Shown here piece after piece: positions 1 through 64,000 of a stretch of DNA of 64,000 bases; the first letter of the stretch is position 1, and every line of letters begins with the position of its first letter. The notes below the pieces were generated by a model, which did no database searches, had not been told where the DNA came from, and was given only the letters and a program-made list of their open reading frames with translations. Location: contig CACKFA010000002.1 of the NCBI GenBank assembly GCA_902599335.1, positions 1 to 64,000 on the forward strand. Direction: 5' to 3'. This DNA is from an uncultured Pelagibacteraceae bacterium. Its GTDB lineage: Bacteria; Pseudomonadota; Alphaproteobacteria; Pelagibacterales; Pelagibacteraceae. The translations under genes and the position numbers were made by a program.

Positions 1-774
1 TTTATTTCCGTCAGATAGGAAATATTTATTAGTAATTTTATTAAACTTTTTATCTATACTTGAAGTCTGTACTCTGTAGATTTCTGAATTATATTTATTT
101 TTATTTAATTTTTTAGTTATTAGTTCATCCTCTTTTTTTACGTATGCAAAAGATCCTCTTATTTGAGATTTTAATAATTTAAATTTTGCATCTACATAAT
201 TTTTTAAACTTTTATGTCTTTCAATGTGATCTGCAGTTATGTTTAAAATTACCGCATATTTTGATCTAAATACGCTACTGTAATCTAGTTGATAAGAAGA
301 AGCCTCTATTACAAAGATTGTTTTTTTTGTAATATTTTTTTCTGATAATGCTGGATTACCAATATTCCCAATAAGTCTTGAGTCTCTTTTTTGATCGATT
401 AAAGCATCATGCAAAATTTTAGCAGTTGTAGATTTACCGTTAGTTCCGGTAATAGTAATGCTTTCATTGTTGTAAAATGAAAACAAAACATCAAGATCGG
501 TATGAATTTTTTTAAAATTTTTCTTTAAAAATTTTGATAATTTACAGTTTGAAATATCAATTCCAGGACTAATAATAATTCTATCAAAAGTTATTTTTTG
601 AATTTGTTTTAAACTAATTATTTTTTGATTGAATTTTAAATTAATTTTTTGATTGTCATCAAACAAATATACATCAGACTTATTTTTTAAAAACTTATAA
701 GATGAAATACCACTCTTTCCTAAACCATAAATTAATATTTTTTTTTTTAAAAAAATATTATTTAACATTTTCAT
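1..774 (-). CDS. murD: UDP-N-acetylmuramoyl-L-alanine--D-glutamate ligase MurD (3' end outside window)
   Basis: MurD adds D-glutamate to UDP-MurNAc-L-Ala in the cytoplasm during peptidoglycan precursor synthesis. The reading frame runs off the window start, so only about the first 258 residues are visible. They show an N-terminal Rossmann-like motif (IYGLGKSGIS), the Mur-ligase P-loop TGTNGKST, and the following EASSYQLD and NITADHIERH segments that separate MurD from MurC and MurE. The start ATG at 774 shares its A with the mraY TAA stop; a second in-frame ATG lies at 768. It is the last visible gene of the minus-strand dcw operon and is presumably translationally coupled to mraY. Confidence 0.93.
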   Translation of the reverse strand, partial: MKMLNNIFLKKKILIYGLGKSGISSYKFLKNKSDVYLFDDNQKINLKFNQKIISLKQIQKITFDRIIISPGIDISNCKLSKFLKKNFKKIHTDLDVLFSFYNNESITITGTNGKSTTAKILHDALIDQKRDSRLIGNIGNPALSEKNITKKTIFVIEASSYQLDYSSVFRSKYAVILNITADHIERHKSLKNYVDAKFKLLKSQIRGSFAYVKKEDELITKKLNKNKYNSEIYRVQTSSIDKKFNKITNKYFLSDGNK

Positions 775-1859
775 TATCTTAATTTTAAGGTAGCTAAACC
801 AATCATTGCTAAAATAATAGAGATAATCCAAAACCTAATTACAACTGTTGACTCTGGCCATCCTTTTTTTTCAAAATGATGGTGAATAGGTGCCATTCTA
901 AAAATTCTTTTTCCGGTAAGCTTAAATGATATTACCTGAACCATTACTGAGACTGCCTCTAATACAAAAAGTCCACCAGTAATAGCTAAAACAATCTCAT
1001 GCTTTGTGATAATTCCTACTGCACCTAAAGATCCACCAAGAGATAAAGAGCCTGTGTCACCCATAAAAATTTTAGCAGGTGGAGCATTAAACCATAAGAA
1101 ACCTAGACAAGAGCCAATAATCGCTCCACAAAAAATTGCTACTTCACCAGTTCCTTCAATGTATGGAATTTGTAAATAATTTGAAAATACGATGTTTCCA
1201 GTAACATAACTTATAAAGGCAAAACACGCTGCAACTAATATTACAGGAACTGTTGCTAGACCATCTAATCCATCAGTAAGATTAACAGCATTTGATGAGC
1301 CTATAATTACGAATATTGCAAAAGGTATAAAAAACCATCCAAGATTTATGATTAAATTTTTAAAAAATGGAAAATATAAATTATTTAAATCTTGATAATC
1401 ATTTAAATAAACAAAAAAACTTACTCCAATAATTGCTAATATTATTTGTGAAGTTATTTTAAACTTTGAAGAAATTCCTGATGAGTTGCTATATTTAATC
1501 TTCTTAAAATCATCATATGCTCCCAATAAACCAAAAGTAATTGCTATGTATATACAAAATAAAATATTAACATTTGATAAATCTGCCCAAAATATTACTG
1601 ATAGCAATAAGCCGAATAAAATTATTAAACCTCCCATTGTCGGTGTACCAATTTTTTTAACTACATGATCTTCAGGTCCATCGTCCCGAATTGGATTTAA
1701 AATTTTTTGTTTTGAAAAAAATTTAATAAAAGGACCTCCAATAATCAGTACAATAACCAATGAAGTGAAAAAAGATAAACCTGTTCTAAAAGTTAAATAT
1801 TTAAATACATTTAAAAAACTAAAAGTATCAACAAAATTTAATAAAAATTGATAAAGCAT
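774..1859 (-). CDS. mraY: Phospho-N-acetylmuramoyl-pentapeptide-transferase MraY
   Basis: MraY is the integral membrane enzyme that transfers phospho-MurNAc-pentapeptide to undecaprenyl phosphate, giving lipid I. The 361-aa protein has the normal family length and about ten hydrophobic segments. Visible family motifs are the catalytic YDDFKK near residue 115, NLTDGLDGLA near 195, KIFMGDTGSL near 265 and the cytoplasmic APIHHHFE histidine cluster near 325. The gene starts directly after the murE/murF stop and its stop overlaps the murD start, as expected in a coupled dcw operon. Assignment is firm. Confidence 0.97.
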   Translation of the reverse strand: MLYQFLLNFVDTFSFLNVFKYLTFRTGLSFFTSLVIVLIIGGPFIKFFSKQKILNPIRDDGPEDHVVKKIGTPTMGGLIILFGLLLSVIFWADLSNVNILFCIYIAITFGLLGAYDDFKKIKYSNSSGISSKFKITSQIILAIIGVSFFVYLNDYQDLNNLYFPFFKNLIINLGWFFIPFAIFVIIGSSNAVNLTDGLDGLATVPVILVAACFAFISYVTGNIVFSNYLQIPYIEGTGEVAIFCGAIIGSCLGFLWFNAPPAKIFMGDTGSLSLGGSLGAVGIITKHEIVLAITGGLFVLEAVSVMVQVISFKLTGKRIFRMAPIHHHFEKKGWPESTVVIRFWIISIILAMIGLATLKLR

Positions 1860-4703
1860 TTAATGCAATCCTTTCAGATCTTTTACTATGTCGTTGAATC
1901 CTGTCGCAAGTGAGGCCTTAATCATTAAATAATCATTATTATTTAAATCTTTTCTAATCAATTCAATAATTTGAGATTTGTTTAATAAAATCTTGCCTTT
2001 TTTAGCTTTTGAGATACCTGCAAATATTACAGATGCCATTTTACCTTTAACAAACACCTTATCTATCTTGGTTTTATTAATTATTGGAACAATAGATTTA
2101 TGAAGTTTTTTAGAATGACTACCAAGCTCTAACATGTCACCCATTAATAAATATTTATTTGATTTTTTGGAGTTTATTTTGTCAAAATTTTTTATTGCTG
2201 ATTTTAATGATAGAGGATTCGAATTATAACTTTGATCAATTAAATTAATTTTTTTATTATTAAATTTTAGTACAGAATGGTCCCCTCTTCCCCCGGGAAT
2301 TTTAAAATTGAGAAAAATATTTTCATTTAGTTTAAATATATTTTTATAAATACTAATAACTGCTAATGCAGAAAGTGTATTGTATATATTGTTTTGAAAA
2401 TCGTTAGATAATGTAAAATTTTTCTTTTTATTATTTAATCTAACATTAATTCTAAATTTTTTTCCAAACTTCTTTATATTAATTAATTTAATATCTGCTT
2501 TCTGACTTTTAATGCCAAAAGAAACTACTTGAATTTTATTTTCTTTGGCAATTTTTTTATGCAATTGAAAAAAATTATCGTCTGCATTCAATACAACATA
2601 ACCATAAGGTTTTATGTTGTTGATAATTTCAGATTTTGCCAAAGCAATCTGTTTAATATTTTTAAAATTTTTAGCATGTGCATAATTAATATTTGTTATT
2701 ACTCCAACATCTGGTTCTATTATTTTTGATAAATAATCAATTTCACCTTTTTTATCCATTCCAACTTCTAAAATTCCAAATTCATCATTTTGTTTTAAAT
2801 TAAAAAGACTTAAAGGGACACCAAATTTATTGTTATAAGATTTTGGAGAAATACTTACTTTTGAAATTTTACTTAATACATTGCCCAGCAATTCTTTAAG
2901 AGTAGTTTTGCCACAACTACCTGTAATAGCTATAATATTTATATCAATACTTTTTCTAAAAGTTTTTGAAATATCTGTTAGGAATTTTAAAGTATTTTTT
3001 ACTTTAATCTGACGACTTTTATTTAATTTATTTTGGATTTTGTTTACTACAGCTAACGATGCTTTTCTATTGAATGATTGTGCAACATATTTATTACCGT
3101 CATTTTTTTTTCCTCTAATAGCAAAAAAAATATCATTTTTAGTAACTTCTTGAGAATTAATTCTTGCCGTTTTTAAAGATGTGGAGGGAGGTAATTTATT
3201 AATTTTAACTGCCTCTTTAACTACATTTAATTTTAAATTACTTGATAAATTATTATTTTTATTCTTAATAGCATTTAGAATTACTTTTCTATCTGAAAAG
3301 AAAATTTTCTTATTTCCAATATCTTGTGTTTTCTCATGGCCTTTTCCAGCGACTAACAAAATATCGCCTGAATTCAAATTATGAATGGCTTGTTTTATTG
3401 CTATTGCTCTATTAGAAATTTCGGTAATTCTTTTTTTTTTAATACCTTTTTTTATATCTCTTCTTATTTTTTGAGGATTTTCAAATCTAGGGTTATCATT
3501 TGTAAGAATGATACTATCTGCAAAATCACTAGCTATTTTACCCATTTTTGATCTTTTATTTTGATCTCTATTTCCACCACAACCGAATAACACTGTGATT
3601 GCTTTATTAGGAAATTGTTCTCTAAGATTTAAAAGGCACGTTTTAAGAGCGTCAGGCGTATGAGCATAATCAAGAATTACTTTAGATTGATTTTTAATTT
3701 TACCAATTTTTTCAAACCTTCCCTCAGTTGGTTTTAATTTGGGAATTACATTTAAAATTTTATCTAAACTAATACCACTATATTTTGCTGCAATTATTGC
3801 CATCAAAACATTTTTTAATTGTATTTTTCCAATTAAATTTAAATTTATATCCCTTATTGAGCTATTTAATTTAATTCTAAGAAATTGAACCTCTCCTTTA
3901 AAATTATGAGATAAAAGCTCTAAATTATTTTTCTCATCATTAAGTGTATGCAATTTTAATTTCTTATTAATTACAATTTTTTTTATATTTCTAAACTCAG
4001 GTATTAATTGATCTGTAATTACATTTCCTTTTTTTGAGATTAGGTTTTTAAATAAATAAAGTTTTGCATTTAAATAACTTTTTAAATTTTTATGATAATC
4101 AAGATGATCCTGGGATAGATTGGTAAATATACCTGAATTAAACTTTAAACCATCTAATCTATTTTGCTTTAAACCATGACTTGAGGCTTCCATAATTACA
4201 TTTTCTATTTTTTTGTTTTTTAACTTACTTAATATTTTAGCCAATTTTATTGGATCTATTGTAGTATTAGATAAATTCAAATTAATACTTTTTGATTTAA
4301 CGCCTAATGTGCCAATTGAAGCACCTTTTTTATTATTTAATTTTAATATTTGATAATAAAAATCTGCAACTGATGATTTTCCGTTTGTACCAGTAACTGC
4401 AATTAAATTTTTTGGTTTTTTATTATAAATTTTAAAAGCAGTTTCAGCTAATAATTTTCTTACATTTTTTGTATGAATATACAAAATTCCATTTTGGTAT
4501 TGATTTTTTTTTCTTTCGGTTACAATAATTTTAGATCCTTTTTTAATTGCTTTGGGTATAAATTTATGGCCATCAATACTATTTCCTTTGATTGCAAAAA
4601 AAATATTATTTTTTTTAATACTCTTCGTGTCAAATGAAATTCCTGAAAAAGAAAAATTTTTATAATTTTTATTTATGTTATTAAAGTAGTTTCCTAGAAG
4701 CAT
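1860..4703 (-). CDS. murE/murF: Bifunctional MurE-MurF fusion (meso-DAP ligase plus D-Ala-D-Ala ligase)
   Basis: A single 947-aa frame holds two complete Mur ligases. Residues about 1-485 are MurE: P-loop TGTNGKSS at 104-111, the HDY-type segment SQDHLDYH near 200, and DNPR at 403-406, the signature of enzymes adding meso-diaminopimelate. Residues about 490-947 are MurF, which adds D-Ala-D-Ala: N-terminal substrate-binding motif NDIFFAIRGKKNDG near 523 and P-loop TGSCGKTT at 594-601. The fusion would carry UDP-MurNAc-dipeptide to pentapeptide in one polypeptide, directly before MraY in the operon. Fused MurE-MurF enzymes occur in a few other bacteria. No internal stop or frameshift is visible. 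Confidence 0.95.
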   Translation of the reverse strand: MLLGNYFNNINKNYKNFSFSGISFDTKSIKKNNIFFAIKGNSIDGHKFIPKAIKKGSKIIVTERKKNQYQNGILYIHTKNVRKLLAETAFKIYNKKPKNLIAVTGTNGKSSVADFYYQILKLNNKKGASIGTLGVKSKSINLNLSNTTIDPIKLAKILSKLKNKKIENVIMEASSHGLKQNRLDGLKFNSGIFTNLSQDHLDYHKNLKSYLNAKLYLFKNLISKKGNVITDQLIPEFRNIKKIVINKKLKLHTLNDEKNNLELLSHNFKGEVQFLRIKLNSSIRDINLNLIGKIQLKNVLMAIIAAKYSGISLDKILNVIPKLKPTEGRFEKIGKIKNQSKVILDYAHTPDALKTCLLNLREQFPNKAITVLFGCGGNRDQNKRSKMGKIASDFADSIILTNDNPRFENPQKIRRDIKKGIKKKRITEISNRAIAIKQAIHNLNSGDILLVAGKGHEKTQDIGNKKIFFSDRKVILNAIKNKNNNLSSNLKLNVVKEAVKINKLPPSTSLKTARINSQEVTKNDIFFAIRGKKNDGNKYVAQSFNRKASLAVVNKIQNKLNKSRQIKVKNTLKFLTDISKTFRKSIDINIIAITGSCGKTTLKELLGNVLSKISKVSISPKSYNNKFGVPLSLFNLKQNDEFGILEVGMDKKGEIDYLSKIIEPDVGVITNINYAHAKNFKNIKQIALAKSEIINNIKPYGYVVLNADDNFFQLHKKIAKENKIQVVSFGIKSQKADIKLINIKKFGKKFRINVRLNNKKKNFTLSNDFQNNIYNTLSALAVISIYKNIFKLNENIFLNFKIPGGRGDHSVLKFNNKKINLIDQSYNSNPLSLKSAIKNFDKINSKKSNKYLLMGDMLELGSHSKKLHKSIVPIINKTKIDKVFVKGKMASVIFAGISKAKKGKILLNKSQIIELIRKDLNNNDYLMIKASLATGFNDIVKDLKGLH

Positions 4704-4705
4704 AT

Positions 4706-6394
4706 TTAATTAACCTCTATATATTTTGTGGCTAAAATAGGCCCAATTTTATCTATGACTTTTCCAGCTATCTCTACTGAGGTCCAGCCAGCAGTATTAT
4801 AAAGTGTGCCCCTCCACCCTCCTTTTCGATGTCTATATTTATAATAATAATCTTTAGATTTTTTTGGAGTATCTAGCATTACAACAAAAACAAATTTTGG
4901 ATTTGATGTGGGAAAAATGGAAGCAAATGTATTTATTTTTGCCTCAGAATACGCTCCTCCCTCAGGTTGATCAGCGGTTCCTGTTTTTCCACCAATTTCA
5001 TAATTTTGAACATCTGCAAATTTAGCTGTCCCTTCCTCAGTATTTACAATTTTTCTTAAAGCGCTAACCACTTGCTCTGAAATACCTCTGTTTAATATTC
5101 TTTTATTTTTTTTATCAAAATTATTTTCTTTATAAATTAATGTTGGCTTAATTTCATACCCACCATTTGATAAAATAGAATAACCTTTTGCCAATTGAAG
5201 AATTGTAGTTGCTATTCCATGTCCAAAAGAAGCTGTAGCCAATCTGCATTTTCCAAAATCATAATTTTTTTGAGGAGCAACTTCTTGAATATCAAAATCA
5301 ATATCACTTAACACGCCAACTTTTTCTAAAAATAATTTAAATTTTTCTGAGCCAACTTTTTGGGCAATTTTTACTGATCCTATATTGCCAGATCTAACTA
5401 AAATTTGCTCTGCAGTTAAATCTGATGGTATTTCATTGTCGTACTCACCTATTTTGTATTTGTCACATTTAATTGATTTGGGTAAATCTAAAAATTCAGT
5501 CTCTGGTTTAATTACCTTTTCATTTAAGGCGCTAGCAAAAGTAAATGTTTTAAATACAGACCCAAGTTCATATGTTCCTTTAGTTACTCTGTTAATATAA
5601 TTTACATCTGTAATATTTTGTCTTTCATTTGGATTAAAATCTGGCAAAGAAACTAATGATAAAATATTGCCATTATTAACATCCATTAAAATGGCTGCAC
5701 TACCTTTGCTTTTAAAAATTTCCTGATATTTAATTAATTCTTTTCTAATTAAAAATTGAATATCTTTATCTAAGGTAAGTTTAATTGATTCTTTTGATTT
5801 TCTAAGTTTATCATTTAACGATTTTTCTAATCCAGAAATACCATTATTGTCATCATCTATCTGACCTAAAACATGACTAAAAAGATTTTTTTGTGGATAC
5901 ATTCTTAAAACTCTTTCTTCTGGAACCAAAGATTTGTCCCCTAATTTCATTATTTTTTCATAATTTTTCTCTGAAATTTTCTTCTCTAAGTAAAAAAATT
6001 TCTTAGTTTTTATTTTTTTTTTAATTTCATCAAAATTTTTATCAGGAAAAATAATATTTAAACTTAGAAGTAATTTTTTTTCATCAATTATATCTGAAGT
6101 TTTTAAACCAATATCAATCGATTTAACTGTCTTAGCTAAATAATTTCCATTAATATCTATCATGTCTGCTCGATAAAGCTGATTTTTAGATCCAAGAAGA
6201 TTATTGATGTTTTCTAATTTACTCTTTCGTGAACCTAAGTGGACTAGGTGGATTGTGTAAATTAAATATATGATAAAAAAAACAAAGAAAATAAAAGCTA
6301 CACGATTAAATTGAATATTTAATCCATTTTCTTTTTTCTTAAATGTAAAATCACTTTTATAGTCCTCTATAGTTAATTTTGATTTATTAGTCAT
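4706..6394 (-). CDS. ftsI: Peptidoglycan D,D-transpeptidase FtsI (PBP3)
   Basis: FtsI is the class B penicillin-binding protein that cross-links septal peptidoglycan. The 562-aa protein begins with a basic cytoplasmic stretch and one membrane anchor at about 32-52, followed by a periplasmic dimerisation domain and the transpeptidase. All three active-site motifs are present: SVFK (catalytic Ser about 279), SGN at about 335 and KTGTAD at about 470. The ATG overlaps the ftsL stop at 6394, and murE/murF follows two bases later. Length and motif order are ordinary for the family. Confidence 0.97.
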   Translation of the reverse strand: MTNKSKLTIEDYKSDFTFKKKENGLNIQFNRVAFIFFVFFIIYLIYTIHLVHLGSRKSKLENINNLLGSKNQLYRADMIDINGNYLAKTVKSIDIGLKTSDIIDEKKLLLSLNIIFPDKNFDEIKKKIKTKKFFYLEKKISEKNYEKIMKLGDKSLVPEERVLRMYPQKNLFSHVLGQIDDDNNGISGLEKSLNDKLRKSKESIKLTLDKDIQFLIRKELIKYQEIFKSKGSAAILMDVNNGNILSLVSLPDFNPNERQNITDVNYINRVTKGTYELGSVFKTFTFASALNEKVIKPETEFLDLPKSIKCDKYKIGEYDNEIPSDLTAEQILVRSGNIGSVKIAQKVGSEKFKLFLEKVGVLSDIDFDIQEVAPQKNYDFGKCRLATASFGHGIATTILQLAKGYSILSNGGYEIKPTLIYKENNFDKKNKRILNRGISEQVVSALRKIVNTEEGTAKFADVQNYEIGGKTGTADQPEGGAYSEAKINTFASIFPTSNPKFVFVVMLDTPKKSKDYYYKYRHRKGGWRGTLYNTAGWTSVEIAGKVIDKIGPILATKYIEVN

Positions 6395-6699
6395 TACTCT
6401 TTAATAATTTTAAAATTTTGGATTTTATTTACATCATTTGAAATATTATAGACTCTTATGTCGTTTATATTTTTTTGAATTAACTCATCCTCAAAATACT
6501 GAGACTGATATTCAAGTAACCTTTCTGAGGAGCTTAAATAATCATACTCCAAGGATACATTTTCAAATTCAGTCTTTAAAATTCTAATATTCTCTTTTGC
6601 TGTAAATATTTCATCTTCAATCTGTTTAGTCGTATTTTTTATTATTGCAGTTGAGAGGACTAAAAAAAAAATCATTACTGCTAAAGCAAACTTTTTCAC
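6394..6699 (-). CDS. ftsL: Cell division protein FtsL (short bitopic membrane protein)
   Basis: This 101-aa protein has an N-terminal membrane segment (about residues 4-21) followed by a heptad-like, charged coiled-coil stretch (about 28-65), the typical FtsL layout. FtsL sequences are too divergent to prove by motif, so the call rests on topology, size and the invariant position between rsmH and ftsI. It overlaps both neighbours by 1-4 nt, indicating translational coupling. FtsL would bridge FtsB/FtsQ and the FtsW-FtsI synthase at the septum. Confidence 0.8.
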
Positions 6700-7706
6700 A
6701 GTTTGTCTCCATAATTTTCAATTTCAATGTAATTTCTGAATTGCTCCTCTATATCGGTATCAAAATTATAAAAATCTTTTTTTTTAATCACATATCTAAA
6801 TTTAGCAGATCTAGATGGTGGATTTTCATTCACCTCCTCATCTGAGGGTGTTATTGGTTTTTTTCGAATTAAGTTAAACAGTGTATCTACTTGTTCAATA
6901 ACCGGGCTATATCGTGAAATACTTTTATTTTCAGATAGACTTTTAAAAAAATATTTTACTATTTTATCCTCTAAAGAGTGAAATGTTACTACCCCCAAAA
7001 CACCGCCTTTTTTTAAAACTTTAGTGGCATTGATAAGTCCAAAAATTAACTCACTTATTTCTTTATTTACAAATATTCTAAGGGCCTGAAAAACCTTGGT
7101 AGCATTATGAACTTTGAAATTTTTTCTTTTTTTTGATTTATCAATAATTTCAACTAAAACTTTGGTATCAATTTTATTTTTAGATCTTTCTTTTATAATA
7201 TTACGAGCAATGTATTTTGCTTCTTTTTCATCTCCAAAAAATTTAAAAATTTTTTCTAATTCTTTTTCATCTAGTTTATTAATTGAATCCTCTGCTGAAA
7301 AAGTATTTAATCCCAGCTGCATATTTAATTTGCCACTGGCATCAAAAGATAATCCTTTTTTTGGATCTTTTATTTGAGTATAAGAGTAACCAAGATCAAA
7401 AATTACACCTCTTATATTCTCATTTTTAAGCTTTAAATTACTTAGTTGACTAAATTTTATATTTTTAAAAATAAATCTATCTTCAAAGTTTTCTTTTAAT
7501 TGATTAGCAATTTTTTCACTCTCTTTATCTCTATCAAGAGCTATTACTTTTGTATTTTTAAAATCTAAAATTTTTTTGGAATAACCACCTTGACCGAAAG
7601 TACAATCGATAAATGTGCCACCATGTTGAGGGGAAATAACGCTAATAATTTCTTTTAGCAGTACCGGATAATGCTTTTGCATATTCGGTACTATGGTGGC
7701 GTCCAT
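6696..7706 (-). CDS. rsmH: 16S rRNA (cytosine1402-N4)-methyltransferase RsmH (MraW)
   Basis: RsmH uses SAM to methylate N4 of C1402 in 16S rRNA. The 336-aa protein starts with the family N-terminus [10 protein letters not shown], then the SAM-binding loop [10 protein letters not shown] near residue 35, [12 protein letters not shown] near 103, and the C-terminal [12 protein letters not shown] and [10 protein letters not shown] segments that are diagnostic for MraW/RsmH. It sits in the usual dcw place before ftsL, overlapping it by 4 nt. The upstream neighbour is ftsZ, where mraZ alone would normally be. Confidence 0.97.
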
Positions 7707-7724
7707 TTATCTCTTGGAAGACCA

Positions 7725-9206
7725 TTAATTTTTTTGTCTTCTTAAGAATGCTGGTATCTCAAGATCATCCTCTTCCTCATTATTTGAGGACAATAAATCT
7801 TCAGGACTTGAATTCTCATCTTCTGAGCTAAATAAATCTGGCGCATCAGAATCAACTCCAAATTCTTTTAGATCATTAGACGCTTCTTCCTCAGTGTGGG
7901 TCTCCTGAATTTCTTCATGAGTTGTTTCCATAGCCTCTTGTGCAAATGATTTTTCCATTTCATTAACTAAATTATCCTCAACTATGCTTTCACTTTCCAT
8001 GCTAGTGTTTTGGACAGCTTCTTCATTCATAATCTGATTATGAGAGTTTTCAGTTTGTTGTTCTTGAATAATCTCATTTTCAAGCTTTAAAGCATTAGCA
8101 CCATGTGTAATTGGATTTGATGCTGTTGTATTTGAAAAATTGAAAGATTGAGTTGATCCCATGTTTGAAAAATCAGAGTAACCTGGATTACGATTTTGAA
8201 TTCTATGGACCATATTTACTACAGATTTTGATTCAGGTTGCTGACCGTCTAAAGAAGTTGCAACAATTGAAACTCTCATTTTTCCATCAAGCTCCGTATC
8301 AGTTATCGCTCCAATAATTAACTCTGCCTCTGGGTCGACCTCAGCTCTAACTTTATTTACAGCTTCATCAACTTCAAAAAGCTTAAGATCTTTACCACCA
8401 GTAATATTTACTAGTAATCCTTTTGCACCTTTTAAAGTATAATCATCTATTAATGGATTGCTGATTGCCATTTCAGCAGCTTTTAAAGCTCTACCTTCTC
8501 CTTCAGCTTCTCCAGTTCCCATCATAGCTTTACCCATTGCTGCCATAACAGTTTCAACGTCAGCAAAATCTAAATTAATTAAACCAGGTCTTACCATCAA
8601 ATCCGTTATACTTTGAACACCATGCATCAAAACATTATTTGATAAGTTAAACGATTCTTCAAAAGTTGTCTGTTCATTGGCTATTTTGAATAAGTTTTGA
8701 TTCGGAATAACAATTATTGTATCAACATGTTTTCTTAACTCTTCCAAGCCTTGTTGTGCTCTTCTCATTCTAGAGGGACCTTCATATAAAAATGGAAGAG
8801 TAACAACACCTACAGTTAATATATTTAATTCTTTAGCAGCTCTTGCGATGACATGAGCAGCACCAGTGCCTGTTCCACCACCCATACCAGCTGCAATAAA
8901 AACCATATTCGCACCTTGAAGTGTATTTACAATTTCATTTAAAGACTCGTCAGCTGCTGCTTGTCCAATATCAAGTTTTGCTCCTGCTCCTAAACCTTTT
9001 GTTAAATTCAAACCAATTTGAATTCTTGTTTTGGCTTTACTAAGCTTCAAATCTTGAGCATCAGTATTTACTGCAATAAATTCTACACCTTGTAGATTAT
9101 TTTCTATCATTTCGTTAATTGCATTTCCGCCAGCTCCACCAACTCCTAAAACTAGTAGTCGTGGCTGTAGCTCTTTTATCTCTGGTGCTTTAAAGTTAAT
9201 TGTCAT
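7725..9206 (-). CDS. ftsZ: Cell division GTPase FtsZ
   Basis: FtsZ is the tubulin homologue that polymerises into the division ring. The 493-aa protein has the GTP-binding glycine loop [10 protein letters not shown] (about 21-30), the tubulin signature GGGTGTG (109-115) and the T7-loop region NLDFADV near 215, all within a GTPase core ending near 330. A long acidic Glu/Asn-rich linker follows, and then the conserved C-terminal peptide [11 protein letters not shown] that binds FtsA/ZipA-type partners. It lies between mraZ and rsmH instead of after ftsQ-ftsA, so its transcription is probably tied to the mraZ promoter. Confidence 0.97.
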
Positions 9207-9216
9207 CTTTTATCCC

Positions 9217-9675
9217 CTATTGTTTGTTATGTTGAAGCTCCCATTTAAGATTACCACGATTAATATTTGCTTTTTTCCTCGCTGTTATCTTAAATTTTTC
9301 AAATGCTGTTGGCTCCCATATTTGAAATGTTTGGCCTTGACCAACAAACAACATGCTATTTTTTATTTTTGCATGTTTTAATAATTTTGATGAAAGTGAA
9401 ATTCTACCTTCACTGTCGAATTGTAAATTTATACTTTCTGCTAATATTGATGTTGCAAAGTAATCTCTTTTTTCCTCAAAAGGATTTAAAGAGTCAATTG
9501 CTGAAGAAATTTTTTCAATTCTATCTTGAGAACACGCTTCTATTGAGGAATTATTAAATGATGGATAACAAATAACACCATTGTAACCTAGATTGGATAA
9601 ATGTGACCTAAAACTAGCAGGCACAGATACTCTCCCTTTTTTGTCTAATTTGTTTTCGTATGTTGATAAAAACAT
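9217..9675 (-). CDS. mraZ: Transcriptional regulator / dcw leader protein MraZ
   Basis: MraZ is an AbrB-like DNA-binding protein that autoregulates the dcw operon in bacteria where it has been studied. The 152-aa protein carries the two tandem AbrB-like halves: KLDKKGRVSVPASFR at about 8-22 and the second copy with FDSEGRISLSSKLLKHA near 86-102. Length is typical. It opens the minus-strand operon, ends 10 bases before the ftsZ start, and has a sigma-70-like promoter and three TGGGN repeats just upstream, described separately. Confidence 0.95.
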   Translation of the reverse strand: MFLSTYENKLDKKGRVSVPASFRSHLSNLGYNGVICYPSFNNSSIEACSQDRIEKISSAIDSLNPFEEKRDYFATSILAESINLQFDSEGRISLSSKLLKHAKIKNSMLFVGQGQTFQIWEPTAFEKFKITARKKANINRGNLKWELQHNKQ

Positions 9676-9704
9676 AAAACATAAATCTCTTTATTCCCAT
9701 ATAA

Positions 9705-9729
9705 TGGGAATTTATGGGATATTATGGGT
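9705..9729. promoter_or_regulatory. Three 10-bp-phased TGGGN repeats upstream of mraZ (candidate MraZ operator)
   Basis: On the plus strand TGGGA, TGGGA and TGGGT start at 9705, 9715 and 9725, each separated by exactly five bases. This matches the MraZ-binding pattern described for E. coli (TGGGN direct repeats with 5-nt spacers). The repeats read opposite to mraZ and overlap the -10 region and probable start of its promoter, as expected for autorepression. The match is visible in the sequence; binding is inferred. Confidence 0.7.
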
Positions 9730-9747
9730 TTTAGAACTAAAGGTCAA
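9719..9747 (-). promoter_or_regulatory. Sigma-70-like promoter of the mraZ-ftsZ-dcw operon
   Basis: Reading the minus strand, TTGACC (9747-9742) is followed after exactly 17 bases by TAATAT (9724-9719), close to the -35 and -10 consensus with ideal spacing. It lies about 45-70 bases upstream of the mraZ ATG and overlaps the TGGGN repeats. This is the best promoter candidate for the whole operon. Confidence 0.6.
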
Positions 9748-9856
9748 TACCTATTATTTAGGCACTATTATTGTTTTAGTGATAATGAAAATAGACACTA
9801 GTACTTAAAAAATGAGAACAACCAAAGAAACTTATAGTGATATTTTGATTTGAAGT

Positions 9857-10211
9857 GCCAGATAAACTATAAGCCGGGTTCTGTCATTTAAACCTATCAT
9901 TTGTCTAGGCTTAAGATCACTCTTAAGCTCAAGCAACTAACCCTGATGACTAGCCAAGGACGGCTTTTAGTTTTTAAACAATGTCATCTCTACTTAGTCT
10001 TGCTCCCAGTGGGGTTTTCCAGCGTTCATTGTTACCAATAGAACCGGTGTGCTCTTACCACACCTTTTCACCCTTGCCATGTTATGGCGGTATATTTTCT
10101 GTGGCACTATCCCTAAGGTTTCCCTCGCCAGGTATTACCTGGCACTGTGTCCCTGTAGAGCCCGGACTTTCCTCTTTAAAAACGATTAAAGCGATAAGTC
10201 ATTTATCTGGC
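9857..10211 (-). ncRNA. rnpB: RNase P RNA (bacterial type A)
   Basis: The RNA subunit of RNase P removes 5' leaders from tRNA precursors. On the minus strand the conserved 5' core GAGGAAAGTCCGGGCTC lies near 10175-10158, and the conserved 3' element AGAACCCGGCTTATAG near 9882-9867. The two ends pair perfectly as helix P1: GCCAGATAAA at 10211-10202 with TTTATCTGGC at 9866-9857. That sets a gene of about 355 nt, normal for alphaproteobacteria. An open reading frame on the opposite strand across this stretch is an artefact of the RNA gene. It lies between the amidase and mraZ. Confidence 0.95.
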
Positions 10212-10251
10212 AAACTTAATTTATTACTAAAGTTACAAATTACAAGAAAAA

Positions 10252-10983
10252 TTATCTAAATATTTTTAGTAGATTTTTGCTTATTGTTAAGCATTCTTTA
10301 TCAATAACACCATTTATCAAATTTTGTCGGAATCTTCTTTGGAAAGCAGTGGTTAATATTGCAGAATGTTTGGTTGTTTTTATATTTAAATTTTTTGAGT
10401 AACCAATTTTATATAAATTTTTAATAAAAATTTTCTTTTCTGCTATACTTGTTTTGCTTTGTCTAATTTTTAAGAGTTTTTTTTTATCCAATCTATGCCA
10501 ACAACCAATTTTATTTGTTGACAAAACTTGCCAAGGGAATTTCTCTCCAGGGTCTTTTTTTCTATCAGGAGCTATATCTGAATGACCTAAAATAAATTTT
10601 GATTTAATTTTATATTTTTTAATTAAAAATTTACTTAATTTAATGATTGAATTTATTTGTTTTTTTTTAAAAGCACTATATTTATAGTCATGTCCCGGAT
10701 TACTTATTTCGATTCCTATAGATTTACTATTTAAAGATTTATAATTTTTCCATCTTGAAATACCAGCATGCCATGCGACATATAAATTTGGAACTAGTGT
10801 TAATATTTCACCGTTTTTTTTAATAAAATAATGACTGCTTACTTTTGATTTTGAGCTAGTTAATAGATTAATTGCATCAATTTCTTTTTTCATGCCCGTA
10901 TAATGAAATATAATGAATTTAATTTCCTTAGATTTCCTTTTTTTTATGTCAAAATTTGGTGAATAATTCAGAGTTGTATGCAT
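10252..10983 (-). CDS. N-acetylmuramoyl-L-alanine amidase (AmpD/amidase_2 family)
   Basis: This 243-aa protein has the amidase_2 fold signatures: IIFHYTGM near residue 24 (first zinc His), SSHYFIKKNGEI near 50, AWHAGIS near 70 and the C-terminal zinc motif GHSDIAPDRKKDPGEKFPW near 135-153. A small helical domain resembling a peptidoglycan-binding fold may occupy the last 60 residues. No signal peptide is seen, so a cytoplasmic AmpD-like role in recycling muropeptides is likely; an AmiD-like role would need export. It is followed at once by rnpB. Confidence 0.88.
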   Translation of the reverse strand: MHTTLNYSPNFDIKKRKSKEIKFIIFHYTGMKKEIDAINLLTSSKSKVSSHYFIKKNGEILTLVPNLYVAWHAGISRWKNYKSLNSKSIGIEISNPGHDYKYSAFKKKQINSIIKLSKFLIKKYKIKSKFILGHSDIAPDRKKDPGEKFPWQVLSTNKIGCWHRLDKKKLLKIRQSKTSIAEKKIFIKNLYKIGYSKNLNIKTTKHSAILTTAFQRRFRQNLINGVIDKECLTISKNLLKIFR

Positions 10984-11087
10984 GTTTAATTTAGGTATAA
11001 ATTTAGGCTATTTATAAACACTTTATAGACATTTTTTAAAATTAGATATTATTTTATAATTATAAACTATATAATATAAAAAATGCT

Positions 11088-11885
11088 ATGTTTAAAAAAT
11101 TAATAATTATTTTATTTAGTGTTTTTTTGTTTTCTTTAAACGCTAATGCTGGTTCTGATGGTGAACTAGAATTAAAAAAAAAAGAAACTAAACAAGTAAA
11201 AGATTGTTTTGAAAAATTTAACAGAAAAGTATTTAGATTTAACCAAGGTCTAGATAAGACGGTTATTAAACCTATCGCAAAAGGTTATAGAAATTTACCA
11301 GATCCAATTCAAAAGGGTACAAGTAATGCAATTAAAAATTTATCAACTCTTATAACAATACCTAATAACGTTCTCCAAGGAGATTTAAAAACTGCTGTGA
11401 TAAATACCGCGCGATTAGCTGTAAACACTACTGTTGGACTTCTTGGAACTATAGATGTTGCAAACAAAGTTGGTTTTCCAAAATACGAAAAAGAAGATTA
11501 TGGTCAGACTTTAGGTGCTTGGGGTATAGGTCCAGGCTGTTATATAGTGCTGCCGGTTCTAGGTCCCTCTACTATAAGAGATACCGCAGGTTCATTTACA
11601 AACGTCTTAGGTGGAGACCCTTGGTATAATATGTCTATACATGGAAACAATGAGTTTTTAACTAACAAAGTTTATATCGCATCTAAAGCAATTAGTGGCG
11701 TAGATTTTAGAGCTAACAATCTAGAGTCGTTTGATAATCTTGAAGAAAATTCAATAGACTTTTACGCTTCTGTAAGAAGTTTATATTTGCAAGATCGAGA
11801 GAATAAAATTAAAAATAATCAAAGAGGAAGTATTGAGGTTATATACAAAGATGAAGATGACTGGGAAGAAATAGATAAAAAATAA
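11088..11885 (+). CDS. mlaA: MlaA (VacJ)-family outer-membrane lipid transport protein
   Basis: MlaA removes phospholipids from the outer leaflet of the outer membrane and hands them to MlaC. The 265-aa protein shows the family core: CFEKFNRKVFRFNQGLD near residue 43, KPIAKGYRNLP, LTTIPNN-type segments and the glycine-rich YGQTLGAWGIGPGCYIVLPVLGPST near 140. A signal peptide covers about residues 1-21 (cleavage after NANA), but no lipobox cysteine is present there, unlike the E. coli lipoprotein. The mlaC-like gene follows 20 bases downstream. Confidence 0.93.
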   Translation: MFKKLIIILFSVFLFSLNANAGSDGELELKKKETKQVKDCFEKFNRKVFRFNQGLDKTVIKPIAKGYRNLPDPIQKGTSNAIKNLSTLITIPNNVLQGDLKTAVINTARLAVNTTVGLLGTIDVANKVGFPKYEKEDYGQTLGAWGIGPGCYIVLPVLGPSTIRDTAGSFTNVLGGDPWYNMSIHGNNEFLTNKVYIASKAISGVDFRANNLESFDNLEENSIDFYASVRSLYLQDRENKIKNNQRGSIEVIYKDEDDWEEIDKK

Positions 11886-11905
11886 TCAAAAATTTCACAA
11901 TAAAT

Positions 11906-12490
11906 ATGAAAAAAATTATCATAATTTTATTATTTATTAATCTTTTAAATTTTTCTACTCACGCTATGGAAGCTGATGTATTTATTCAGTCTACAGTTAA
12001 TAGAGCTTCACTGGCCCTTTCAAAAAACATTTCAAAAGACGAAAAGATAAATAAATTGAAATCTATAGCTGAAGACACTGTGGATATTAGAGGAATAGGT
12101 TTTTACTCTTTAGGCTCAATAAGAGATAATTTAGAAGATAATGAAAAAGAAAAATTTTTAATTTTATTTAAAAAATATTTCTTAAAAAGTTTTTCAAGTA
12201 GACTGTCTGAATATACAAATCCAGAAATCGAAGTTAAGGGAAAGAAAATCTTAAATAAAAATTATACAATTGTTAATAGTGTATTGATAGCAACCTCTGA
12301 AAGACCAGAGATAAAAATTGATTGGAGAGTTTATACTAAAGAACCTGAGAATCCTTTAATTAGAGATTTAATCATTGAAGGTCTTAGTTTGGCAAGAACA
12401 CAAAAAGAGGAGTTTGCGTCAATAATTAATTCAAACGATGGTGATATAAACGCCTTGTTTCAAACTTTAGAGGGGTTTGCTAAAAATTAA
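11906..12490 (+). CDS. mlaC: MlaC-family periplasmic phospholipid-binding protein
   Basis: MlaC shuttles phospholipids across the periplasm between MlaA and the inner-membrane MlaFEDB transporter. The 194-aa protein has a signal peptide (about residues 1-20, cleavage after STHA) and the family features VDIRGIGFYSLGSIRDNL and FLILFKKYFLKSFSSRLSEY, followed by a beta-rich segment ending in DLIIEGLSLARTQKEEFASII. Length is normal. It forms a two-gene operon with mlaA; no mlaFED genes are in the window. It ends four bases from the tRNA gene on the other strand. Confidence 0.9.
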   Translation: MKKIIIILLFINLLNFSTHAMEADVFIQSTVNRASLALSKNISKDEKINKLKSIAEDTVDIRGIGFYSLGSIRDNLEDNEKEKFLILFKKYFLKSFSSRLSEYTNPEIEVKGKKILNKNYTIVNSVLIATSERPEIKIDWRVYTKEPENPLIRDLIIEGLSLARTQKEEFASIINSNDGDINALFQTLEGFAKN

Positions 12491-12493
12491 TAA

Positions 12494-12570
12494 TGGTGGG
12501 CCCGCCAGGACTCGAACCTGGGACCAATACATTATGAGTGTACTGCTCTAACCAACTGAGCTACAGGCCC
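12494..12570 (-). tRNA. tRNA with CAU anticodon (elongator Met or Ile-lysidine); island integration site
   Basis: The 77-nt minus-strand sequence folds as a complete tRNA: 7-bp acceptor stem GGGCCTG/CGGGCCC, D arm AGCTCAGTTGGTTAGAGC, anticodon loop CTCATAA (anticodon CAT), T loop TTCGAGT and an encoded CCA end. The 1-72 pair is G-C, so it is not the initiator. Choosing between elongator Met and the CAU isoleucine tRNA needs a tRNA identity model. Its 5' half (12531-12570) is repeated at 32148-32187. The present 5' half and upstream promoter region therefore came with the island, while the 3' half is the original chromosomal copy. Confidence 0.93.
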
Positions 12571-12571
12571 T
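12531..12571. repeat. Left attachment repeat (within tRNA gene)
   Basis: This 41-bp segment is identical to 32148-32188. It covers the tRNA from the first base to the anticodon loop plus one flanking base; identity stops sharply at both edges (C versus A on the left, T versus A on the right). Recombination must have occurred somewhere inside it. Confidence 0.93.
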
Positions 12572-12664
12572 TTAATAAACTAAGCTTTTATACCATAAAA
12601 AAACTTTATCAAGCACCAATGTTTCTAGTTTGTTTCTATTTGTTTCCTTGTGTAATTGCATTGG

Positions 12665-12685
12665 TTGGTAAATCTGTTGGTAAGT
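12665..12685 (+). repeat. TTGGTAAAT repeat array, left end of island (2 copies)
   Basis: TTGGTAAAT starts at 12665 and a one-mismatch copy, TTGGTAAGT, at 12677, 12 bases apart. The same 9-mer recurs in phased arrays at 16060-16091 and 32055-32074. Phased short direct repeats close to an attachment site resemble arm-type binding sites of tyrosine recombinases; this function is inferred. Just to the left, GTTTC recurs three times (12621-12646). Confidence 0.75.
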
Positions 12686-12701
12686 AATTTTTAAAATTTA
12701 A

Positions 12702-13388
12702 TTACACTTTTTTCTCAAATTCTCTCTTTTTAACCTTTTGTTTTATTCTTAATTTAAAAAATATTTTTAAACCAACGACCCATGATAATAGGATAATTAT
12801 TAAACTTATCAAAAAGTTGTAAATTACAAAATAATTATAACAGCTATGTAAAAAAGCAGGAATTAGAAAAGCTAGAGCTAAGTTACCCTCATTTTTTATA
12901 TATGCATATCGCATAAAAAAATATCCCATCATTATTCCAAATGCTGCATGAGCTGGAACAGCTGATAATGACCTGATAATTGCTAATTCTATTGATGAAG
13001 TGTTAAAGTAATCTGCCAATAAATAAACATAATAAATATTTTCTAGAGTTGCAAAACCTAGAGATGATGTAACTCCATAAACAATCCCATCTATTGGTTC
13101 ATTAAAATCCTTCATTTTGTAAACTAAGAAATAGAGAACCATTAATTTTAAACCTTCTTCTACAGGTCCTGCAGAAAAAAAAGATCCTTTTAAGGCTTCA
13201 TTTAGATTTGTGTTTTTTTCATAAAAAATATCAAGATAAGTATTTATATAAAAAGCAGGAATAGTTATTAATATTCCATAAATAAATACTTTAATTATTT
13301 GTCCAGAAGGCTCTTTGAACTTATCTGAAAAAACAAAAAAACAAATTATCGCTAATGATGGAAGTATAGTAAGTAATAAAACTTTCAC
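12702..13388 (-). CDS. PrsW-family intramembrane protease
   Basis: The 228-aa polytopic protein (about seven or eight hydrophobic segments) carries the PrsW/CPBP-type signature: EEGLK near residue 77, an internal VPAHAAFG motif near 145 and FLHSCYNY near 180, supplying the paired glutamates and histidines proposed as the active site. PrsW proteases cleave membrane-bound anti-sigma factors in Bacillus; here the substrate is unknown. It overlaps nothing but ends the minus-strand pair with the secreted protein at 13398, only 9 bases upstream. A target among the neighbouring single-span or two-span island proteins is conceivable but unproven. Confidence 0.82.
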   Translation of the reverse strand: MKVLLLTILPSLAIICFFVFSDKFKEPSGQIIKVFIYGILITIPAFYINTYLDIFYEKNTNLNEALKGSFFSAGPVEEGLKLMVLYFLVYKMKDFNEPIDGIVYGVTSSLGFATLENIYYVYLLADYFNTSSIELAIIRSLSAVPAHAAFGIMMGYFFMRYAYIKNEGNLALAFLIPAFLHSCYNYFVIYNFLISLIIILLSWVVGLKIFFKLRIKQKVKKREFEKKV

Positions 13389-13397
13389 TAATTAAAA

Positions 13398-14006
13398 CTA
13401 CTCTGATCTAGAATTTGTTATTTTTAATAAATCTTTTTTAAATGTTAAACAATTTCTGAATTCGCATCCAGCTGCAAACGATGTTAGGCCGCTATTCATC
13501 TGAAGCATAATTGCGTGCATTCTCTGATTTTTAAATGGACCGTCAGTCTCAAAATAATAAACAGCAGGGCTATTTTTTTTATCAATATTTTCTGGATTAA
13601 ATTTACAGTCATACAGCTTTACAGGTTTATTAAATAAAGCACTTAAATTTTCTACCATGGCATCACAAACTTCTACTTCAGAATAAACCATGAGCTCCTT
13701 TATATTCATATCTTGTACAGTAATATAAATATTATTAAATTCTGCTTTATATCTTTTTTTTGGAAAAAAATATTCTATATTTAGATCTGCTTTCGTCGAA
13801 CCAGCCATCATATCATTAAAGTACTCTTTATTAATTTCTAAATCGTTATCTTTATCTTTTTTCAATAAGTCATCCATATTTGCAGACAAAGAGATATAAT
13901 TTTTTGGTAAATCTACATAAAAACCGTAACGAGTTCTTACTTCTTTTGATAAAACTAATTGTGTAGATAAAATTAAAAAAATAAACGAAAAAATTATTTT
14001 TTTCAT
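13398..14006 (-). CDS. Secreted protein of unknown function
   Basis: I do not recognise this 202-aa protein. It has a clear signal peptide (about residues 1-20) and then a soluble domain beginning RTRYGFYVDLPKNYISLS, a pattern seen in many uncharacterised periplasmic proteins that handle a stress or envelope role. Four cysteines in the mature part (near residues 113, 133, 180 and 185) could form disulfides. It lies 9 bases upstream of the PrsW-like gene on the same strand and diverges from the membrane-protein trio, whose first ATG is only 27 bases away. Confidence 0.6.
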   Translation of the reverse strand: MKKIIFSFIFLILSTQLVLSKEVRTRYGFYVDLPKNYISLSANMDDLLKKDKDNDLEINKEYFNDMMAGSTKADLNIEYFFPKKRYKAEFNNIYITVQDMNIKELMVYSEVEVCDAMVENLSALFNKPVKLYDCKFNPENIDKKNSPAVYYFETDGPFKNQRMHAIMLQMNSGLTSFAAGCEFRNCLTFKKDLLKITNSRSE

Positions 14007-14033
14007 ATTAAATAATATACTCTTAGTAAATAA

Positions 14034-14936
14034 ATGAAAATAAATTTATTATTAATATCTCAAATATTAAAAATAAATAAAAATAGAAGAAAATATTTAA
14101 ACATAATAAATATAGGCTTATTTTTATCTCTTTTTGCAATTACTTCAGCTTTGATAACTTTTTATACTGAAACTAAAATTGATAAAATAGAATTTGAATT
14201 ATTAGAAAGTCATGAAAACAAAAATGTATTCAATGAATTAACAAAATATTTCGTAGAGGTAAGGGGGATTTTTTATTATTACGAAAACCTGGAAAAAAAC
14301 TTAAATAATTTAACTGAATATATTGCTGGAACAAATTTAGGTGAAAAAATTATCACTGTTAAGGATATTTATTTGCCAATCATTTACATTGATTTTGAAG
14401 GTGGTGATTTTGAATACGTCAAAGAATTTTTTAAAAAAGGTGGAGAATTAGATGAATTAGAAATATTTGCCAAAGAATTTTATAATAATGATACAGAAAA
14501 TAATACACTCAAAGATATTTTAACTGCCGGTGAAAAATTCAGAGAATATGAAATTTTTTTCAATAAAGATTATTCAACCTACCACAAAGATATTTTTGTT
14601 TATGAAACATATAAAATATTTGAAAATCCATTTGATGAAACAATCAATTATTACGATAGTGAAATTTATAATGATTATTTAAAACTCTTGAAAGCATATA
14701 GTGATCTTCAAGACTACTTCAATGCAATGTCATATTTTATCCAAGAATTAGAACTTACAATTGATTCAAATATATCGATATCTAATGAAACAATAAAAAA
14801 ATTAACTGATAGAGAGACAAATTTAATTATTACAGCATTTGTTTTTCAAATATTTATTTTTTTTATTATTCAATTCTTTGAAATAGCTTCAATACAAAAT
14901 GAAAGAAAGGTAAATGCGAAGAGGAAAATTAAATAA
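14034..14936 (+). CDS. Unknown two-span membrane protein (sensor-like topology), first of a trio
   Basis: Unrecognised 300-aa protein. A basic cytoplasmic N-terminus is followed by a membrane segment at about 25-46, a roughly 220-residue acidic, helix-rich domain expected outside the cytoplasm, and a second membrane segment at about 266-287 with a short basic tail. That topology resembles ligand-binding sensors lacking an output domain. The next gene overlaps it by 23 nt and has the same topology and similar length, so the two may be paralogous subunits. Leu/Ile/Asn/Lys richness is like the rest of the island. Confidence 0.6.
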   Translation: MKINLLLISQILKINKNRRKYLNIINIGLFLSLFAITSALITFYTETKIDKIEFELLESHENKNVFNELTKYFVEVRGIFYYYENLEKNLNNLTEYIAGTNLGEKIITVKDIYLPIIYIDFEGGDFEYVKEFFKKGGELDELEIFAKEFYNNDTENNTLKDILTAGEKFREYEIFFNKDYSTYHKDIFVYETYKIFENPFDETINYYDSEIYNDYLKLLKAYSDLQDYFNAMSYFIQELELTIDSNISISNETIKKLTDRETNLIITAFVFQIFIFFIIQFFEIASIQNERKVNAKRKIK

Positions 14937-15747
14937 ATCAGCTTATATATTTATCATTATATCTGCAATTTTCACTATTATTGCTTACGTCGCAGATCAA
15001 TTAGTAATTAATTTTGAAAATAAAAACAGAATAATATTAATGAACTATAACAATTTGAATTCAGATTTAAAATCATATGAAGCAACTTCTTTAAAACTTG
15101 ATAGTTTAGGTTTTCAATTAGAAAACTTGCTAACATCTCAATTAAAATTAAGAAACTTTTATATTAAAAATATTTTATACGTAGAGTATGATGAAAAATT
15201 TAAGAAAAATTTCTCAGGGGAATTTGCAATTTCAAATTTTAAATTGATGACACTTCAGAATAATAGAAGTTTTTATCTTGAAATATTTAAATTTGTTGAT
15301 GATTATAACAGAATATTTTCAAATAAAATTTTTAAGAAGCTAGACATTAAAACTGATGTATTAATTGAAGTATTAGAAAGTCCTGAAACTATTTTCAATA
15401 ATAATTTAGATAAATTTTATGTTAAAAAATATGATGATATTCAGTCAATTTTGGTAAATAATAATTTAGACGAATTTACTTTAAAAAATTGGCAAGACCT
15501 TAGAAATTTTAGACTTTTATATTTAGAAAATATATTTAATTTTAATAATAAATTAGAAAAAATTATTGAAGAAATAGATGATTACGTAGAGGAAATAGAG
15601 CTTGATTTAGGTATATTATTTAAAGAAAGAAAAAAAATAAGTAGCACCATAAATTATTTTATTTTGACGGGAATTATATCTCAAATAATGACACTTTTCT
15701 TTTTACTTGTGCTGTTTAGACATTTAATTTTAAATAAAATAATTTAA
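14914..15747 (+). CDS. Unknown two-span membrane protein, second of a trio
   Basis: Unrecognised 277-aa protein with membrane segments at about 9-30 and 247-270 and a long helical, acidic central domain, closely mirroring the upstream protein. The 23-nt overlap with that gene and the 5-nt gap to the next one indicate one operon. A shared complex is likely from coupling and matched topology; no catalytic motif or known domain is visible. Confidence 0.6.
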   Translation: MRRGKLNKSAYIFIIISAIFTIIAYVADQLVINFENKNRIILMNYNNLNSDLKSYEATSLKLDSLGFQLENLLTSQLKLRNFYIKNILYVEYDEKFKKNFSGEFAISNFKLMTLQNNRSFYLEIFKFVDDYNRIFSNKIFKKLDIKTDVLIEVLESPETIFNNNLDKFYVKKYDDIQSILVNNNLDEFTLKNWQDLRNFRLLYLENIFNFNNKLEKIIEEIDDYVEEIELDLGILFKERKKISSTINYFILTGIISQIMTLFFLLVLFRHLILNKII

Positions 15748-15752
15748 TTTTT

Positions 15753-16037
15753 ATGAATAAAAAAAAAAATAAATTTATCTCTGACTGGGGTTTGCCAATA
15801 ATTGCTATTGGAGGATTATTTATTGGGATATATTTATCAGACAAAATTTACTTTATACCTGATTTATCGTTTTGCTATTCTTACCCAAATATTATTTGTG
15901 AAATACCTATAATAAATTGGATTGTGAGAATACTTGATACAAGAGTGATTACTGTTTTTGTAATTTATATTGGAATTGTATTATCAGCATATCTCATTTT
16001 TAAAAAATTAGGTTTTGAAGAACCTGAGGATAAATAA
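15753..16037 (+). CDS. Small two-span membrane protein, third of a trio
   Basis: The 94-aa protein has two hydrophobic helices (about 13-28 and 66-85) separated by a short loop with two cysteines (SFCYSYPNIICEIP), which could form a disulfide in the periplasm. It begins 5 bases after the preceding gene and ends 22 bases before the internal TTGGTAAAT array. Function unknown; it is probably an accessory subunit of the same membrane complex. Confidence 0.55.
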   Translation: MNKKKNKFISDWGLPIIAIGGLFIGIYLSDKIYFIPDLSFCYSYPNIICEIPIINWIVRILDTRVITVFVIYIGIVLSAYLIFKKLGFEEPEDK

Positions 16038-16055
16038 ATGTTATTTTGATATGTC

Positions 16056-16091
16056 TTTGTTGGTAAATAGTTGGTAAATCGGTTGGTAAAT
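16056..16091 (+). repeat. Internal TTGGTAAAT repeat array (3 copies)
   Basis: Perfect TTGGTAAAT copies start at 16060, 16071 and 16083 (11 and 12 bases apart). The 24 bases 16056-16079 are identical to 32051-32074 at the right island end. This places a second apparent element end inside the island and divides it into a 3.5-kb membrane-protein module and a 16-kb defence module. No tRNA fragment is seen next to it. Confidence 0.8.
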
Positions 16092-16099
16092 AAAATTTT

Positions 16100-16900
16100 T
16101 TATTTTTTGTAAATAGTCCACTTTTTATCACCTCGAAATTTTGCTTTTGTTCTTACACCGTTAACATTTATACAATCAAGAATATCTCCATCTGGGTAAA
16201 CTATTTCAGATGAACCATGTATATTACCTTTTATAAAATTCCCTTTAATTATTGTTCCTTTCTCTTGATCATCAATGTCTTTTAAAAATGTTATTTTGCC
16301 TTTACCGTGTAATTGGTCATCTTTCCATTTACCTTCTGTTTTAAATTGATCAGATACTATTAAAATACCATAGCCATTTTTTTTACTGTTAACAAACTCA
16401 CCCTCATAAACCTCTTTGGTTTTTTCAATAACTAACTTGCCTTTTCCATGAAAATGACTTTTTTTCCATTCACCTTTGTATGAATAATTGCCTTCACATT
16501 TATATTCGCCTTGCCCATCAAAAACGCCATCTTTGAATTCACCAACATAATCCCAAGGGTTATCGGTTAATTTTTTACGAAATGTTTTTGAGTCAATATT
16601 TAAATCAACGCTCGATAAATACATATAGCCATGACCGTGCGGAATCTGTTGCTCAGCGCTTTTAATAGCACCTTTATAAGTTCTTCCATCAGGGTAATTT
16701 AACTCTGCTCTAATTACTAAATCATCACCCATTTTTTTGATACTTGGATAACGACTTTCTAGAATTAAAATTTCGTCTAATAAATTTTGATATTCTTCTT
16801 TACTAACAGGAAGTTTTTTATGTTTTGCTTTATAAAAATCATAAGATGTAAGTAGTTGTCTTTTTTTATGATAATCATTTTTAATTTTTTTATTTCTCAT
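16100..16900 (-). CDS. MORN-repeat protein
   Basis: The 266-aa protein has a charged helical N-terminus (about 1-65) and then about six MORN repeats (about 70-255) with the recurring pattern Y-x-G-x-[FW]-x2-G-x2-H/D-G-x-G, for example YVGEFKDGVFDGQGEY and YKGEWKKSHFHGKGKL. MORN repeats form beta-hairpin rods that bind lipids or proteins; bacterial members are mostly uncharacterised. No signal peptide is seen. It is the first gene right of the internal repeat array. Confidence 0.85.
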   Translation of the reverse strand: MRNKKIKNDYHKKRQLLTSYDFYKAKHKKLPVSKEEYQNLLDEILILESRYPSIKKMGDDLVIRAELNYPDGRTYKGAIKSAEQQIPHGHGYMYLSSVDLNIDSKTFRKKLTDNPWDYVGEFKDGVFDGQGEYKCEGNYSYKGEWKKSHFHGKGKLVIEKTKEVYEGEFVNSKKNGYGILIVSDQFKTEGKWKDDQLHGKGKITFLKDIDDQEKGTIIKGNFIKGNIHGSSEIVYPDGDILDCINVNGVRTKAKFRGDKKWTIYKK

Positions 16901-16948
16901 TCATTCTCAATCAATAAATATCTATTAGTGGATATGGATCTCTAGTTT

Positions 16949-17428
16949 TCATTTATTAATCCAATATTTTTTAAAATTTTTGATTTTATCTTGTGTAACA
17001 TTTTTAAAAACCCATACTTTGGTATTGTATTGATTAATTACTCTATCAAAACCAATTTTTGATTTATTTAAACACTCAATGAAATGAAGTCCTTTTTTTC
17101 TTCTTGCCTCAGGTTTATGAACACCGTCTCCTCCCTGATTTTTATCATAATTATTTACAGGTGTGGTTCCTCTTTTTAGAAGTAAGCTTATATACTGTTT
17201 AGTGCCCACATCAGCAATTTTACCAAACTCTTCAGTGCTAATTAAATCTTCTCCTAAATTATATTCTCTCTCATAATTTCCAGAACCAACAAACTGCTTT
17301 TCCTTAATTTTTAGAAGTTCTGATTTAGATTTCGCTTTATATATTTTTCCAGATGAAGTTTGCTTCCAACACCATAATTCCTCAGTAATACTATAATAAA
17401 AACTGTTTTGATCGTATCTATCCATCAA
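16949..17428 (-). CDS. Hypothetical protein in the Cas4-like nuclease cluster
   Basis: Unrecognised 159-aa soluble, basic protein. Near the C-terminus it has a glycine/basic stretch (NQGGDGVHKPEARRKKG) that may contact nucleic acid. It starts two bases after the stop of the 148-aa gene upstream, so it is co-transcribed with the Cas4-like nuclease at 18132. Cytoplasmic location is inferred from absence of hydrophobic segments. Confidence 0.55.
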   Translation of the reverse strand: MMDRYDQNSFYYSITEELWCWKQTSSGKIYKAKSKSELLKIKEKQFVGSGNYEREYNLGEDLISTEEFGKIADVGTKQYISLLLKRGTTPVNNYDKNQGGDGVHKPEARRKKGLHFIECLNKSKIGFDRVINQYNTKVWVFKNVTQDKIKNFKKYWINK

Positions 17429-17430
17429 AT

Positions 17431-17877
17431 TTATTTTATTTCACTTAACCACCTAGGCCAAGATCTTGAATTAAAATCTCTATCAAGATTAAATTCATTA
17501 ATTATCTTTCTTAAAATTTCAGATTTTGAGTATCCATCTTTATAAAGTTCTTTTGCTCTTTTGATTTTAGCATTTTTAAGTTTTTGAACTTCTGAACTAA
17601 ATTGAATTAAATTAGATTGATCTCCACCAGAATTTCCCAAAGCCCTTTTGTTACCTCGCATTGAGTTAGCTCTTTTTTCTTCAAGAATTTTTGTGAGTTT
17701 TTTTCTTTTTTTAAGAGCTTCCTCAGCTAAAGATTTACTATTATAGATTTGTAATCCTCTGAATTCCATTGGGATATTGCTATTTTTTGTTTGGGGTGTA
17801 GAAAATAAAATTTTATATTTTCCATTTAGATTGTTTTTATCAACAGGTCTGATTTTATTATGATTGCTCATCCTCAT
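17431..17877 (-). CDS. Hypothetical basic protein in the Cas4-like nuclease cluster
   Basis: Unrecognised 148-aa protein, rich in Lys and Arg, with a long basic helical region (about 48-80) and a C-terminal segment (about 110-135, AKELYKDGYSKSEILRKIINEF) that resembles the helix-turn-helix of small DNA-binding proteins. Its start overlaps the stop of the 17858 gene by 20 nt. The DNA-binding idea is inference from composition only. Confidence 0.55.
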   Translation of the reverse strand: MRMSNHNKIRPVDKNNLNGKYKILFSTPQTKNSNIPMEFRGLQIYNSKSLAEEALKKRKKLTKILEEKRANSMRGNKRALGNSGGDQSNLIQFSSEVQKLKNAKIKRAKELYKDGYSKSEILRKIINEFNLDRDFNSRSWPRWLSEIK

Positions 17878-18142
17878 CCCCTCTAGCTTTTTTTAACATT
17901 TTTATTTCATTTTCAATCATTTGAAATTTATGTCGATCACATAAATAACTAAAATACTTCAATGTATTATATGGAAGAAAATAAAGTTTTAAAATTAGGT
18001 TAAGAATAAACTTATCTTTGTAAAATTCTTTTTTTGCCTGCATTTGAAGTTCTTTATGAGTTAATAGCCACCCAAGGTAATTTTTCCATTCATATCTGTT
18101 TTCTAATCTTTCTTTAATTATTTCATCAAGATTATTTTTCAT
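17858..18142 (-). CDS. Hypothetical protein overlapping the Cas4-like nuclease gene
   Basis: A 94-aa protein if translated from the ATG at 18142. That start is chosen because it gives a short 11-nt overlap with the nuclease gene and removes an unlikely N-terminal extension running into that gene. Sequence is mostly charged helices with the aromatic segment LILKLYFLPYNTLKYFSYL near the middle. No recognised domain. Position suggests an accessory partner of the nuclease. Confidence 0.5.
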   Translation of the reverse strand: MKNNLDEIIKERLENRYEWKNYLGWLLTHKELQMQAKKEFYKDKFILNLILKLYFLPYNTLKYFSYLCDRHKFQMIENEIKMLKKARGDEDEQS

Positions 18143-18911
18143 TAGCCATCCTTCCTGCGGACACAAAATAATTACAAGTTTCACATGTTCCATTAGGTTC
18201 AGGTGGTTTATTGTCATGAAGTATATCTAAATATTTTGTAAGAACTTTCATAAAGTTTTTAAGGTCATATTTTACTTCAGTAAATTTGAACGAAAAATCT
18301 ATAGAAATATTATCTGTATTTTTTAGCTGCTCAGGATAGATAAATACAAGACCTAATAAACTTGTTTTATTAATAGTAATTTTCTTTATTTTTTTTAAAG
18401 TTTCCTCAACACTTTTTTTAATTGAATCAGGTTTTTTAGCTCTACTATGTTCAGCTAAAAATTTTTCATCGGTTTCTAAATTTGAATATAATAGACTGTA
18501 ACCATGAAGTTGAGGTTCGTACTCATTGATTTTTTTCTCTAGATCCTTACTAAAATCTTTGCCATTTTTTTCTTTAAACTTAGATGTCTTATAATCAATA
18601 ATACCTGAGGTTCCATCCTCGAATTTAATAATAGCATCCCCTTTTCCTTTAATTCTAAAAAGTCTATTTTTGTTGTCTTTTAAAATTTTAGAAAAAAATG
18701 AAATATTAAATGGATCTATTGTTTCTCCTTCTTTAATATTTTTATCAATTTTTTTTACATCTCCCAAAAAATATTCTTTTTCCATACTGTCTAATGTTTG
18801 TGTCACTCCAGCAGAAATCATTTTGGGATAAAGATTAAAGTTTTTGCCTATGTAAGCACAATGATCGCACACGTATGACAATTCACTAGGGCTAATAGTA
18901 TAAATTTTCAT
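18132..18911 (-). CDS. Cas4-like PD-(D/E)XK nuclease with Fe-S-type cysteines
   Basis: The 259-aa protein has the layout of RecB/Cas4-family exonucleases. An N-terminal cysteine pair CDHC (15-18) precedes the nuclease core: GKGDAIIKF (Asp about 92), GIIDYKTSK (Asp about 106, Lys about 108) and the QLHGYSLLY motif near 134. A second cysteine pair, TCETC, lies near 243-246. Four cysteines flanking the core are typical of the Fe-S cluster of Cas4 and AddB nucleases. No CRISPR array or other cas gene is present, so a phage-type or plasmid-type recombination/replication role is more likely. It follows a ribbon-helix-helix regulator by 4 bases. Confidence 0.8.
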   Translation of the reverse strand: MKIYTISPSELSYVCDHCAYIGKNFNLYPKMISAGVTQTLDSMEKEYFLGDVKKIDKNIKEGETIDPFNISFFSKILKDNKNRLFRIKGKGDAIIKFEDGTSGIIDYKTSKFKEKNGKDFSKDLEKKINEYEPQLHGYSLLYSNLETDEKFLAEHSRAKKPDSIKKSVEETLKKIKKITINKTSLLGLVFIYPEQLKNTDNISIDFSFKFTEVKYDLKNFMKVLTKYLDILHDNKPPEPNGTCETCNYFVSAGRMANEK

Positions 18912-18915
18912 TAGT

Positions 18916-19098
18916 TTAATCTCCCCTCATATTCATAGGAATATTTTCATCTTCTAAGCATTTGTTGTTTACTAAGATCTTAACAACTTGAGCTCTTGAT
19001 AGGGTTACTCCTGGATGTAATGATACTGCTAGTTCTTCAATTTTTTTGTAACAATCGTGATCGATAGCTACAGATTTATACTTAGTTTTGTCTGTCAT
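18916..19098 (-). CDS. Small ribbon-helix-helix-like DNA-binding protein
   Basis: The 60-aa protein has a short beta strand (KYKSVAID) followed by two helices with a turn (CYKKIEELAVSL...SRAQVVKILVNN), the pattern of CopG/Arc-type repressors. It is the first gene of the minus-strand cluster containing the Cas4-like nuclease (4-nt gap). Two palindromes with the core GAAC-N4/5-GTTC lie 12 and 75 bases upstream of its ATG, which fits autoregulation. No toxin partner is recognised next to it. Confidence 0.65.
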   Translation of the reverse strand: MTDKTKYKSVAIDHDCYKKIEELAVSLHPGVTLSRAQVVKILVNNKCLEDENIPMNMRGD

Positions 19099-19109
19099 AT
19101 TTATCTTTC

Positions 19110-19124
19110 CGAACTAAAGGTTCG
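19110..19124. promoter_or_regulatory. Candidate operator palindrome (proximal) for the RHH gene
   Basis: CGAAC-TAAAG-GTTCG is a perfect 5-bp inverted repeat 11 bases before the RHH ATG. Its core recurs at 19173-19186, making it a plausible autoregulatory operator. Inferred from symmetry and position only. Confidence 0.45.
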
Positions 19125-19172
19125 CAAAAGATAAAATTTTTCTTACTGACTTTATACATATATTTACCTCAT

Positions 19173-19186
19173 TGAACCGTAGTTCA
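19173..19186. promoter_or_regulatory. Candidate operator palindrome (distal) for the RHH gene
   Basis: TGAAC-CGTA-GTTCA is a perfect 5-bp inverted repeat sharing GAAC/GTTC half-sites with 19110-19124, centred about 63 bases away. Spacing close to six helical turns would let dimers on both sites contact one another. Confidence 0.45.
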
Positions 19187-19228
19187 TTGGTTAATTTACA
19201 GGCAAATTTTTTATTGGGTCAGAGTACT

Positions 19229-19289
19229 TTCTAGCTTCGAAGAGAACACTTACGCTCAGGTATAAAAACCCCAAGTTCTCCCACTAGAA
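19229..19289. ncRNA. Candidate structured RNA or cruciform, element 1 of the 19.1-19.5 kb gap
   Basis: The 391-base stretch 19099-19489 has no gene. Within it, TTCTAG (19229-19234) pairs with CTAGAA (19284-19289), and GAGAAC (19242-19247) with GTTCTC (19275-19280), nested as one long stem with an internal loop. A small GGT/ACC hairpin is possible in the apical loop. The transcribed strand is unknown and no Rfam family is recognised. Confidence 0.4.
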
Positions 19290-19307
19290 TGAAACGCAAT
19301 TAACTCT

Positions 19308-19366
19308 GGAAGTTACAAATACATACTTTATCAAGTCAGTGAATTTTATATGTATATGTAACTTCC
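19308..19366. repeat. 18-bp inverted repeat (17/18 match), element 2 of the same gap
   Basis: Arms at 19308-19325 and 19349-19366 are inverted copies with one mismatch (GGAAGTTACAAATACATA-type arm), separated by 23 bases. They could form a 17-bp hairpin in RNA or a cruciform in DNA, or be a symmetrical protein-binding or replication site. There is no terminator-like T tract after either arm. The rest of the gap (19432-19495) holds two imperfect copies of a T8-AGGGC-x-CTCTA motif. Confidence 0.5.
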
Positions 19367-19489
19367 AAACAATTAAAAAATTCACTTAATTGATAGTAAT
19401 GATTCTTACAAGCCTTTTCAATATTTAAATTATTTTTTTTTAGGGCATAGCTCTATCCTATACTTTCCTATTTTTTTTAGGGCTCTGCT

Positions 19490-19666
19490 CTAGCTTTTTT
19501 TATTCTTTATTTTAAAACCATTTTTTTCTAAAACATTTATCAGATTCTTGAGCCTTTCATCTCTTGGTGTGTTTTGATCTCCAATGCTCTCAAAAAATAT
19601 AGGTTTTAAACCTTTTTTTTCTTTTGATTTAAAAAAGTTTTTTATTGATTGTATTTTTATTTTCAT
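19490..19666 (-). CDS. Small basic hypothetical protein (58 aa)
   Basis: Minus-strand ATG at 19666 is preceded by a strong Shine-Dalgarno AAAGGAGAAAC, and the frame stays open for 58 codons. The product is very basic (Lys-rich N-terminal half) with a C-terminal helix (DERLKNLINVLEKNGFKIKNKK). Strong ribosome-binding sites are rare in this AT-rich background, which supports translation. Function unknown. Confidence 0.5.
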   Translation of the reverse strand: MKIKIQSIKNFFKSKEKKGLKPIFFESIGDQNTPRDERLKNLINVLEKNGFKIKNKKS

Positions 19667-19759
19667 GTTTCTCCTTTAGCGTTTTATTTTAAGTCCTAGC
19701 AAGTAGAGTTATGTTCTAAATCAAGACTGATTAATTTATATCACACTAAAGCAAAATTA

Positions 19760-19966
19760 CTACTTTTCTGATTTATGATAGTCATGAAAATCACTAATTT
19801 CTCGAAATTTCTTTCTTTCTCTCTGCCATAAATAAAAAAAAATCAGGATTAATAATGGTTGCAAAATAACAAAAATAAGAATGTTAATTAATTCATAAGA
19901 CATACCAGTATGTTCAGCCATAATTTCGAGAACTATTACACACCAATTAAAAAAATCGTTTATCAT
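19760..19966 (-). CDS. Small single-span membrane protein
   Basis: The 68-aa protein has one long hydrophobic helix (about 26-48, INILIFVILQPLLILIFFYLW) followed by a basic, charged cytoplasmic tail. It overlaps the stop of the secreted-protein gene upstream by 4 nt, so both are coupled. Positive charges after the helix suggest an N-out topology. Function unknown. Confidence 0.55.
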   Translation of the reverse strand: MINDFFNWCVIVLEIMAEHTGMSYELINILIFVILQPLLILIFFYLWQRERKKFREISDFHDYHKSEK

Positions 19967-20526
19967 AATTTTTTATCAAAAATCTCTTTGCAAAGCTTAT
20001 TAGCTTCTAATACTGAAGGGACAAGTTTATCGAGTTTCCAGCTATTATTTCGAATATCAAAATATTTACTGGCTTTAAAGTCAATGCCATCAATTATTTC
20101 AATGTCAAATCTTTTTTCCTCAATATAAAAATTGTTTAATTTATAAATATATTCTTTAATTGGGAAAGATCCTAAAGATAGCAATACTCTGTAACCCATC
20201 AAGAATGGCTGAATATGATCGACTTGAGCCGTTACTTCTTCATCATTTATTTTTATTGGTATATTTTTGTTTAATAGTTGTTTTATATCTCCAGGCTGCT
20301 CGTATGTATAAAATGTAAAATTATGCCAAACTTTTTCACAGTTTTCATTAGAATTAATAAAAAAATTTAAACTATCTCCATGTATTACCTCACCATAAAC
20401 CCTTGCAAATACAAGGCTTTCATACTTGTCTATTTTCCATTCTTCTTCAGAAGCTTGGGCTTGATAAGCAAATACAAGAAAAAAAAGAGATAAATGTAAT
20501 AAAATAATAAGTAAAACTCTTTTCAT
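19963..20526 (-). CDS. Secreted hypothetical protein
   Basis: Unrecognised 187-aa protein with a signal peptide (about residues 1-25, cleavage after QAQA) and a beta-rich mature domain with cysteines near 58 and 179. It is in the middle of a three-gene unit whose members overlap by 4 nt on each side (20523-20526 and 19963-19966), so the small membrane protein downstream and the 61-aa protein upstream are probably made together with it. Confidence 0.58.
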   Translation of the reverse strand: MKRVLLIILLHLSLFFLVFAYQAQASEEEWKIDKYESLVFARVYGEVIHGDSLNFFINSNENCEKVWHNFTFYTYEQPGDIKQLLNKNIPIKINDEEVTAQVDHIQPFLMGYRVLLSLGSFPIKEYIYKLNNFYIEEKRFDIEIIDGIDFKASKYFDIRNNSWKLDKLVPSVLEANKLCKEIFDKKL

Positions 20527-20708
20527 GATTTGAGCTCCACTTTAATTCCCTCTTTTTTTAATAGAGAGACTATTTTATCTAATAATAAACTGTGATGGGT
20601 ACTGTTATTGATTTTAAATCTAAAGGTTTGTTTATAAACTGGATCGGAATTGTCATAAGATACAAATGTAGAGACGTGGCAATATTTATAGACCTGGTCT
20701 ATTTCCAT
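20523..20708 (-). CDS. Small hypothetical protein (61 aa), first of a coupled trio
   Basis: Soluble 61-aa protein with a central beta-like stretch (YKQTFRFKINNS) and an amphipathic C-terminal helix. It overlaps the next gene by 4 nt. The upstream region (59-145 bases from the start) contains a potential structured RNA, which would lie in its 5' leader if transcribed from that side. Function unknown. Confidence 0.48.
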   Translation of the reverse strand: MEIDQVYKYCHVSTFVSYDNSDPVYKQTFRFKINNSTHHSLLLDKIVSLLKKEGIKVELKS

Positions 20709-20766
20709 AAATTGTGGCTCCTTCTGTTGGTTGATTTTTTATGAGTTAGTAATTTGTAATTTGAAA

Positions 20767-20854
20767 TGGTTCCACCCCTTCGCTTATCGAGAGGTTTACG
20801 CAACAAGGGAGATAATGAAAATATTCGTAAACGGGCAAAAAGGAGTGGAATCCA
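20767..20854. ncRNA. Candidate structured RNA (unassigned) in the 20.7-21.0 kb gap
   Basis: The 313-base gap 20709-21021 has no gene but contains a closed fold. The outer stem pairs TGGTTCCACCCCTT (20767-20780) with AAGGAGTGGAATCCA (20840-20854), with one bulge and one mismatch. An inner stem pairs GTTTACG (20794-20800) with CGTAAAC (20826-20832). The internal loops are relatively G/C- and purine-rich (CTTATCGAGAGG, AACAAGGGAGATAA) compared with the surrounding AT-rich DNA. I cannot assign a family. Phage-type antisense RNAs and riboswitches should be tested. Strand is undecided. Confidence 0.5.
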
Positions 20855-21021
20855 ATGCATGATTCTATTTAAATCATTAATCTTTGGCTCTACTAAGTCT
20901 GAAATATGTTTTTAAAAAGATCTTGATTTTTTTTTAAATGACAAAATATTGCCATCATCAACTATTAAATTTATAATTGTTAAGGTTCTTTATTCTTAAG
21001 AATACTTTTTCAACTCTAAAT

Positions 21022-21408
21022 ATGAAACAACTAGAATTTGAATTTAATTCAATTGATCTTTCAGATTATTATGTTGCACATCAAGTTATTGATGAAGGAA
21101 ATAATCAAATATTTAGTTGGTCAGATACATTAAGTGATGATGGTAAAAAAATAAGATATCATGAATATATTTATAACACTCCAGATTGTATGGAATTTGA
21201 AAATTGGATTGAAGTAGAAAATAAATGGTTAAATAAATCAACTTTTAAGAAACTCTACGTATACTTAAAATCTCTTGAAAGACATCAAAATAGGCTTGAA
21301 AAAATGAAGAAATGTTTAGAAGAAAAAGATATTCCTTTTGAAGAGGGTGATTGGCAGACAATTGATAGAGATAGAGAAAGAGAAGTAATGAAACATAATT
21401 ACCATTAA
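21022..21408 (+). CDS. Acidic hypothetical protein
   Basis: Unrecognised 128-aa acidic soluble protein starting at the ATG at 21022; an upstream non-ATG start would add 15 poorly supported residues. It has Trp/Tyr-rich segments (IFSWSDTLSDDGKKIRYHEYIY) and a charged C-terminal helix. It precedes the restriction-type operon on the same strand by 120 bases and may be separately transcribed. Confidence 0.52.
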   Translation: MKQLEFEFNSIDLSDYYVAHQVIDEGNNQIFSWSDTLSDDGKKIRYHEYIYNTPDCMEFENWIEVENKWLNKSTFKKLYVYLKSLERHQNRLEKMKKCLEEKDIPFEEGDWQTIDRDREREVMKHNYH

Positions 21409-21527
21409 GCTCACCTAAAAGGCATTATTTAAGGCTGCATAAACTTGTTATGAATTAACATTATAGCATACTAGAATATATCTTGTAAAGTTTTCTGATT
21501 TATATCAAGATTAATTTTAATTTTTAC

Positions 21528-24110
21528 ATGTCTAATTTTAGTGAGAATGAAATAATACCTTTTGCACTTTCAATAATTGAAAATCATGTAGAAGGCATTA
21601 CTACATCAAACTTAATAATTCACTTAAGAGAATTAATGAAACCAGATGGAGACGATTTAGAAATTTTAAATAATAGAAATGATGACAAGTTTAGCCAAAA
21701 AGTAAGGAATTTAAAATCTCACAAAACACTGGAAAATAAGGGTTATGTTAAGTTTTATAATGATAAATTTTTTATTACTGAAAAAGGTATAAAATTTTTA
21801 AATGAAGTGCAGTCAGATACTTTAGATAAAAAATTATTAATCAATATTCATGAAGAAATCCCAATTAGTATAAGAACAAGTAACGTACTAAAAAATCAAG
21901 GAATTATATTTATAGAACAGTTGCTTGAATATACTGAAAAACAATTATTAACATTTCCAGGGGCTGGAACAGGAACCATAAAAGAAATTGAAAATATTCT
22001 ATATGATCTTGGATTTACAATTAATTCAAAAGTAAATTTTAAACTTAGTAATTATAAATCTGAGGAGAATAAAGATCCAAATGAATCAAAATATGAAAAG
22101 AAATTAAAAATTAATATTTTAGATGATTGGCCTATATCAGAGAGAACGTATAATGCTCTCAAAAATGAGGAAATAATTTTCTTGGGAGATTTATTAAGTC
22201 ACAATCTTAAAGATCTTTTAAAATTAAGAAATTTTGGTCGCAAATCATTGAAGGAAATAGAGGAATTTTTGATTAAAGAAGATGTTAAGGATATCTTAGT
22301 AGATCCAGTAATATGGAGTAAAATTAGAAAAGATTTAATTAAAAAAGAAAAAGAAAATAAATTATCTAATATTGAAATCCAAAATAATTTAAGGGGTATT
22401 AGAAAAACTTTATTTAAAGATTTTGAGCGATTTAAAGACAGCTATTTATCTGAAGAAAAAATTATAATTAAACAAGACATTTCAAATGATGCGTTAGAAA
22501 AGTTAATCATAGAAGATATAAATTATGTTTTATCTCTATTCACTGAAAAGATGAATTTAGTTTTCAAAGGTAGATATGGTTATATGCAAAATTTTGAAAC
22601 ACTTGAAGATTTAGGAAAAAAATTTAACGTAACAAGGGAAAGGGTAAGGCAATATGAAAGTGATATTAATAAAACTCTAATTAAAATAGGAAAAATTGAT
22701 AGATTCTCATTAGTTGAATTTTTTAATAAGTATAAATCTATTAGCTTTCATAAATTGTTTCCTCAACTAGATAAAAATTTTACCAACACTTCACACAGTA
22801 ATGCAGGTGGTGACATTACAAGAGACAGATTGGTTGTATTTATGGAGAGTTATTGTGGTGTAAAAGAAAACTATTTTACAACACCTGAAAGAGAACTTTG
22901 GAATTTTGACTCCGAAAGGTTGAAGGAAATTTTTGTTTTTACTCCTGCAGGAGTTTCAACTGATGATTTTATTGAAATTATAAAAGATAATTATGGTTAC
23001 GATGATTTTACTTCAAAATCAGCATTAGAATTTATGAATAAGAAAGAATTTATAAAAATTGTTAATGAAAAAGTATATCCAATTAAAATTAATAAAAATG
23101 AGGAGGTTGCTCATATTTTATTAAATTATCCAGATGGTTTGCATTGGAAAGAAGTTTGCAAGATTGGAAATAAATCTTACACAAAAAATAAGTGGGATTT
23201 AGAGAGAATTGTTGGGGACTCATCACTTTCAATGAATGGCAATCCTCATATTTATTTAATCGATAAGGGTAAACATAGATTGATAAAATATCTATTATTA
23301 GAAGTTGAAGATAAAGATGAAATTATTTCTCTTACTATTAATCTATTAAATGAACTAAATTTAGATCAAAGTGATCTTGAAAAAATTTATAAAAAAATAA
23401 TTGAGATAGAAAAATACCAAAATTTAAAATTTTATAATTTTAGAGCAATTATTAAAATTTTTGGAGAAGAAAAAGGGCTTTATCACACAGGTAAATCTGG
23501 TCAAAATACAATCAGTTTTAATAAAGATATTAAATCTATATCGCTAAAAGATAAAATTAGAGAGATTATTGAGAATTCTAATCATGAAATAAGTCAACAA
23601 GAAATAAATAAAAAGCTTCAAAAATCTAATGAGCAATTACCGTTATCTACCCATCTTGATAGTTTAGAAAATGAAAATGTCATATTTAAAATTAATCCAG
23701 GAATTTATTTAAATTTTAAAGATGCAATCAGACTTTGTGATCAAAGAGAAGTTGAAGAATATTTAGATGAAGTTTTAGATCAATATGAATTTATAACCAG
23801 TGTTTTTATTAGAGAGAAAATAAATGAAGATTTAGGATATGGGCTATCTACATCTTATTATACTTCTCTTGTTAAAGTCTTAGCTAAAGAAAATAATTGG
23901 TATTATGGTAGTAACTATTTGAGTAAAAAATTTAAAAAACAGATGCAGGTTGATCAATATGTTAAGATAAATTACGATGATAGCCTAAGTATAAATGAAA
24001 ATTTTGAAAATTTATCAAAAAAAATTGGTATTTCAAAAATGTATTTCAGTAATATTACACATCAAATGAAAGATACATTTAATACAGATTGGGTTCATCA
24101 AAATGATTAA
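21528..24110 (+). CDS. Multi-domain protein with two RNAP alpha-CTD-like domains and a sigma-70 region-4-like domain
   Basis: The 860-aa protein opens a tight operon with restriction-type genes. Residues about 10-95 look like a winged helix. Two helix-hairpin-helix repeats resemble the RNA polymerase alpha C-terminal domain: about 101-165, and about 192-252 with LLKLRNFGRKSLKEIEEFL, very close to the alpha-CTD DNA-binding motif. Residues about 322-390 match sigma-70 region 4 (ETLEDLGKKFNVTRERVRQYE). The rest (about 450-860) contains further helical or winged-helix-like segments such as EISQQEINKKLQ near 695. This is probably a DNA-binding regulator or a target-recognition subunit; no catalytic motif is visible. 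It overlaps the next gene by 8 nt. Confidence 0.75.
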   Translation: MSNFSENEIIPFALSIIENHVEGITTSNLIIHLRELMKPDGDDLEILNNRNDDKFSQKVRNLKSHKTLENKGYVKFYNDKFFITEKGIKFLNEVQSDTLDKKLLINIHEEIPISIRTSNVLKNQGIIFIEQLLEYTEKQLLTFPGAGTGTIKEIENILYDLGFTINSKVNFKLSNYKSEENKDPNESKYEKKLKINILDDWPISERTYNALKNEEIIFLGDLLSHNLKDLLKLRNFGRKSLKEIEEFLIKEDVKDILVDPVIWSKIRKDLIKKEKENKLSNIEIQNNLRGIRKTLFKDFERFKDSYLSEEKIIIKQDISNDALEKLIIEDINYVLSLFTEKMNLVFKGRYGYMQNFETLEDLGKKFNVTRERVRQYESDINKTLIKIGKIDRFSLVEFFNKYKSISFHKLFPQLDKNFTNTSHSNAGGDITRDRLVVFMESYCGVKENYFTTPERELWNFDSERLKEIFVFTPAGVSTDDFIEIIKDNYGYDDFTSKSALEFMNKKEFIKIVNEKVYPIKINKNEEVAHILLNYPDGLHWKEVCKIGNKSYTKNKWDLERIVGDSSLSMNGNPHIYLIDKGKHRLIKYLLLEVEDKDEIISLTINLLNELNLDQSDLEKIYKKIIEIEKYQNLKFYNFRAIIKIFGEEKGLYHTGKSGQNTISFNKDIKSISLKDKIREIIENSNHEISQQEINKKLQKSNEQLPLSTHLDSLENENVIFKINPGIYLNFKDAIRLCDQREVEEYLDEVLDQYEFITSVFIREKINEDLGYGLSTSYYTSLVKVLAKENNWYYGSNYLSKKFKKQMQVDQYVKINYDDSLSINENFENLSKKIGISKMYFSNITHQMKDTFNTDWVHQND

Positions 24111-24474
24111 AAACCCAAAGTGGAATTATACTGAACTAGTTTTGGCTTTAGAACTTTATATGAATTATAGACCAAATCCTCCTGGTAAAGACTCAAGGGA
24201 AGTGAGTCAATTAAGTTCACTTCTTAGACTAAACGCATTATCAGATGGATTAAGTATCAATAAAATTTTTAGAAACAATAATGGAGTAGCTATGAAACTT
24301 CAAAATTTTAGAAGATTTGATGAAAAATTTAAAGGACATGGTTTAAGAGCTGGTGGAGCACTTGAAAAAATTATATGGGAAAAATACCAAAACCAAACTA
24401 AACTAAAACAAACTTCAAAAAAAATAAGAGATAATATTGAAATAAAAATAAGAGAAAAAATAAATGTCCAATAA
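24103..24474 (+). CDS. Stand-alone McrA-type N-terminal domain protein (no HNH domain)
   Basis: The 123-aa protein matches the N-terminal domain of large HNH endonucleases of the ScoMcrA type: NPKWNYTELVLALELY, NPPGKDSREVSQLSSLL, FRNNNGVAMKLQNFRRFD and GLRAGGALEKIIWEKY, in the usual order. The HNH catalytic part is missing, and no frameshifted continuation appears downstream because the next gene starts inside its end (11-nt overlap). It may serve as a DNA-reading subunit for the ATPase and nuclease that follow. Family recall is from motif memory. Confidence 0.72.
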   Translation: MIKNPKWNYTELVLALELYMNYRPNPPGKDSREVSQLSSLLRLNALSDGLSINKIFRNNNGVAMKLQNFRRFDEKFKGHGLRAGGALEKIIWEKYQNQTKLKQTSKKIRDNIEIKIREKINVQ

Positions 24475-26002
24475 AGAAACAGTAAACATAAGGCCATCAG
24501 TAGGATATTTATCTATACTACAAGCAATTAACTATAGAGCGTGGTATGCAATTGCAGAATTTGTTGATAATTCTCTTCAAAGCTACATTCAAAATAAAAC
24601 TCTTTTAAGAAAAATTCATGGAAGTAATTTTAAATTAAAAATTGCAATTTACGTTACAAAATCGAAAATTCAAATTGTTGACAATGCTGCAGGTATAGGT
24701 GAAAGAGACTTTTCAAGAGCATTTAGGGCTGCAGCTAGACCAGAAAACAGGAAAGGACTTTCTGAATTTGGAATGGGAATGAAAACAGCAGCTTGCTGGT
24801 TTTCAAAAAATTGGGTAGTAAAAACAAAACCATTTGGAGAAAAAGAACTTAAAATAGTAAAATGGGATATTAAAAACATTGTAAAAGATGATTTAGAAGA
24901 GTTAGAGGTTAAAAAAACTTCTTTACCAGCCAATCAACACTATACTGACATTACTCTTACAGATTTAAATAGAATTCCTCAAGGCCAAACAATAAAAAAA
25001 ATGAAAACACACTTAGCTTCTATGTATAGGTGTTTTATAGAAAAGAATGAAATTGAGATTAGATATAATAATGAAAAACTAAAATATGAAAAACCTGAAG
25101 TTCTACAGGCTCCTTATTTTAGAGATATTGATGAACAAAAAAAAAATCCAAAAAAAATTGATTGGACAAAAAAATTTGAGTTTAAATATGGAAGTAAAAG
25201 AAGAACAGCAAGTGGTTATGCAAATATTAGAGAAACAGCATCAACAAAAGAAGCGGGCTTTGCATTATTTAGAAGAGATAGATTAATTAAAGGAGTTGGT
25301 GAAAATGAAGGATATCGACCTTTAGAAATATTTAAAGCTCCTAATAGTTTTATTTACCAAAGAGTATATGGAGAGATTCATCTTGATGATGAGGAAGTAA
25401 CTCACACAAAAGATGATTTTCAATGGACACCTGAAGATGAGAGTGAATTTTTAAAAAAACTAAAACTAGAATTAGAAAAAGAACCAAAACCAATACTTAG
25501 CCAAGCTGATAGGTTTAGAAAGGATAGAAGGAGTAGAGATTTAAGAATTCAGTCAGAAGAAGGATTAGACTCCTCTATTAAAAAGATTCAAGGTAGCATT
25601 GCTGTACTTGAAGATTATAAGCCGCCAAAACAACCTGAAATTTCAAAAAAACTTCCAGAAGCGAAAACTAAGGAAAGAAAAAGAAAAACTGTTCGTTTTG
25701 AGGGGAATGATTGGATAGTAGAGCAAATTTTAAATTATGATAAAGATGAAACTGAGTGGTTAAAAGTTTCTGAAATTGGAAAAAAGAAAAAAGAAATTCA
25801 AATCCAAATTTCAATGACTATGGGTTTCAGTGCACAATATTTTGGTGATCAGCCTGATGAAATAGAAGGCATGTTGCTAATAGCATCTTACATAGCTCTT
25901 GCAGAAGTTGTTGCAAGGAACAGAGGTGATAGTAAAGCACATAATGTAAGATCTTACTTAAATGAAATATTAAGATCTCAACCACCAAATTTAAAATATT
26001 AA
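24464..26002 (+). CDS. MORC/MutL-like GHKL ATPase of a restriction-modification system
   Basis: The 512-aa protein begins with a GHKL ATPase: motif I AIAEFVDNSLQSY (Glu 32, Asp 35, Asn 36), motif II DNAAGIG (73-79) and motif III EFGMGMKTA (101-109). Such ATP-driven dimerising clamps, related to MutL and eukaryotic MORC proteins, are known in bacterial operons with a Z1 ATPase, a PD-(D/E)XK nuclease and a cytosine methyltransferase, exactly the neighbours here. The region after about 390 is charged, then a helical C-terminal domain follows. It probably clamps DNA and gates cleavage; this mechanism is inferred. Confidence 0.87.
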   Translation: MSNKETVNIRPSVGYLSILQAINYRAWYAIAEFVDNSLQSYIQNKTLLRKIHGSNFKLKIAIYVTKSKIQIVDNAAGIGERDFSRAFRAAARPENRKGLSEFGMGMKTAACWFSKNWVVKTKPFGEKELKIVKWDIKNIVKDDLEELEVKKTSLPANQHYTDITLTDLNRIPQGQTIKKMKTHLASMYRCFIEKNEIEIRYNNEKLKYEKPEVLQAPYFRDIDEQKKNPKKIDWTKKFEFKYGSKRRTASGYANIRETASTKEAGFALFRRDRLIKGVGENEGYRPLEIFKAPNSFIYQRVYGEIHLDDEEVTHTKDDFQWTPEDESEFLKKLKLELEKEPKPILSQADRFRKDRRSRDLRIQSEEGLDSSIKKIQGSIAVLEDYKPPKQPEISKKLPEAKTKERKRKTVRFEGNDWIVEQILNYDKDETEWLKVSEIGKKKKEIQIQISMTMGFSAQYFGDQPDEIEGMLLIASYIALAEVVARNRGDSKAHNVRSYLNEILRSQPPNLKY

Positions 26003-26004
26003 AA

Positions 26005-28512
26005 ATGAACTCTATTGTAACTGAAAACACAGAAGATAATTCTGAAACATTAAAAAGATGGACCCCTTTAAGAGAAGGATTGGTTTTTTCTGAATTTATT
26101 AGTAACTGGAAAGAAGACGAGTATGGTGTAGATGAAAAGCTTATACAAAAAGTATCAGATGAATCTGCAGAAATATTGTCAAAATGTGTAGATCCTAAAA
26201 ATACTTCAGAAAAAAATGTTTCAACTGGTCTAGTAATTGGTCAAGTACAAAGTGGAAAAACTTTATCAATGACTGCCGTATCTTCTATGGCAAAAGATAA
26301 TGGATTTGGAATCGTGATTGTTATGTCGGGAAATATTTCATCACTTTCAGGGCAAACAGCAGACAGATTTGAAAAAGCTCTTGGAGGAAGAAACACTATC
26401 CAAATCACAAATAATCCAGAGGGAAATAAATGGGATCCAGAAACTAATTTGATGAATGTTAAAAATGTTTTAGAAAACTTTAATGAGACAGATGATCCTA
26501 ATGACAAAACCACTTTATTGATCGTAACTCATAAAAACCCTGCTAGAATTAATCATATAGTTGATCTATTTGAAAATTTAGGTGATTTAAAAAATAAAAT
26601 TCCAACTTTAATAATTGATGATGAGGCTGACCATCACTCTTTAAATAGTAAAGAATTTTTAAATGATATTAATAACTTATCTGATCGTAGAAAAAGAAGG
26701 ATTAAAGAAATACATCAAATTTCAGAAGGAGATACATTAGAAAGTATTGCAAATGAATTCTCAACCACTGAAGAGAATTTAAAAGAAATAAACAATTTTG
26801 AAACATTGCCCTCTGTTGGAAGCTATATATTAACTGATTATATTCAAACTATAACACACTCATCAATAAAAGATTTAAGATCAAATTTTAATATTCACTC
26901 TTATTTAGGATATACTGCTACACCTCAGGCAATATCACTAATTCCTAGAGTTAATGAATTATCACCAGAATTTGTCCATGTAATTAATACAGGTGAAAAT
27001 TACACAGGTTTAAATTTTTTCTTTCCAAAAGATGGAACTGGAAATTATGTTTGTAGCAAGCATATTGAAAATATTGAAGATGAAATTGAATATAATGATT
27101 TAATATCTGATGACCAAATGCCACCGAGTCTTGAGAAGGCATTACATTATTTTATTTTTAGTGTAGCTATTGGAATTTCTAAAAGTGAGCATAATACAAA
27201 AAAAAATAGATCTATGATTATTCATCCTCATCATTTAAATGAAAAACAAAAAGATTTTTATAATTTTACAATTGGTGTTTTTAGAAATTTAAAAAGTGAT
27301 CTTAAAAATAAGGATGATGTTTCATACGATATTACAACTAAAAAATTAGAGGAAAATTACAACAAATATTTAAAAAAATTTAATACAGAATTTTTTCCAA
27401 ATTTTGATTCAGAATTTATAGAGTTTATTAAAAAAGCAGTAGATAGAATTTCATTACATATAAAATTATTCAATGCAAAAAATACTAAAATTCCAAAACA
27501 AAATTGGAAGGATGCATATGCGAGAATTTTAATTGGAGGTTTTGGGTTAGATAGAGGCTATACAATTCAAGGTTTGACTGTCACTTATTTATCAAGATCA
27601 AAATCTAAACAAGATGATACATTGTTACAGAGAGCAAGATTTTTTGGTTATCATAAAAGTTATAATGATTATGTAAGAGTTTTTTTATCTAGATCTTCAC
27701 AAAATTATTATTCAGAAATATCTGAAATTAATGACAACTTTATTGGATCAGTTAAAAAATTTCAAAATACGGGAAAAAATTTTAAAGAATGGCCTAGAGA
27801 ATGGTGGGGAACAAACGCTGCTAGTCATGAGCTAACTCGACCTGGTGTAAGAAGAGATATAACACTTATGAGATTTAATGGTGACAGACCATTTACCAAC
27901 AAATGGTCTCATCAGCTTTCAATAGATGATTTAAATCAGAATAGAAAAATATGTAATTCTTTATATGAAGATTCTCAAGATAGTTTAAATCAAATAAGCC
28001 ATTTAGATTTAATAAAAAATTCACATAAAACTTGGTGTGGAAATAGAAATATTTTAATTACTGAAAAATTTACAATTAAAGAAATTTATGAAAAATATTT
28101 CAAACATTTAAAATTTCATGAAAATGAAAAAACGAGTTTTGAAGTTGTGGCTCAAAATTTAGCAGGATACGTATCAAAAATACCTAACTTTAGATTACCA
28201 GTTATGTTTATGTATATAAATGAAGAGGATCCAAACATCGGTAATAGGATGATAGGTAAAAATGGTGCTATCCAACCATGGCGTGGTAGAGATCAAAAAG
28301 ATAATTTTCCTGGAGATGCAGTTTTACACTATGATTATTTGATTGGAGCCACTGAAAATAATATTGGTATAGATAACTTAACTCTAAAAATTAATTTATT
28401 TAAGAAAATTTTAAATAGAGATGGTAGTGAAATGAGAAAAGATGTACCTTACTTCCATTTTGTTCCTTCAGTAAAAATTTGGACAGATTACATAAAAGGT
28501 ATTTATAAATAG
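26005..28512 (+). CDS. Z1-type superfamily 2 ATPase with LysM-like insertion
   Basis: The 835-aa protein carries helicase-type motifs: Walker A GQVQSGKT (79-86), Walker B IIDDEADHH (203-211), motif III YTATPQ (303-308) and a C-terminal RecA-like lobe with GGFGLDRGYTIQGLTVTYLSR and LLQRARFFGYH, where Z1 proteins have their arginine motif. It is the motor of MORC/Z1 restriction systems. Unusually, residues about 237-278 between motifs II and III read as a LysM domain (ISEGDTLESIANEFSTTEENLKEINNF). It starts 2 bases after the ATPase gene and shares one base with the nuclease start. Confidence 0.87.
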   Translation: MNSIVTENTEDNSETLKRWTPLREGLVFSEFISNWKEDEYGVDEKLIQKVSDESAEILSKCVDPKNTSEKNVSTGLVIGQVQSGKTLSMTAVSSMAKDNGFGIVIVMSGNISSLSGQTADRFEKALGGRNTIQITNNPEGNKWDPETNLMNVKNVLENFNETDDPNDKTTLLIVTHKNPARINHIVDLFENLGDLKNKIPTLIIDDEADHHSLNSKEFLNDINNLSDRRKRRIKEIHQISEGDTLESIANEFSTTEENLKEINNFETLPSVGSYILTDYIQTITHSSIKDLRSNFNIHSYLGYTATPQAISLIPRVNELSPEFVHVINTGENYTGLNFFFPKDGTGNYVCSKHIENIEDEIEYNDLISDDQMPPSLEKALHYFIFSVAIGISKSEHNTKKNRSMIIHPHHLNEKQKDFYNFTIGVFRNLKSDLKNKDDVSYDITTKKLEENYNKYLKKFNTEFFPNFDSEFIEFIKKAVDRISLHIKLFNAKNTKIPKQNWKDAYARILIGGFGLDRGYTIQGLTVTYLSRSKSKQDDTLLQRARFFGYHKSYNDYVRVFLSRSSQNYYSEISEINDNFIGSVKKFQNTGKNFKEWPREWWGTNAASHELTRPGVRRDITLMRFNGDRPFTNKWSHQLSIDDLNQNRKICNSLYEDSQDSLNQISHLDLIKNSHKTWCGNRNILITEKFTIKEIYEKYFKHLKFHENEKTSFEVVAQNLAGYVSKIPNFRLPVMFMYINEEDPNIGNRMIGKNGAIQPWRGRDQKDNFPGDAVLHYDYLIGATENNIGIDNLTLKINLFKKILNRDGSEMRKDVPYFHFVPSVKIWTDYIKGIYK

Positions 28513-29477
28513 TGTTAAAAGATTTATTTGATAAAATTGAAATCCCAAATGACACTCAAGAAGATTCATATAATACTAAAGAGATTTTTAAATCAAATCA
28601 TCGATTAGGTAAAAATTTAAACAACGAGCCATCATTACTATTTAAAACTCAAGATAACAATGTAAATCAAGTAGATTATTTAGGAAAATATATTCATTTG
28701 AGATTTAATGTTAAATGCACATTGAACGAAAAAAATAAAAAAGTGAGTGAAAATTACACTATCTTAACATGTATATCAGAGGACGATTATACAAAAAAAA
28801 TATTTTTAGAAATTTGTGAAAGTACATATTTAAATATTGGTGAGTTACCATCAAACAACGAAATAATAGAATTGACGCAAAGTTTGATAGAATTATTTAA
28901 AAGTTGGTCTACAAATGTTACTGATTTTATTGGTTTATGGGGAGAATTATTTTTAATTGTTAGCAGCAGTAATCAAATAAAATGTTTGGAAGCATGGCAT
29001 GATCATAATGAAGATAAATATGATTTTTATGACAATAGTTCTGCTTTAGAGGTAAAATGTACTACTAAAAATGACAGAAAACATGAATTTAGACATCATC
29101 AACTAACAAGCAATTTAGATGATCATTTCATAGCATCTGTTTTAACAAAGCCAGACCAATCTAAAGGATTAAGTGTTTTTGATTTATATAAAAAAATTTT
29201 AAATAAAAAAATTAATTCAACACAAAAAAATAAATTAAATAAAATTTATTATAGTATTGTGAAAGGTACTCCTGAAAATTTGATAAACACACAGAAGTAT
29301 GATTACGATTTTGCTAAAAAAAATCTTATGTATTTTAAAGTTTCAGATATAAGCACTTTGAAAAATAATGATCAATCAATTACAAATATCAAATACACTA
29401 TGGATTTATCTCAAAAACAAAATTTAAGTGAATTACCCCAAAATGAGTTTATCTCTTGCTTATATTTTTCTTACTAA
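28512..29477 (+). CDS. PD-(D/E)XK nuclease of the MORC/Z1 restriction system
   Basis: The 321-aa protein starts with GTG overlapping the Z1 stop. The nuclease core is visible as GLWGELFLI (Glu about 145), then DKYDFYDNSSALEVKCTTK, giving Asp about 171 and E-x-K at 180-182, the standard metal-binding set. This architecture corresponds to the PD-(D/E)XK motif proteins that accompany Z1 ATPases. It would make the double-strand cut on unmodified DNA. Its 3' end overlaps the convergent methyltransferase gene by 29 nt. Confidence 0.82.
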   Translation: MLKDLFDKIEIPNDTQEDSYNTKEIFKSNHRLGKNLNNEPSLLFKTQDNNVNQVDYLGKYIHLRFNVKCTLNEKNKKVSENYTILTCISEDDYTKKIFLEICESTYLNIGELPSNNEIIELTQSLIELFKSWSTNVTDFIGLWGELFLIVSSSNQIKCLEAWHDHNEDKYDFYDNSSALEVKCTTKNDRKHEFRHHQLTSNLDDHFIASVLTKPDQSKGLSVFDLYKKILNKKINSTQKNKLNKIYYSIVKGTPENLINTQKYDYDFAKKNLMYFKVSDISTLKNNDQSITNIKYTMDLSQKQNLSELPQNEFISCLYFSY

Positions 29478-30726
29478 ATAAATTTTTTGCTATTTTTGAT
29501 ACAACTTCAACATTCACTGCATTTCCGATTGCTGCATAAAAATCATCATGTGATCTTGGATAACTCTTTATTCCTCTAAAACCTTGAATATTTAAACACT
29601 CTTCATGTGATAAATATCTTTTTTTCCAAGGCAAGTATGGAATTTGTGAAATTGAAGATGAAATTAAAGTTGGTGAATTATTATTTCTTTTAACTCGTAC
29701 ACCAGAGCCTCTAAATGATACAATTTTTTTTCTAAGATTAAAATTATCTCCTTGGCAATTCCACTCTAGCTTCTGATAAGCCTCAAACTCAAGGTCAATT
29801 ATTTTTGTTAAAAATTTATCTATCCATTTTTTATTTTTTTCATAAAAAACTCTAGTTCTTTTGATCATTTTTATTTTCCAGTTAGGAAATTTATTTTGTT
29901 TTGTTCGTGCATATCTGGGTATCAACTCTAATATTTCTTCTTTATCATTTTTATTTAAACTTCTACCAAATGAACCTTTGAATTTTTTTAACTCATTTTT
30001 TTTTGAAGCGAATGGTGTTTTGTCTTCAAAGGGGTATGTTGCTCCAAACTCCATGGCCCATATTGGATTGGGAAGATAACTATCTTTTGGTACTTTTTTT
30101 AAAAATTGCTTCCAAACACCAAGAACTTTCTCTCTTTTTTCAGTCAAAACCTTGTTTCTTTCAGGTGACTTAATAAGAAATTTTTTTAAATTTGGTTTTG
30201 CTTTACTTTTTTTAGGCCACTCAAAGTCTCTTAGACCATCAAGTTTACCAACTATGTAAAGTCTATCTCTAGTTTGAGGAATTTTAAAATCAACTGGGGA
30301 TAACACTTTTTGATCAATATCATAGTTTAATTTTGCAATCTTTCTTTTCATAAATTCCCATGTTTTTCCATCATTGTGTGAAAGTAAATTAGGTACGTTT
30401 TCTAAAAATAAATATTTTGGTTTATGATATTTAATTATTTTCAATAAATAAAAAAACATTTTTCCAGCTACTGAATGATCAAATCCATTTGCTAAACCAG
30501 CTTTTGAAAATGGCTGACAAGGAAAACCTGCGCATAAAATTTCATGTTTAGGAATATCTTTTATATTAATTTTTGTAATATCTCCTTCTGGATATAGCTC
30601 AAAATTCTTTTCATAATGATTTCTTAAAAAAGTCTCTATCTCGCTAGCAAATACACATTCGTGACCTAGCTTACTTAGAGCTAAGTGAAATCCACCCAAT
30701 CCAGCAAATAAATCAATAAATTTCAT
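29449..30726 (-). CDS. DNA (cytosine-5)-methyltransferase (Dcm family)
   Basis: The 425-aa enzyme has all major C5-methyltransferase motifs: I DLFAGLGGF (residues 4-12), IV GFPCQPFSKAG with the catalytic Cys near 69, VI ENVP near 110, VIII QTRDRLYIVG near 149, a target-recognition region with basic stretches between about 180 and 350, and IX/X HEECLNIQGF ... YAAIGNAV near 400. It would protect host sites from the co-encoded nuclease. It is transcribed towards the restriction operon, tail to tail, so its expression has a separate promoter near 30730-30810. Confidence 0.93.
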   Translation of the reverse strand: MKFIDLFAGLGGFHLALSKLGHECVFASEIETFLRNHYEKNFELYPEGDITKINIKDIPKHEILCAGFPCQPFSKAGLANGFDHSVAGKMFFYLLKIIKYHKPKYLFLENVPNLLSHNDGKTWEFMKRKIAKLNYDIDQKVLSPVDFKIPQTRDRLYIVGKLDGLRDFEWPKKSKAKPNLKKFLIKSPERNKVLTEKREKVLGVWKQFLKKVPKDSYLPNPIWAMEFGATYPFEDKTPFASKKNELKKFKGSFGRSLNKNDKEEILELIPRYARTKQNKFPNWKIKMIKRTRVFYEKNKKWIDKFLTKIIDLEFEAYQKLEWNCQGDNFNLRKKIVSFRGSGVRVKRNNNSPTLISSSISQIPYLPWKKRYLSHEECLNIQGFRGIKSYPRSHDDFYAAIGNAVNVEVVSKIAKNLFSKKNISKR

Positions 30727-30814
30727 AATTTAAGGAATCAACTTATCTTATCATAAATATATTTAAAAATAATGAATTTGAAATTCATAATATAGTTTAT
30801 TAACATACATATAC

Positions 30815-31378
30815 ATGAGAGTTTGTGACTATTGTGGAAATAATATTGCAGAAGGCAGATTAAAAATATTTCCAAATACAAATCTATGTTCAGCAAAATG
30901 TGTTAATGAAATTAAAGATAGTTACGAAGAAGTTCAAAAATCAATAGCATTAGCAAATAATGATCTTACAGAAGAATTTGTTGGATACATCAAATCTGGT
31001 TCACCAGATAAAAATATATCGAGTAAATTTTCTAACTTTAAAAAATTTAGGGAAAGCTTTCCCAAAGAGTATGAACCAGTTTTAAAAGAATTATCATATA
31101 GAAAATATACTACTATAAGAGCATATAATGATTATTTGAATGATGAAATAAGTGAAAATGAATATATCGTCAAATTTAAAAGGTTTACTTGGTGGATAAA
31201 AGAAAAAGTAGAAAGTATTAACGGTTATCTGATTGACAATCCAGCTAACTACACTCATTGCAAAAAATGTGGAAATTTATCTTTAGTTCAATGGACTCCT
31301 AAATATCAGAAATATTTTATTGGTTGTTCAAATTTTAAAAATGGTTGTAAATGGATAAAAACTATCTGGATAATGTAA
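30815..31378 (+). CDS. Small protein with DksA-like and topoisomerase-type zinc fingers
   Basis: The 187-aa protein has a four-cysteine finger at its N-terminus (C4, C7, C25, C29 in CDYCGNNIAEGRLKIFPNTN, then LCSAKC), with spacing and the R-L-x-x-x-P pattern similar to the DksA/TraR zinc finger. A second finger lies at the C-terminus (HCKKCG ... FIGCSNFKNGCKWIK), similar to the C4 zinc ribbons of bacterial topoisomerase I. The middle is helical and charged. It diverges from the methyltransferase gene across an 88-base gap. DNA or RNA polymerase contact is inferred. Confidence 0.65.
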   Translation: MRVCDYCGNNIAEGRLKIFPNTNLCSAKCVNEIKDSYEEVQKSIALANNDLTEEFVGYIKSGSPDKNISSKFSNFKKFRESFPKEYEPVLKELSYRKYTTIRAYNDYLNDEISENEYIVKFKRFTWWIKEKVESINGYLIDNPANYTHCKKCGNLSLVQWTPKYQKYFIGCSNFKNGCKWIKTIWIM

Positions 31379-31420
31379 ATTTCGTCAAATTATTGACATC
31401 AAGTTAATACATGATTAATC

Positions 31421-32023
31421 ATGAAAATTAACAACTTAATTAACATATCCTCATCAATACTTCACTCCACTTACTCTAAATCATACACAATAATTTATGA
31501 TCAATTTAATGAAGCAATTAAAGTGCCTAAAAAATGGGTTGAGGATATCAAGCACGTAGAATTTAATGAATTGCTTGCAAGTTCTATTGGTCCACTGGCA
31601 TTATTTTTTAATTGGAAAAAAAGACATAAAGAAGAATTTTCTGAAATAGCATCCGGTGCTTTAGCCTCAAGTTTTGCTCATGGTGATCCAATTGGAACTA
31701 TAACCTCTGTAGTAGTTCTTGCTTATCGATACAATCAATCAACGAATAAACAAGAAATGAGAAATCTTAAATGGGGTATTATCAAAGGGGGTGCAAGTGT
31801 GAGTGCATTTGCTTTAACTGTTAAAGCTATGGGTGTTTCATTACTTAGTTTTTTAGTGGGTTTATGCATTGCTGTAGTTGTGAGAAAGAGTGTTTCTACT
31901 CTAAGACTTTATGAATATTTAAAATTTATTAGATCTCTAAAAGTAAAAATACCAAAATTTAAAAAAAGGATATCTAGAAGAGACTTTATATCACTCAAAA
32001 TTTTTGAATTTAAAAACGCATAA
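31421..32023 (+). CDS. Hypothetical protein with small-residue-rich hydrophobic segments
   Basis: Unrecognised 200-aa protein at the right end of the island. It has Ala/Gly/Ser-rich hydrophobic stretches at about 85-103 and 125-155 (GGASVSAFALTVKAMGVSLLSFLVG) that could insert into or associate with a membrane, and a strongly basic C-terminus (KVKIPKFKKRISRR). It starts 42 bases after the zinc-finger gene. Function unknown. Confidence 0.52.
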   Translation: MKINNLINISSSILHSTYSKSYTIIYDQFNEAIKVPKKWVEDIKHVEFNELLASSIGPLALFFNWKKRHKEEFSEIASGALASSFAHGDPIGTITSVVVLAYRYNQSTNKQEMRNLKWGIIKGGASVSAFALTVKAMGVSLLSFLVGLCIAVVVRKSVSTLRLYEYLKFIRSLKVKIPKFKKRISRRDFISLKIFEFKNA

Positions 32024-32050
32024 AAATTTAAAACTGTTTTAACAATTAGG

Positions 32051-32074
32051 TTTGTTGGTAAATAGTTGGTAAAT
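32051..32074 (+). repeat. TTGGTAAAT repeat array, right end of island (2 copies)
   Basis: Two perfect TTGGTAAAT copies start at 32055 and 32066. The whole 24-base block is identical to 16056-16079. It sits 74 bases inside the right attachment repeat, much as the left array sits 95 bases inside the left one. Confidence 0.8.
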
Positions 32075-32147
32075 TTTTGTTAAAAAAAAAGTTCTTCTAA
32101 AAAGGCTTATTTTCAATACTAATTTAAGATATTTTTTTAGATAATAA

Positions 32148-32188
32148 ATTATGAGTGTACTGCTCTAACCAACTGAGCTACAGGCCCT
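32148..32188. repeat. Right attachment repeat: displaced 5' half of the tRNA(CAU) gene
   Basis: Identical to 12531-12571. It encodes only the tRNA 5' half up to the anticodon loop (minus strand) and then diverges, so it cannot give a functional tRNA. It is the original chromosomal 5' end, left next to tRNA-Val and rpoD when the island entered. If its old promoter is still active it would make a truncated tRNA-like transcript reading into the island. Confidence 0.9.
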
Positions 32189-32243
32189 AAAGATTGAGAT
32201 CAATATATCATTTTTAATAATATATCAAATTAAACAGTTTAAG

Positions 32244-32318
32244 TGGTGGGCCGTGTTGGTTACGCTCCAACTACCCCTGCAATGTCAATGCAGTACTCTA
32301 CTATTGAGCTAACGGCCC
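32244..32318 (-). tRNA. tRNA-Val (GAC)
   Basis: The 75-nt minus-strand sequence folds as a tRNA: acceptor GGGCCGT/ACGGCCC, D arm AGCTCAATAGTAGAGT, anticodon stem-loop CTGCA-TTGACAT-TGCAG with anticodon GAC (Val), T arm with a TTGGAGC-type loop and encoded CCA. It is 56 bases from the truncated tRNA(CAU) copy, suggesting the two tRNA genes were originally adjacent, and 4 bases from the rpoD stop. Confidence 0.9.
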
Positions 32319-32322
32319 ATTA

Positions 32323-34146
32323 CTAACTTTCTAAAAAACTTTTTAATTGTTTTGACCTGCTAGGATGTTTAAGTTTTCTAAGAGCTTTAGCTTCAATCTG
32401 TCTAATTCTTTCTCTAGTTACTGAAAATTGAAGACCAACCTCCTCTAAAGTATGATCAGTATTCATTCCAACTCCAAATCTCATTCTCAAAACTCTTTCC
32501 TCTCTTGGAGTAAGAGTGGATAAAATTTTAGTAGTTGCTTCTCCAAGATTTGATTTTATTGCCTGCTCTAGTGGTGCTAGTGCTTTAGTATCCTCTATAA
32601 AATCTCCCAAACTACTATCCTCTTCATCTCCAACAGGTTTTTCGAGAGAAACTGGTTCTTTTGAAATCTTTAATACTTTTCTTACTTTATCTAATGGCAT
32701 ACGAAGTTTTTGAGCTAATTCTTCAGGTGTCGCCTCTCTTCCAAATTCACTCAAAATTAGTCTTTGAGTTCTGACAATTTTATTTATAGTTTCAATCATA
32801 TGAACTGGGATACGAATAGTCCTAGCTTGATCAGCAATAGATCTTGTTATAGCTTGTCTTATCCACCATGTCGCATAAGTAGAGAACTTATATCCTCTTC
32901 TATATTCAAACTTATCTACTGCTTTCATTAATCCTATATTTCCTTCTTGAATTAAATCTAAAAATTGTAGTCCCCTATTTGTATATTTTTTTGCAATTGA
33001 TATAACCAACCGAAGGTTTGCCTCCACCATTTCTTTTTTAGCTAATCTCGACTCTTTTTCGCCTTTCTGTATCCTGCTAACTAGCTTTTTGAAATCTGTA
33101 ACAGAAATTCCAAGTTTATGACTAATTTCAATCAATCTTTCTCTTATATTTTTAAATTCATCCTTATTTTTTGAAAAGAACTGTTTCCAAGTTAAATTTG
33201 TATCCAAAAATTTTTTTAGATTAGGATTAATTTCGTTACCTACATAGAATTTAATAAATTCATTTCTTTGTATTTTATGATCCATAGCAAGTCTTAACAA
33301 ATTTCCCTCTAGTGAAATTATTTTTTTATTCTCAACATAATGTTTTTGAACTAAATCCTCTAAAACCGAGGGAGATAATTGTAAAGATTTTATATTTTCT
33401 AAAATATCATTAACTATTTTTTCATAGCCCCTTTCTTTTGAAGATGAGAAGCTTTCTGATTTTAATACACATTCAAGTTTTTCTTTTTGATATTTAATTA
33501 ATTTATTATATTCTTTAGTTAAAGTATTAATGGTTTTTAAAACTTTAGGTTTTATTTCAGTCTCCATTGCAGCTAGAGTTGGATTAAAATCATCTTCATC
33601 GTCAACAGAGCCATCATCCTTATCAGCATCTCCAGCATTTTTTTGTTTTGCACTTGGACCAGTAGTTTCGTCTTCCATATAATTAGTATCAATATCTATA
33701 ATTTCTCTTACTAGAATTTCATCTTTCTGAAGGAGTTCATTCCATTCAAAAAATTGTTGGGCAGTTATTGGACTTTGAGATAATGCAATCAGCATAACAT
33801 CCTTTCCAGCTTCAATTCTTTTTGCTATTGCAATCTCGCCTTCTCTTGAAAGTAACTCTACACCTCCCATTTCTCGTAAATACATTCTAATGGGATCATC
33901 ACTCTTTTCTATGGTTTTACCTTCTTCTCTATTAGAATTTTCTTTTTTTCTTAAAACTTTAAAATCTGATTTTTTTTCAACTAGTGCAATTTTTTCATCT
34001 AGAATATGTATGAAAGCTTGTGCTAAATTATCATCAGATAAATTTCTTTTACCAAGAGATTTGTTTAATTCCTCATATGTAATAAACCCTCTATGAGTTC
34101 CTCGACCCATAAGTCTAGCAAATGATTTTGTAATAATTCTTTCCAC
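32323..34146 (-). CDS. rpoD: Primary sigma factor RpoD (sigma-70)
   Basis: RpoD directs RNA polymerase to housekeeping promoters. The 607-aa protein has region 1.1 at the N-terminus, region 1.2 ([22 protein letters not shown]), an acidic non-conserved region near 165-190, region 2 ([47 protein letters not shown]), region 3 ([13 protein letters not shown]) and region 4 ([26 protein letters not shown]). It is downstream of dnaG on the same strand, the familiar dnaG-rpoD pairing. Confidence 0.98.
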
Positions 34147-34213
34147 GATAATTTGAGTTTAAAAGTCTTATATAATGTCAATTATATAAAAATCCATTAC
34201 TTATTTAGTCAGT

Positions 34214-35989
34214 TTAATTGAGATTCTGCTTTTTTTTGAGCTCTTTTAACTCATTAAATGTAGACTCGCTCATATCGACAGAAAACTTCGATTCTAATTC
34301 TTGGATTCTGAACTCAAGATCATAATTCATCAAATCTCTAGAGATATCCTCTAATAATTCGATTATTTTTTGATCATCATCAGATTGATTTTTTAAAATA
34401 TGTTTGATTGGAGCAAATTTATTTATTTTTTCTGTTAACTGAATATCCAAGTTAAGATCTTGAATTGTAATTTGTGAACCGGATTTTAATTTTTCAACGA
34501 TCATTTCAAATATTTTTTTATTAAACTCAGTAAATAATTTAATATTTTCAATCAAATGCATATTTGCTTGCAACAAATCTAGTTTATTTATGACCAAATA
34601 TAATAAGGAAAATTCTTTTAACTCAACTCCTGTCAAAGATTGGCTTTCTTTAATATATTTTTTTGTACTTTCTAAAGATTTTGTTTTCTTTAAATAAAAT
34701 CTTTTATTATTTTGATTAGAATGTGGTGTTAACTCAGCAATTTTTTCTAAAAAATATTCTAAAACATATTTTTTTATAAAATCATCCTTAATTGTATTTG
34801 CAATTTCTCTTAGTTTTTTCTCAAAAATAGCCATCGATGATGGATTGTTTTTAGTTTGTTTTTTATAATGACTAAAAATAAATTGATGAATTGATAATTT
34901 GCTCTGCTTTGTAAAATCTATAAAATTTGCCTTACCATTTTTATTTACATAGCTATCTGGGTCTTCTTTATCTGGGAGAAACAAAAATGATATTTGTTTT
35001 TCTGGTTTTAGTTCTTTGATTGAATTTTCGGCAGCTCTAACAGCAGCTTTATATCCACTTTCATCACCATCAAAACAGATTATGATATCATCAAAAAATT
35101 GGTTTAAAGTTAAAATTTGCTTCTCAGTTAAAGACGTACCAAGATTTGCTACTGCATTATCAACTCCATTCTTGCTGAGTCCTACTACATCCATATATCC
35201 TTCAACCAGATAAATGTGATCAATTTTATTAGAAAGTTTTCTTGCTAAATCCAAATTATATAAATTTGATCCTTTTTTAAAAAAATTTGTTTCAGGTGAA
35301 TTTATATATTTAGCTAAGTAATCTAAATTTTCAATTATTCTTCCGCCTAAAGCTATTGGTTGACCTGAAATGTTATTTATTGGAAATATTAATCGTCCTC
35401 TAAATCTTTCTACATAAATTTTTTTTTTCTCGTCTAAATAGAACAAACCGGTTTCTACCAAAGTTTGTTCACTATAATTTTTTTTTATTTTTTCAAAAAA
35501 ATTTGGATTTTTTTCTACGTATCCTATTTTAAATTTTTTTACTTCATCCTTACTTAGTGATCTATTTTTTAAATAATCTCTAGCAATCGAATAATTTTCA
35601 TTTTTTAAAAGTTCATTGTGATAAAAATCTACATAACTACTAAAAATAGATTTGTACTCATTCCATTTTTTCTCTCTGTCTTCATCTTGTTTTGAAAACA
35701 TATATGGCTGCATACCTGCTAATTGAGCTAAATATTTAACAGCTTCACCAAATTTTAAATTTTGAGTTTTAATAACAAAATCAAAAATATTACCGTGCTC
35801 TGAAGTTGCAAAACAATGATAAAATTCTTTTTCATCATTAACAGTAAATGAAGGAGTTTTTTCATTTTTGAATGGTGACAAACCTACAAACTCTTTACCT
35901 CTTTTTTTTAAAGAAACTGTTTTCGATACTACCGTTGAAACTTTCAACCTATTTTTAATTTCGTCAAGATACTCTTTTGGGTATTTCAT
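34214..35989 (-). CDS. dnaG: DNA primase DnaG with degenerate zinc-binding motif
   Basis: DnaG synthesises RNA primers for replication. The 591-aa protein has the N-terminal domain, a TOPRIM core with LVEGYMDVVGL and IIICFDGDESG, and a helical C-terminal DnaB-interaction domain. In the N-terminal CHC2 zinc finger three of four usual ligands are replaced: GLSPFKNEKTPSF has Ser 38 and Lys 41 where Cys and His are expected, and YHCFATSEHG keeps Cys 59 but has Thr at the second Cys position. Zinc binding is therefore unlikely while the catalytic core looks intact. The start overlaps the yqeY stop by one base. Confidence 0.95.
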   Translation of the reverse strand: MKYPKEYLDEIKNRLKVSTVVSKTVSLKKRGKEFVGLSPFKNEKTPSFTVNDEKEFYHCFATSEHGNIFDFVIKTQNLKFGEAVKYLAQLAGMQPYMFSKQDEDREKKWNEYKSIFSSYVDFYHNELLKNENYSIARDYLKNRSLSKDEVKKFKIGYVEKNPNFFEKIKKNYSEQTLVETGLFYLDEKKKIYVERFRGRLIFPINNISGQPIALGGRIIENLDYLAKYINSPETNFFKKGSNLYNLDLARKLSNKIDHIYLVEGYMDVVGLSKNGVDNAVANLGTSLTEKQILTLNQFFDDIIICFDGDESGYKAAVRAAENSIKELKPEKQISFLFLPDKEDPDSYVNKNGKANFIDFTKQSKLSIHQFIFSHYKKQTKNNPSSMAIFEKKLREIANTIKDDFIKKYVLEYFLEKIAELTPHSNQNNKRFYLKKTKSLESTKKYIKESQSLTGVELKEFSLLYLVINKLDLLQANMHLIENIKLFTEFNKKIFEMIVEKLKSGSQITIQDLNLDIQLTEKINKFAPIKHILKNQSDDDQKIIELLEDISRDLMNYDLEFRIQELESKFSVDMSESTFNELKELKKKQNLN

Positions 35990-36450
35990 TATTTGTTCAA
36001 CAATTCTTTGATCATTGATCCTGCTTTGGAAAAATCAATTTCATCTGCATGATTTTTTTTAAGTTCACCCATAACTTTTCCCATATCTTTTAATGAATTT
36101 GCTCCGATTTTTGAAATAACATCCGCACAAATTTTCTTAGTTTCCTCTTCACTAAGCTGCTTTGGCAGGAAACTTGTTAAAATATCATACTCATTTTGCT
36201 CAACCTCTAAAAGATCTGTTCTATTATTTTTTTTATAAATATCGATCGATTCGGCTCGTTGTTTAACCATTTTTTTTAAAAGTTTTTTGATATCTTCATC
36301 ATCAGTCTCTTTTTTGTTAGGGCCTGATCTGTTAACAATATCCAAATCCTTAATCGAAGATAATATTAACCTATAGGTTGATATTTTATTTTTATCTTTA
36401 GATTTTAAAGCATTTTTATATTCGTTTTCGATGGTCTGTTTTAATGACAT
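35989..36450 (-). CDS. yqeY: GatB/YqeY domain protein
   Basis: The 153-aa protein matches the YqeY family: SLKQTIENEYKNALKSKDKNKISTYRLILSSIK-type N-terminus, KKMVKQRAESIDIYKKNNRTDL and the helical tail domain with MGKVMGELKKNHADEIDFSKAGSMIKELL, similar to the tRNA-binding tail of GatB. Its role is not settled; an aid to tRNA-dependent amidation has been suggested. It is the first gene of the yqeY-dnaG(-rpoD) group and diverges from carA, a common arrangement in alphaproteobacteria. Confidence 0.92.
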   Translation of the reverse strand: MSLKQTIENEYKNALKSKDKNKISTYRLILSSIKDLDIVNRSGPNKKETDDEDIKKLLKKMVKQRAESIDIYKKNNRTDLLEVEQNEYDILTSFLPKQLSEEETKKICADVISKIGANSLKDMGKVMGELKKNHADEIDFSKAGSMIKELLNK

Positions 36451-36576
36451 AATTTTTTAATCTACTTTAAAGAAAAAATTCTTCAAAAGAAAAATTGTTT
36501 TTTTACAATTTTATATTACATCTCTGTTGCGATAATAAAGCAATTATTGTATTAACCTTTAACTCATGAGTTGTAA

Positions 36577-37773
36577 TTGAACAAAAAATCAAAAAAAACT
36601 AACTCAAAAATAAAATCTCAAATTAATACAGGCGTTCTAGTTCTCGAAAATAAAAAAGTATTCAAAGGAATTGGAATTGGTTACCAAGGTGAAGCTACTG
36701 GAGAAGTTTGCTTTAATACATCCTTAACAGGCTATCAAGAAATCATTTCGGATCCCTCATATGCGGGACAAATTATTAACTTTACGTTTCCGCATATAGG
36801 AAATGTTGGAACTAATAAAGAGGATCATGAATCTGATAAAATATGGGCCAGAGGAGTGATAATTAACTCTGAAATAACTTCACCCTCAAATTATAGATCG
36901 TTCCTACATTTAGATTCTTGGCTTAAAAAAAATAAAATTGTTGGAATTACTGGATTAGATACCAGAAGCCTAACGAACTTTATAAGAGACAAAGGCGCCC
37001 CCAAAGGCACAATTAGTTATTCAAAAAAAGGAAAGTTTAATATCAATAAATTGACTAATTCAACAATCAAATGGAGTGGATTAAAAAATCTCGATCTTGC
37101 ACAAGTAGTTTCCACTCAGAAAAATTATATATGGAAAGGTCTTAAAACCTGGAAAAAAGAATTTGGATATAAGAAAAATAATAAAAAATTATTTCATGTT
37201 GTTGCAATTGATTATGGAATAAAAAAAAATATCTTAAGATATTTTTCTGACTTTAATTGTAAAGTTACAGTTGTCTCTTGTAAAACTAGTGCGCAAAAAA
37301 TTTTAACTTTAAAACCAAATGGAATATTTTTATCAAATGGTCCTGGTGATCCGGCTGCAACAGGGAAATATGCTATAGAAATTATTAAAGATTTAATTAA
37401 AAAAAATTTACCAATATTTGGTATTTGTTTGGGTCATCAAATTTTAGCATTGGCATTAGGTGGCAAAACAAAGAAAATGAAGCTTGGTCATAGAGGAGCA
37501 AATCATCCTGTTAAAAATTTAATTCATGATAATGTAGAAATAACAAGTCAAAACCATGGATTTGAAGTAGTTAAAGAAACATTACCAAAAAATATTGAGG
37601 TCACACATAAATCTTTATTTGATAATAGTATTGAAGGTATAAAACTAAAAAATAAACCTGTCTTTTCAGTTCAATATCACCCCGAATCTAATCCGGGACC
37701 TCAAGATAGTGTTTATTTGTTTCAAGAATTTATTAACAACATGAAAAAAAATGCCAAAAAGAAAAGATATTAA
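36577..37773 (+). CDS. carA: Carbamoyl-phosphate synthase small chain
   Basis: CarA is the glutaminase subunit that feeds ammonia to CarB for arginine and pyrimidine synthesis. The 398-aa protein has the N-terminal CarA domain ([35 protein letters not shown]) and the class I amidotransferase triad: GICLGHQ with the Cys nucleophile near 283, and [10 protein letters not shown] near 367. The best start is TTG at 36577; no suitable ATG lies in frame near the conserved N-terminus. It overlaps carB by 23 nt. Confidence 0.97.
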
Positions 37774-40700
37774 AAAAATACTAGTTGTTGGAGCTGGTCC
37801 AATAATTATAGGACAAGCATGTGAATTTGACTATTCAGGGACACAAGCATGTAAAGCTCTTAAAGATGAAGGTTATAAAGTAATCTTAATTAACTCAAAT
37901 CCTGCAACAATTATGACTGATCCAGACGTTGCGGATAAAACTTATATTGAACCAATTACACTAAATGTATTAGAAAAAATTCTAAAGAAAGAAAAACCTG
38001 ATGCAATTCTCCCAACAATGGGTGGTCAAACCGCACTTAACCTCGCAATGGAAGCAGAAAAAAAAGGAATTCTAAAAAAATATAAAATTGAATTGATAGG
38101 AGCAAACTCTAAAGCAATTTCTAATGCCGAAGACAGAAAGAAATTTAGAAAAAATATGATTAATATTGGTTTAGATTTACCAAAATCTGAAATTGTTAAT
38201 AACAATAATCAAGCATCAAAAGTATTAAAAAAAATTGGTTTACCTGCAATTATAAGACCTGCTTTTACACTTGGAGGGCTTGGTGGGGGAATAGCCAAAA
38301 CTAGAAAAGATTATTTTAGGATTGTTAAAAATGGATTGCATGAATCTCCTGTAAGCCAAGTTCTTGTAGAGGAATGTTTAGAGGGCTGGAAAGAATTTGA
38401 GATGGAGGTTGTAAGAGATAAAAAAGATAACTGTATCATCATTTGCTCAATTGAAAATATAGATCCAATGGGAATTCATACGGGTGACTCAGTAACAATT
38501 GCACCAGCTCTTACACTTACAGATAAAGAATACCAAGTAATGAGAAATGCATCTATTGCATGTTTGAGAAAAATTGGAGTTGAAACAGGAGGATCAAATG
38601 TTCAGTTTGCTATTAACCCTAAAAACGGTCGAATGGTTGTAATCGAAATGAACCCACGTGTATCAAGATCTTCAGCACTTGCATCAAAAGCAACTGGATT
38701 TCCTATTGCAAAAGTGGCTGCAAAATTAGCAGTTGGTTATACTCTAGATGAATTAAAAAATGAAATAACTAAAGTTACTCCAGCATCATTTGAACCAAGC
38801 ATAGATTATGTGGTAACTAAAATTCCAAGATTTACATTTGAAAAATTTTCAACTTCTCCTGCAACTTTAGGAACATCTATGAAATCAGTAGGTGAAGCAA
38901 TGGCAATAGGAAGAAACTTTAAAGAGTCTCTACAAAAGGCTTTAGTGTCTCTGGAGACAGGTTTTTCAGGTTTAGACAGAATTTTTGATTTAAATAAAAA
39001 ACAAATTGAAAAGAAACTTAAAGAAACTATTCCAAATAAGATATTGCTAGTCGCTGAAGCAATTAGAAAAAAAATAGACTTAAAGAGAATATATAATTTA
39101 TCTAAAATTGATCCTTGGTTTTTAGAACAAATTAAGGAAATAGTTGATTGTGAAACACAGTTAAAAACTAAAGGACTCCCTAGGGATTTTGCAGAATTTA
39201 ATAGAATAAAATCAATAGGATTTTCAGATAAAAAACTTTCAGAATTAACTAAAACGGCTGAAGAAATAGTAAGAAGAAAAAGATCAGCGCTTAAAATACT
39301 TCCAGTTTATAAAAAAGTAGATACTTGTGCAGCTGAATTCAAATCTTTCACTCCTTATATGTACTCAACTTACCAAAGAAATTTTTCAATTAACTCAGAT
39401 TGTGAAGCTGATCCATCCAATAAAAAAAAAATAATTATTCTTGGAGGAGGTCCAAATAGAATTGGTCAAGGAATTGAGTTTGATTATTGCTGTTGCCAGG
39501 CAAGTTTTTCATTAAAAGACGCAGGTTTTGAGACTATAATGGTTAATTGTAACCCTGAAACGGTGTCAACAGACTATGATACAAGTGATCGATTATACTT
39601 TGAACCTTTAAAAGAAGAATACGTTTTTAATATAATTAAAAAAGAACAAGAAAAAGGAAACCTAATAGGTGTAATAGCTCAGTTTGGTGGCCAAACTCCC
39701 ATTAAGCTTGCTAAATTTTTACATGACAACAAACTTCCAATTTTAGGAACCCAATATACCTCTATTGATTTAGCAGAGGATAGAGACCGATTCAGAAGTT
39801 TATTAAATAAATTAAAACTAAAGCAGGCAGAGAGCGGAATTGCAAAGACATTTAATCAGGCAATACAAATTGCAGATAAAATAGGATTGCCATTAATGGT
39901 AAGACCTTCGTATGTCTTAGGTGGAAGAGCAATGGAAATTGTTCATGAAAAAAATCAGCTTAAGAAATTTGTTGAAGAGGCATTCAAGGCAGCAGAAGAA
40001 AATCCAATTTTAATTGATAAATTTATCGATCATGCAATGGAGGTAGATGTGGATGCTATATCAGATGGAAAAAAAGTTCATGTTGCAGGTATTATGCAGC
40101 ATATCGAGGAAGCTGGAATTCATTCAGGAGATTCAGCATGTAGCCTTCCCCCTGTATCTATAAAACCATACCTTCTTAAAGAAATTGAAAATCAAACAAA
40201 AAAATTAGCAATAGCATTAAATGTTAAAGGTTTCATGAACATACAGTTTGCAATTAAAAAAGATGAAATTTATGTGATTGAAGTTAATCCAAGAGCCAGT
40301 CGAACAGTTCCTTTTGTATCAAAAGCAAAAGGTTTGCCTCTAGCTAAAATTGCATCAAGAGTAATGGCTGGTGAAAAATTATCTAAGTTTAATTTAAAGG
40401 ATAAATCCAAAGGTATGTATGCAGTTAAAGAGGCAGTATTCCCATTTAATAAATTTCCAAATAGTGACTTATTGTTAGGACCAGAGATGAAATCAACTGG
40501 AGAAGTAATGGGATTTGATAAAAATTTTGGAATGGCTTTTGCCAAAAGTCAAATAGCAGCAGCCAACTCATTACCAAAAGAAGGATTGGCTTTCATATCT
40601 CTAAAAGACTCACATAAAGATGAAGGATTGGATTTAGCAAAAGATCTTTTAAAACTAAAATTTACATTATGTGCAACTAAAGGAACTGCTGAATATATTC

Positions 40701-40975
40701 GAAAACATGGAATGAAATGTAAAATTATAAATAAAGTTAGTAGTGGAACTCCTCATATAGTAGATGTTTTAGACTCAAAAAAAATTGCACTAGTAATAAA
40801 CACTGGGGGTGGAAATAGTGAACACCGACTAAGTGATGCTAAAGCTTTAAGAAGAGCAACATTAAAGAATAAAGTCCCATACTGTACTAATATGTCTACT
40901 GCTCAAGCCTGTTTGGAAGCGATCAGATCATTAAAAACTAAAAAATTAGAGGTAACTTCACTGCAAGATATTTAG
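37751..40975 (+). CDS. carB: Carbamoyl-phosphate synthase large chain
   Basis: CarB makes carbamoyl phosphate from bicarbonate, ammonia and two ATP. The 1074-aa protein has the duplicated ATP-grasp halves, recognisable by paired motifs: [19 protein letters not shown] and [19 protein letters not shown] at the start of each half, [13 protein letters not shown] and [14 protein letters not shown], then an MGS-like allosteric domain near 940-1050. Length is standard. The ATG lies inside the carA end, and the downstream gene converges with a 6-base gap. Confidence 0.98.
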
Positions 40976-40981
40976 TAAATT

Positions 40982-42427
40982 CTAAACATCAACTATCATT
41001 GTATCTTTAGATCCTCCACCTTGTGAACTATTTACAATTGTACTCCCTTTCCTTAATGCAACTCTTGTTAAACCACCAGATGTTACGTAAATAGATTTTC
41101 CACTTAACACAAAAGGTCTTAAATCAACATGTCTTGGCTCTATATTGCTTTCAGTGATAGTAGGAAGAGTTGATAAAATTTCTAAAGGCTGAGCTATAAA
41201 CTCTCTTGGTTTACTTTTTATTTTTTGAATCATTTCATCTTTTTCTTTTTTTGATGCTCTAGCACCAATTAAAATACCATATCCTCCAGACGCATTAGCT
41301 GGTTTTACAACTAATTTTGAAATGTTTTCAATAACATAATCTCTATCTTTTTTCTCATGACACAAAAAAGTTTCAACTTGATTTATTTTAGGTTGCTCGC
41401 CTAGATAATAAACAATCATTTTATTTACATAAGAGTAAATAGCTTTGTCATCTGCTATACCTGTTCCAATTCCGTTTACTATTCCTACGTTTCCTTTTTT
41501 CCAACACTTAAAAAGTCCAGGAACTCCAATAAGTGATTCTTTGTAGAATACTTTGGGATCTAAAAAGTTGTCATCCAATCTTCTATATATACAATCTACT
41601 TTAAGTTTACCTTTGACAGTTTTCATGTATACAATATCATTTTCCACGAACAAATCTTTACCTTCAACGAGAGCTATTCCCATTTGTTCAGCTAAAAAAG
41701 AATGTTCAAAATAAGCTGAATTATAAATGCCAGGAGTCAGTACTACCATGTGAGGATTTTCAGTTCTTTTAGGTATGCATTCCTCCATACAGTGGTACAG
41801 TTTATTTGCGTATTGATGTATTGAGGAAACTTTATATCTTGTAAATAATTCTGGAAAAACATCCCTCATAACCATCCGATTTTCAAGCATATAAGATACA
41901 CCTGATGGAACTCTCAAATTATCTTCCAAAACTAAGTATTCACCATTTATATTTCTAATAAGATCAATTCCAGAAATGTTTGACCAAGCTTTATACTTTG
42001 GAGAAAAACCATCACATTCTTTTATATAATATGGCGAATTAAAAACTAATTCCTTAGGAACTACATTATCTTTAAAAATTTTTTTTTTATTGTAGACATC
42101 GTCGATAAATAAATTAAGTGCTTTTACTCTTTGTGCCAACCCTTTTGAAATTTTGTTCCATACAGATTTAGGAATTATTCTAGGAATTATATCTAAAGGC
42201 CATTTTTTTTCTTCTGCTCTATTGTTAGCTGCATAGACTCTAAAATTTATTCCTCTTGCACTAATTGTGCTTTGGCAATTTTTTTCAATTTCTTGTAATT
42301 TTTTCTTTCCATTTCTCTCTAAAATACCAGAAATAATTTTAGCATGTTTTCTTATTTTACTATCATCAGATATATAACCGTCGTAAGACGACTTTGAATC
42401 ATAATTTTTCCAGAATTGAGTAACCAT
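40982..42427 (-). CDS. Circularly permuted ATP-grasp type 2 family protein
   Basis: The 481-aa protein matches the circularly permuted ATP-grasp family: DIIPRIIPKSVWNKISKGLAQRVKALNLFIDDVYN, YLVLEDNLRVPSGVSYMLENR, VVLTPGIYNSAYFEHSFLA, GTGIADDKAIYSYV and LVVKPANASGGYGILIG. These proteins probably ligate amino acids or peptides, and in many bacteria lie beside alpha-E, transglutaminase and Anbu genes. Here only Anbu (42538, divergent) is present; alpha-E and transglutaminase partners are not seen in the window. Confidence 0.88.
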   Translation of the reverse strand: MVTQFWKNYDSKSSYDGYISDDSKIRKHAKIISGILERNGKKKLQEIEKNCQSTISARGINFRVYAANNRAEEKKWPLDIIPRIIPKSVWNKISKGLAQRVKALNLFIDDVYNKKKIFKDNVVPKELVFNSPYYIKECDGFSPKYKAWSNISGIDLIRNINGEYLVLEDNLRVPSGVSYMLENRMVMRDVFPELFTRYKVSSIHQYANKLYHCMEECIPKRTENPHMVVLTPGIYNSAYFEHSFLAEQMGIALVEGKDLFVENDIVYMKTVKGKLKVDCIYRRLDDNFLDPKVFYKESLIGVPGLFKCWKKGNVGIVNGIGTGIADDKAIYSYVNKMIVYYLGEQPKINQVETFLCHEKKDRDYVIENISKLVVKPANASGGYGILIGARASKKEKDEMIQKIKSKPREFIAQPLEILSTLPTITESNIEPRHVDLRPFVLSGKSIYVTSGGLTRVALRKGSTIVNSSQGGGSKDTMIVDV

Positions 42428-42537
42428 AATATTTAATATTTTAATAAATATACAAAATAGACAAATGCGAAGAATGAATGACAGTTATGCTAAAAATAGT
42501 TTGTAAAAATGTTTATTTTTAAATATCAATTACATCT

Positions 42538-43263
42538 ATGACATATTGTATAGGTATTAAAACTAATGAAGGTCTTGTTTTTGCGTCAGACTCAAGAACG
42601 AATGCAGGTCTAGATAATGTAAATATATATTCAAAAATGATGACCCACGATGTTGGTGACAGAACTATTGTAATAGTAACTTCAGGAAATTTAGGGACTT
42701 CACAAGCAGTTTATAAATCAATTGAGAAAGATTTAAAAAGCTCAACTGGGATAATGAACTTAAACACATGCTCTGATTTCGAACAAATAGCTTCCTATAT
42801 TGGTTCACTTAATATTGAGCACTCCTCACCTCAAGGAATTAATACAGATAATGTCTTACTTGGTTCAACATTTATAGTTGGAGGACAAATCAAAGGTCAG
42901 CAACACGAATTATATTTAATATATCCTCAAGGAAATTATATAAGACCTGCAGACAGCAAACCTTATCTTGTAATTGGAGAAGTAAAATATGGTAAGCCAA
43001 TATTAGATAGGGTAATCAAACCAAACGTATCTATTGGGGACGCATCACGTTGCGCATTAATTTCGATGGACTCAACCTTAAAAAGCGATTTAACAGTAGG
43101 CCCACCAATAGATTTTGCTGTACACAAAAAAGATGCTGAAAGATTAGCTTCACTTGAATGTTTAAATCTTTCTGACGAAACTTATTCCCGAGTTTGTAAC
43201 CAGTGGTCAGAGGGAATATTTAAAGTTTTCGACTCTTTTCCCAGATTTGATTGGGAAAAATAA
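42538..43263 (+). CDS. Anbu proteasome-like peptidase
   Basis: The 241-aa protein matches Anbu (ancestral beta subunit), a bacterial proteasome/HslV relative: MTYCIGIKTNEGLVFASDSRTNAGLDN at the N-terminus, with Thr 2 as the expected nucleophile after Met removal and the SDSRTNAG motif around 18-25, then IVIVTSGNLGTSQAV, GSTFIVGGQIKGQ and YLVIGEVKYGKPILDR. Anbu particles form open-ring hydrolases of unclear substrate. Divergence from the ATP-grasp gene reproduces part of the known Anbu gene neighbourhood. Confidence 0.9.
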   Translation: MTYCIGIKTNEGLVFASDSRTNAGLDNVNIYSKMMTHDVGDRTIVIVTSGNLGTSQAVYKSIEKDLKSSTGIMNLNTCSDFEQIASYIGSLNIEHSSPQGINTDNVLLGSTFIVGGQIKGQQHELYLIYPQGNYIRPADSKPYLVIGEVKYGKPILDRVIKPNVSIGDASRCALISMDSTLKSDLTVGPPIDFAVHKKDAERLASLECLNLSDETYSRVCNQWSEGIFKVFDSFPRFDWEK

Positions 43264-43265
43264 AA

Positions 43266-43928
43266 TTATTTTACTTTCCAATCAGTCTGAAAAGTAACAT
43301 AGTTTACTTGAATACATCGTCTTTCTTTAACTATTTTTTTCTTTTCCATTCCATGCCAAGTATTTGGTCCACTGGTAAACAGATAACCATAGTTATGTTT
43401 ATAAGGAAGTGTCTTAACCTTCTCTAATTTTTCATTATAAAAATCTGTTCCTAAGTCCTCAGACTCATTTGTTTTATTTACAAATATCAATCCTGACATA
43501 AGTTTTTCTTTTATATCACAATGAGGTTTAAGCCAAAAACCTTCTCGATCACATATAACTTCAACTCTTACAAAAGAATTTGATAAATCCTTATCTATCA
43601 TTTTAGAAATTGTTTCATATGTTTCTTTAGACTGAAGTTCGTTTATAAATTTTACTAAATTTGGAAATTGAGTGGAGTTCTCTTTATTTATAAAACATCT
43701 AAATTTTATTGCTTGTCCACCAGATGCTATTCCTTCTCTAAATTCTGCAGCTCCACCATCTATTGCTCTAGTGCCATCGTAATTAAGATTGTGTTTACTC
43801 ACATCAGGAATATCTGCTTTCACTATTTCATCAATTGCTTTCTCTGATAAAGCATTGCTATATTCCCAATGATTAAAAGGGAAATTGTATTGTTTCGAAT
43901 TATTTTTAATTGAATTTAAAAAAGACAT
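43266..43928 (-). CDS. 2OG-Fe(II) oxygenase-like protein
   Basis: The 220-aa protein resembles prolyl-4-hydroxylase-type 2-oxoglutarate/Fe(II) oxygenases. A probable iron-binding pair is in LKPHCDIKEK (His-x-Asp near 146-148), the distal His is in NTWHGMEKK near 195 and a 2OG-binding Arg in ERRCIQVNY near 204-209. The substrate is unknown. It overlaps the upstream ELM1-like gene by one base, so the two form a coupled pair. Confidence 0.72.
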   Translation of the reverse strand: MSFLNSIKNNSKQYNFPFNHWEYSNALSEKAIDEIVKADIPDVSKHNLNYDGTRAIDGGAAEFREGIASGGQAIKFRCFINKENSTQFPNLVKFINELQSKETYETISKMIDKDLSNSFVRVEVICDREGFWLKPHCDIKEKLMSGLIFVNKTNESEDLGTDFYNEKLEKVKTLPYKHNYGYLFTSGPNTWHGMEKKKIVKERRCIQVNYVTFQTDWKVK

Positions 43929-44872
43929 TAACTTTGAATTTTACTTTTTAATATTTTTGCAACTCTATTAGTTTCATCAAGTTTTTCATAGTTCCAATTT
44001 TCTATTTCTTCTCCCAAATTTCTTATAATATTTAATTCTCTAAATAAATTTCTAAAATTTTGGAATCTCTTATCATTTCTTTTCGGTAAAATATTTGCTA
44101 CATAAATGGGTTTACCAGTCAAAGCTGCTTCAGATATCATTGAGCTAGAGTCACATGTAACCACAATATTTTCAGATAAACCAAGTGCTGATAAATAAGC
44201 TTTTTTATCAACATTCATTATAATAGTGTGATTTTCTCCAAAAAATTCTTTAGCATAGTGGATCGTATTCAATGGCGTTCTCATTGATGGAATTACCACT
44301 AGTTGAAAGTTATGTTTTTTTAACAATTTATAAAAAATAGAAAAAATATGTTTCATATTTTTTGTTGAATAATCATAATACTTGGTGGGCCCACCCAAAA
44401 TTAAAGACCAAATTTTTCTGTCGTCTTTTTTTATAAATGAATTTAAATAATGCTTGTTGCTCTCGATTTCGTTTGTTGTAAGATAATGTATGGCCCCTTT
44501 AGTGGAAATTACATTTGAACCTTTTATTCCATCATGTTCAGGAGCTATTACAAAATCAAAATGACTTAAATCTACTTTTGGATCTTGGATATGGATGTTA
44601 AAGACCTTTTTATTTGAAATATTTTTTAAATGAATTGATGGAATTACGCTCTTTCTTCCACAAGATATAATTATATCAAAATCTGAATGGTCAATTTTTT
44701 TATAAACACTTTGTGAAACAGGAGTAAATTTTGGAGGCAATAAATTCCAAAAATTATTTAGTTCAACCTTGTGGTGTGTGAATTCAATCTCTAGAGCTTT
44801 AGCCAATCCCTCAACTTGACTAATCATTCCATGCATACCTTGAGTTAATAAAATACCTTTTAATTTAGTCAT
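43928..44872 (-). CDS. ELM1-like (mitochondrial fission ELM1 family) protein
   Basis: The 314-aa protein matches the ELM1/DUF1022 family found in alphaproteobacteria and plants: LLTQGMHGMISQVEGLAKAL, IISCGRKSVIPSIHL, IHIQDPKVDLSHFDFVIAPEHDG, LGGPTKYY and the C-terminal VTCDSSSMISEAALTGKPIYV, a glycosyltransferase-B-like nucleotide-sugar pocket pattern. Bacterial function is unknown; a role in envelope or lipid glycosylation is possible. It is coupled to the oxygenase-like gene and diverges from trxB by 21 bases. Confidence 0.85.
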   Translation of the reverse strand: MTKLKGILLTQGMHGMISQVEGLAKALEIEFTHHKVELNNFWNLLPPKFTPVSQSVYKKIDHSDFDIIISCGRKSVIPSIHLKNISNKKVFNIHIQDPKVDLSHFDFVIAPEHDGIKGSNVISTKGAIHYLTTNEIESNKHYLNSFIKKDDRKIWSLILGGPTKYYDYSTKNMKHIFSIFYKLLKKHNFQLVVIPSMRTPLNTIHYAKEFFGENHTIIMNVDKKAYLSALGLSENIVVTCDSSSMISEAALTGKPIYVANILPKRNDKRFQNFRNLFRELNIIRNLGEEIENWNYEKLDETNRVAKILKSKIQS

Positions 44873-44893
44873 TAATCACTATATAGCTTTCAT

Positions 44894-45841
44894 ATGAGTC
44901 AAAATCCAACTAAACACACAAAAGTGTTAATAATTGGATCTGGTCCTGCCGGATACACAGCTGCGGTTTATGCGGCTCGTGCGATGTTAAATCCAATTTT
45001 GGTTTATGGGTCTGAGCCAGGTGGTCAATTAACAACGACAACTGATGTCGAAAATTTTCCAGGATTTGCAGAAGTAATACAAGGTCCTTGGTTAATGGAT
45101 CAAATGAAAGAACAAGCTAAAGCTGTTGGTACAGAAATGATAGAGGATCACATTAGTAATGTTAATTTAAAAACTTCTCCGTTTGAGGCAACTGGAGATA
45201 GTGGTCAAAAATATACTGCTGACAGTATAATAATTTCTACAGGTGCTCAGGCAAGATGGTTAAATTTAGACTCAGAACAAGAGTTTAGAGGATTTGGCGT
45301 CTCTGCTTGCGCAACATGTGATGGTTTCTTTTTTAAAAATAAAGAGGTTGCTGTAGTTGGTGGAGGAAATGCAGCTGTCGAAGAGGCAATGTTTCTTACA
45401 AAATTTGCATCCAAAGTAAAATTAATTCACAGACGAGATAGTTTGAGGGCTGAAAAAATGCTTCAAAAAAAATTAATGGAAAATAAAAAAATTGAAATTA
45501 TTTGGGACTCTGTAGTTGAAGATGTATTGGGTGAAAAAGATCCTAAAAATGTTAAAGGAATTAAAATAAAAAATGTTAAAACAAATGAAACACAAGAATT
45601 AAAGCTTGATGGTGTATTTATTGCTATTGGTCACGATCCAGCAACTCAACTATTTAAAGATCAACTAGAAATGGATAAAGAAGGGTACTTAATCACAAAA
45701 GCAGATTCAACCGAAACTAATGTACCTGGTGTTTTTGCTGCTGGAGATGTAAAAGATAAAATTTTCAGACAAGCAGTCACAGCTGCAGGTATGGGATGCA
45801 TGGCTGCTCTTGAAGCAGAAAAACATCTCTCTCACAATTAA
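44894..45841 (+). CDS. trxB: Thioredoxin-disulfide reductase TrxB
   Basis: TrxB uses NADPH and FAD to keep thioredoxin reduced. The 315-aa protein has the FAD-binding IIGSGPAGYTAAVYAARA at about 10-27, the redox-active CATCDG near 138-143, the NADPH-binding VVGGGNAAVEEA near 156 and the C-terminal FAD motif PGVFAAGDVKD near 278. The stop is immediately followed by the ATG of the epimerase-like gene. Confidence 0.97.
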   Translation: MSQNPTKHTKVLIIGSGPAGYTAAVYAARAMLNPILVYGSEPGGQLTTTTDVENFPGFAEVIQGPWLMDQMKEQAKAVGTEMIEDHISNVNLKTSPFEATGDSGQKYTADSIIISTGAQARWLNLDSEQEFRGFGVSACATCDGFFFKNKEVAVVGGGNAAVEEAMFLTKFASKVKLIHRRDSLRAEKMLQKKLMENKKIEIIWDSVVEDVLGEKDPKNVKGIKIKNVKTNETQELKLDGVFIAIGHDPATQLFKDQLEMDKEGYLITKADSTETNVPGVFAAGDVKDKIFRQAVTAAGMGCMAALEAEKHLSHN

Positions 45842-46864
45842 ATGTCAGAAAAAGTATTGCTAACTGGAATAAGCGGTTGGATAGCAAAACATACGGCAAT
45901 AGAATTATTAAATTCTGGTTACGAAGTTCTAGGAACGGTAAGGAATGAAACTTTAATTGAACAAACCAAAGATACTATTAGTAAATACGCTCCTACAGAT
46001 AAATTATCTTTTATTAAATTAGATCTTGTTAAAGATGATGGATGGAATGATGCAGCTAAAGGGTGTAAGTATATATTTCATATTGCATCTCCCTTTCCAA
46101 TAAAAGTTTCAAATAATAGGGAAAGCTTATTACCTCCTGCAGTAGATGGTACTTTAAGGGTATTAAATGCAGGAATAAATGCTGGGGTAGATCAAATCGT
46201 TAAAACTTCTTCTATTGTTGCTATGTTTAGAAAACCTAACAGAACTAATCCTTATACATTTGGAGAAAAAGATTGGACTGATGAAAACTGGGTAGAAGGG
46301 GTAAATGATTATTTTTTATCAAAAACTAAAGCTGAGAGAGTTGCTTGGGAATTGATGGAGAGCAAAGGATTAAAAAATAAATTAACAACAATTTGTCCTG
46401 GTGGAGTTTTTGGTGATGCTCTAGATAAAAAAGGAGGTACTTCAATTGAGTATGTTAGACAATTCATGGCTGGTAAATTTCCTGGAGCACCTAAATTTGC
46501 TGTTCTAATTTCTGATGTAAAAGATATTGCAAAAGCACATGTTGCTTGTATTGGAAATGAAAAAGTTGGAGGTAGAAGATTAATTGTTGGAAAAGAGGTA
46601 AAAAAATTAGTCGAATTATCCCAACTGATGGCTGACGCAATGCCTGCTTATGCAAAAAAGCTTCCAAAAAAAGAGCTTCCAAATTTCATGGTTAAGTTGA
46701 TAAGTTATTTAGACTCAAGTGCCAAAATGATGATACCTGATCTTGGAATTTTAATGCAAACCGACCCTTCTTATGCTGAAGAATTATTAGGGTTTAAATT
46801 TAAAGCTGCAAAAGATTGTATGGCGGAGAATGCAAAATCTGTTGTGAGATTAGGTTTGGTTTAA
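45842..46864 (+). CDS. NAD-dependent epimerase/dehydratase-family (extended SDR) oxidoreductase
   Basis: The 340-aa protein is an extended short-chain dehydrogenase of the dihydroflavonol/cinnamoyl-CoA reductase type: LLTGISGWIAKHTAIEL nucleotide-binding loop at residues 6-22, HIASPFP near 80, the catalytic serine in KTSSIVAMF near 125 and Y-x3-K in YFLSKTKAER near 158. The physiological substrate (an aldehyde or ketone) cannot be told. It starts on the base after the trxB stop and converges with the next gene with no spacer. Confidence 0.85.
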   Translation: MSEKVLLTGISGWIAKHTAIELLNSGYEVLGTVRNETLIEQTKDTISKYAPTDKLSFIKLDLVKDDGWNDAAKGCKYIFHIASPFPIKVSNNRESLLPPAVDGTLRVLNAGINAGVDQIVKTSSIVAMFRKPNRTNPYTFGEKDWTDENWVEGVNDYFLSKTKAERVAWELMESKGLKNKLTTICPGGVFGDALDKKGGTSIEYVRQFMAGKFPGAPKFAVLISDVKDIAKAHVACIGNEKVGGRRLIVGKEVKKLVELSQLMADAMPAYAKKLPKKELPNFMVKLISYLDSSAKMMIPDLGILMQTDPSYAEELLGFKFKAAKDCMAENAKSVVRLGLV

Positions 46865-47511
46865 TTATAGTTTTAAAATTTCATCAGATTCAAAAGTAAT
46901 TTTTTGTAAATTTTGTTTAGCAATTTTGATCATTGCTTTTGCAACTATTTCTGAACTGATAGGTCTCATTTTTTTAAACGGTCCAAATAATAAAGGCGAC
47001 AATACTCTAAAAGTCAAAATACCTATTTTTTCACCCACTCTGTTTTCTTTTCTTTTCCCAATTAAAAAAGAGGGTCTTAATATTCCTAATTTAGAGAAGT
47101 TTAATCTTTTTAATTCTTCTTCAACTAAACCTTTAAATTTCACATAATTCCCTGAACTATTTGGATTAGCATATATTGAAGAGATAAAAATAAATGACTT
47201 GACTGAATTAGCTTTTGCGATTTGTCCAATTTCTTTTGGGATATCTAGCTCTACTTTTTGGTACTCATTTCTATTAGGAGAATTTTGTTTTGTGGTACCA
47301 ATACAAAAAAAACAATCATCCCCTGTAATTTCAGTTTTATGATTTCCTAAATTATTAAAATCAATATTTATAACCTCAACTTTTTCATTATTAATTGAAG
47401 TTTGTGAACGAACGAAAACCTTAACTTTAGTGTAATAATTATCTTCAATTAATAGATTAACTAAATGGCCACCAATTAATCCAGTGGAACCAAATACTAT
47501 AGCTGTTTTCA

Positions 47512-47512
<1 letters not shown>
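46865..47512 (-). CDS. NAD(P)-binding atypical SDR protein (HTATIP2-like)
   Basis: The 215-aa protein has the Rossmann loop AIVFGSTGLIGGHLVNLLI at residues 4-22, VFVRS for NADP contact, CFFCIGTT near 68 and SFIFISSIYANPNSSGNYVKFKGLVEEEL near 105, the layout of small NAD(P)H-binding proteins related to HTATIP2/TIP30. Substrate unknown. Its start overlaps the stop of the aminotransferase gene by one base, so the two are co-transcribed. Confidence 0.82.
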
Positions 47513-50903
<3,391 letters not shown>

Positions 50904-50922
<19 letters not shown>

Positions 50923-51659
50923 TTATTACTGGTGGAGCAACCAGAATTGGAGCTGCAATTGCAAAAAAATTATCTGGCACAAACAAAGAAATATTAATTC
51001 ATTTCAATAAATCAAAATTTAAAGCTAAAAAATTAAAAAAAGAATTAGAGGGTAATGGTACTAAGGTTTACCTTGTAAAAGGAGATTTGAGTAAAGAAAA
51101 AGATGTAAATAAAATTGTTAAATATGCCAAATTAAAATTAAAATATTTTGATTGTTTAATAAACAATGCTTCTTTATTTGAAAATGATAAAATAGAAAAC
51201 TTCACAACAGATAGTTGGGGTAAACACTTGAGAACGAATTTAAGAACACCTGCTTTATTATCTAAAGAATTTGCTAAAAATACAAAAGGAAAAAATAATA
51301 ATATAATAAATATAATTGATCAGAGAGTCTTTAAACTTACTCCTTACTTTTTTTCATACACTATAAGTAAGACTGGCCTTTATACTCTTACCAAAACAAG
51401 TGCTATGAGCTTAGCTCCAAAAATAAGGGTCAACGGAATAGCTCCAGGACCTACCATAAAAAATCAAAGACAGTCTGAAAAACATTTCAAAAAACAGTAT
51501 TTAGCAACCCCTTTAAAAAGACAAGTTGATGTAGAACAAATATGCAATGCCGTTGACTTTTTTATAAAAAATAGATCTATTACTGGACAAGTTTTAGCTA
51601 TTGATAGTGGACAAAATTTAAACTGGCAAACGCCAGATATTATGGGAGGAAAAGAATGA
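50904..51659 (+). CDS. Short-chain dehydrogenase, pteridine reductase/FolM-like
   Basis: The 251-aa SDR has [16 protein letters not shown] at residues 8-23 (an RIG variant typical of pteridine reductases such as PTR1/FolM), NNASLFEND near 87, [27 protein letters not shown] with catalytic Tyr-x3-Lys near 150, and the SDR end motif [15 protein letters not shown] role in reducing dihydropterin or dihydrofolate is suggested by the folB-like gene just downstream. It overlaps uvrB and the 48-aa membrane peptide gene (4 nt). Confidence 0.82.
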
Positions 51660-51802
51660 AAAAAATTAATCCTTTTCTTGCAGCAGCAATAATTTTGATT
51701 GGTGGTTTTTTTGCATTTAAAATAATGTCATTTTTAGGTTGCTATGTACGTATTGAGGATGGAAATGCATGTTGGAGTCTTACTATTTTTGGAACTAAAT
51801 AA
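51656..51802 (+). CDS. 48-aa single-span membrane peptide
   Basis: A small gene fits exactly between the SDR and folB-like genes: its ATG (51656) overlaps the SDR stop by 4 nt and its TAA (51800-51802) overlaps the folB ATG. The peptide has a basic start, one hydrophobic helix (FLAAAIILIGGFFAFKIMSF, about 7-26) and a short tail with two cysteines (GCYV, ACWS). AGGAAAAGA-like purines upstream may serve as ribosome-binding site. Function unknown; coupling at both ends argues that it is translated. Confidence 0.65.
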   Translation: MKKINPFLAAAIILIGGFFAFKIMSFLGCYVRIEDGNACWSLTIFGTK

Positions 51803-52227
51803 TGAAAAAAAATAATTTAAAAATTGTCAAAATTGATAAAAATAAAAGTTTATTTAATTATGAGAAAAAAATAATAATTAATGAGTTAATTTTAGATTTA
51901 AAGCTTGGTTATTACGATTTTGAAAAAGAAAAATCACAAAAAGTTAAATTTAGTCTTGAAATAGACTATGAGGACAAAAAACCTTCAAGCGACAAAGACA
52001 TAAAATCCATTGTTAATTATGGAACTATAGTAAAATTAATTACGAAACTTGTAAAAAAGAAACATTATAATTTCCTAGAAACATTAGCAGAAGCTGTTTT
52101 TGATGAACTATTTAAAGACAAAAGGATTGCTAAAATAATGTTGAAAATTGAAAAATTAGAAATTTTAAAACAGTGTTCATCTGTTGGTATTCAAATTACC
52201 AAAAAGAGAAGCCATGATAAGCTCTGA
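51802..52227 (+). CDS. folB: Dihydroneopterin aldolase-like protein (FolB)
   Basis: The 141-aa protein matches FolB, which cleaves dihydroneopterin to 6-hydroxymethyl-dihydropterin in folate synthesis: [33 protein letters not shown] near residue 20-52, [34 protein letters not shown] near 70-104 with the active-site Glu in FLETLAE, and a final strand VGIQITKK. The N-terminus is about 20 residues longer than usual. It overlaps the probable uvrC start at 52214 by 14 nt. Confidence 0.85.
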
Positions 52228-54049
52228 AATAGGAAAAGAAGTAATTAAAAAAGAGATACCTCTAGTACCAAAACTTCCAGGCGTATATAGAATGCTTAAT
52301 GAAAAGAATGAAATTCTTTATGTAGGTAAAGCAAAAAATTTACCAAATAGATTAAAGAGTTATATTGCAGAAAAAAATCATATAATTAGAACTGAACGAA
52401 TGTTGTCTCAAACAAAAAAATTAGAGATAACAACAACATCTAATGAAAGTGAAGCTTTACTACTAGAAGCAAATTTAATTAAAAAACATAAACCAAAATT
52501 TAATATCCTTTTACGTGATGATAAGTCATTTCCATTTATATTTATTGGCAATAAAGATAAATGGCCTCAAATAAAAAGACATAGAGGTAAAAAAACAAAA
52601 GAAGGTTTTTACTTTGGACCTTTTGCCTCTGCTGGTTCAGCTAATTGGACAATTAAAATGATACAAAAAATTTTTCATTTAAGAGTTTGTGATGACACCG
52701 TTTTCAAAAACAGAGAAAGACCTTGTATTTTATATCAAATAAAAAGATGTTCTGGACCTTGTGTAGGATATGTAAAAAAAGAGGAATACAATCAAACAGT
52801 AGAAGATGCTATTGAATTTGTTTCAGGCAAATCTAGGAAAATTCAAAAAAATCTTTCTAACCAAATGGAAAAAGCAAGTGAGGATCTTGATTTTGAAAAG
52901 GCTGTAATTTTAAGAGACAGAATTAAAGCATTAAACATAATTCAATCTTCACAGAGAATTAATGAAGCAAACTTAGTTGAGGCAGATGTTATTGCTGGAT
53001 ATAAAGAATCTGGAAAAACTTGTATTCAAGTATTTTTTTATAGATCTAAACAAAATTGGGGTAATCAAGCATTTTTCCCAAAACACGATCCAGATGAAAA
53101 GTTTAGTGAAATCCTAAATTCATTTGTTTCTCAATTTTATGAAAATAAAAGCGTTCCTTCCTCAGTTATTCTTTCAGAAGAAATAAAGGAAAAAACACTA
53201 ATTGAAAAAACACTGGCACAAAAAGAAGGTAAACAAATAAATATTTCAGTTGCGAAAAAAGGATCAAAACTAAAAGTAATTAATCAAGCAATTAAAAATG
53301 CAAAGGATAGTCTAAATAGAAAACTTTATGAAAGTCAGAATAATAAAGAATTGTTCGATGCAGTAGCTAAAAAATTTAATTTAGAAACCAATATAAATTT
53401 AATCGAGGTTTATGATAATAGTCATATTCAAGGCACAAATAGTGTTGGCGCTTTAATAGCCTACGGCGATGAAGGATTTATCAAAAAACGATATAGAAAA
53501 TTTAATATTAAGCATAAAAAAAATGAACAAGATGACTATGGAATGATGAGAGAAGTATTAAATAGAAGATTCAAAAGAGCAGTCCAAGAAAAAGATAATT
53601 ATCTTGCTTTTCCTGATTTGGTTCTAGTAGATGGGGGAAAAGGTCAATATTCAGTTGCTAGAGAGAGCCTTAATGAATTAGGACTTCACGACATTCCAAT
53701 TATTGCAATTGCAAAAGGTAAATTTAGAAATAGTGGAAATGAAACTTTTTTTCATAATGGCAAAGAATATAAATTCACTAGAAATGACCCTACCCTATTT
53801 TTTCTTCAAAGAATAAGAGATGAATCACATAGATTTGCCATAAGCGCTCACAGAGCAAAGAGAAAAAAAGGTATAAGCAAATCTCTGTTAGATCAAATAG
53901 AGGGGATTGGGGCTATAAGAAAAAGAGCTTTATTAAACCATTTTGGATCTGCAAGATCGGTTGAGTCTGCTAGCTTAGATGAAATAAAATCTGTAGAAGG
54001 TGTTGAAGAAAAAGTAGCAAAAAAGATATATAACTTTTTTCACGAATAA
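52214..54049 (+). CDS. uvrC: Excinuclease ABC subunit C
   Basis: UvrC makes both incisions in nucleotide excision repair. From the ATG at 52214 it is 611 aa; a TTG at 52184 is less likely because the ATG gives a compact N-terminus. Domains in order: GIY-YIG nuclease ([31 protein letters not shown]), a cysteine-containing region ([19 protein letters not shown]), UVR motif ([14 protein letters not shown]), RNase H-like endonuclease core ([31 protein letters not shown]) and C-terminal helix-hairpin-helix ([18 protein letters not shown]). Confidence 0.97.
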
Positions 54050-54051
54050 TT

Positions 54052-54636
54052 ATGCTAAAAAAAATTCCAAACATATTAACAATAGGGCGAATAATAATTG
54101 TTCCCTTTTTTGTTTTAGCTTTTTATCTTCCAGGATTTTATGGTGATCTTACTGCTTTAATATTATTTATTATTGCATCATTTACAGACTTTTTAGATGG
54201 TATGTTGGCCAGAATGTTTGGCGTAGAGTCAAAACTAGGTGAATTATTAGATCCTATAGCTGATAAAATTATTGTTGCTACAGCATTAATACTTCTGGTT
54301 ATGGATGGAACAATAAAAAATTATGAAGTAGTTGCAGCAATAATAATTCTTACAAGAGAAATTTTAATTTCAGGTTTGAGAGAATTTTTAGCAAAGGGAA
54401 AAATAAAACTTCCTGTTTCAAACCTTGCTAAGCTTAAAACAGTATTACAAATGGTATCGATAGCTCTTTTATTATCTGGAGATACAGGAAATAAAATAAT
54501 TAATTTCCAAGATTATAACGCTCAAACAATAGGCATAATTCTTTTGTGGTTATCGGCTGCTTTAACACTTTTTACTGCATATGATTATATGCGAAAAGGT
54601 ATTGATCACGCTATGTCTGAAGATAGTAAAGATTAA
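54052..54636 (+). CDS. pgsA: CDP-diacylglycerol--glycerol-3-phosphate 3-phosphatidyltransferase PgsA
   Basis: PgsA makes phosphatidylglycerol phosphate at the inner membrane. The 194-aa polytopic protein contains the CDP-alcohol phosphatidyltransferase signature D-x2-D-G-x2-A-R-x8-G-x3-D-x3-D, read here as DFLDGMLARMFG then GELLDPIAD (about 44-69). The N-terminus KIPNILTIGRIIIVPFFV is typical. It starts two bases after the uvrC stop and its end overlaps the convergent ilvE by 4 nt. uvrC-pgsA adjacency is common in proteobacteria. Confidence 0.95.
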   Translation: MLKKIPNILTIGRIIIVPFFVLAFYLPGFYGDLTALILFIIASFTDFLDGMLARMFGVESKLGELLDPIADKIIVATALILLVMDGTIKNYEVVAAIIILTREILISGLREFLAKGKIKLPVSNLAKLKTVLQMVSIALLLSGDTGNKIINFQDYNAQTIGIILLWLSAALTLFTAYDYMRKGIDHAMSEDSKD

Positions 54637-55514
54637 GCTGCTTTTTTCTTTCTAACTAATGCCTGATAACTTTCATTTAAATCAATAATAGTATCACAAA
54701 CTTTAAATTGATTTTCAGCAATACAAGATACTGGAGTTACCTCTGCCGCTGTTCCTGTTAAAAAACATCCATCAAAATTAGGTAATTCAGTTGGACTAAT
54801 TTTTCTTTCATGTACTTTTATATTTTTTGATTTTGCAATTCCAATTACAGTTCTTCTTGTAATGCCATCTAAAAAAGAGTCTGGTATTGGAGTGTGAATT
54901 TCCCCATTTTTATCTTTGAAAAAAATATTTGCTCCAGTTGCTTCAGCAATATTTCCTTCGTGATCAAGCATTAAAGAATCTGTATATCCTTGCTTTTCTG
55001 CTTCATGTTTTGAGAGAGTACAAATCATATAAAGACCTGATGCCTTTGTGTCCCACGGGATTGTATTAGGCGCTGGTCTTCTCCAATTTGAAATATTTAA
55101 TCTAATTCCTTCTACTTTAAGTTTAGGATCAAAATATGATCCCCATTCCCATGTTGCAATAGCAACATGTATTTTTGTTTGTTGCGCAGAAATAGCCATC
55201 ATTTCACTACCCCTCCAAGCAACAGGTCTTACATAACCATTTTCTACTTTTTGAGTTGCTATAATTTTATTTGATGCATTATTGATTTCTTCTTCTGTAT
55301 ATGGAATTTCAAAACCCATTCTTCTTGCAGAATGAAAAAATCTAGCTGTATGCTCTTCTAATTTGAAAATTAAACCATCATAAACTCTCTCACCTTCGAA
55401 TACACAACTAGCGTAGTGCATACCATGGCTTAAAACATGAAGTTTAACATCAGCCCAATCAACTAATTCGTTGTTGTACCATATTTTTCCAGATCGCTTG
55501 TCGTAAGGTATCAT
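54633..55514 (-). CDS. ilvE: Branched-chain amino acid aminotransferase
   Basis: IlvE is a fold-type IV PLP enzyme for the last step of Leu, Ile and Val synthesis. The 293-aa protein shows GMHYASCVFEGERVYDG near 30-46, PVAWRGSEMM, the PLP lysine in IPWDTKASGLYMICTLSKHEA near 150-160, EATGANIFFKDKNG near 195, and the cofactor-binding FLDGITRRTVIGIAK and FLTGTAAEVTPV motifs. Length is normal. It diverges from the MarR-type gene, a conserved alphaproteobacterial arrangement. Confidence 0.95.
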   Translation of the reverse strand: MIPYDKRSGKIWYNNELVDWADVKLHVLSHGMHYASCVFEGERVYDGLIFKLEEHTARFFHSARRMGFEIPYTEEEINNASNKIIATQKVENGYVRPVAWRGSEMMAISAQQTKIHVAIATWEWGSYFDPKLKVEGIRLNISNWRRPAPNTIPWDTKASGLYMICTLSKHEAEKQGYTDSLMLDHEGNIAEATGANIFFKDKNGEIHTPIPDSFLDGITRRTVIGIAKSKNIKVHERKISPTELPNFDGCFLTGTAAEVTPVSCIAENQFKVCDTIIDLNESYQALVRKKKAA

Positions 55515-55588
55515 GTGTGAAAATTTTTTTTAATTTATAAATGAAAAATATCTTTGTATCTTTAATATGTCAATATAACTTACCTATT

Positions 55589-56026
55589 ATGAAAGAACTT
55601 TTATATTTAAAAGATGACCAGCTTAAAGATCTAATTGAAAAACTATTCGTAAGCTACAGAGAAACCTTTTCTGACTCTAAAAAAATATTAGATAGATATT
55701 CAATTGGTTTAGCACACCATAAAGTAATTCATCTAATATCAATGTATGAGGGGATCTCAATTTCTGAGCTGCTTAAGAGATTAAAAGTCACAAAACAAAG
55801 TTTAAATCGTGTTCTCAAAGATTTAATTAAACTTGAAATTGTCATTTTTAAAAAAAATGACCAAGATACTAGAGTAAAGCATGTTTTTCTTAATGATAAA
55901 GGTAAAAAAATTTTTAATGAAATTTTCAATTTGCAAAAAAAGAGAATTTACAATGCTTTATTAAATTCAAGTTCAGAAGAAGTTATAAATTTTGATAATG
56001 TACTAAGTAAAATAATTAATGGATAA
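55589..56026 (+). CDS. MarR-family transcriptional regulator (PetP-like position)
   Basis: From the ATG at 55589 this is a 145-aa winged-helix regulator; a start at 55541 would add 16 hydrophobic, poorly supported residues. It has the MarR core: HHKVIHLISMYEGISISELLKRLKVTKQSLNRVLKDLIKLEIV, followed by the wing NDQDTRVKHVFLNDKGKKIF. It overlaps the response regulator by 8 nt. MarR plus OmpR-type genes beside ilvE resemble the petP-petR pair of Rhodobacter relatives; the ligand is unknown. Confidence 0.85.
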   Translation: MKELLYLKDDQLKDLIEKLFVSYRETFSDSKKILDRYSIGLAHHKVIHLISMYEGISISELLKRLKVTKQSLNRVLKDLIKLEIVIFKKNDQDTRVKHVFLNDKGKKIFNEIFNLQKKRIYNALLNSSSEEVINFDNVLSKIING

Positions 56027-56696
56027 ATTTGTTGCACATATACTAGTAGTTGATGATGATGATGGAATTAGATCTCTTGTAAAAAAGTATTTAAATGAAA
56101 ATAAATTTTTAGTCACTACTGCTGAAAATGCAGAAAATGCGTTAGAGAAAATAAAAATAATTAAGTTTGATTTAATTGTTTTGGATATCATGATGCCTGG
56201 TAAAAGTGGGCTTGAATTTTTAAAAGAAAATAAAAAAAAATTAGATACACCAGTTATACTTCTGACTGCTAAAGGTGAAGCAAGTGAAAGAGTTGAAGGA
56301 TTAGAGATTGGTGCTGATGATTATTTACCGAAACCATTTGAACCAAAAGAATTAATTCTAAGAATACAAAACATATTAAGTAAAACTGTCAAAACAGATC
56401 AGAAAAGGGTTATAGAATTTTCAAATATAAAAATTGATTTGAACAAACTTTTAATATTTAAAAGTGATAAAGAATTTAAGATTAATGCAACTGAAAAAAC
56501 GATTTTAGAAAAAATGATTAATAACCCAGGCAAAACATTTTCTAGAGAAGATATCGGTCAATTAATCAATCTAGACAAAGAGAGATCGATAGATGTTATT
56601 ATCACTCGACTTAGAAAAAAAATTGAAATTGATCCAAAAAATCCAAAATTTTTACAGACAATAAGAGGTGCAGGATATGTTCTCTGGATTGAGTGA
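56019..56696 (+). CDS. OmpR-family response regulator
   Basis: The 225-aa protein has a receiver domain (acidic pocket VVDDDDG near 10-16, phospho-Asp in LIVLDIMMPGKSG near 55, LLTAKGEA near 84, Lys in DYLPKPFEP near 106) and a C-terminal OmpR-type winged helix (FKINATEKTILEKMINNPGKTFSREDI, RSIDVIITRLRKKIE, IRGAGYVLWIE). It overlaps both the MarR gene and the histidine kinase gene, so all three are made from one transcript. Target genes cannot be inferred. Confidence 0.93.
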   Translation: MDKFVAHILVVDDDDGIRSLVKKYLNENKFLVTTAENAENALEKIKIIKFDLIVLDIMMPGKSGLEFLKENKKKLDTPVILLTAKGEASERVEGLEIGADDYLPKPFEPKELILRIQNILSKTVKTDQKRVIEFSNIKIDLNKLLIFKSDKEFKINATEKTILEKMINNPGKTFSREDIGQLINLDKERSIDVIITRLRKKIEIDPKNPKFLQTIRGAGYVLWIE

Positions 56697-57996
56697 TTAC
56701 TTTAAAAAAATATTACCAAAAAGATTATTTTATAGAGCACTACTCATTGTTGCTATTCCAGTTTTGGTTCTACAACTAGTTATTACAATTGTTTTTTTTG
56801 ATAGCCTTTGGATCAAAACAAACAAAGGTATGACAAGAACTTTAGTAAATGAAATTAGTACATTTATCGAAGCCTATGGAAGTGAGCAAGAAAATAAACA
56901 AGAATTGCTAGATCTTTTTTCTATATTTTTAGATTTAAATATTGAATTCACCAAAAATGAAAAATTACAAAATACAGATACTGAAAGATGGTTTAGTCCT
57001 ATAGATAGAACTTTAAGAAGAGAGCTAAAATCTAAATTTGGATTAGATGAATACTGGTTTGATACAACAAGTTATAAAGAATTAATTGATTTAAGGATAA
57101 AATATGAAGATAGTTATTTTAAATTTTTAGTGCCTAAAGATAGAGTTGCAAGTTCTTCAGCAAGAATATTTGCACTTTGGATAACAGTACCTGCAATTAT
57201 AATGGTCATCATTTCTCTAATATTTTTAAAAAATCAAACTAGACCAATCACTAACCTGGCTCGTGCGGCTGAAAGGTTTGGTAAAGGAGAAAATATTGAA
57301 GAGTTCAAACCTTCTGGAGCCCTTGAAATAAGACAAGCAGGACATGAATTTGATAAAATGAGAAAGAGGATTGAAAGACACATAAATCAAAGAACAGAAA
57401 TGTTATCTGGAATAAGTCATGATTTAAGGACACCCTTAACAAGGATGAAACTACAATTAGCTTTTATCAAAGATAAAGAAACTGTAAATAAATTAACTGA
57501 GGACATCAATGAAATGGAGAAAATGTTAAATGAATATTTGCAATTCACCAGCTCATCATATGTTGAAAAAGATGAAATGTTTAATCTATCTGAATTAATT
57601 TCAGACGTCATTGAAAAATATAATAATGAAAATATTTCACAAAACTTAACACCTAGAATTTACTTGAATGGTAGGAAAAATTTAATCAACAGATGTCTAA
57701 ATAATTTAATTGATAATTCACTGAAATATGCAAATAAAGTTGAAATTAGCTTAAGTAAAAAAAATACAAACTTATTCATTATTATTGATGATGATGGTCC
57801 TGGAATACCGAAAAATGAGTATGAAAATGTATTTAAACCTTTTTATAAAATAGATAAGGGTAGAGCAGACTCTAAATCAAGTGTTGGTCTTGGCTTATCA
57901 ATTTCATCAGACATTATCAAATCACATGGAGGAAATATAATGTTAGAAAAATCAAAAATGGATGGTTTAAGAGTTAAGGTTTTCTTGCCTGTTTAA
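56677..57996 (+). CDS. EnvZ-like sensor histidine kinase
   Basis: From the ATG at 56677 it is 439 aa (a GTG at 56668 would add three). It has two membrane segments (about 18-42 and 163-185) around a periplasmic sensor of about 120 residues, a HAMP domain (NQTRPITNLARAAERFGKGEN), the HisKA box SGISHDLRTPLTRMKLQL with the phospho-acceptor His, and ATPase boxes NNLIDNSLKYAN, DDDGPGIP and SVGLGLSIS. It should phosphorylate the response regulator encoded just before it. The end overlaps the convergent ubiK-like gene by 23 nt. Confidence 0.93.
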   Translation: MFSGLSDYFKKILPKRLFYRALLIVAIPVLVLQLVITIVFFDSLWIKTNKGMTRTLVNEISTFIEAYGSEQENKQELLDLFSIFLDLNIEFTKNEKLQNTDTERWFSPIDRTLRRELKSKFGLDEYWFDTTSYKELIDLRIKYEDSYFKFLVPKDRVASSSARIFALWITVPAIIMVIISLIFLKNQTRPITNLARAAERFGKGENIEEFKPSGALEIRQAGHEFDKMRKRIERHINQRTEMLSGISHDLRTPLTRMKLQLAFIKDKETVNKLTEDINEMEKMLNEYLQFTSSSYVEKDEMFNLSELISDVIEKYNNENISQNLTPRIYLNGRKNLINRCLNNLIDNSLKYANKVEISLSKKNTNLFIIIDDDGPGIPKNEYENVFKPFYKIDKGRADSKSSVGLGLSISSDIIKSHGGNIMLEKSKMDGLRVKVFLPV

Positions 57997-58225
57997 CTTT
58001 TTTTACTTTTTTTTTGTCAAGTTTATTTATTTTATTTTCGAGACTCTCAACACGTTTTGAGAGTACTTCAAACTCATCTTTACTGGTAAGTTTCATTTTA
58101 AAAACAAACTCATCTCTTTTGGATTTTAAGATATTAAATAATTCAGTAGTTAAGTCTTTTGAAGATACTAGTCCCTGCTCTATTAATTTAGCAAACTTAT
58201 CAATTATAAATTTAGAATTTTTCAT
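57974..58225 (-). CDS. ubiK: UbiK-like accessory factor (BMFP family)
   Basis: From the ATG at 58225 this is an 83-aa protein matching the BMFP/UbiK pattern: an amphipathic helix (NSKFIIDKFAKLIEQGLVSSKDLTTELFNILKSKRDEFVFKM) followed by a coiled coil (EFEVLSKRVESLENKINKL) and a basic tail. UbiK helps aerobic ubiquinone synthesis by contacting UbiJ and lipids in E. coli. It diverges from lgt, a neighbourhood also seen in other alphaproteobacteria. Confidence 0.78.
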   Translation of the reverse strand: MKNSKFIIDKFAKLIEQGLVSSKDLTTELFNILKSKRDEFVFKMKLTSKDEFEVLSKRVESLENKINKLDKKKVKKVKQARKP

Positions 58226-58257
58226 ATTTAAGATATACATTATAAGTATTATTATAA

Positions 58258-59028
58258 ATGTTCATTAATAATTTTGACCCAGTAGCATTAGAAATATTTT
58301 CTTTTGAAATTAGGTGGTATTCTTTAGCTTATATATTTGGAATTATATTAGGCTGGATTCTGGCAAAAAAATTATTTATCCAAGACATAGAAGTTAAAAA
58401 TAAATTTGATGATTATTTAACTTATTTAATTATAGGTATAATTTTAGGAGGAAGACTTGGTTATATTATTATTTATAATTTAAGTTTTTATATAAATAAT
58501 CCATTAGATATATTTAAAATTTGGCAGGGAGGAATGTCCTTCCATGGTGGTTTAATTGGAGTTATTTTCGCATCTATATTTTTCGCTAAAAAAAATAATC
58601 AAAACCCATTCTTATATTTGGATATTGTCGCTTTAGTAGCTCCAGTGGGGTTATTTTTTGGACGAATAGCAAACTTTATAAATTCAGAGTTATATGGAAC
58701 TATAACTAATGTACCCTGGGCAGTAACATTTGTTCAGATAGATAATCTTCCTAGGCATCCCTCGCAATTATATGAAGCACTATTAGAAGGTTTATTTTTA
58801 TTTTTATTATTAATTTATTTTAAAAACAAATTTTCAAATAAACCTGGTGTAATTTCAGGATTATTTTTAATAATTTACTCAATCTTCAGATTTATTGTTG
58901 AATTTTATAGAGTTCCAGACGAACAGCTAGGTTATATATTTTTAAACTTAACAATGGGGCAAGTAGTAAGTTTAATATTTATATTATCAGGGGTAATCTT
59001 ATTTTATATAAAATATGAAACTCGCTAA
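58258..59028 (+). CDS. lgt: Prolipoprotein diacylglyceryl transferase
   Basis: Lgt attaches diacylglycerol to the lipobox cysteine of prolipoproteins at the inner membrane. The 256-aa protein has about seven membrane segments and the family signatures RWYSLAYIFGI near 20, GGRLGYIIIYN near 62, WQGGMSFHGGLIGVI near 88 and GRIANFINSELYGTITNVPWAV near 133-155. The ATG is 32 bases from the ubiK start; the stop overlaps the methyltransferase gene by 14 nt. Confidence 0.97.
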   Translation: MFINNFDPVALEIFSFEIRWYSLAYIFGIILGWILAKKLFIQDIEVKNKFDDYLTYLIIGIILGGRLGYIIIYNLSFYINNPLDIFKIWQGGMSFHGGLIGVIFASIFFAKKNNQNPFLYLDIVALVAPVGLFFGRIANFINSELYGTITNVPWAVTFVQIDNLPRHPSQLYEALLEGLFLFLLLIYFKNKFSNKPGVISGLFLIIYSIFRFIVEFYRVPDEQLGYIFLNLTMGQVVSLIFILSGVILFYIKYETR

Positions 59029-60067
59029 AACAAATAATTTACCATTAGATCAATTTATAAATTTTGCTCTTTACGATAAGGATAAAGGTTTTTATATGAA
59101 AAAGAATCCTTTTGGTGAAGATGGAGATTTTATTACTTCTCCCAATATCACAAGATTATTTTCAGAGATTATTGCAATTTGGACGATTACTTTTTGGAAA
59201 AGTTTAGGCTCTCCAAAAAAATTTAATTTGCTAGAACTGGGAGCTGGAAATGGCGAAATGATGAAAGTCATTGATGAGACACTTATAAATTTTCCCGAAT
59301 GTTATAATGCCTGCAGTTTTGTAATTCATGAAAAAAGTGATTTTTTAATAAATGAACAAAAAAAAAATTTAAATTCTAAAAAATTTTCATGGTTAAAAGA
59401 TATTGAAAAAATAAACTCTAACCCAACAATTTTTTTAGCTAATGAATTCTTTGATGCCGTACCAATCAAACAATTTTTTAAAAAAAAAGATGGTTGGTTT
59501 GAAAGATACGTGTTTATGAATGATGCAAAAAAAGCTGAATTTAAAGAAAAAAAAATAGATATAGAAAAAATTGAAAAATATCTGAATTTTGAAATATCAA
59601 AAAATCAGAACATAATAGAATATTCACCAGACACTTTTAAATATTTAAGAACAATTTGCGACCTGGTGCAAAAAAATGATGGAGGAATGTTAATAATTGA
59701 TTATGGTTATGCAGACAGCAAAATGCATGAAACCCTTCAGGCGGTAAATAACCATAAATATTCTAACATTTTAGAAAATATTGGAGACTCTGATATTACT
59801 TACAATATAAATTTTCATTCTTTTGAGAAATTTATAAGTCAGTTTAAAGAAATTAATTCAATTTTTACAAATCAAAAAAAATTTTTAACAAGTATGGGTA
59901 TTCTTCAAAGAGCAGAAATAATCAGCAAAAATATAGCATTTTCTAAAAAAGCAGATTTATTTTATAGGGTAAGACGTTTGATAGATGACAAGCAGATGGG
60001 TGAATTATTCAAAGTCATGCTTATAAAAAATAAGAAAAATAATTTTAGAACAGGTTTTCAAAATTGA
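59015..60067 (+). CDS. MidA/NDUFAF7-family SAM-dependent methyltransferase
   Basis: The 350-aa protein matches the NDUFAF7 (MidA) family of arginine methyltransferases: LPLDQFINFALYDKDKGFYMKKNPFGEDGDFITSPNITRLFSEIIAIW near 9-58, the SAM-binding LLELGAGNGEMMKVI near 72, FLANEFFDAVPIKQF near 130 and IIDYGYADSKMHETLQA near 225. In mitochondria the homologue methylates a complex I subunit; a similar role here is plausible. It lies between lgt and the pgeF-like gene with overlaps at both ends. Confidence 0.9.
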   Translation: MKLAKTNNLPLDQFINFALYDKDKGFYMKKNPFGEDGDFITSPNITRLFSEIIAIWTITFWKSLGSPKKFNLLELGAGNGEMMKVIDETLINFPECYNACSFVIHEKSDFLINEQKKNLNSKKFSWLKDIEKINSNPTIFLANEFFDAVPIKQFFKKKDGWFERYVFMNDAKKAEFKEKKIDIEKIEKYLNFEISKNQNIIEYSPDTFKYLRTICDLVQKNDGGMLIIDYGYADSKMHETLQAVNNHKYSNILENIGDSDITYNINFHSFEKFISQFKEINSIFTNQKKFLTSMGILQRAEIISKNIAFSKKADLFYRVRRLIDDKQMGELFKVMLIKNKKNNFRTGFQN

Positions 60068-60822
60068 TAAAATCAAAAAAACTCTCAAAAATTAAAAATA
60101 TTAAACATGGTTTTTTTAATAAAACTGGTGGTAAATCAAAAAAAATTTATAAAAGTTTAAACTGTGGTCCTGGTTCTAAAGACAATCCGTCAGATGTTAA
60201 AAAAAATTTAAAAATAGTTATAAAAAAAATAAAAAGCACCTCTAAAAGTATTTTTTTACTTCATCAAATACATAGTAATAAATTTGTTTATATTGATGAA
60301 AAAAACACATTTAAATCAAAACCAAAAGCAGACGCAGTAATTACAAATCAAAAAAACATGCCAATTGGCGTTTTAACTGCTGATTGTGTGCCAATTTTAA
60401 TCTGTGATGAAAGAACAAAATTAGTTGCAGCAATTCATGCTGGGTGGAAAGGTGCATACAAAGATATAATTAGCAAAGTAATCCAATTTATGATCAAAAA
60501 AGGATCTAATCCTAAAAATATTACTGCAGCTATTGGACCTGCTATCTCGGCTAAAAATTATGAAGTAAAAGCAGATTTTAAAAGAAAATTTATAAAAAAG
60601 GATAAAAAAAATAATAAATTTTTTAAAATTAAGTACAAAAAGCTTTATTTTGATTTACCTAAATATGTGAAATCATGTCTTTTAAAGAATAAAATAAAAA
60701 ATATTGAGTCTTTAAATATTGATACATTTGATATTAATAATAATTTTTTTAGTGCAAGAAGAGCGTTAAGGCTAAATCATGATGATTATGGTAGAAATAT
60801 TTCAATAATTATGCTTTATTAG
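60064..60822 (+). CDS. pgeF: PgeF/YfiH-family purine nucleosidase (laccase-domain) protein
   Basis: The 252-aa protein is a member of the multicopper-polyphenol-oxidase-like YfiH family: GFFNKTGGKSKKIYKSLNCGPGSKDNP, LHQIHSNKFV, ADAVITNQKNMPIGVLTADCVPILICDE, AAIHAGWKGAYKDII and AAIGPAISAKNYEV, supplying the conserved Cys and His metal ligands. Members act on purine nucleosides (LACC1) or remove misincorporated amino acids from peptidoglycan precursors (PgeF). It overlaps the preceding gene by 4 nt. Confidence 0.9.
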   Translation: MIKSKKLSKIKNIKHGFFNKTGGKSKKIYKSLNCGPGSKDNPSDVKKNLKIVIKKIKSTSKSIFLLHQIHSNKFVYIDEKNTFKSKPKADAVITNQKNMPIGVLTADCVPILICDERTKLVAAIHAGWKGAYKDIISKVIQFMIKKGSNPKNITAAIGPAISAKNYEVKADFKRKFIKKDKKNNKFFKIKYKKLYFDLPKYVKSCLLKNKIKNIESLNIDTFDINNNFFSARRALRLNHDDYGRNISIIMLY

Positions 60823-60831
60823 GCTTTTTTA

Positions 60832-61764
60832 ATGAAATTATTATCCGGAAATAGCAACAAACCATTAAGCAAGAGTATTGCTAAATATCTAAAATCTAAA
60901 TTAGTAAACTCTAGTATTAGAAATTTTTCTGATGGAGAAATCTATGTGGAAATAAATGAAAATATTAGAGGTAATAGTATTTTTTTAATTCAATCTGTTT
61001 CATCTCCTGCAAATGATAACCTAATGGAATTACTACTATGTATTGATGCACTTAAGAGATCGTCAGCAAAAAATATTACTGCTGTTATTCCATACTTTGG
61101 CTATGCTAGACAAGATAGAAAAGTTGCACCAAGAACCTCAATTTCTGCAAAACTTGTCTCAAATCTAATTACTAAAGCAGGAGCAGATAGAGTTGTTACT
61201 GTTGATTTGCATGCAGGACAAATTCAAGGATTTTTTGATATTCCAGTTGATAACTTGTTCGCAACACCTATTTTTGCAAGACATGTAAAAAAAAAGATAA
61301 AAAGTAAAAATCTAATTTGTGTTGCACCAGATGTTGGTGGTACTGAGAGAGCTAGAGCACTAGGAAAGATTTTAAATGTTGGACTAGCAATTGTAGATAA
61401 AAGAAGACCAAAGCCAGGTCAATCTCAAGTAATGAATATTATTGGAGATGTTAAAGGAAAAACTTGTATTCTTGTTGACGATATAATCGATTCAGGTGGT
61501 ACAATTGTAAACGCAGCTAAGGCTCTTAAAGATCGAGGGGCTAAAGAAGTTTATGTTTACATTACTCACGGTGTACTTAGTGGAGAAGCTGTAAATAAAA
61601 TTAAAAAATCAGTAATTAAAAATTTAGTAATAACTGATACAATTGATAACATGAACAGAGTTAAAGGTGCTAAAAACATTGAAGTTCTGTCAATTTCAGG
61701 GCTTATGGGAGAAGCAATTAAAAGAATATCTAATTCAACCTCAGTATCAGATTTATTCAAATAA
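60832..61764 (+). CDS. prs: Ribose-phosphate pyrophosphokinase (PRPP synthetase)
   Basis: Prs makes PRPP for nucleotide, His and Trp synthesis. The 310-aa enzyme has the N-terminal [30 protein letters not shown] near 87, [19 protein letters not shown] near 124, a catalytic-loop segment near 190 ([11 protein letters not shown]) and the PRPP-binding [15 protein letters not shown] near 212. Length and motifs are ordinary. It starts 9 bases after pgeF; rplY follows after 45 bases. Confidence 0.97.
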
Positions 61765-61809
61765 ATACCTTGAGTTATTAAGGAACTTGAGCTAAAAACC
61801 CTTGTTTTT

Positions 61810-62523
61810 ATGAATTCATTAGACGCCAACATCAGAAATACCAAAACCAAAGGTGAATTAAGTTCATTAAGAGATAATGGTAATGTGCCTGCTATAATTT
61901 ATGGTGGGGAGGCTCAAAACGAGAAGATTTCAATATCTAAAAAAATACTCAAATCACTAATTGAAAAAGAAAACTTTTTATCAAGTATCATAACTTTAAA
62001 TGTTGATGGTAAACCTCAAAAAGTTCTGCCAAGAGAAATAAAATATGACATTATTTCAGATGAACCAATTCATGTAGATTTTCTAAGAATAGTTTCAGGC
62101 ATAAAAGTTAGAATTGAAGTTCCAGTAAAATTTTTAAATCATGAAAAATCTCCTGGTTTGAAAAGAGGTGGAGTTTTAAACATCGTAAGAAGAAAAGTTG
62201 AATTAAAGTGTCCAAGCGAAAAAATTCCTGAAAATCTTGTAATTGATCTTGATGGAGTTGATATTGGAGAGAGTTTTAAGATTTCTTCTATAAATCTTGA
62301 CAGTGACGTAACCCCTACAATTCAAGGAAGAGATTTCGTTATTGCAACGCTAGCAGCTCCAACTGTTATGAAAGAACCTGAAAAACCTGCTGAAGCTGAA
62401 GCTGCTGAAGGAGAAGGTGCTGAAGGAGCAGAAGCGGCAGCAGCTGAGGGTGGAGATAAACCAGCAGCTGATGGTGATAAAAAAGAAGGTGAAGATAAAA
62501 AACCTGCTGAAGAAAAAAAATAA
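61810..62523 (+). CDS. rplY: 50S ribosomal protein L25/general stress protein Ctc
   Basis: L25 binds 5S rRNA. The 237-aa protein is of the longer Ctc type: N-terminal L25 domain (SLRDNGNVPAIIYGGEAQNEKISISKK, PREIKYDIISDEPIHVDFLRI) and C-terminal beta domain (VRIEVPVKFLNHEKSPGLKRGGVLNIVRRKVELKCPSEKIPENLVIDLDG). The last 45 or so residues are an Ala/Glu/Gly/Lys-rich, low-complexity tail that is probably disordered. It is followed by pth, the usual prs-rplY-pth-ychF order. Confidence 0.96.
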   Translation: MNSLDANIRNTKTKGELSSLRDNGNVPAIIYGGEAQNEKISISKKILKSLIEKENFLSSIITLNVDGKPQKVLPREIKYDIISDEPIHVDFLRIVSGIKVRIEVPVKFLNHEKSPGLKRGGVLNIVRRKVELKCPSEKIPENLVIDLDGVDIGESFKISSINLDSDVTPTIQGRDFVIATLAAPTVMKEPEKPAEAEAAEGEGAEGAEAAAAEGGDKPAADGDKKEGEDKKPAEEKK

Positions 62524-62564
62524 GTTAATTAAAATTGAATTTTATTCTCCATTATTAATATTTT

Positions 62565-63125
62565 ATGCTTCTACTTGTAGGATTAGGTAATCCAACCCCA
62601 GACAGTGAAAACAATAGGCACAATATTGGTTTCAAAATTATAGATGCAATAAACAAAAAATTTGGACTTTCAAAACAAAAACCAAAATTCAAAGGACTTC
62701 TTACAACTGGTAATGTAGGAGAACAAAAAGTTTATGCGATTAAACCTTTAACATTTATGAATAATTCTGGAATTTGTATTAGAGAATTAATTGAATATTT
62801 CAAAATAGATGCTGAGGATGTTATCGTTTTTCATGACGATCTAGATGTAGAATTTGGAAAAATAAAAGCAAAATTTGGTGGCTCTGATGCAGGACATAAC
62901 GGAATTGCATCAATAGATAAATTTATTGGTAAAGATTATTCAAGAGTGCGAATAGGAATTGGTAAACCAAAAGATAAAATGGAAGTTAGTGATTTTGTTC
63001 TTCAAAATTTTGATGAGGATGAAATGCTTGGATTGGAAAAAATTACAAATAACATCACAGATTCTATTTCAATACTCATAGACAAAAAATTAGATTTATT
63101 CTCTAGCACAGTAAATAATAAATAA
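62565..63125 (+). CDS. pth: Peptidyl-tRNA hydrolase
   Basis: Pth recycles tRNA from stalled peptidyl-tRNA. The 186-aa enzyme shows VGLGNPTPDSENNRHNIGFKIID near 5-27 with the catalytic His, KPLTFMNNSGICIRELIEYF near 65, FHDDLDVEFGKIKAKFGGSDAGHNGIASI near 93-121 and RVRIGIGKPKDKMEVSDFVLQNF. Its TAA overlaps the ychF ATG by one base, indicating coupling. Confidence 0.97.
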   Translation: MLLLVGLGNPTPDSENNRHNIGFKIIDAINKKFGLSKQKPKFKGLLTTGNVGEQKVYAIKPLTFMNNSGICIRELIEYFKIDAEDVIVFHDDLDVEFGKIKAKFGGSDAGHNGIASIDKFIGKDYSRVRIGIGKPKDKMEVSDFVLQNFDEDEMLGLEKITNNITDSISILIDKKLDLFSSTVNNK

Positions 63126-64000
63126 TGAGTTTTAAATGTGGAATTGTTGGTTTACCTAATGTGGGTAAATCTACACTCTTCAACGCTCTTACAAACTCAA
63201 GCAAAGCCCAAGCTGCAAATTTTCCATTTTGTACAATAGATCCCAATGTGGGAGTAGTCCCCGTTCCAGATGAAAGATTGAACAAATTATCAGAAGTTTC
63301 AAAATCAAAAAAAACAATAAATACAACTATTTCATTTGTGGATATAGCTGGTCTTGTGAAAGGTGCATCTAAAGGTGAAGGATTAGGCAATAAATTTCTG
63401 TCCCATATAAGAGAAGTTGATGCAGTTATTCATATGATTAGATGCTTTGACTCAGACGATATTCAAAATGTTAATCCGAACGTTGACCCAATAAGAGATC
63501 TTGAGATCATTGAAACTGAAATGATGTTGGCTGACCTAGAGTCTATACAAAAAAGACTTGAAAAAAATAATAAGAAAAACGTTGATGAAGATCAGCTTAA
63601 GATTTTAGAGATTGCATTAGACTGCATTAATAATGATAAAGATATATCAATATTAAATTCTCAATTTGACACAAAACAACTTAATCAAAGTGGTCTTTTA
63701 TCAATAAAACCAAAGATTTTTGTTTGCAATGTAGATGAGCAAAGCGTACAGGATGGAAATAAATATACTAAAAACTTTATCGAAAAATTTGGAAAAGATA
63801 ACACTCTGATTGTTTCCGCAGACATAGAAAACCAAATAAATGAATTAGCAGAAAATGAAAAAAAAAATTATATGGATATGATTGGTTTAAAAGACACAGG
63901 TCTGAGTATGTTAATTCAAAAGGGCTATAAAATATTAGAACTTGATACGTATTTTACTTCTGGACCTGAAGAAACAAGAGCTTGGACTATACAAAAAAAC
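63125..64000 (+). CDS. ychF: Redox-regulated ATPase YchF/OLA1 (3' end outside window)
   Basis: The first 292 codons are visible and in frame to the window end. Motifs: G1 GLPNVGKSTLFNALT at about 8-22, switch region FPFCTIDPNVGVVPVPDERL, G3 DIAGLVKGASKGEGLGNKFL near 76-95 and NVDE near 204 in place of NKxD, the hallmark of YchF/OLA1 ATPases that prefer ATP to GTP. Part of the C-terminal domain and TGS domain lies outside. It is the last gene of the prs-rplY-pth-ychF group. Confidence 0.96.
   Translation, partial: MSFKCGIVGLPNVGKSTLFNALTNSSKAQAANFPFCTIDPNVGVVPVPDERLNKLSEVSKSKKTINTTISFVDIAGLVKGASKGEGLGNKFLSHIREVDAVIHMIRCFDSDDIQNVNPNVDPIRDLEIIETEMMLADLESIQKRLEKNNKKNVDEDQLKILEIALDCINNDKDISILNSQFDTKQLNQSGLLSIKPKIFVCNVDEQSVQDGNKYTKNFIEKFGKDNTLIVSADIENQINELAENEKKNYMDMIGLKDTGLSMLIQKGYKILELDTYFTSGPEETRAWTIQKN

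What the first reader, a model, noticed from the sequence alone, without database searches (positions are those of the whole stretch)
21528..30726. Expanded MORC/MutL-Z1 restriction-modification system with extra regulatory or targeting proteins
GHKL ATPase, Z1 ATPase, PD-(D/E)XK nuclease and C5 methyltransferase match the restriction-modification class described with MutL homologues and MORC origins (Iyer, Abhiman and Aravind). Two additional genes are translationally coupled at the front: an 860-aa transcription-factor-like protein and an orphan McrA-N protein. All five plus-strand genes overlap or nearly touch, arguing for one complex or pathway.
Basis: partly seen in the sequence, partly recalled or inferred. 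Interest (0 to 1): 0.8.

Follow-up and report, generated by a model that had tools for sequence, protein, structure and literature searches.

The report
MORC-Z1 restriction island with DNA readers
A 20-kb piece of foreign DNA parked beside a tRNA gene in a small bacterial genome carries a known type of virus-cutting restriction system, with two extra proteins attached that look like DNA binders and whose families turn up beside other kinds of DNA-restriction genes.

Summary
The genes are real and intact. C-F (GHKL ATPase, Z1 ATPase, PD-(D/E)XK nuclease, C5 methyltransferase) meet the sequence features that Iyer et al. 2008 give for their third MORC operon type: a new member of a known restriction-modification kind. 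They lie in a 19.6-kb island inserted in tRNA-Met, flanked by 46-bp repeats; 11 of 15 relatives have an empty site.

A (two alpha-CTD-like domains, sigma region 4, winged helix) resembles MzaA only through sigma region 4, so this is not MZA. Relatives of A follow an Mrr-type helicase-nuclease in gammaproteobacteria; a more distant one follows Dnd genes in a same-genus genome. B is a domain usually fused to an HNH nuclease, sometimes beside a C5 methyltransferase.

I favour A and B as DNA-reading add-ons to the restriction machine; a regulatory role for A is not excluded. Tight packing is no evidence for a complex: 16 of 26 same-strand gene pairs outside the island are equally tight.

The parts
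12572..32188 (.). Genomic island inserted in tRNA-Met; tRNA-Met and tRNA-Val are 51-74 bp apart in 11 of the 15 same-genus stretches where both were found
12526..12571 (.). Left 46-bp repeat, overlapping tRNA-Met (12494-12570, minus)
   Evidence: 45 of 46 bases equal to the right copy
32143..32188 (.). Right 46-bp repeat (tRNA-Met fragment), next to tRNA-Val (32244-32318, minus)
21528..24110 (+). Gene A, 860 aa: two RNA polymerase alpha-CTD-like stretches, sigma-70 region 4, then a long region with a winged helix near residues 671-735
   Evidence: Pfam; fold matches to sigma region 4 and winged helices; model mean pLDDT only 49
24103..24474 (+). Gene B, 123 aa: stand-alone all-helical domain that elsewhere mostly precedes an HNH nuclease domain
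   Evidence: AlphaFold2 mean pLDDT 89, five helices
24464..26002 (+). Gene C, 512 aa: prokaryotic MORC-type GHKL ATPase with the MORC S5 motif GFALFRRDRLI at residue 265
26005..28512 (+). Gene D, 835 aa: DEAD-Z1 ATPase; Walker A GQVQSGKT (79), DDEAD (205), DTLLQRARFFG (538)
26656..26850 (+). LysM-like insert in gene D (about residues 218-282), absent from the 14 other Z1 proteins aligned
   Evidence: Pfam LysM 25.5 bits, cut-off 20.9; alignment
28512..29477 (+). Gene E, 321 aa: DUF4420 PD-(D/E)XK nuclease, catalytic residues present
29449..30726 (-). Gene F, 425 aa: C5-cytosine DNA methyltransferase with PCQ and ENV motifs

Best explanation
A horizontally acquired island carries a MORC-Z1 restriction-modification system with two extra DNA-reading proteins. 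Shown: intact genes, motifs, island ends, empty sites in relatives. Inferred from the families: F methylates host cytosines. C (MORC clamp or looping ATPase) and D (DEAD-Z1 motor; in the related CglI system the Z1 protein hydrolyses ATP fast and works with its nuclease) move or remodel DNA, and E cuts unmodified invading DNA. Inferred with less confidence: B, a domain freed from its usual HNH nuclease, and A, an array of DNA-binding domains without a recognised enzyme domain, help the machine recognise its target or sense foreign DNA.
For: Core: Pfam hits; MORC S5 motif, Z1 DThhQXuRhFG motif, E-D-ExK residues and PCQ/ENV motifs all present; five other dcm-GHKL-Z1 operons, four of them with DUF4420, with C at 35-41% and F at 44-46% identity. 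Island. A as a restriction-associated protein: relatives sit 1-4 bp behind, or overlap by 11 nt, an Mrr_cat-ResIII gene in 7 of 7 loci (four species) and in both E. coli chromosomes inspected; an alpha-CTD/sigma4 protein follows DndBCDE in G012. B: an HNH domain in the same ORF in 17 of 22 relatives, a C5 methyltransferase-like gene next door in 6 of 22, a Z1 gene in the locus in 2 of 22. CglI precedent: passages of PMC4267653.
Against: Five other core operons lack A and B and presumably work without them, so the core should have its own target reading. A was found beside Z1/MORC nowhere else in the stretches searched. Pfam does not detect alpha-CTD in the gammaproteobacterial relatives (only a weak helix-hairpin-helix match, 0.0097, in one), and the G012 relative aligns with A only over the alpha-CTD/sigma part. 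In the one plasmid copy inspected the relative has no helicase next door. Tight packing is usual here. That A or B binds DNA at all is inferred; nothing was tested at the bench.
Confidence: 0.55

Rival explanations
1. A is a transcription regulator of the operon: its sigma region 4 and alpha-CTD-like domains bind the promoter and/or RNA polymerase and switch restriction on after methylation or during infection; only B and C-F act on invading DNA.
For: A is the first gene; its recognisable domains are those by which sigma and alpha contact promoter DNA; 119 bp without a listed gene lie upstream.
Against: In the gammaproteobacterial loci the relative is the downstream gene of its pair. The upstream regions of A and F share no stretch longer than chance (8-9 nt; 95% limit of 300 composition shuffles 11). 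Promoter-like sites over 20500-31500 are at chance level (74 found, 72.9 expected), so they say nothing either way. A has no sigma region 2 or 3 by Pfam, so it should not replace sigma.
Confidence: 0.3
2. Side-by-side cargo: C-F are a complete restriction-modification system, and A and B are separate defence genes, or remnants of one, that landed next to it in the same island.
For: Core operons elsewhere lack A and B; relatives of A and B belong to other restriction modules; overlaps of this size are common in this window.
Against: A and B are intact, co-directional with C-E, and A-B and B-C overlap. No Mrr/ResIII helicase or HNH protein of their own was recognised among the 17 of 19 island ORFs (100 aa or more) scanned with Pfam.
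Confidence: 0.25
3. A member of the MZA system (MzaABCDE) in which AIPR was replaced by a methyltransferase and A is MzaA.
For: NCBIfam MzaA, MzaB and MzaC models hit A, C and D at 3e-10, 3.5e-6 and 1.1e-29.
Against: All scores are far below the curated cut-offs (39.6 of 800, 25.7 of 850, 103 of 1500, MzaD 12.7 of 420). The MzaA match covers only residues 297-393, the sigma region 4 part; the same model matches 396 of 398 genomes at E <= 1e-20 (own genome's best 1.6e-122), as ordinary sigma factors would. No AIPR match among the 17 of 19 island ORFs scanned with Pfam.
Confidence: 0.03

Closest known systems
MORC / SFII-Z1 / RE-fold / DCM operons, third type (Iyer, Abhiman and Aravind 2008, PMC2292703)
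   Same: The core proteins and the published MORC, Z1 and E-D-ExK motifs
   Different: F is convergent at the end, whereas dcm is first and co-directional in the five other operons found here; A and B are added in front; D carries a LysM-like insert
Z1 + PD-(D/E)XK + cytosine methyltransferase putative defence system (PMC9523054, 2022)
   Same: The three core genes; a MORC-family gene and a putative transcriptional regulator are associated with its type II
   Different: Its type II has an AIPR protein, not found here; whether its regulator resembles A could not be seen (figures not held)
CglI / NgoAVII (PMC4267653, passages)
   Same: C5 methyltransferase, DEAD-Z1 ATPase and a separate nuclease
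   Different: CglI has a PLD nuclease with a B3 domain and three genes, no MORC; here the nuclease is PD-(D/E)XK and Pfam shows no reading domain in it
E. coli pair: Mrr_cat-ResIII-HNH_repeat helicase + 816-aa 'sigma factor-like HTH' protein
   Same: The 816-aa protein is related to A over residues 306-837 (22%, E 6e-17) and has sigma region 4
   Different: Different effector; no MORC, Z1 or methyltransferase gene annotated beside it
PglW of type 2 BREX (PMC12839542, passages)
   Same: An alpha-CTD-like domain followed by winged helices in a restriction system
   Different: PglW also has NERD and kinase domains and an iSTAND; no homology to A beyond generic domains was shown here
MZA system (NCBIfam MzaA-E)
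   Same: GHKL, Z1 and PD-(D/E)XK proteins and a sigma-related protein
   Different: The MzaA model looks like a nearly whole sigma70 (positions about 230-716 of 726 match most genomes); A has only region 4; no AIPR

Membership tests
MORC-Z1-RE-DCM restriction-modification operon (Iyer et al. 2008, type 3) | GHKL ATPase with the MORC S5 motif GhXhhpXXRhl | tested here: met
   GFALFRRDRLI at C265; pattern also in 5 of 5 related C proteins
MORC-Z1-RE-DCM restriction-modification operon (Iyer et al. 2008, type 3) | SFII helicase with C-terminal DThhQXuRhFG motif | tested here: met
   DTLLQRARFFG at D538, Walker A at 79, DDEAD at 205. The closest relatives miss the exact pattern, with Q at the second h
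MORC-Z1-RE-DCM restriction-modification operon (Iyer et al. 2008, type 3) | RE-fold protein with E-D-ExK residues | tested here: met
   DUF4420 hit; GLWGEL, YDF and LEVK aligned with four relatives, one of which has DVK
MORC-Z1-RE-DCM restriction-modification operon (Iyer et al. 2008, type 3) | DNA methylase in the neighbourhood (frequent) | tested here: met
   C5 methyltransferase F, PCQPF and ENV
MORC-Z1-RE-DCM restriction-modification operon (Iyer et al. 2008, type 3) | Restriction and methylation activity | not testable with these tools
   needs expression, methylation calling and phage plating
MZA (MzaABCDE) | MzaA, MzaB, MzaC, MzaD at equivalog level | tested here: not met
   39.6/800, 25.7/850, 103/1500, 12.7/420 bits
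MZA (MzaABCDE) | AIPR protein (MzaE) | tested here: not met
   no AIPR match among 17 of 19 island ORFs of 100 aa or more scanned with Pfam
Sigma-70 factor | Regions 2 and 4 in one protein | tested here: not met
   only region 4 found in A by Pfam
PglW-type sensor proteins | alpha-CTD-like domain followed by winged helices and iSTAND | tested here: inconclusive
   alpha-CTD and one confident winged helix in A; PADLOC PglW hit 0.015 for A and 1.2e-10 for the G012 relative, both over generic domains; most of the model is low confidence
McrA-type HNH endonuclease | HNH nuclease domain | tested here: not met
   B has only the domain that lies N-terminal of HNH in relatives; no HNH by Pfam

The most novel reading that the evidence does not exclude
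A belongs to a so far unnamed family of large 'alpha-CTD + sigma region 4 + winged-helix' proteins that act as exchangeable DNA-sensing or targeting subunits for unrelated restriction effectors: MORC-Z1 here, an Mrr-ResIII helicase-nuclease in gammaproteobacteria, and possibly the Dnd system in a same-genus genome. In this island such a protein and a reading domain detached from an HNH nuclease were recruited together to a MORC machine.
Probability: 0.35. Interest if true: 0.65.

Novelty: new variant of a known kind. Interest (0 to 1): 0.45.

Why it matters
As far as I know (recall), how MORC-containing restriction systems find their targets is open; Iyer et al. propose prokaryotic MORCs as the source of eukaryotic MORC proteins. 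A natural version with two extra, separable candidate DNA-reading proteins would make target choice testable by gene deletion. The A-type protein beside other restriction effectors, including an E. coli gene pair that can be studied in laboratory strains, points to a possible shared sensing module made from RNA polymerase parts.

Tried and rejected
A as MzaA: first suggested by PADLOC and NCBIfam; rejected, where the MzaA model matched 396 of 398 genomes, as ordinary sigma factors would, so A's hit is only sigma region 4.

Tight packing as evidence for a complex: rejected by the control.

More relatives of A: none in viral contigs or, with the plasmid relative as query, in phages; none but itself in 398 genomes at E <= 1e-8 and in 339 at E <= 1e-6; the plasmid search with the G012 relative found none at 1e-12. 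In one search, 58 of 61 genomes matched A, but apart from the window and G012 the listed matches cover only the alpha-CTD or sigma region 4 stretch, as rpoA and rpoD would. One of the seven loci (L096) has a C5 methyltransferase-like gene about 4.8 kb downstream; no C, D or E relative was found in the seven.

Single-sequence viral scans for B and D: none; B relatives were found only with an alignment. PDB sequence searches for B, its profile and C gave nothing usable; D matched only LysM domains and one weak unrelated chain. Fold searches with B's good model found no credible match (best VIA Z 3.9, rmsd 2.5, 51 residues), which does not show that the fold is new. A's model is poor outside residues about 316-410 and 670-850, so its middle and N-terminal parts are untested.

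An integrase: not recognised by Pfam in 17 of 19 island ORFs of 100 aa or more, by PHROGs in the 10 given, or by NCBIfam or PADLOC in the two left out of Pfam. A shared operator of A and F: none above chance. The att region against phages gave 2106 records; the ten listed overlap a tRNA-Met or an unnamed gene. No tRNA in the three stretches around the G012 Dnd genes except far to one side.
Full report
WHAT IS THERE. A-E are on the plus strand and F is convergent on the minus strand. Pfam identifies two RNA polymerase alpha-CTD stretches and sigma region 4 in A, a GHKL ATPase in C, Z1 in D, DUF4420 PD-(D/E)XK in E and a C5 methyltransferase in F; B has no Pfam match.

THE CORE IS A KNOWN KIND. 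Iyer et al. 2008 (PMC2292703; abstract and three sections read) describe MORC operons whose helicase carries DThhQXuRhFG and whose RE-fold partner carries E-D-ExK, with cytosine methylases frequent. The window meets each point: GFALFRRDRLI in C, DTLLQRARFFG in D, E-D-ExK in E, PCQ and ENV in F. The closest relatives of D miss the exact helicase pattern by one position. In 398 genomes of the phylum, 12 (the window's own included) had a D match at E <= 1e-15; flanks were fetched for the other 11. Three of these carry the close core in the order dcm-GHKL-Z1-DUF4420 (one split over two contigs), and so do two of the three plasmids inspected out of 41 plasmid records with a D match; one of these two plasmids shows no DUF4420 match. 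That makes five other core operons. The other eight genomes have more distant Z1 genes. None of these stretches has A or B by phmmer at E <= 0.01. A 2022 paper (PMC9523054; one section read) predicts a defence system of Z1, a PD-(D/E)XK 'DUF4220' protein (as printed; presumably DUF4420) and a cytosine methyltransferase, so the core is in print twice.

THE ISLAND. rpoD-side stretches were fetched from 19 of the 36 same-genus genomes. In 15 of the 19 both tRNA-Met and tRNA-Val were found; in 11 of these they are 51-74 bp apart, in 4 they are 0.9-3.9 kb apart. In the window they are 19.7 kb apart. A 46-bp repeat (45 of 46 equal) overlaps tRNA-Met at 12526-12571 and recurs at 32143-32188. L061 has the empty site; of its 12 matched left-flank genes nine are 82-99% identical to the window's and the three nearest the site 63-73%, and rpoD is 94%. 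GTTGGTAAAT occurs 7 times in the window against 0.21 expected, with copies near both island ends; I read these as integrase arm sites (inference). No integrase was recognised.

GENE A. The MzaA hit is the generic sigma region 4. Relatives over residues 306-837 are an 816-aa E. coli/Salmonella plasmid protein (3 of 72,556 plasmid records, 22%, E 6e-17), whose gene matches in 83 of 5,426 E. coli genomes (73 with at least 80% of it). A scan of 84,980 named genomes gave 7 loci from four species; four loci are from one Thorsellia assembly and may be copies. In 7 of 7 the gene follows or overlaps an Mrr-ResIII helicase gene (Pfam domains checked in two), as in both E. coli chromosomes inspected; in the inspected plasmid an IS1 precedes it instead. 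Four of these relatives, one per species, have sigma region 4 by Pfam but no alpha-CTD. In G012, same genus, a 641-aa protein with two alpha-CTD stretches and sigma region 4 follows DndB, DndC, DndD and DndE on the same strand, 6 nt after DndE; PbeA lies nearby. It aligns with A only over the alpha-CTD/sigma part, so kinship beyond these common domains is not shown. The structure model supports sigma region 4 (about 316-400) and a winged helix at 671-735 and is poor elsewhere.

GENE B. Relatives: 8 of 72,556 plasmid records (three inspected), 5 of 398 genomes including the window and 15 viral-contig loci. Of the 22 loci examined (3 plasmids, 4 genomes, 15 viral), 17 carry an HNH domain in the same ORF (3 by Pfam, 2 by eye, 12 by a residue pattern), 6 have a C5 methyltransferase-like gene next door (phmmer with F, E from 2.9e-22 to 5e-5; two of these, L115 and L116, look like close copies), and 2 have a Z1 gene in the locus. 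Flank lengths differ, so these are lower bounds. B has only the shared domain, predicted as five helices (pLDDT 89), with no credible fold match.

HOW IT MAY WORK. In CglI the nuclease protein binds the recognition sequence, and the Z1 protein hydrolyses about 176 ATP per second per monomer; the authors suggest translocation before cleavage (PMC4267653, passages). By analogy D is the motor, E the cutter, F the protector and C the looping ATPase proposed by Iyer et al.. Pfam shows no reading domain in E. B, a domain detached from HNH nucleases, and A, made of DNA-binding domains where recognised, are candidates for added target reading. PglW of BREX, with an alpha-CTD-like domain and three winged helices, has been proposed as a sensory hub (PMC12839542, passages). 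The strongest objection is that other core operons lack A and B.

PRINT CHECK. Searches for MzaA/Z1/AIPR/MutL, MORC/Z1/DUF4420, sigma factor-like/Mrr/helicase, PglW/phosphorothioate, four E. coli protein accessions, MZA, and sigma-HTH/MORC/DndF listed no paper whose title or abstract start is about the A family; the listed papers were not all read, and the library holds open-licence papers only. In passages, PMC10853773 mentions a sigma-related HTH inserted in some DndH proteins, PMC12137116 a GHKL-nuclease Shedu protein, and PMC12458937 held none of the terms MORC, Z1 domain, MZA or sigma factor.

Noticed in passing
window 26656-26850 (gene D residues about 218-282): A LysM-like, normally sugar-binding, insert in a Z1 ATPase (Pfam 25.5 bits), absent from 14 other Z1 proteins aligned; binding of sugar-modified phage DNA is a free guess.
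   Followed up: partly
window 12664, 16059, 16070, 16082, 27891 (minus), 32054, 32065: Seven GTTGGTAAAT repeats (0.21 expected), clustered near both island ends and at 16.06 kb, like integrase arm sites; the inner cluster may mark a composite island.
   Followed up: partly
window 31421-32023 and L049 17372-17983: A 200-aa gene at the island's right end is 85% identical to a gene about 2.8 kb beyond the Dnd genes of a same-genus genome, at another chromosomal place: possibly a shared mobile-island gene.
   Followed up: partly
L090 6771-11451, L091 6771-11451: E. coli two-gene unit near ydeT (and hipA in L091): Mrr_cat-ResIII-HNH_repeat helicase plus 816-aa sigma4 protein; the latter matches in 83 of 5,426 E. 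coli genomes. Looks like a type IV-like restriction pair that my searches did not find in print.
   Followed up: partly
L095-L098: The same helicase-sigma4 pair occurs on four contigs of one Thorsellia anophelis assembly: repeated copies or an assembly effect.
   Followed up: no
L094 1805-6714: Psychrobacter plasmid with Z1, PLD nuclease and C5 methyltransferase genes (CglI-like) next to an HNH endonuclease carrying the B domain.
   Followed up: partly
window 12702-20526: Left part of the island: PrsW protease and MORN-repeat protein, a weakly RecB/Cas4-like protein at 18132-18911 (phrog_298 exonuclease 2.9e-5) and several unknown genes; no integrase recognised.
   Followed up: partly
window 30815-31378: 187-aa protein with a borderline N-terminal TraR/DksA-type zinc finger and a weak C-terminal topoisomerase-type zinc ribbon match.
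   Followed up: no
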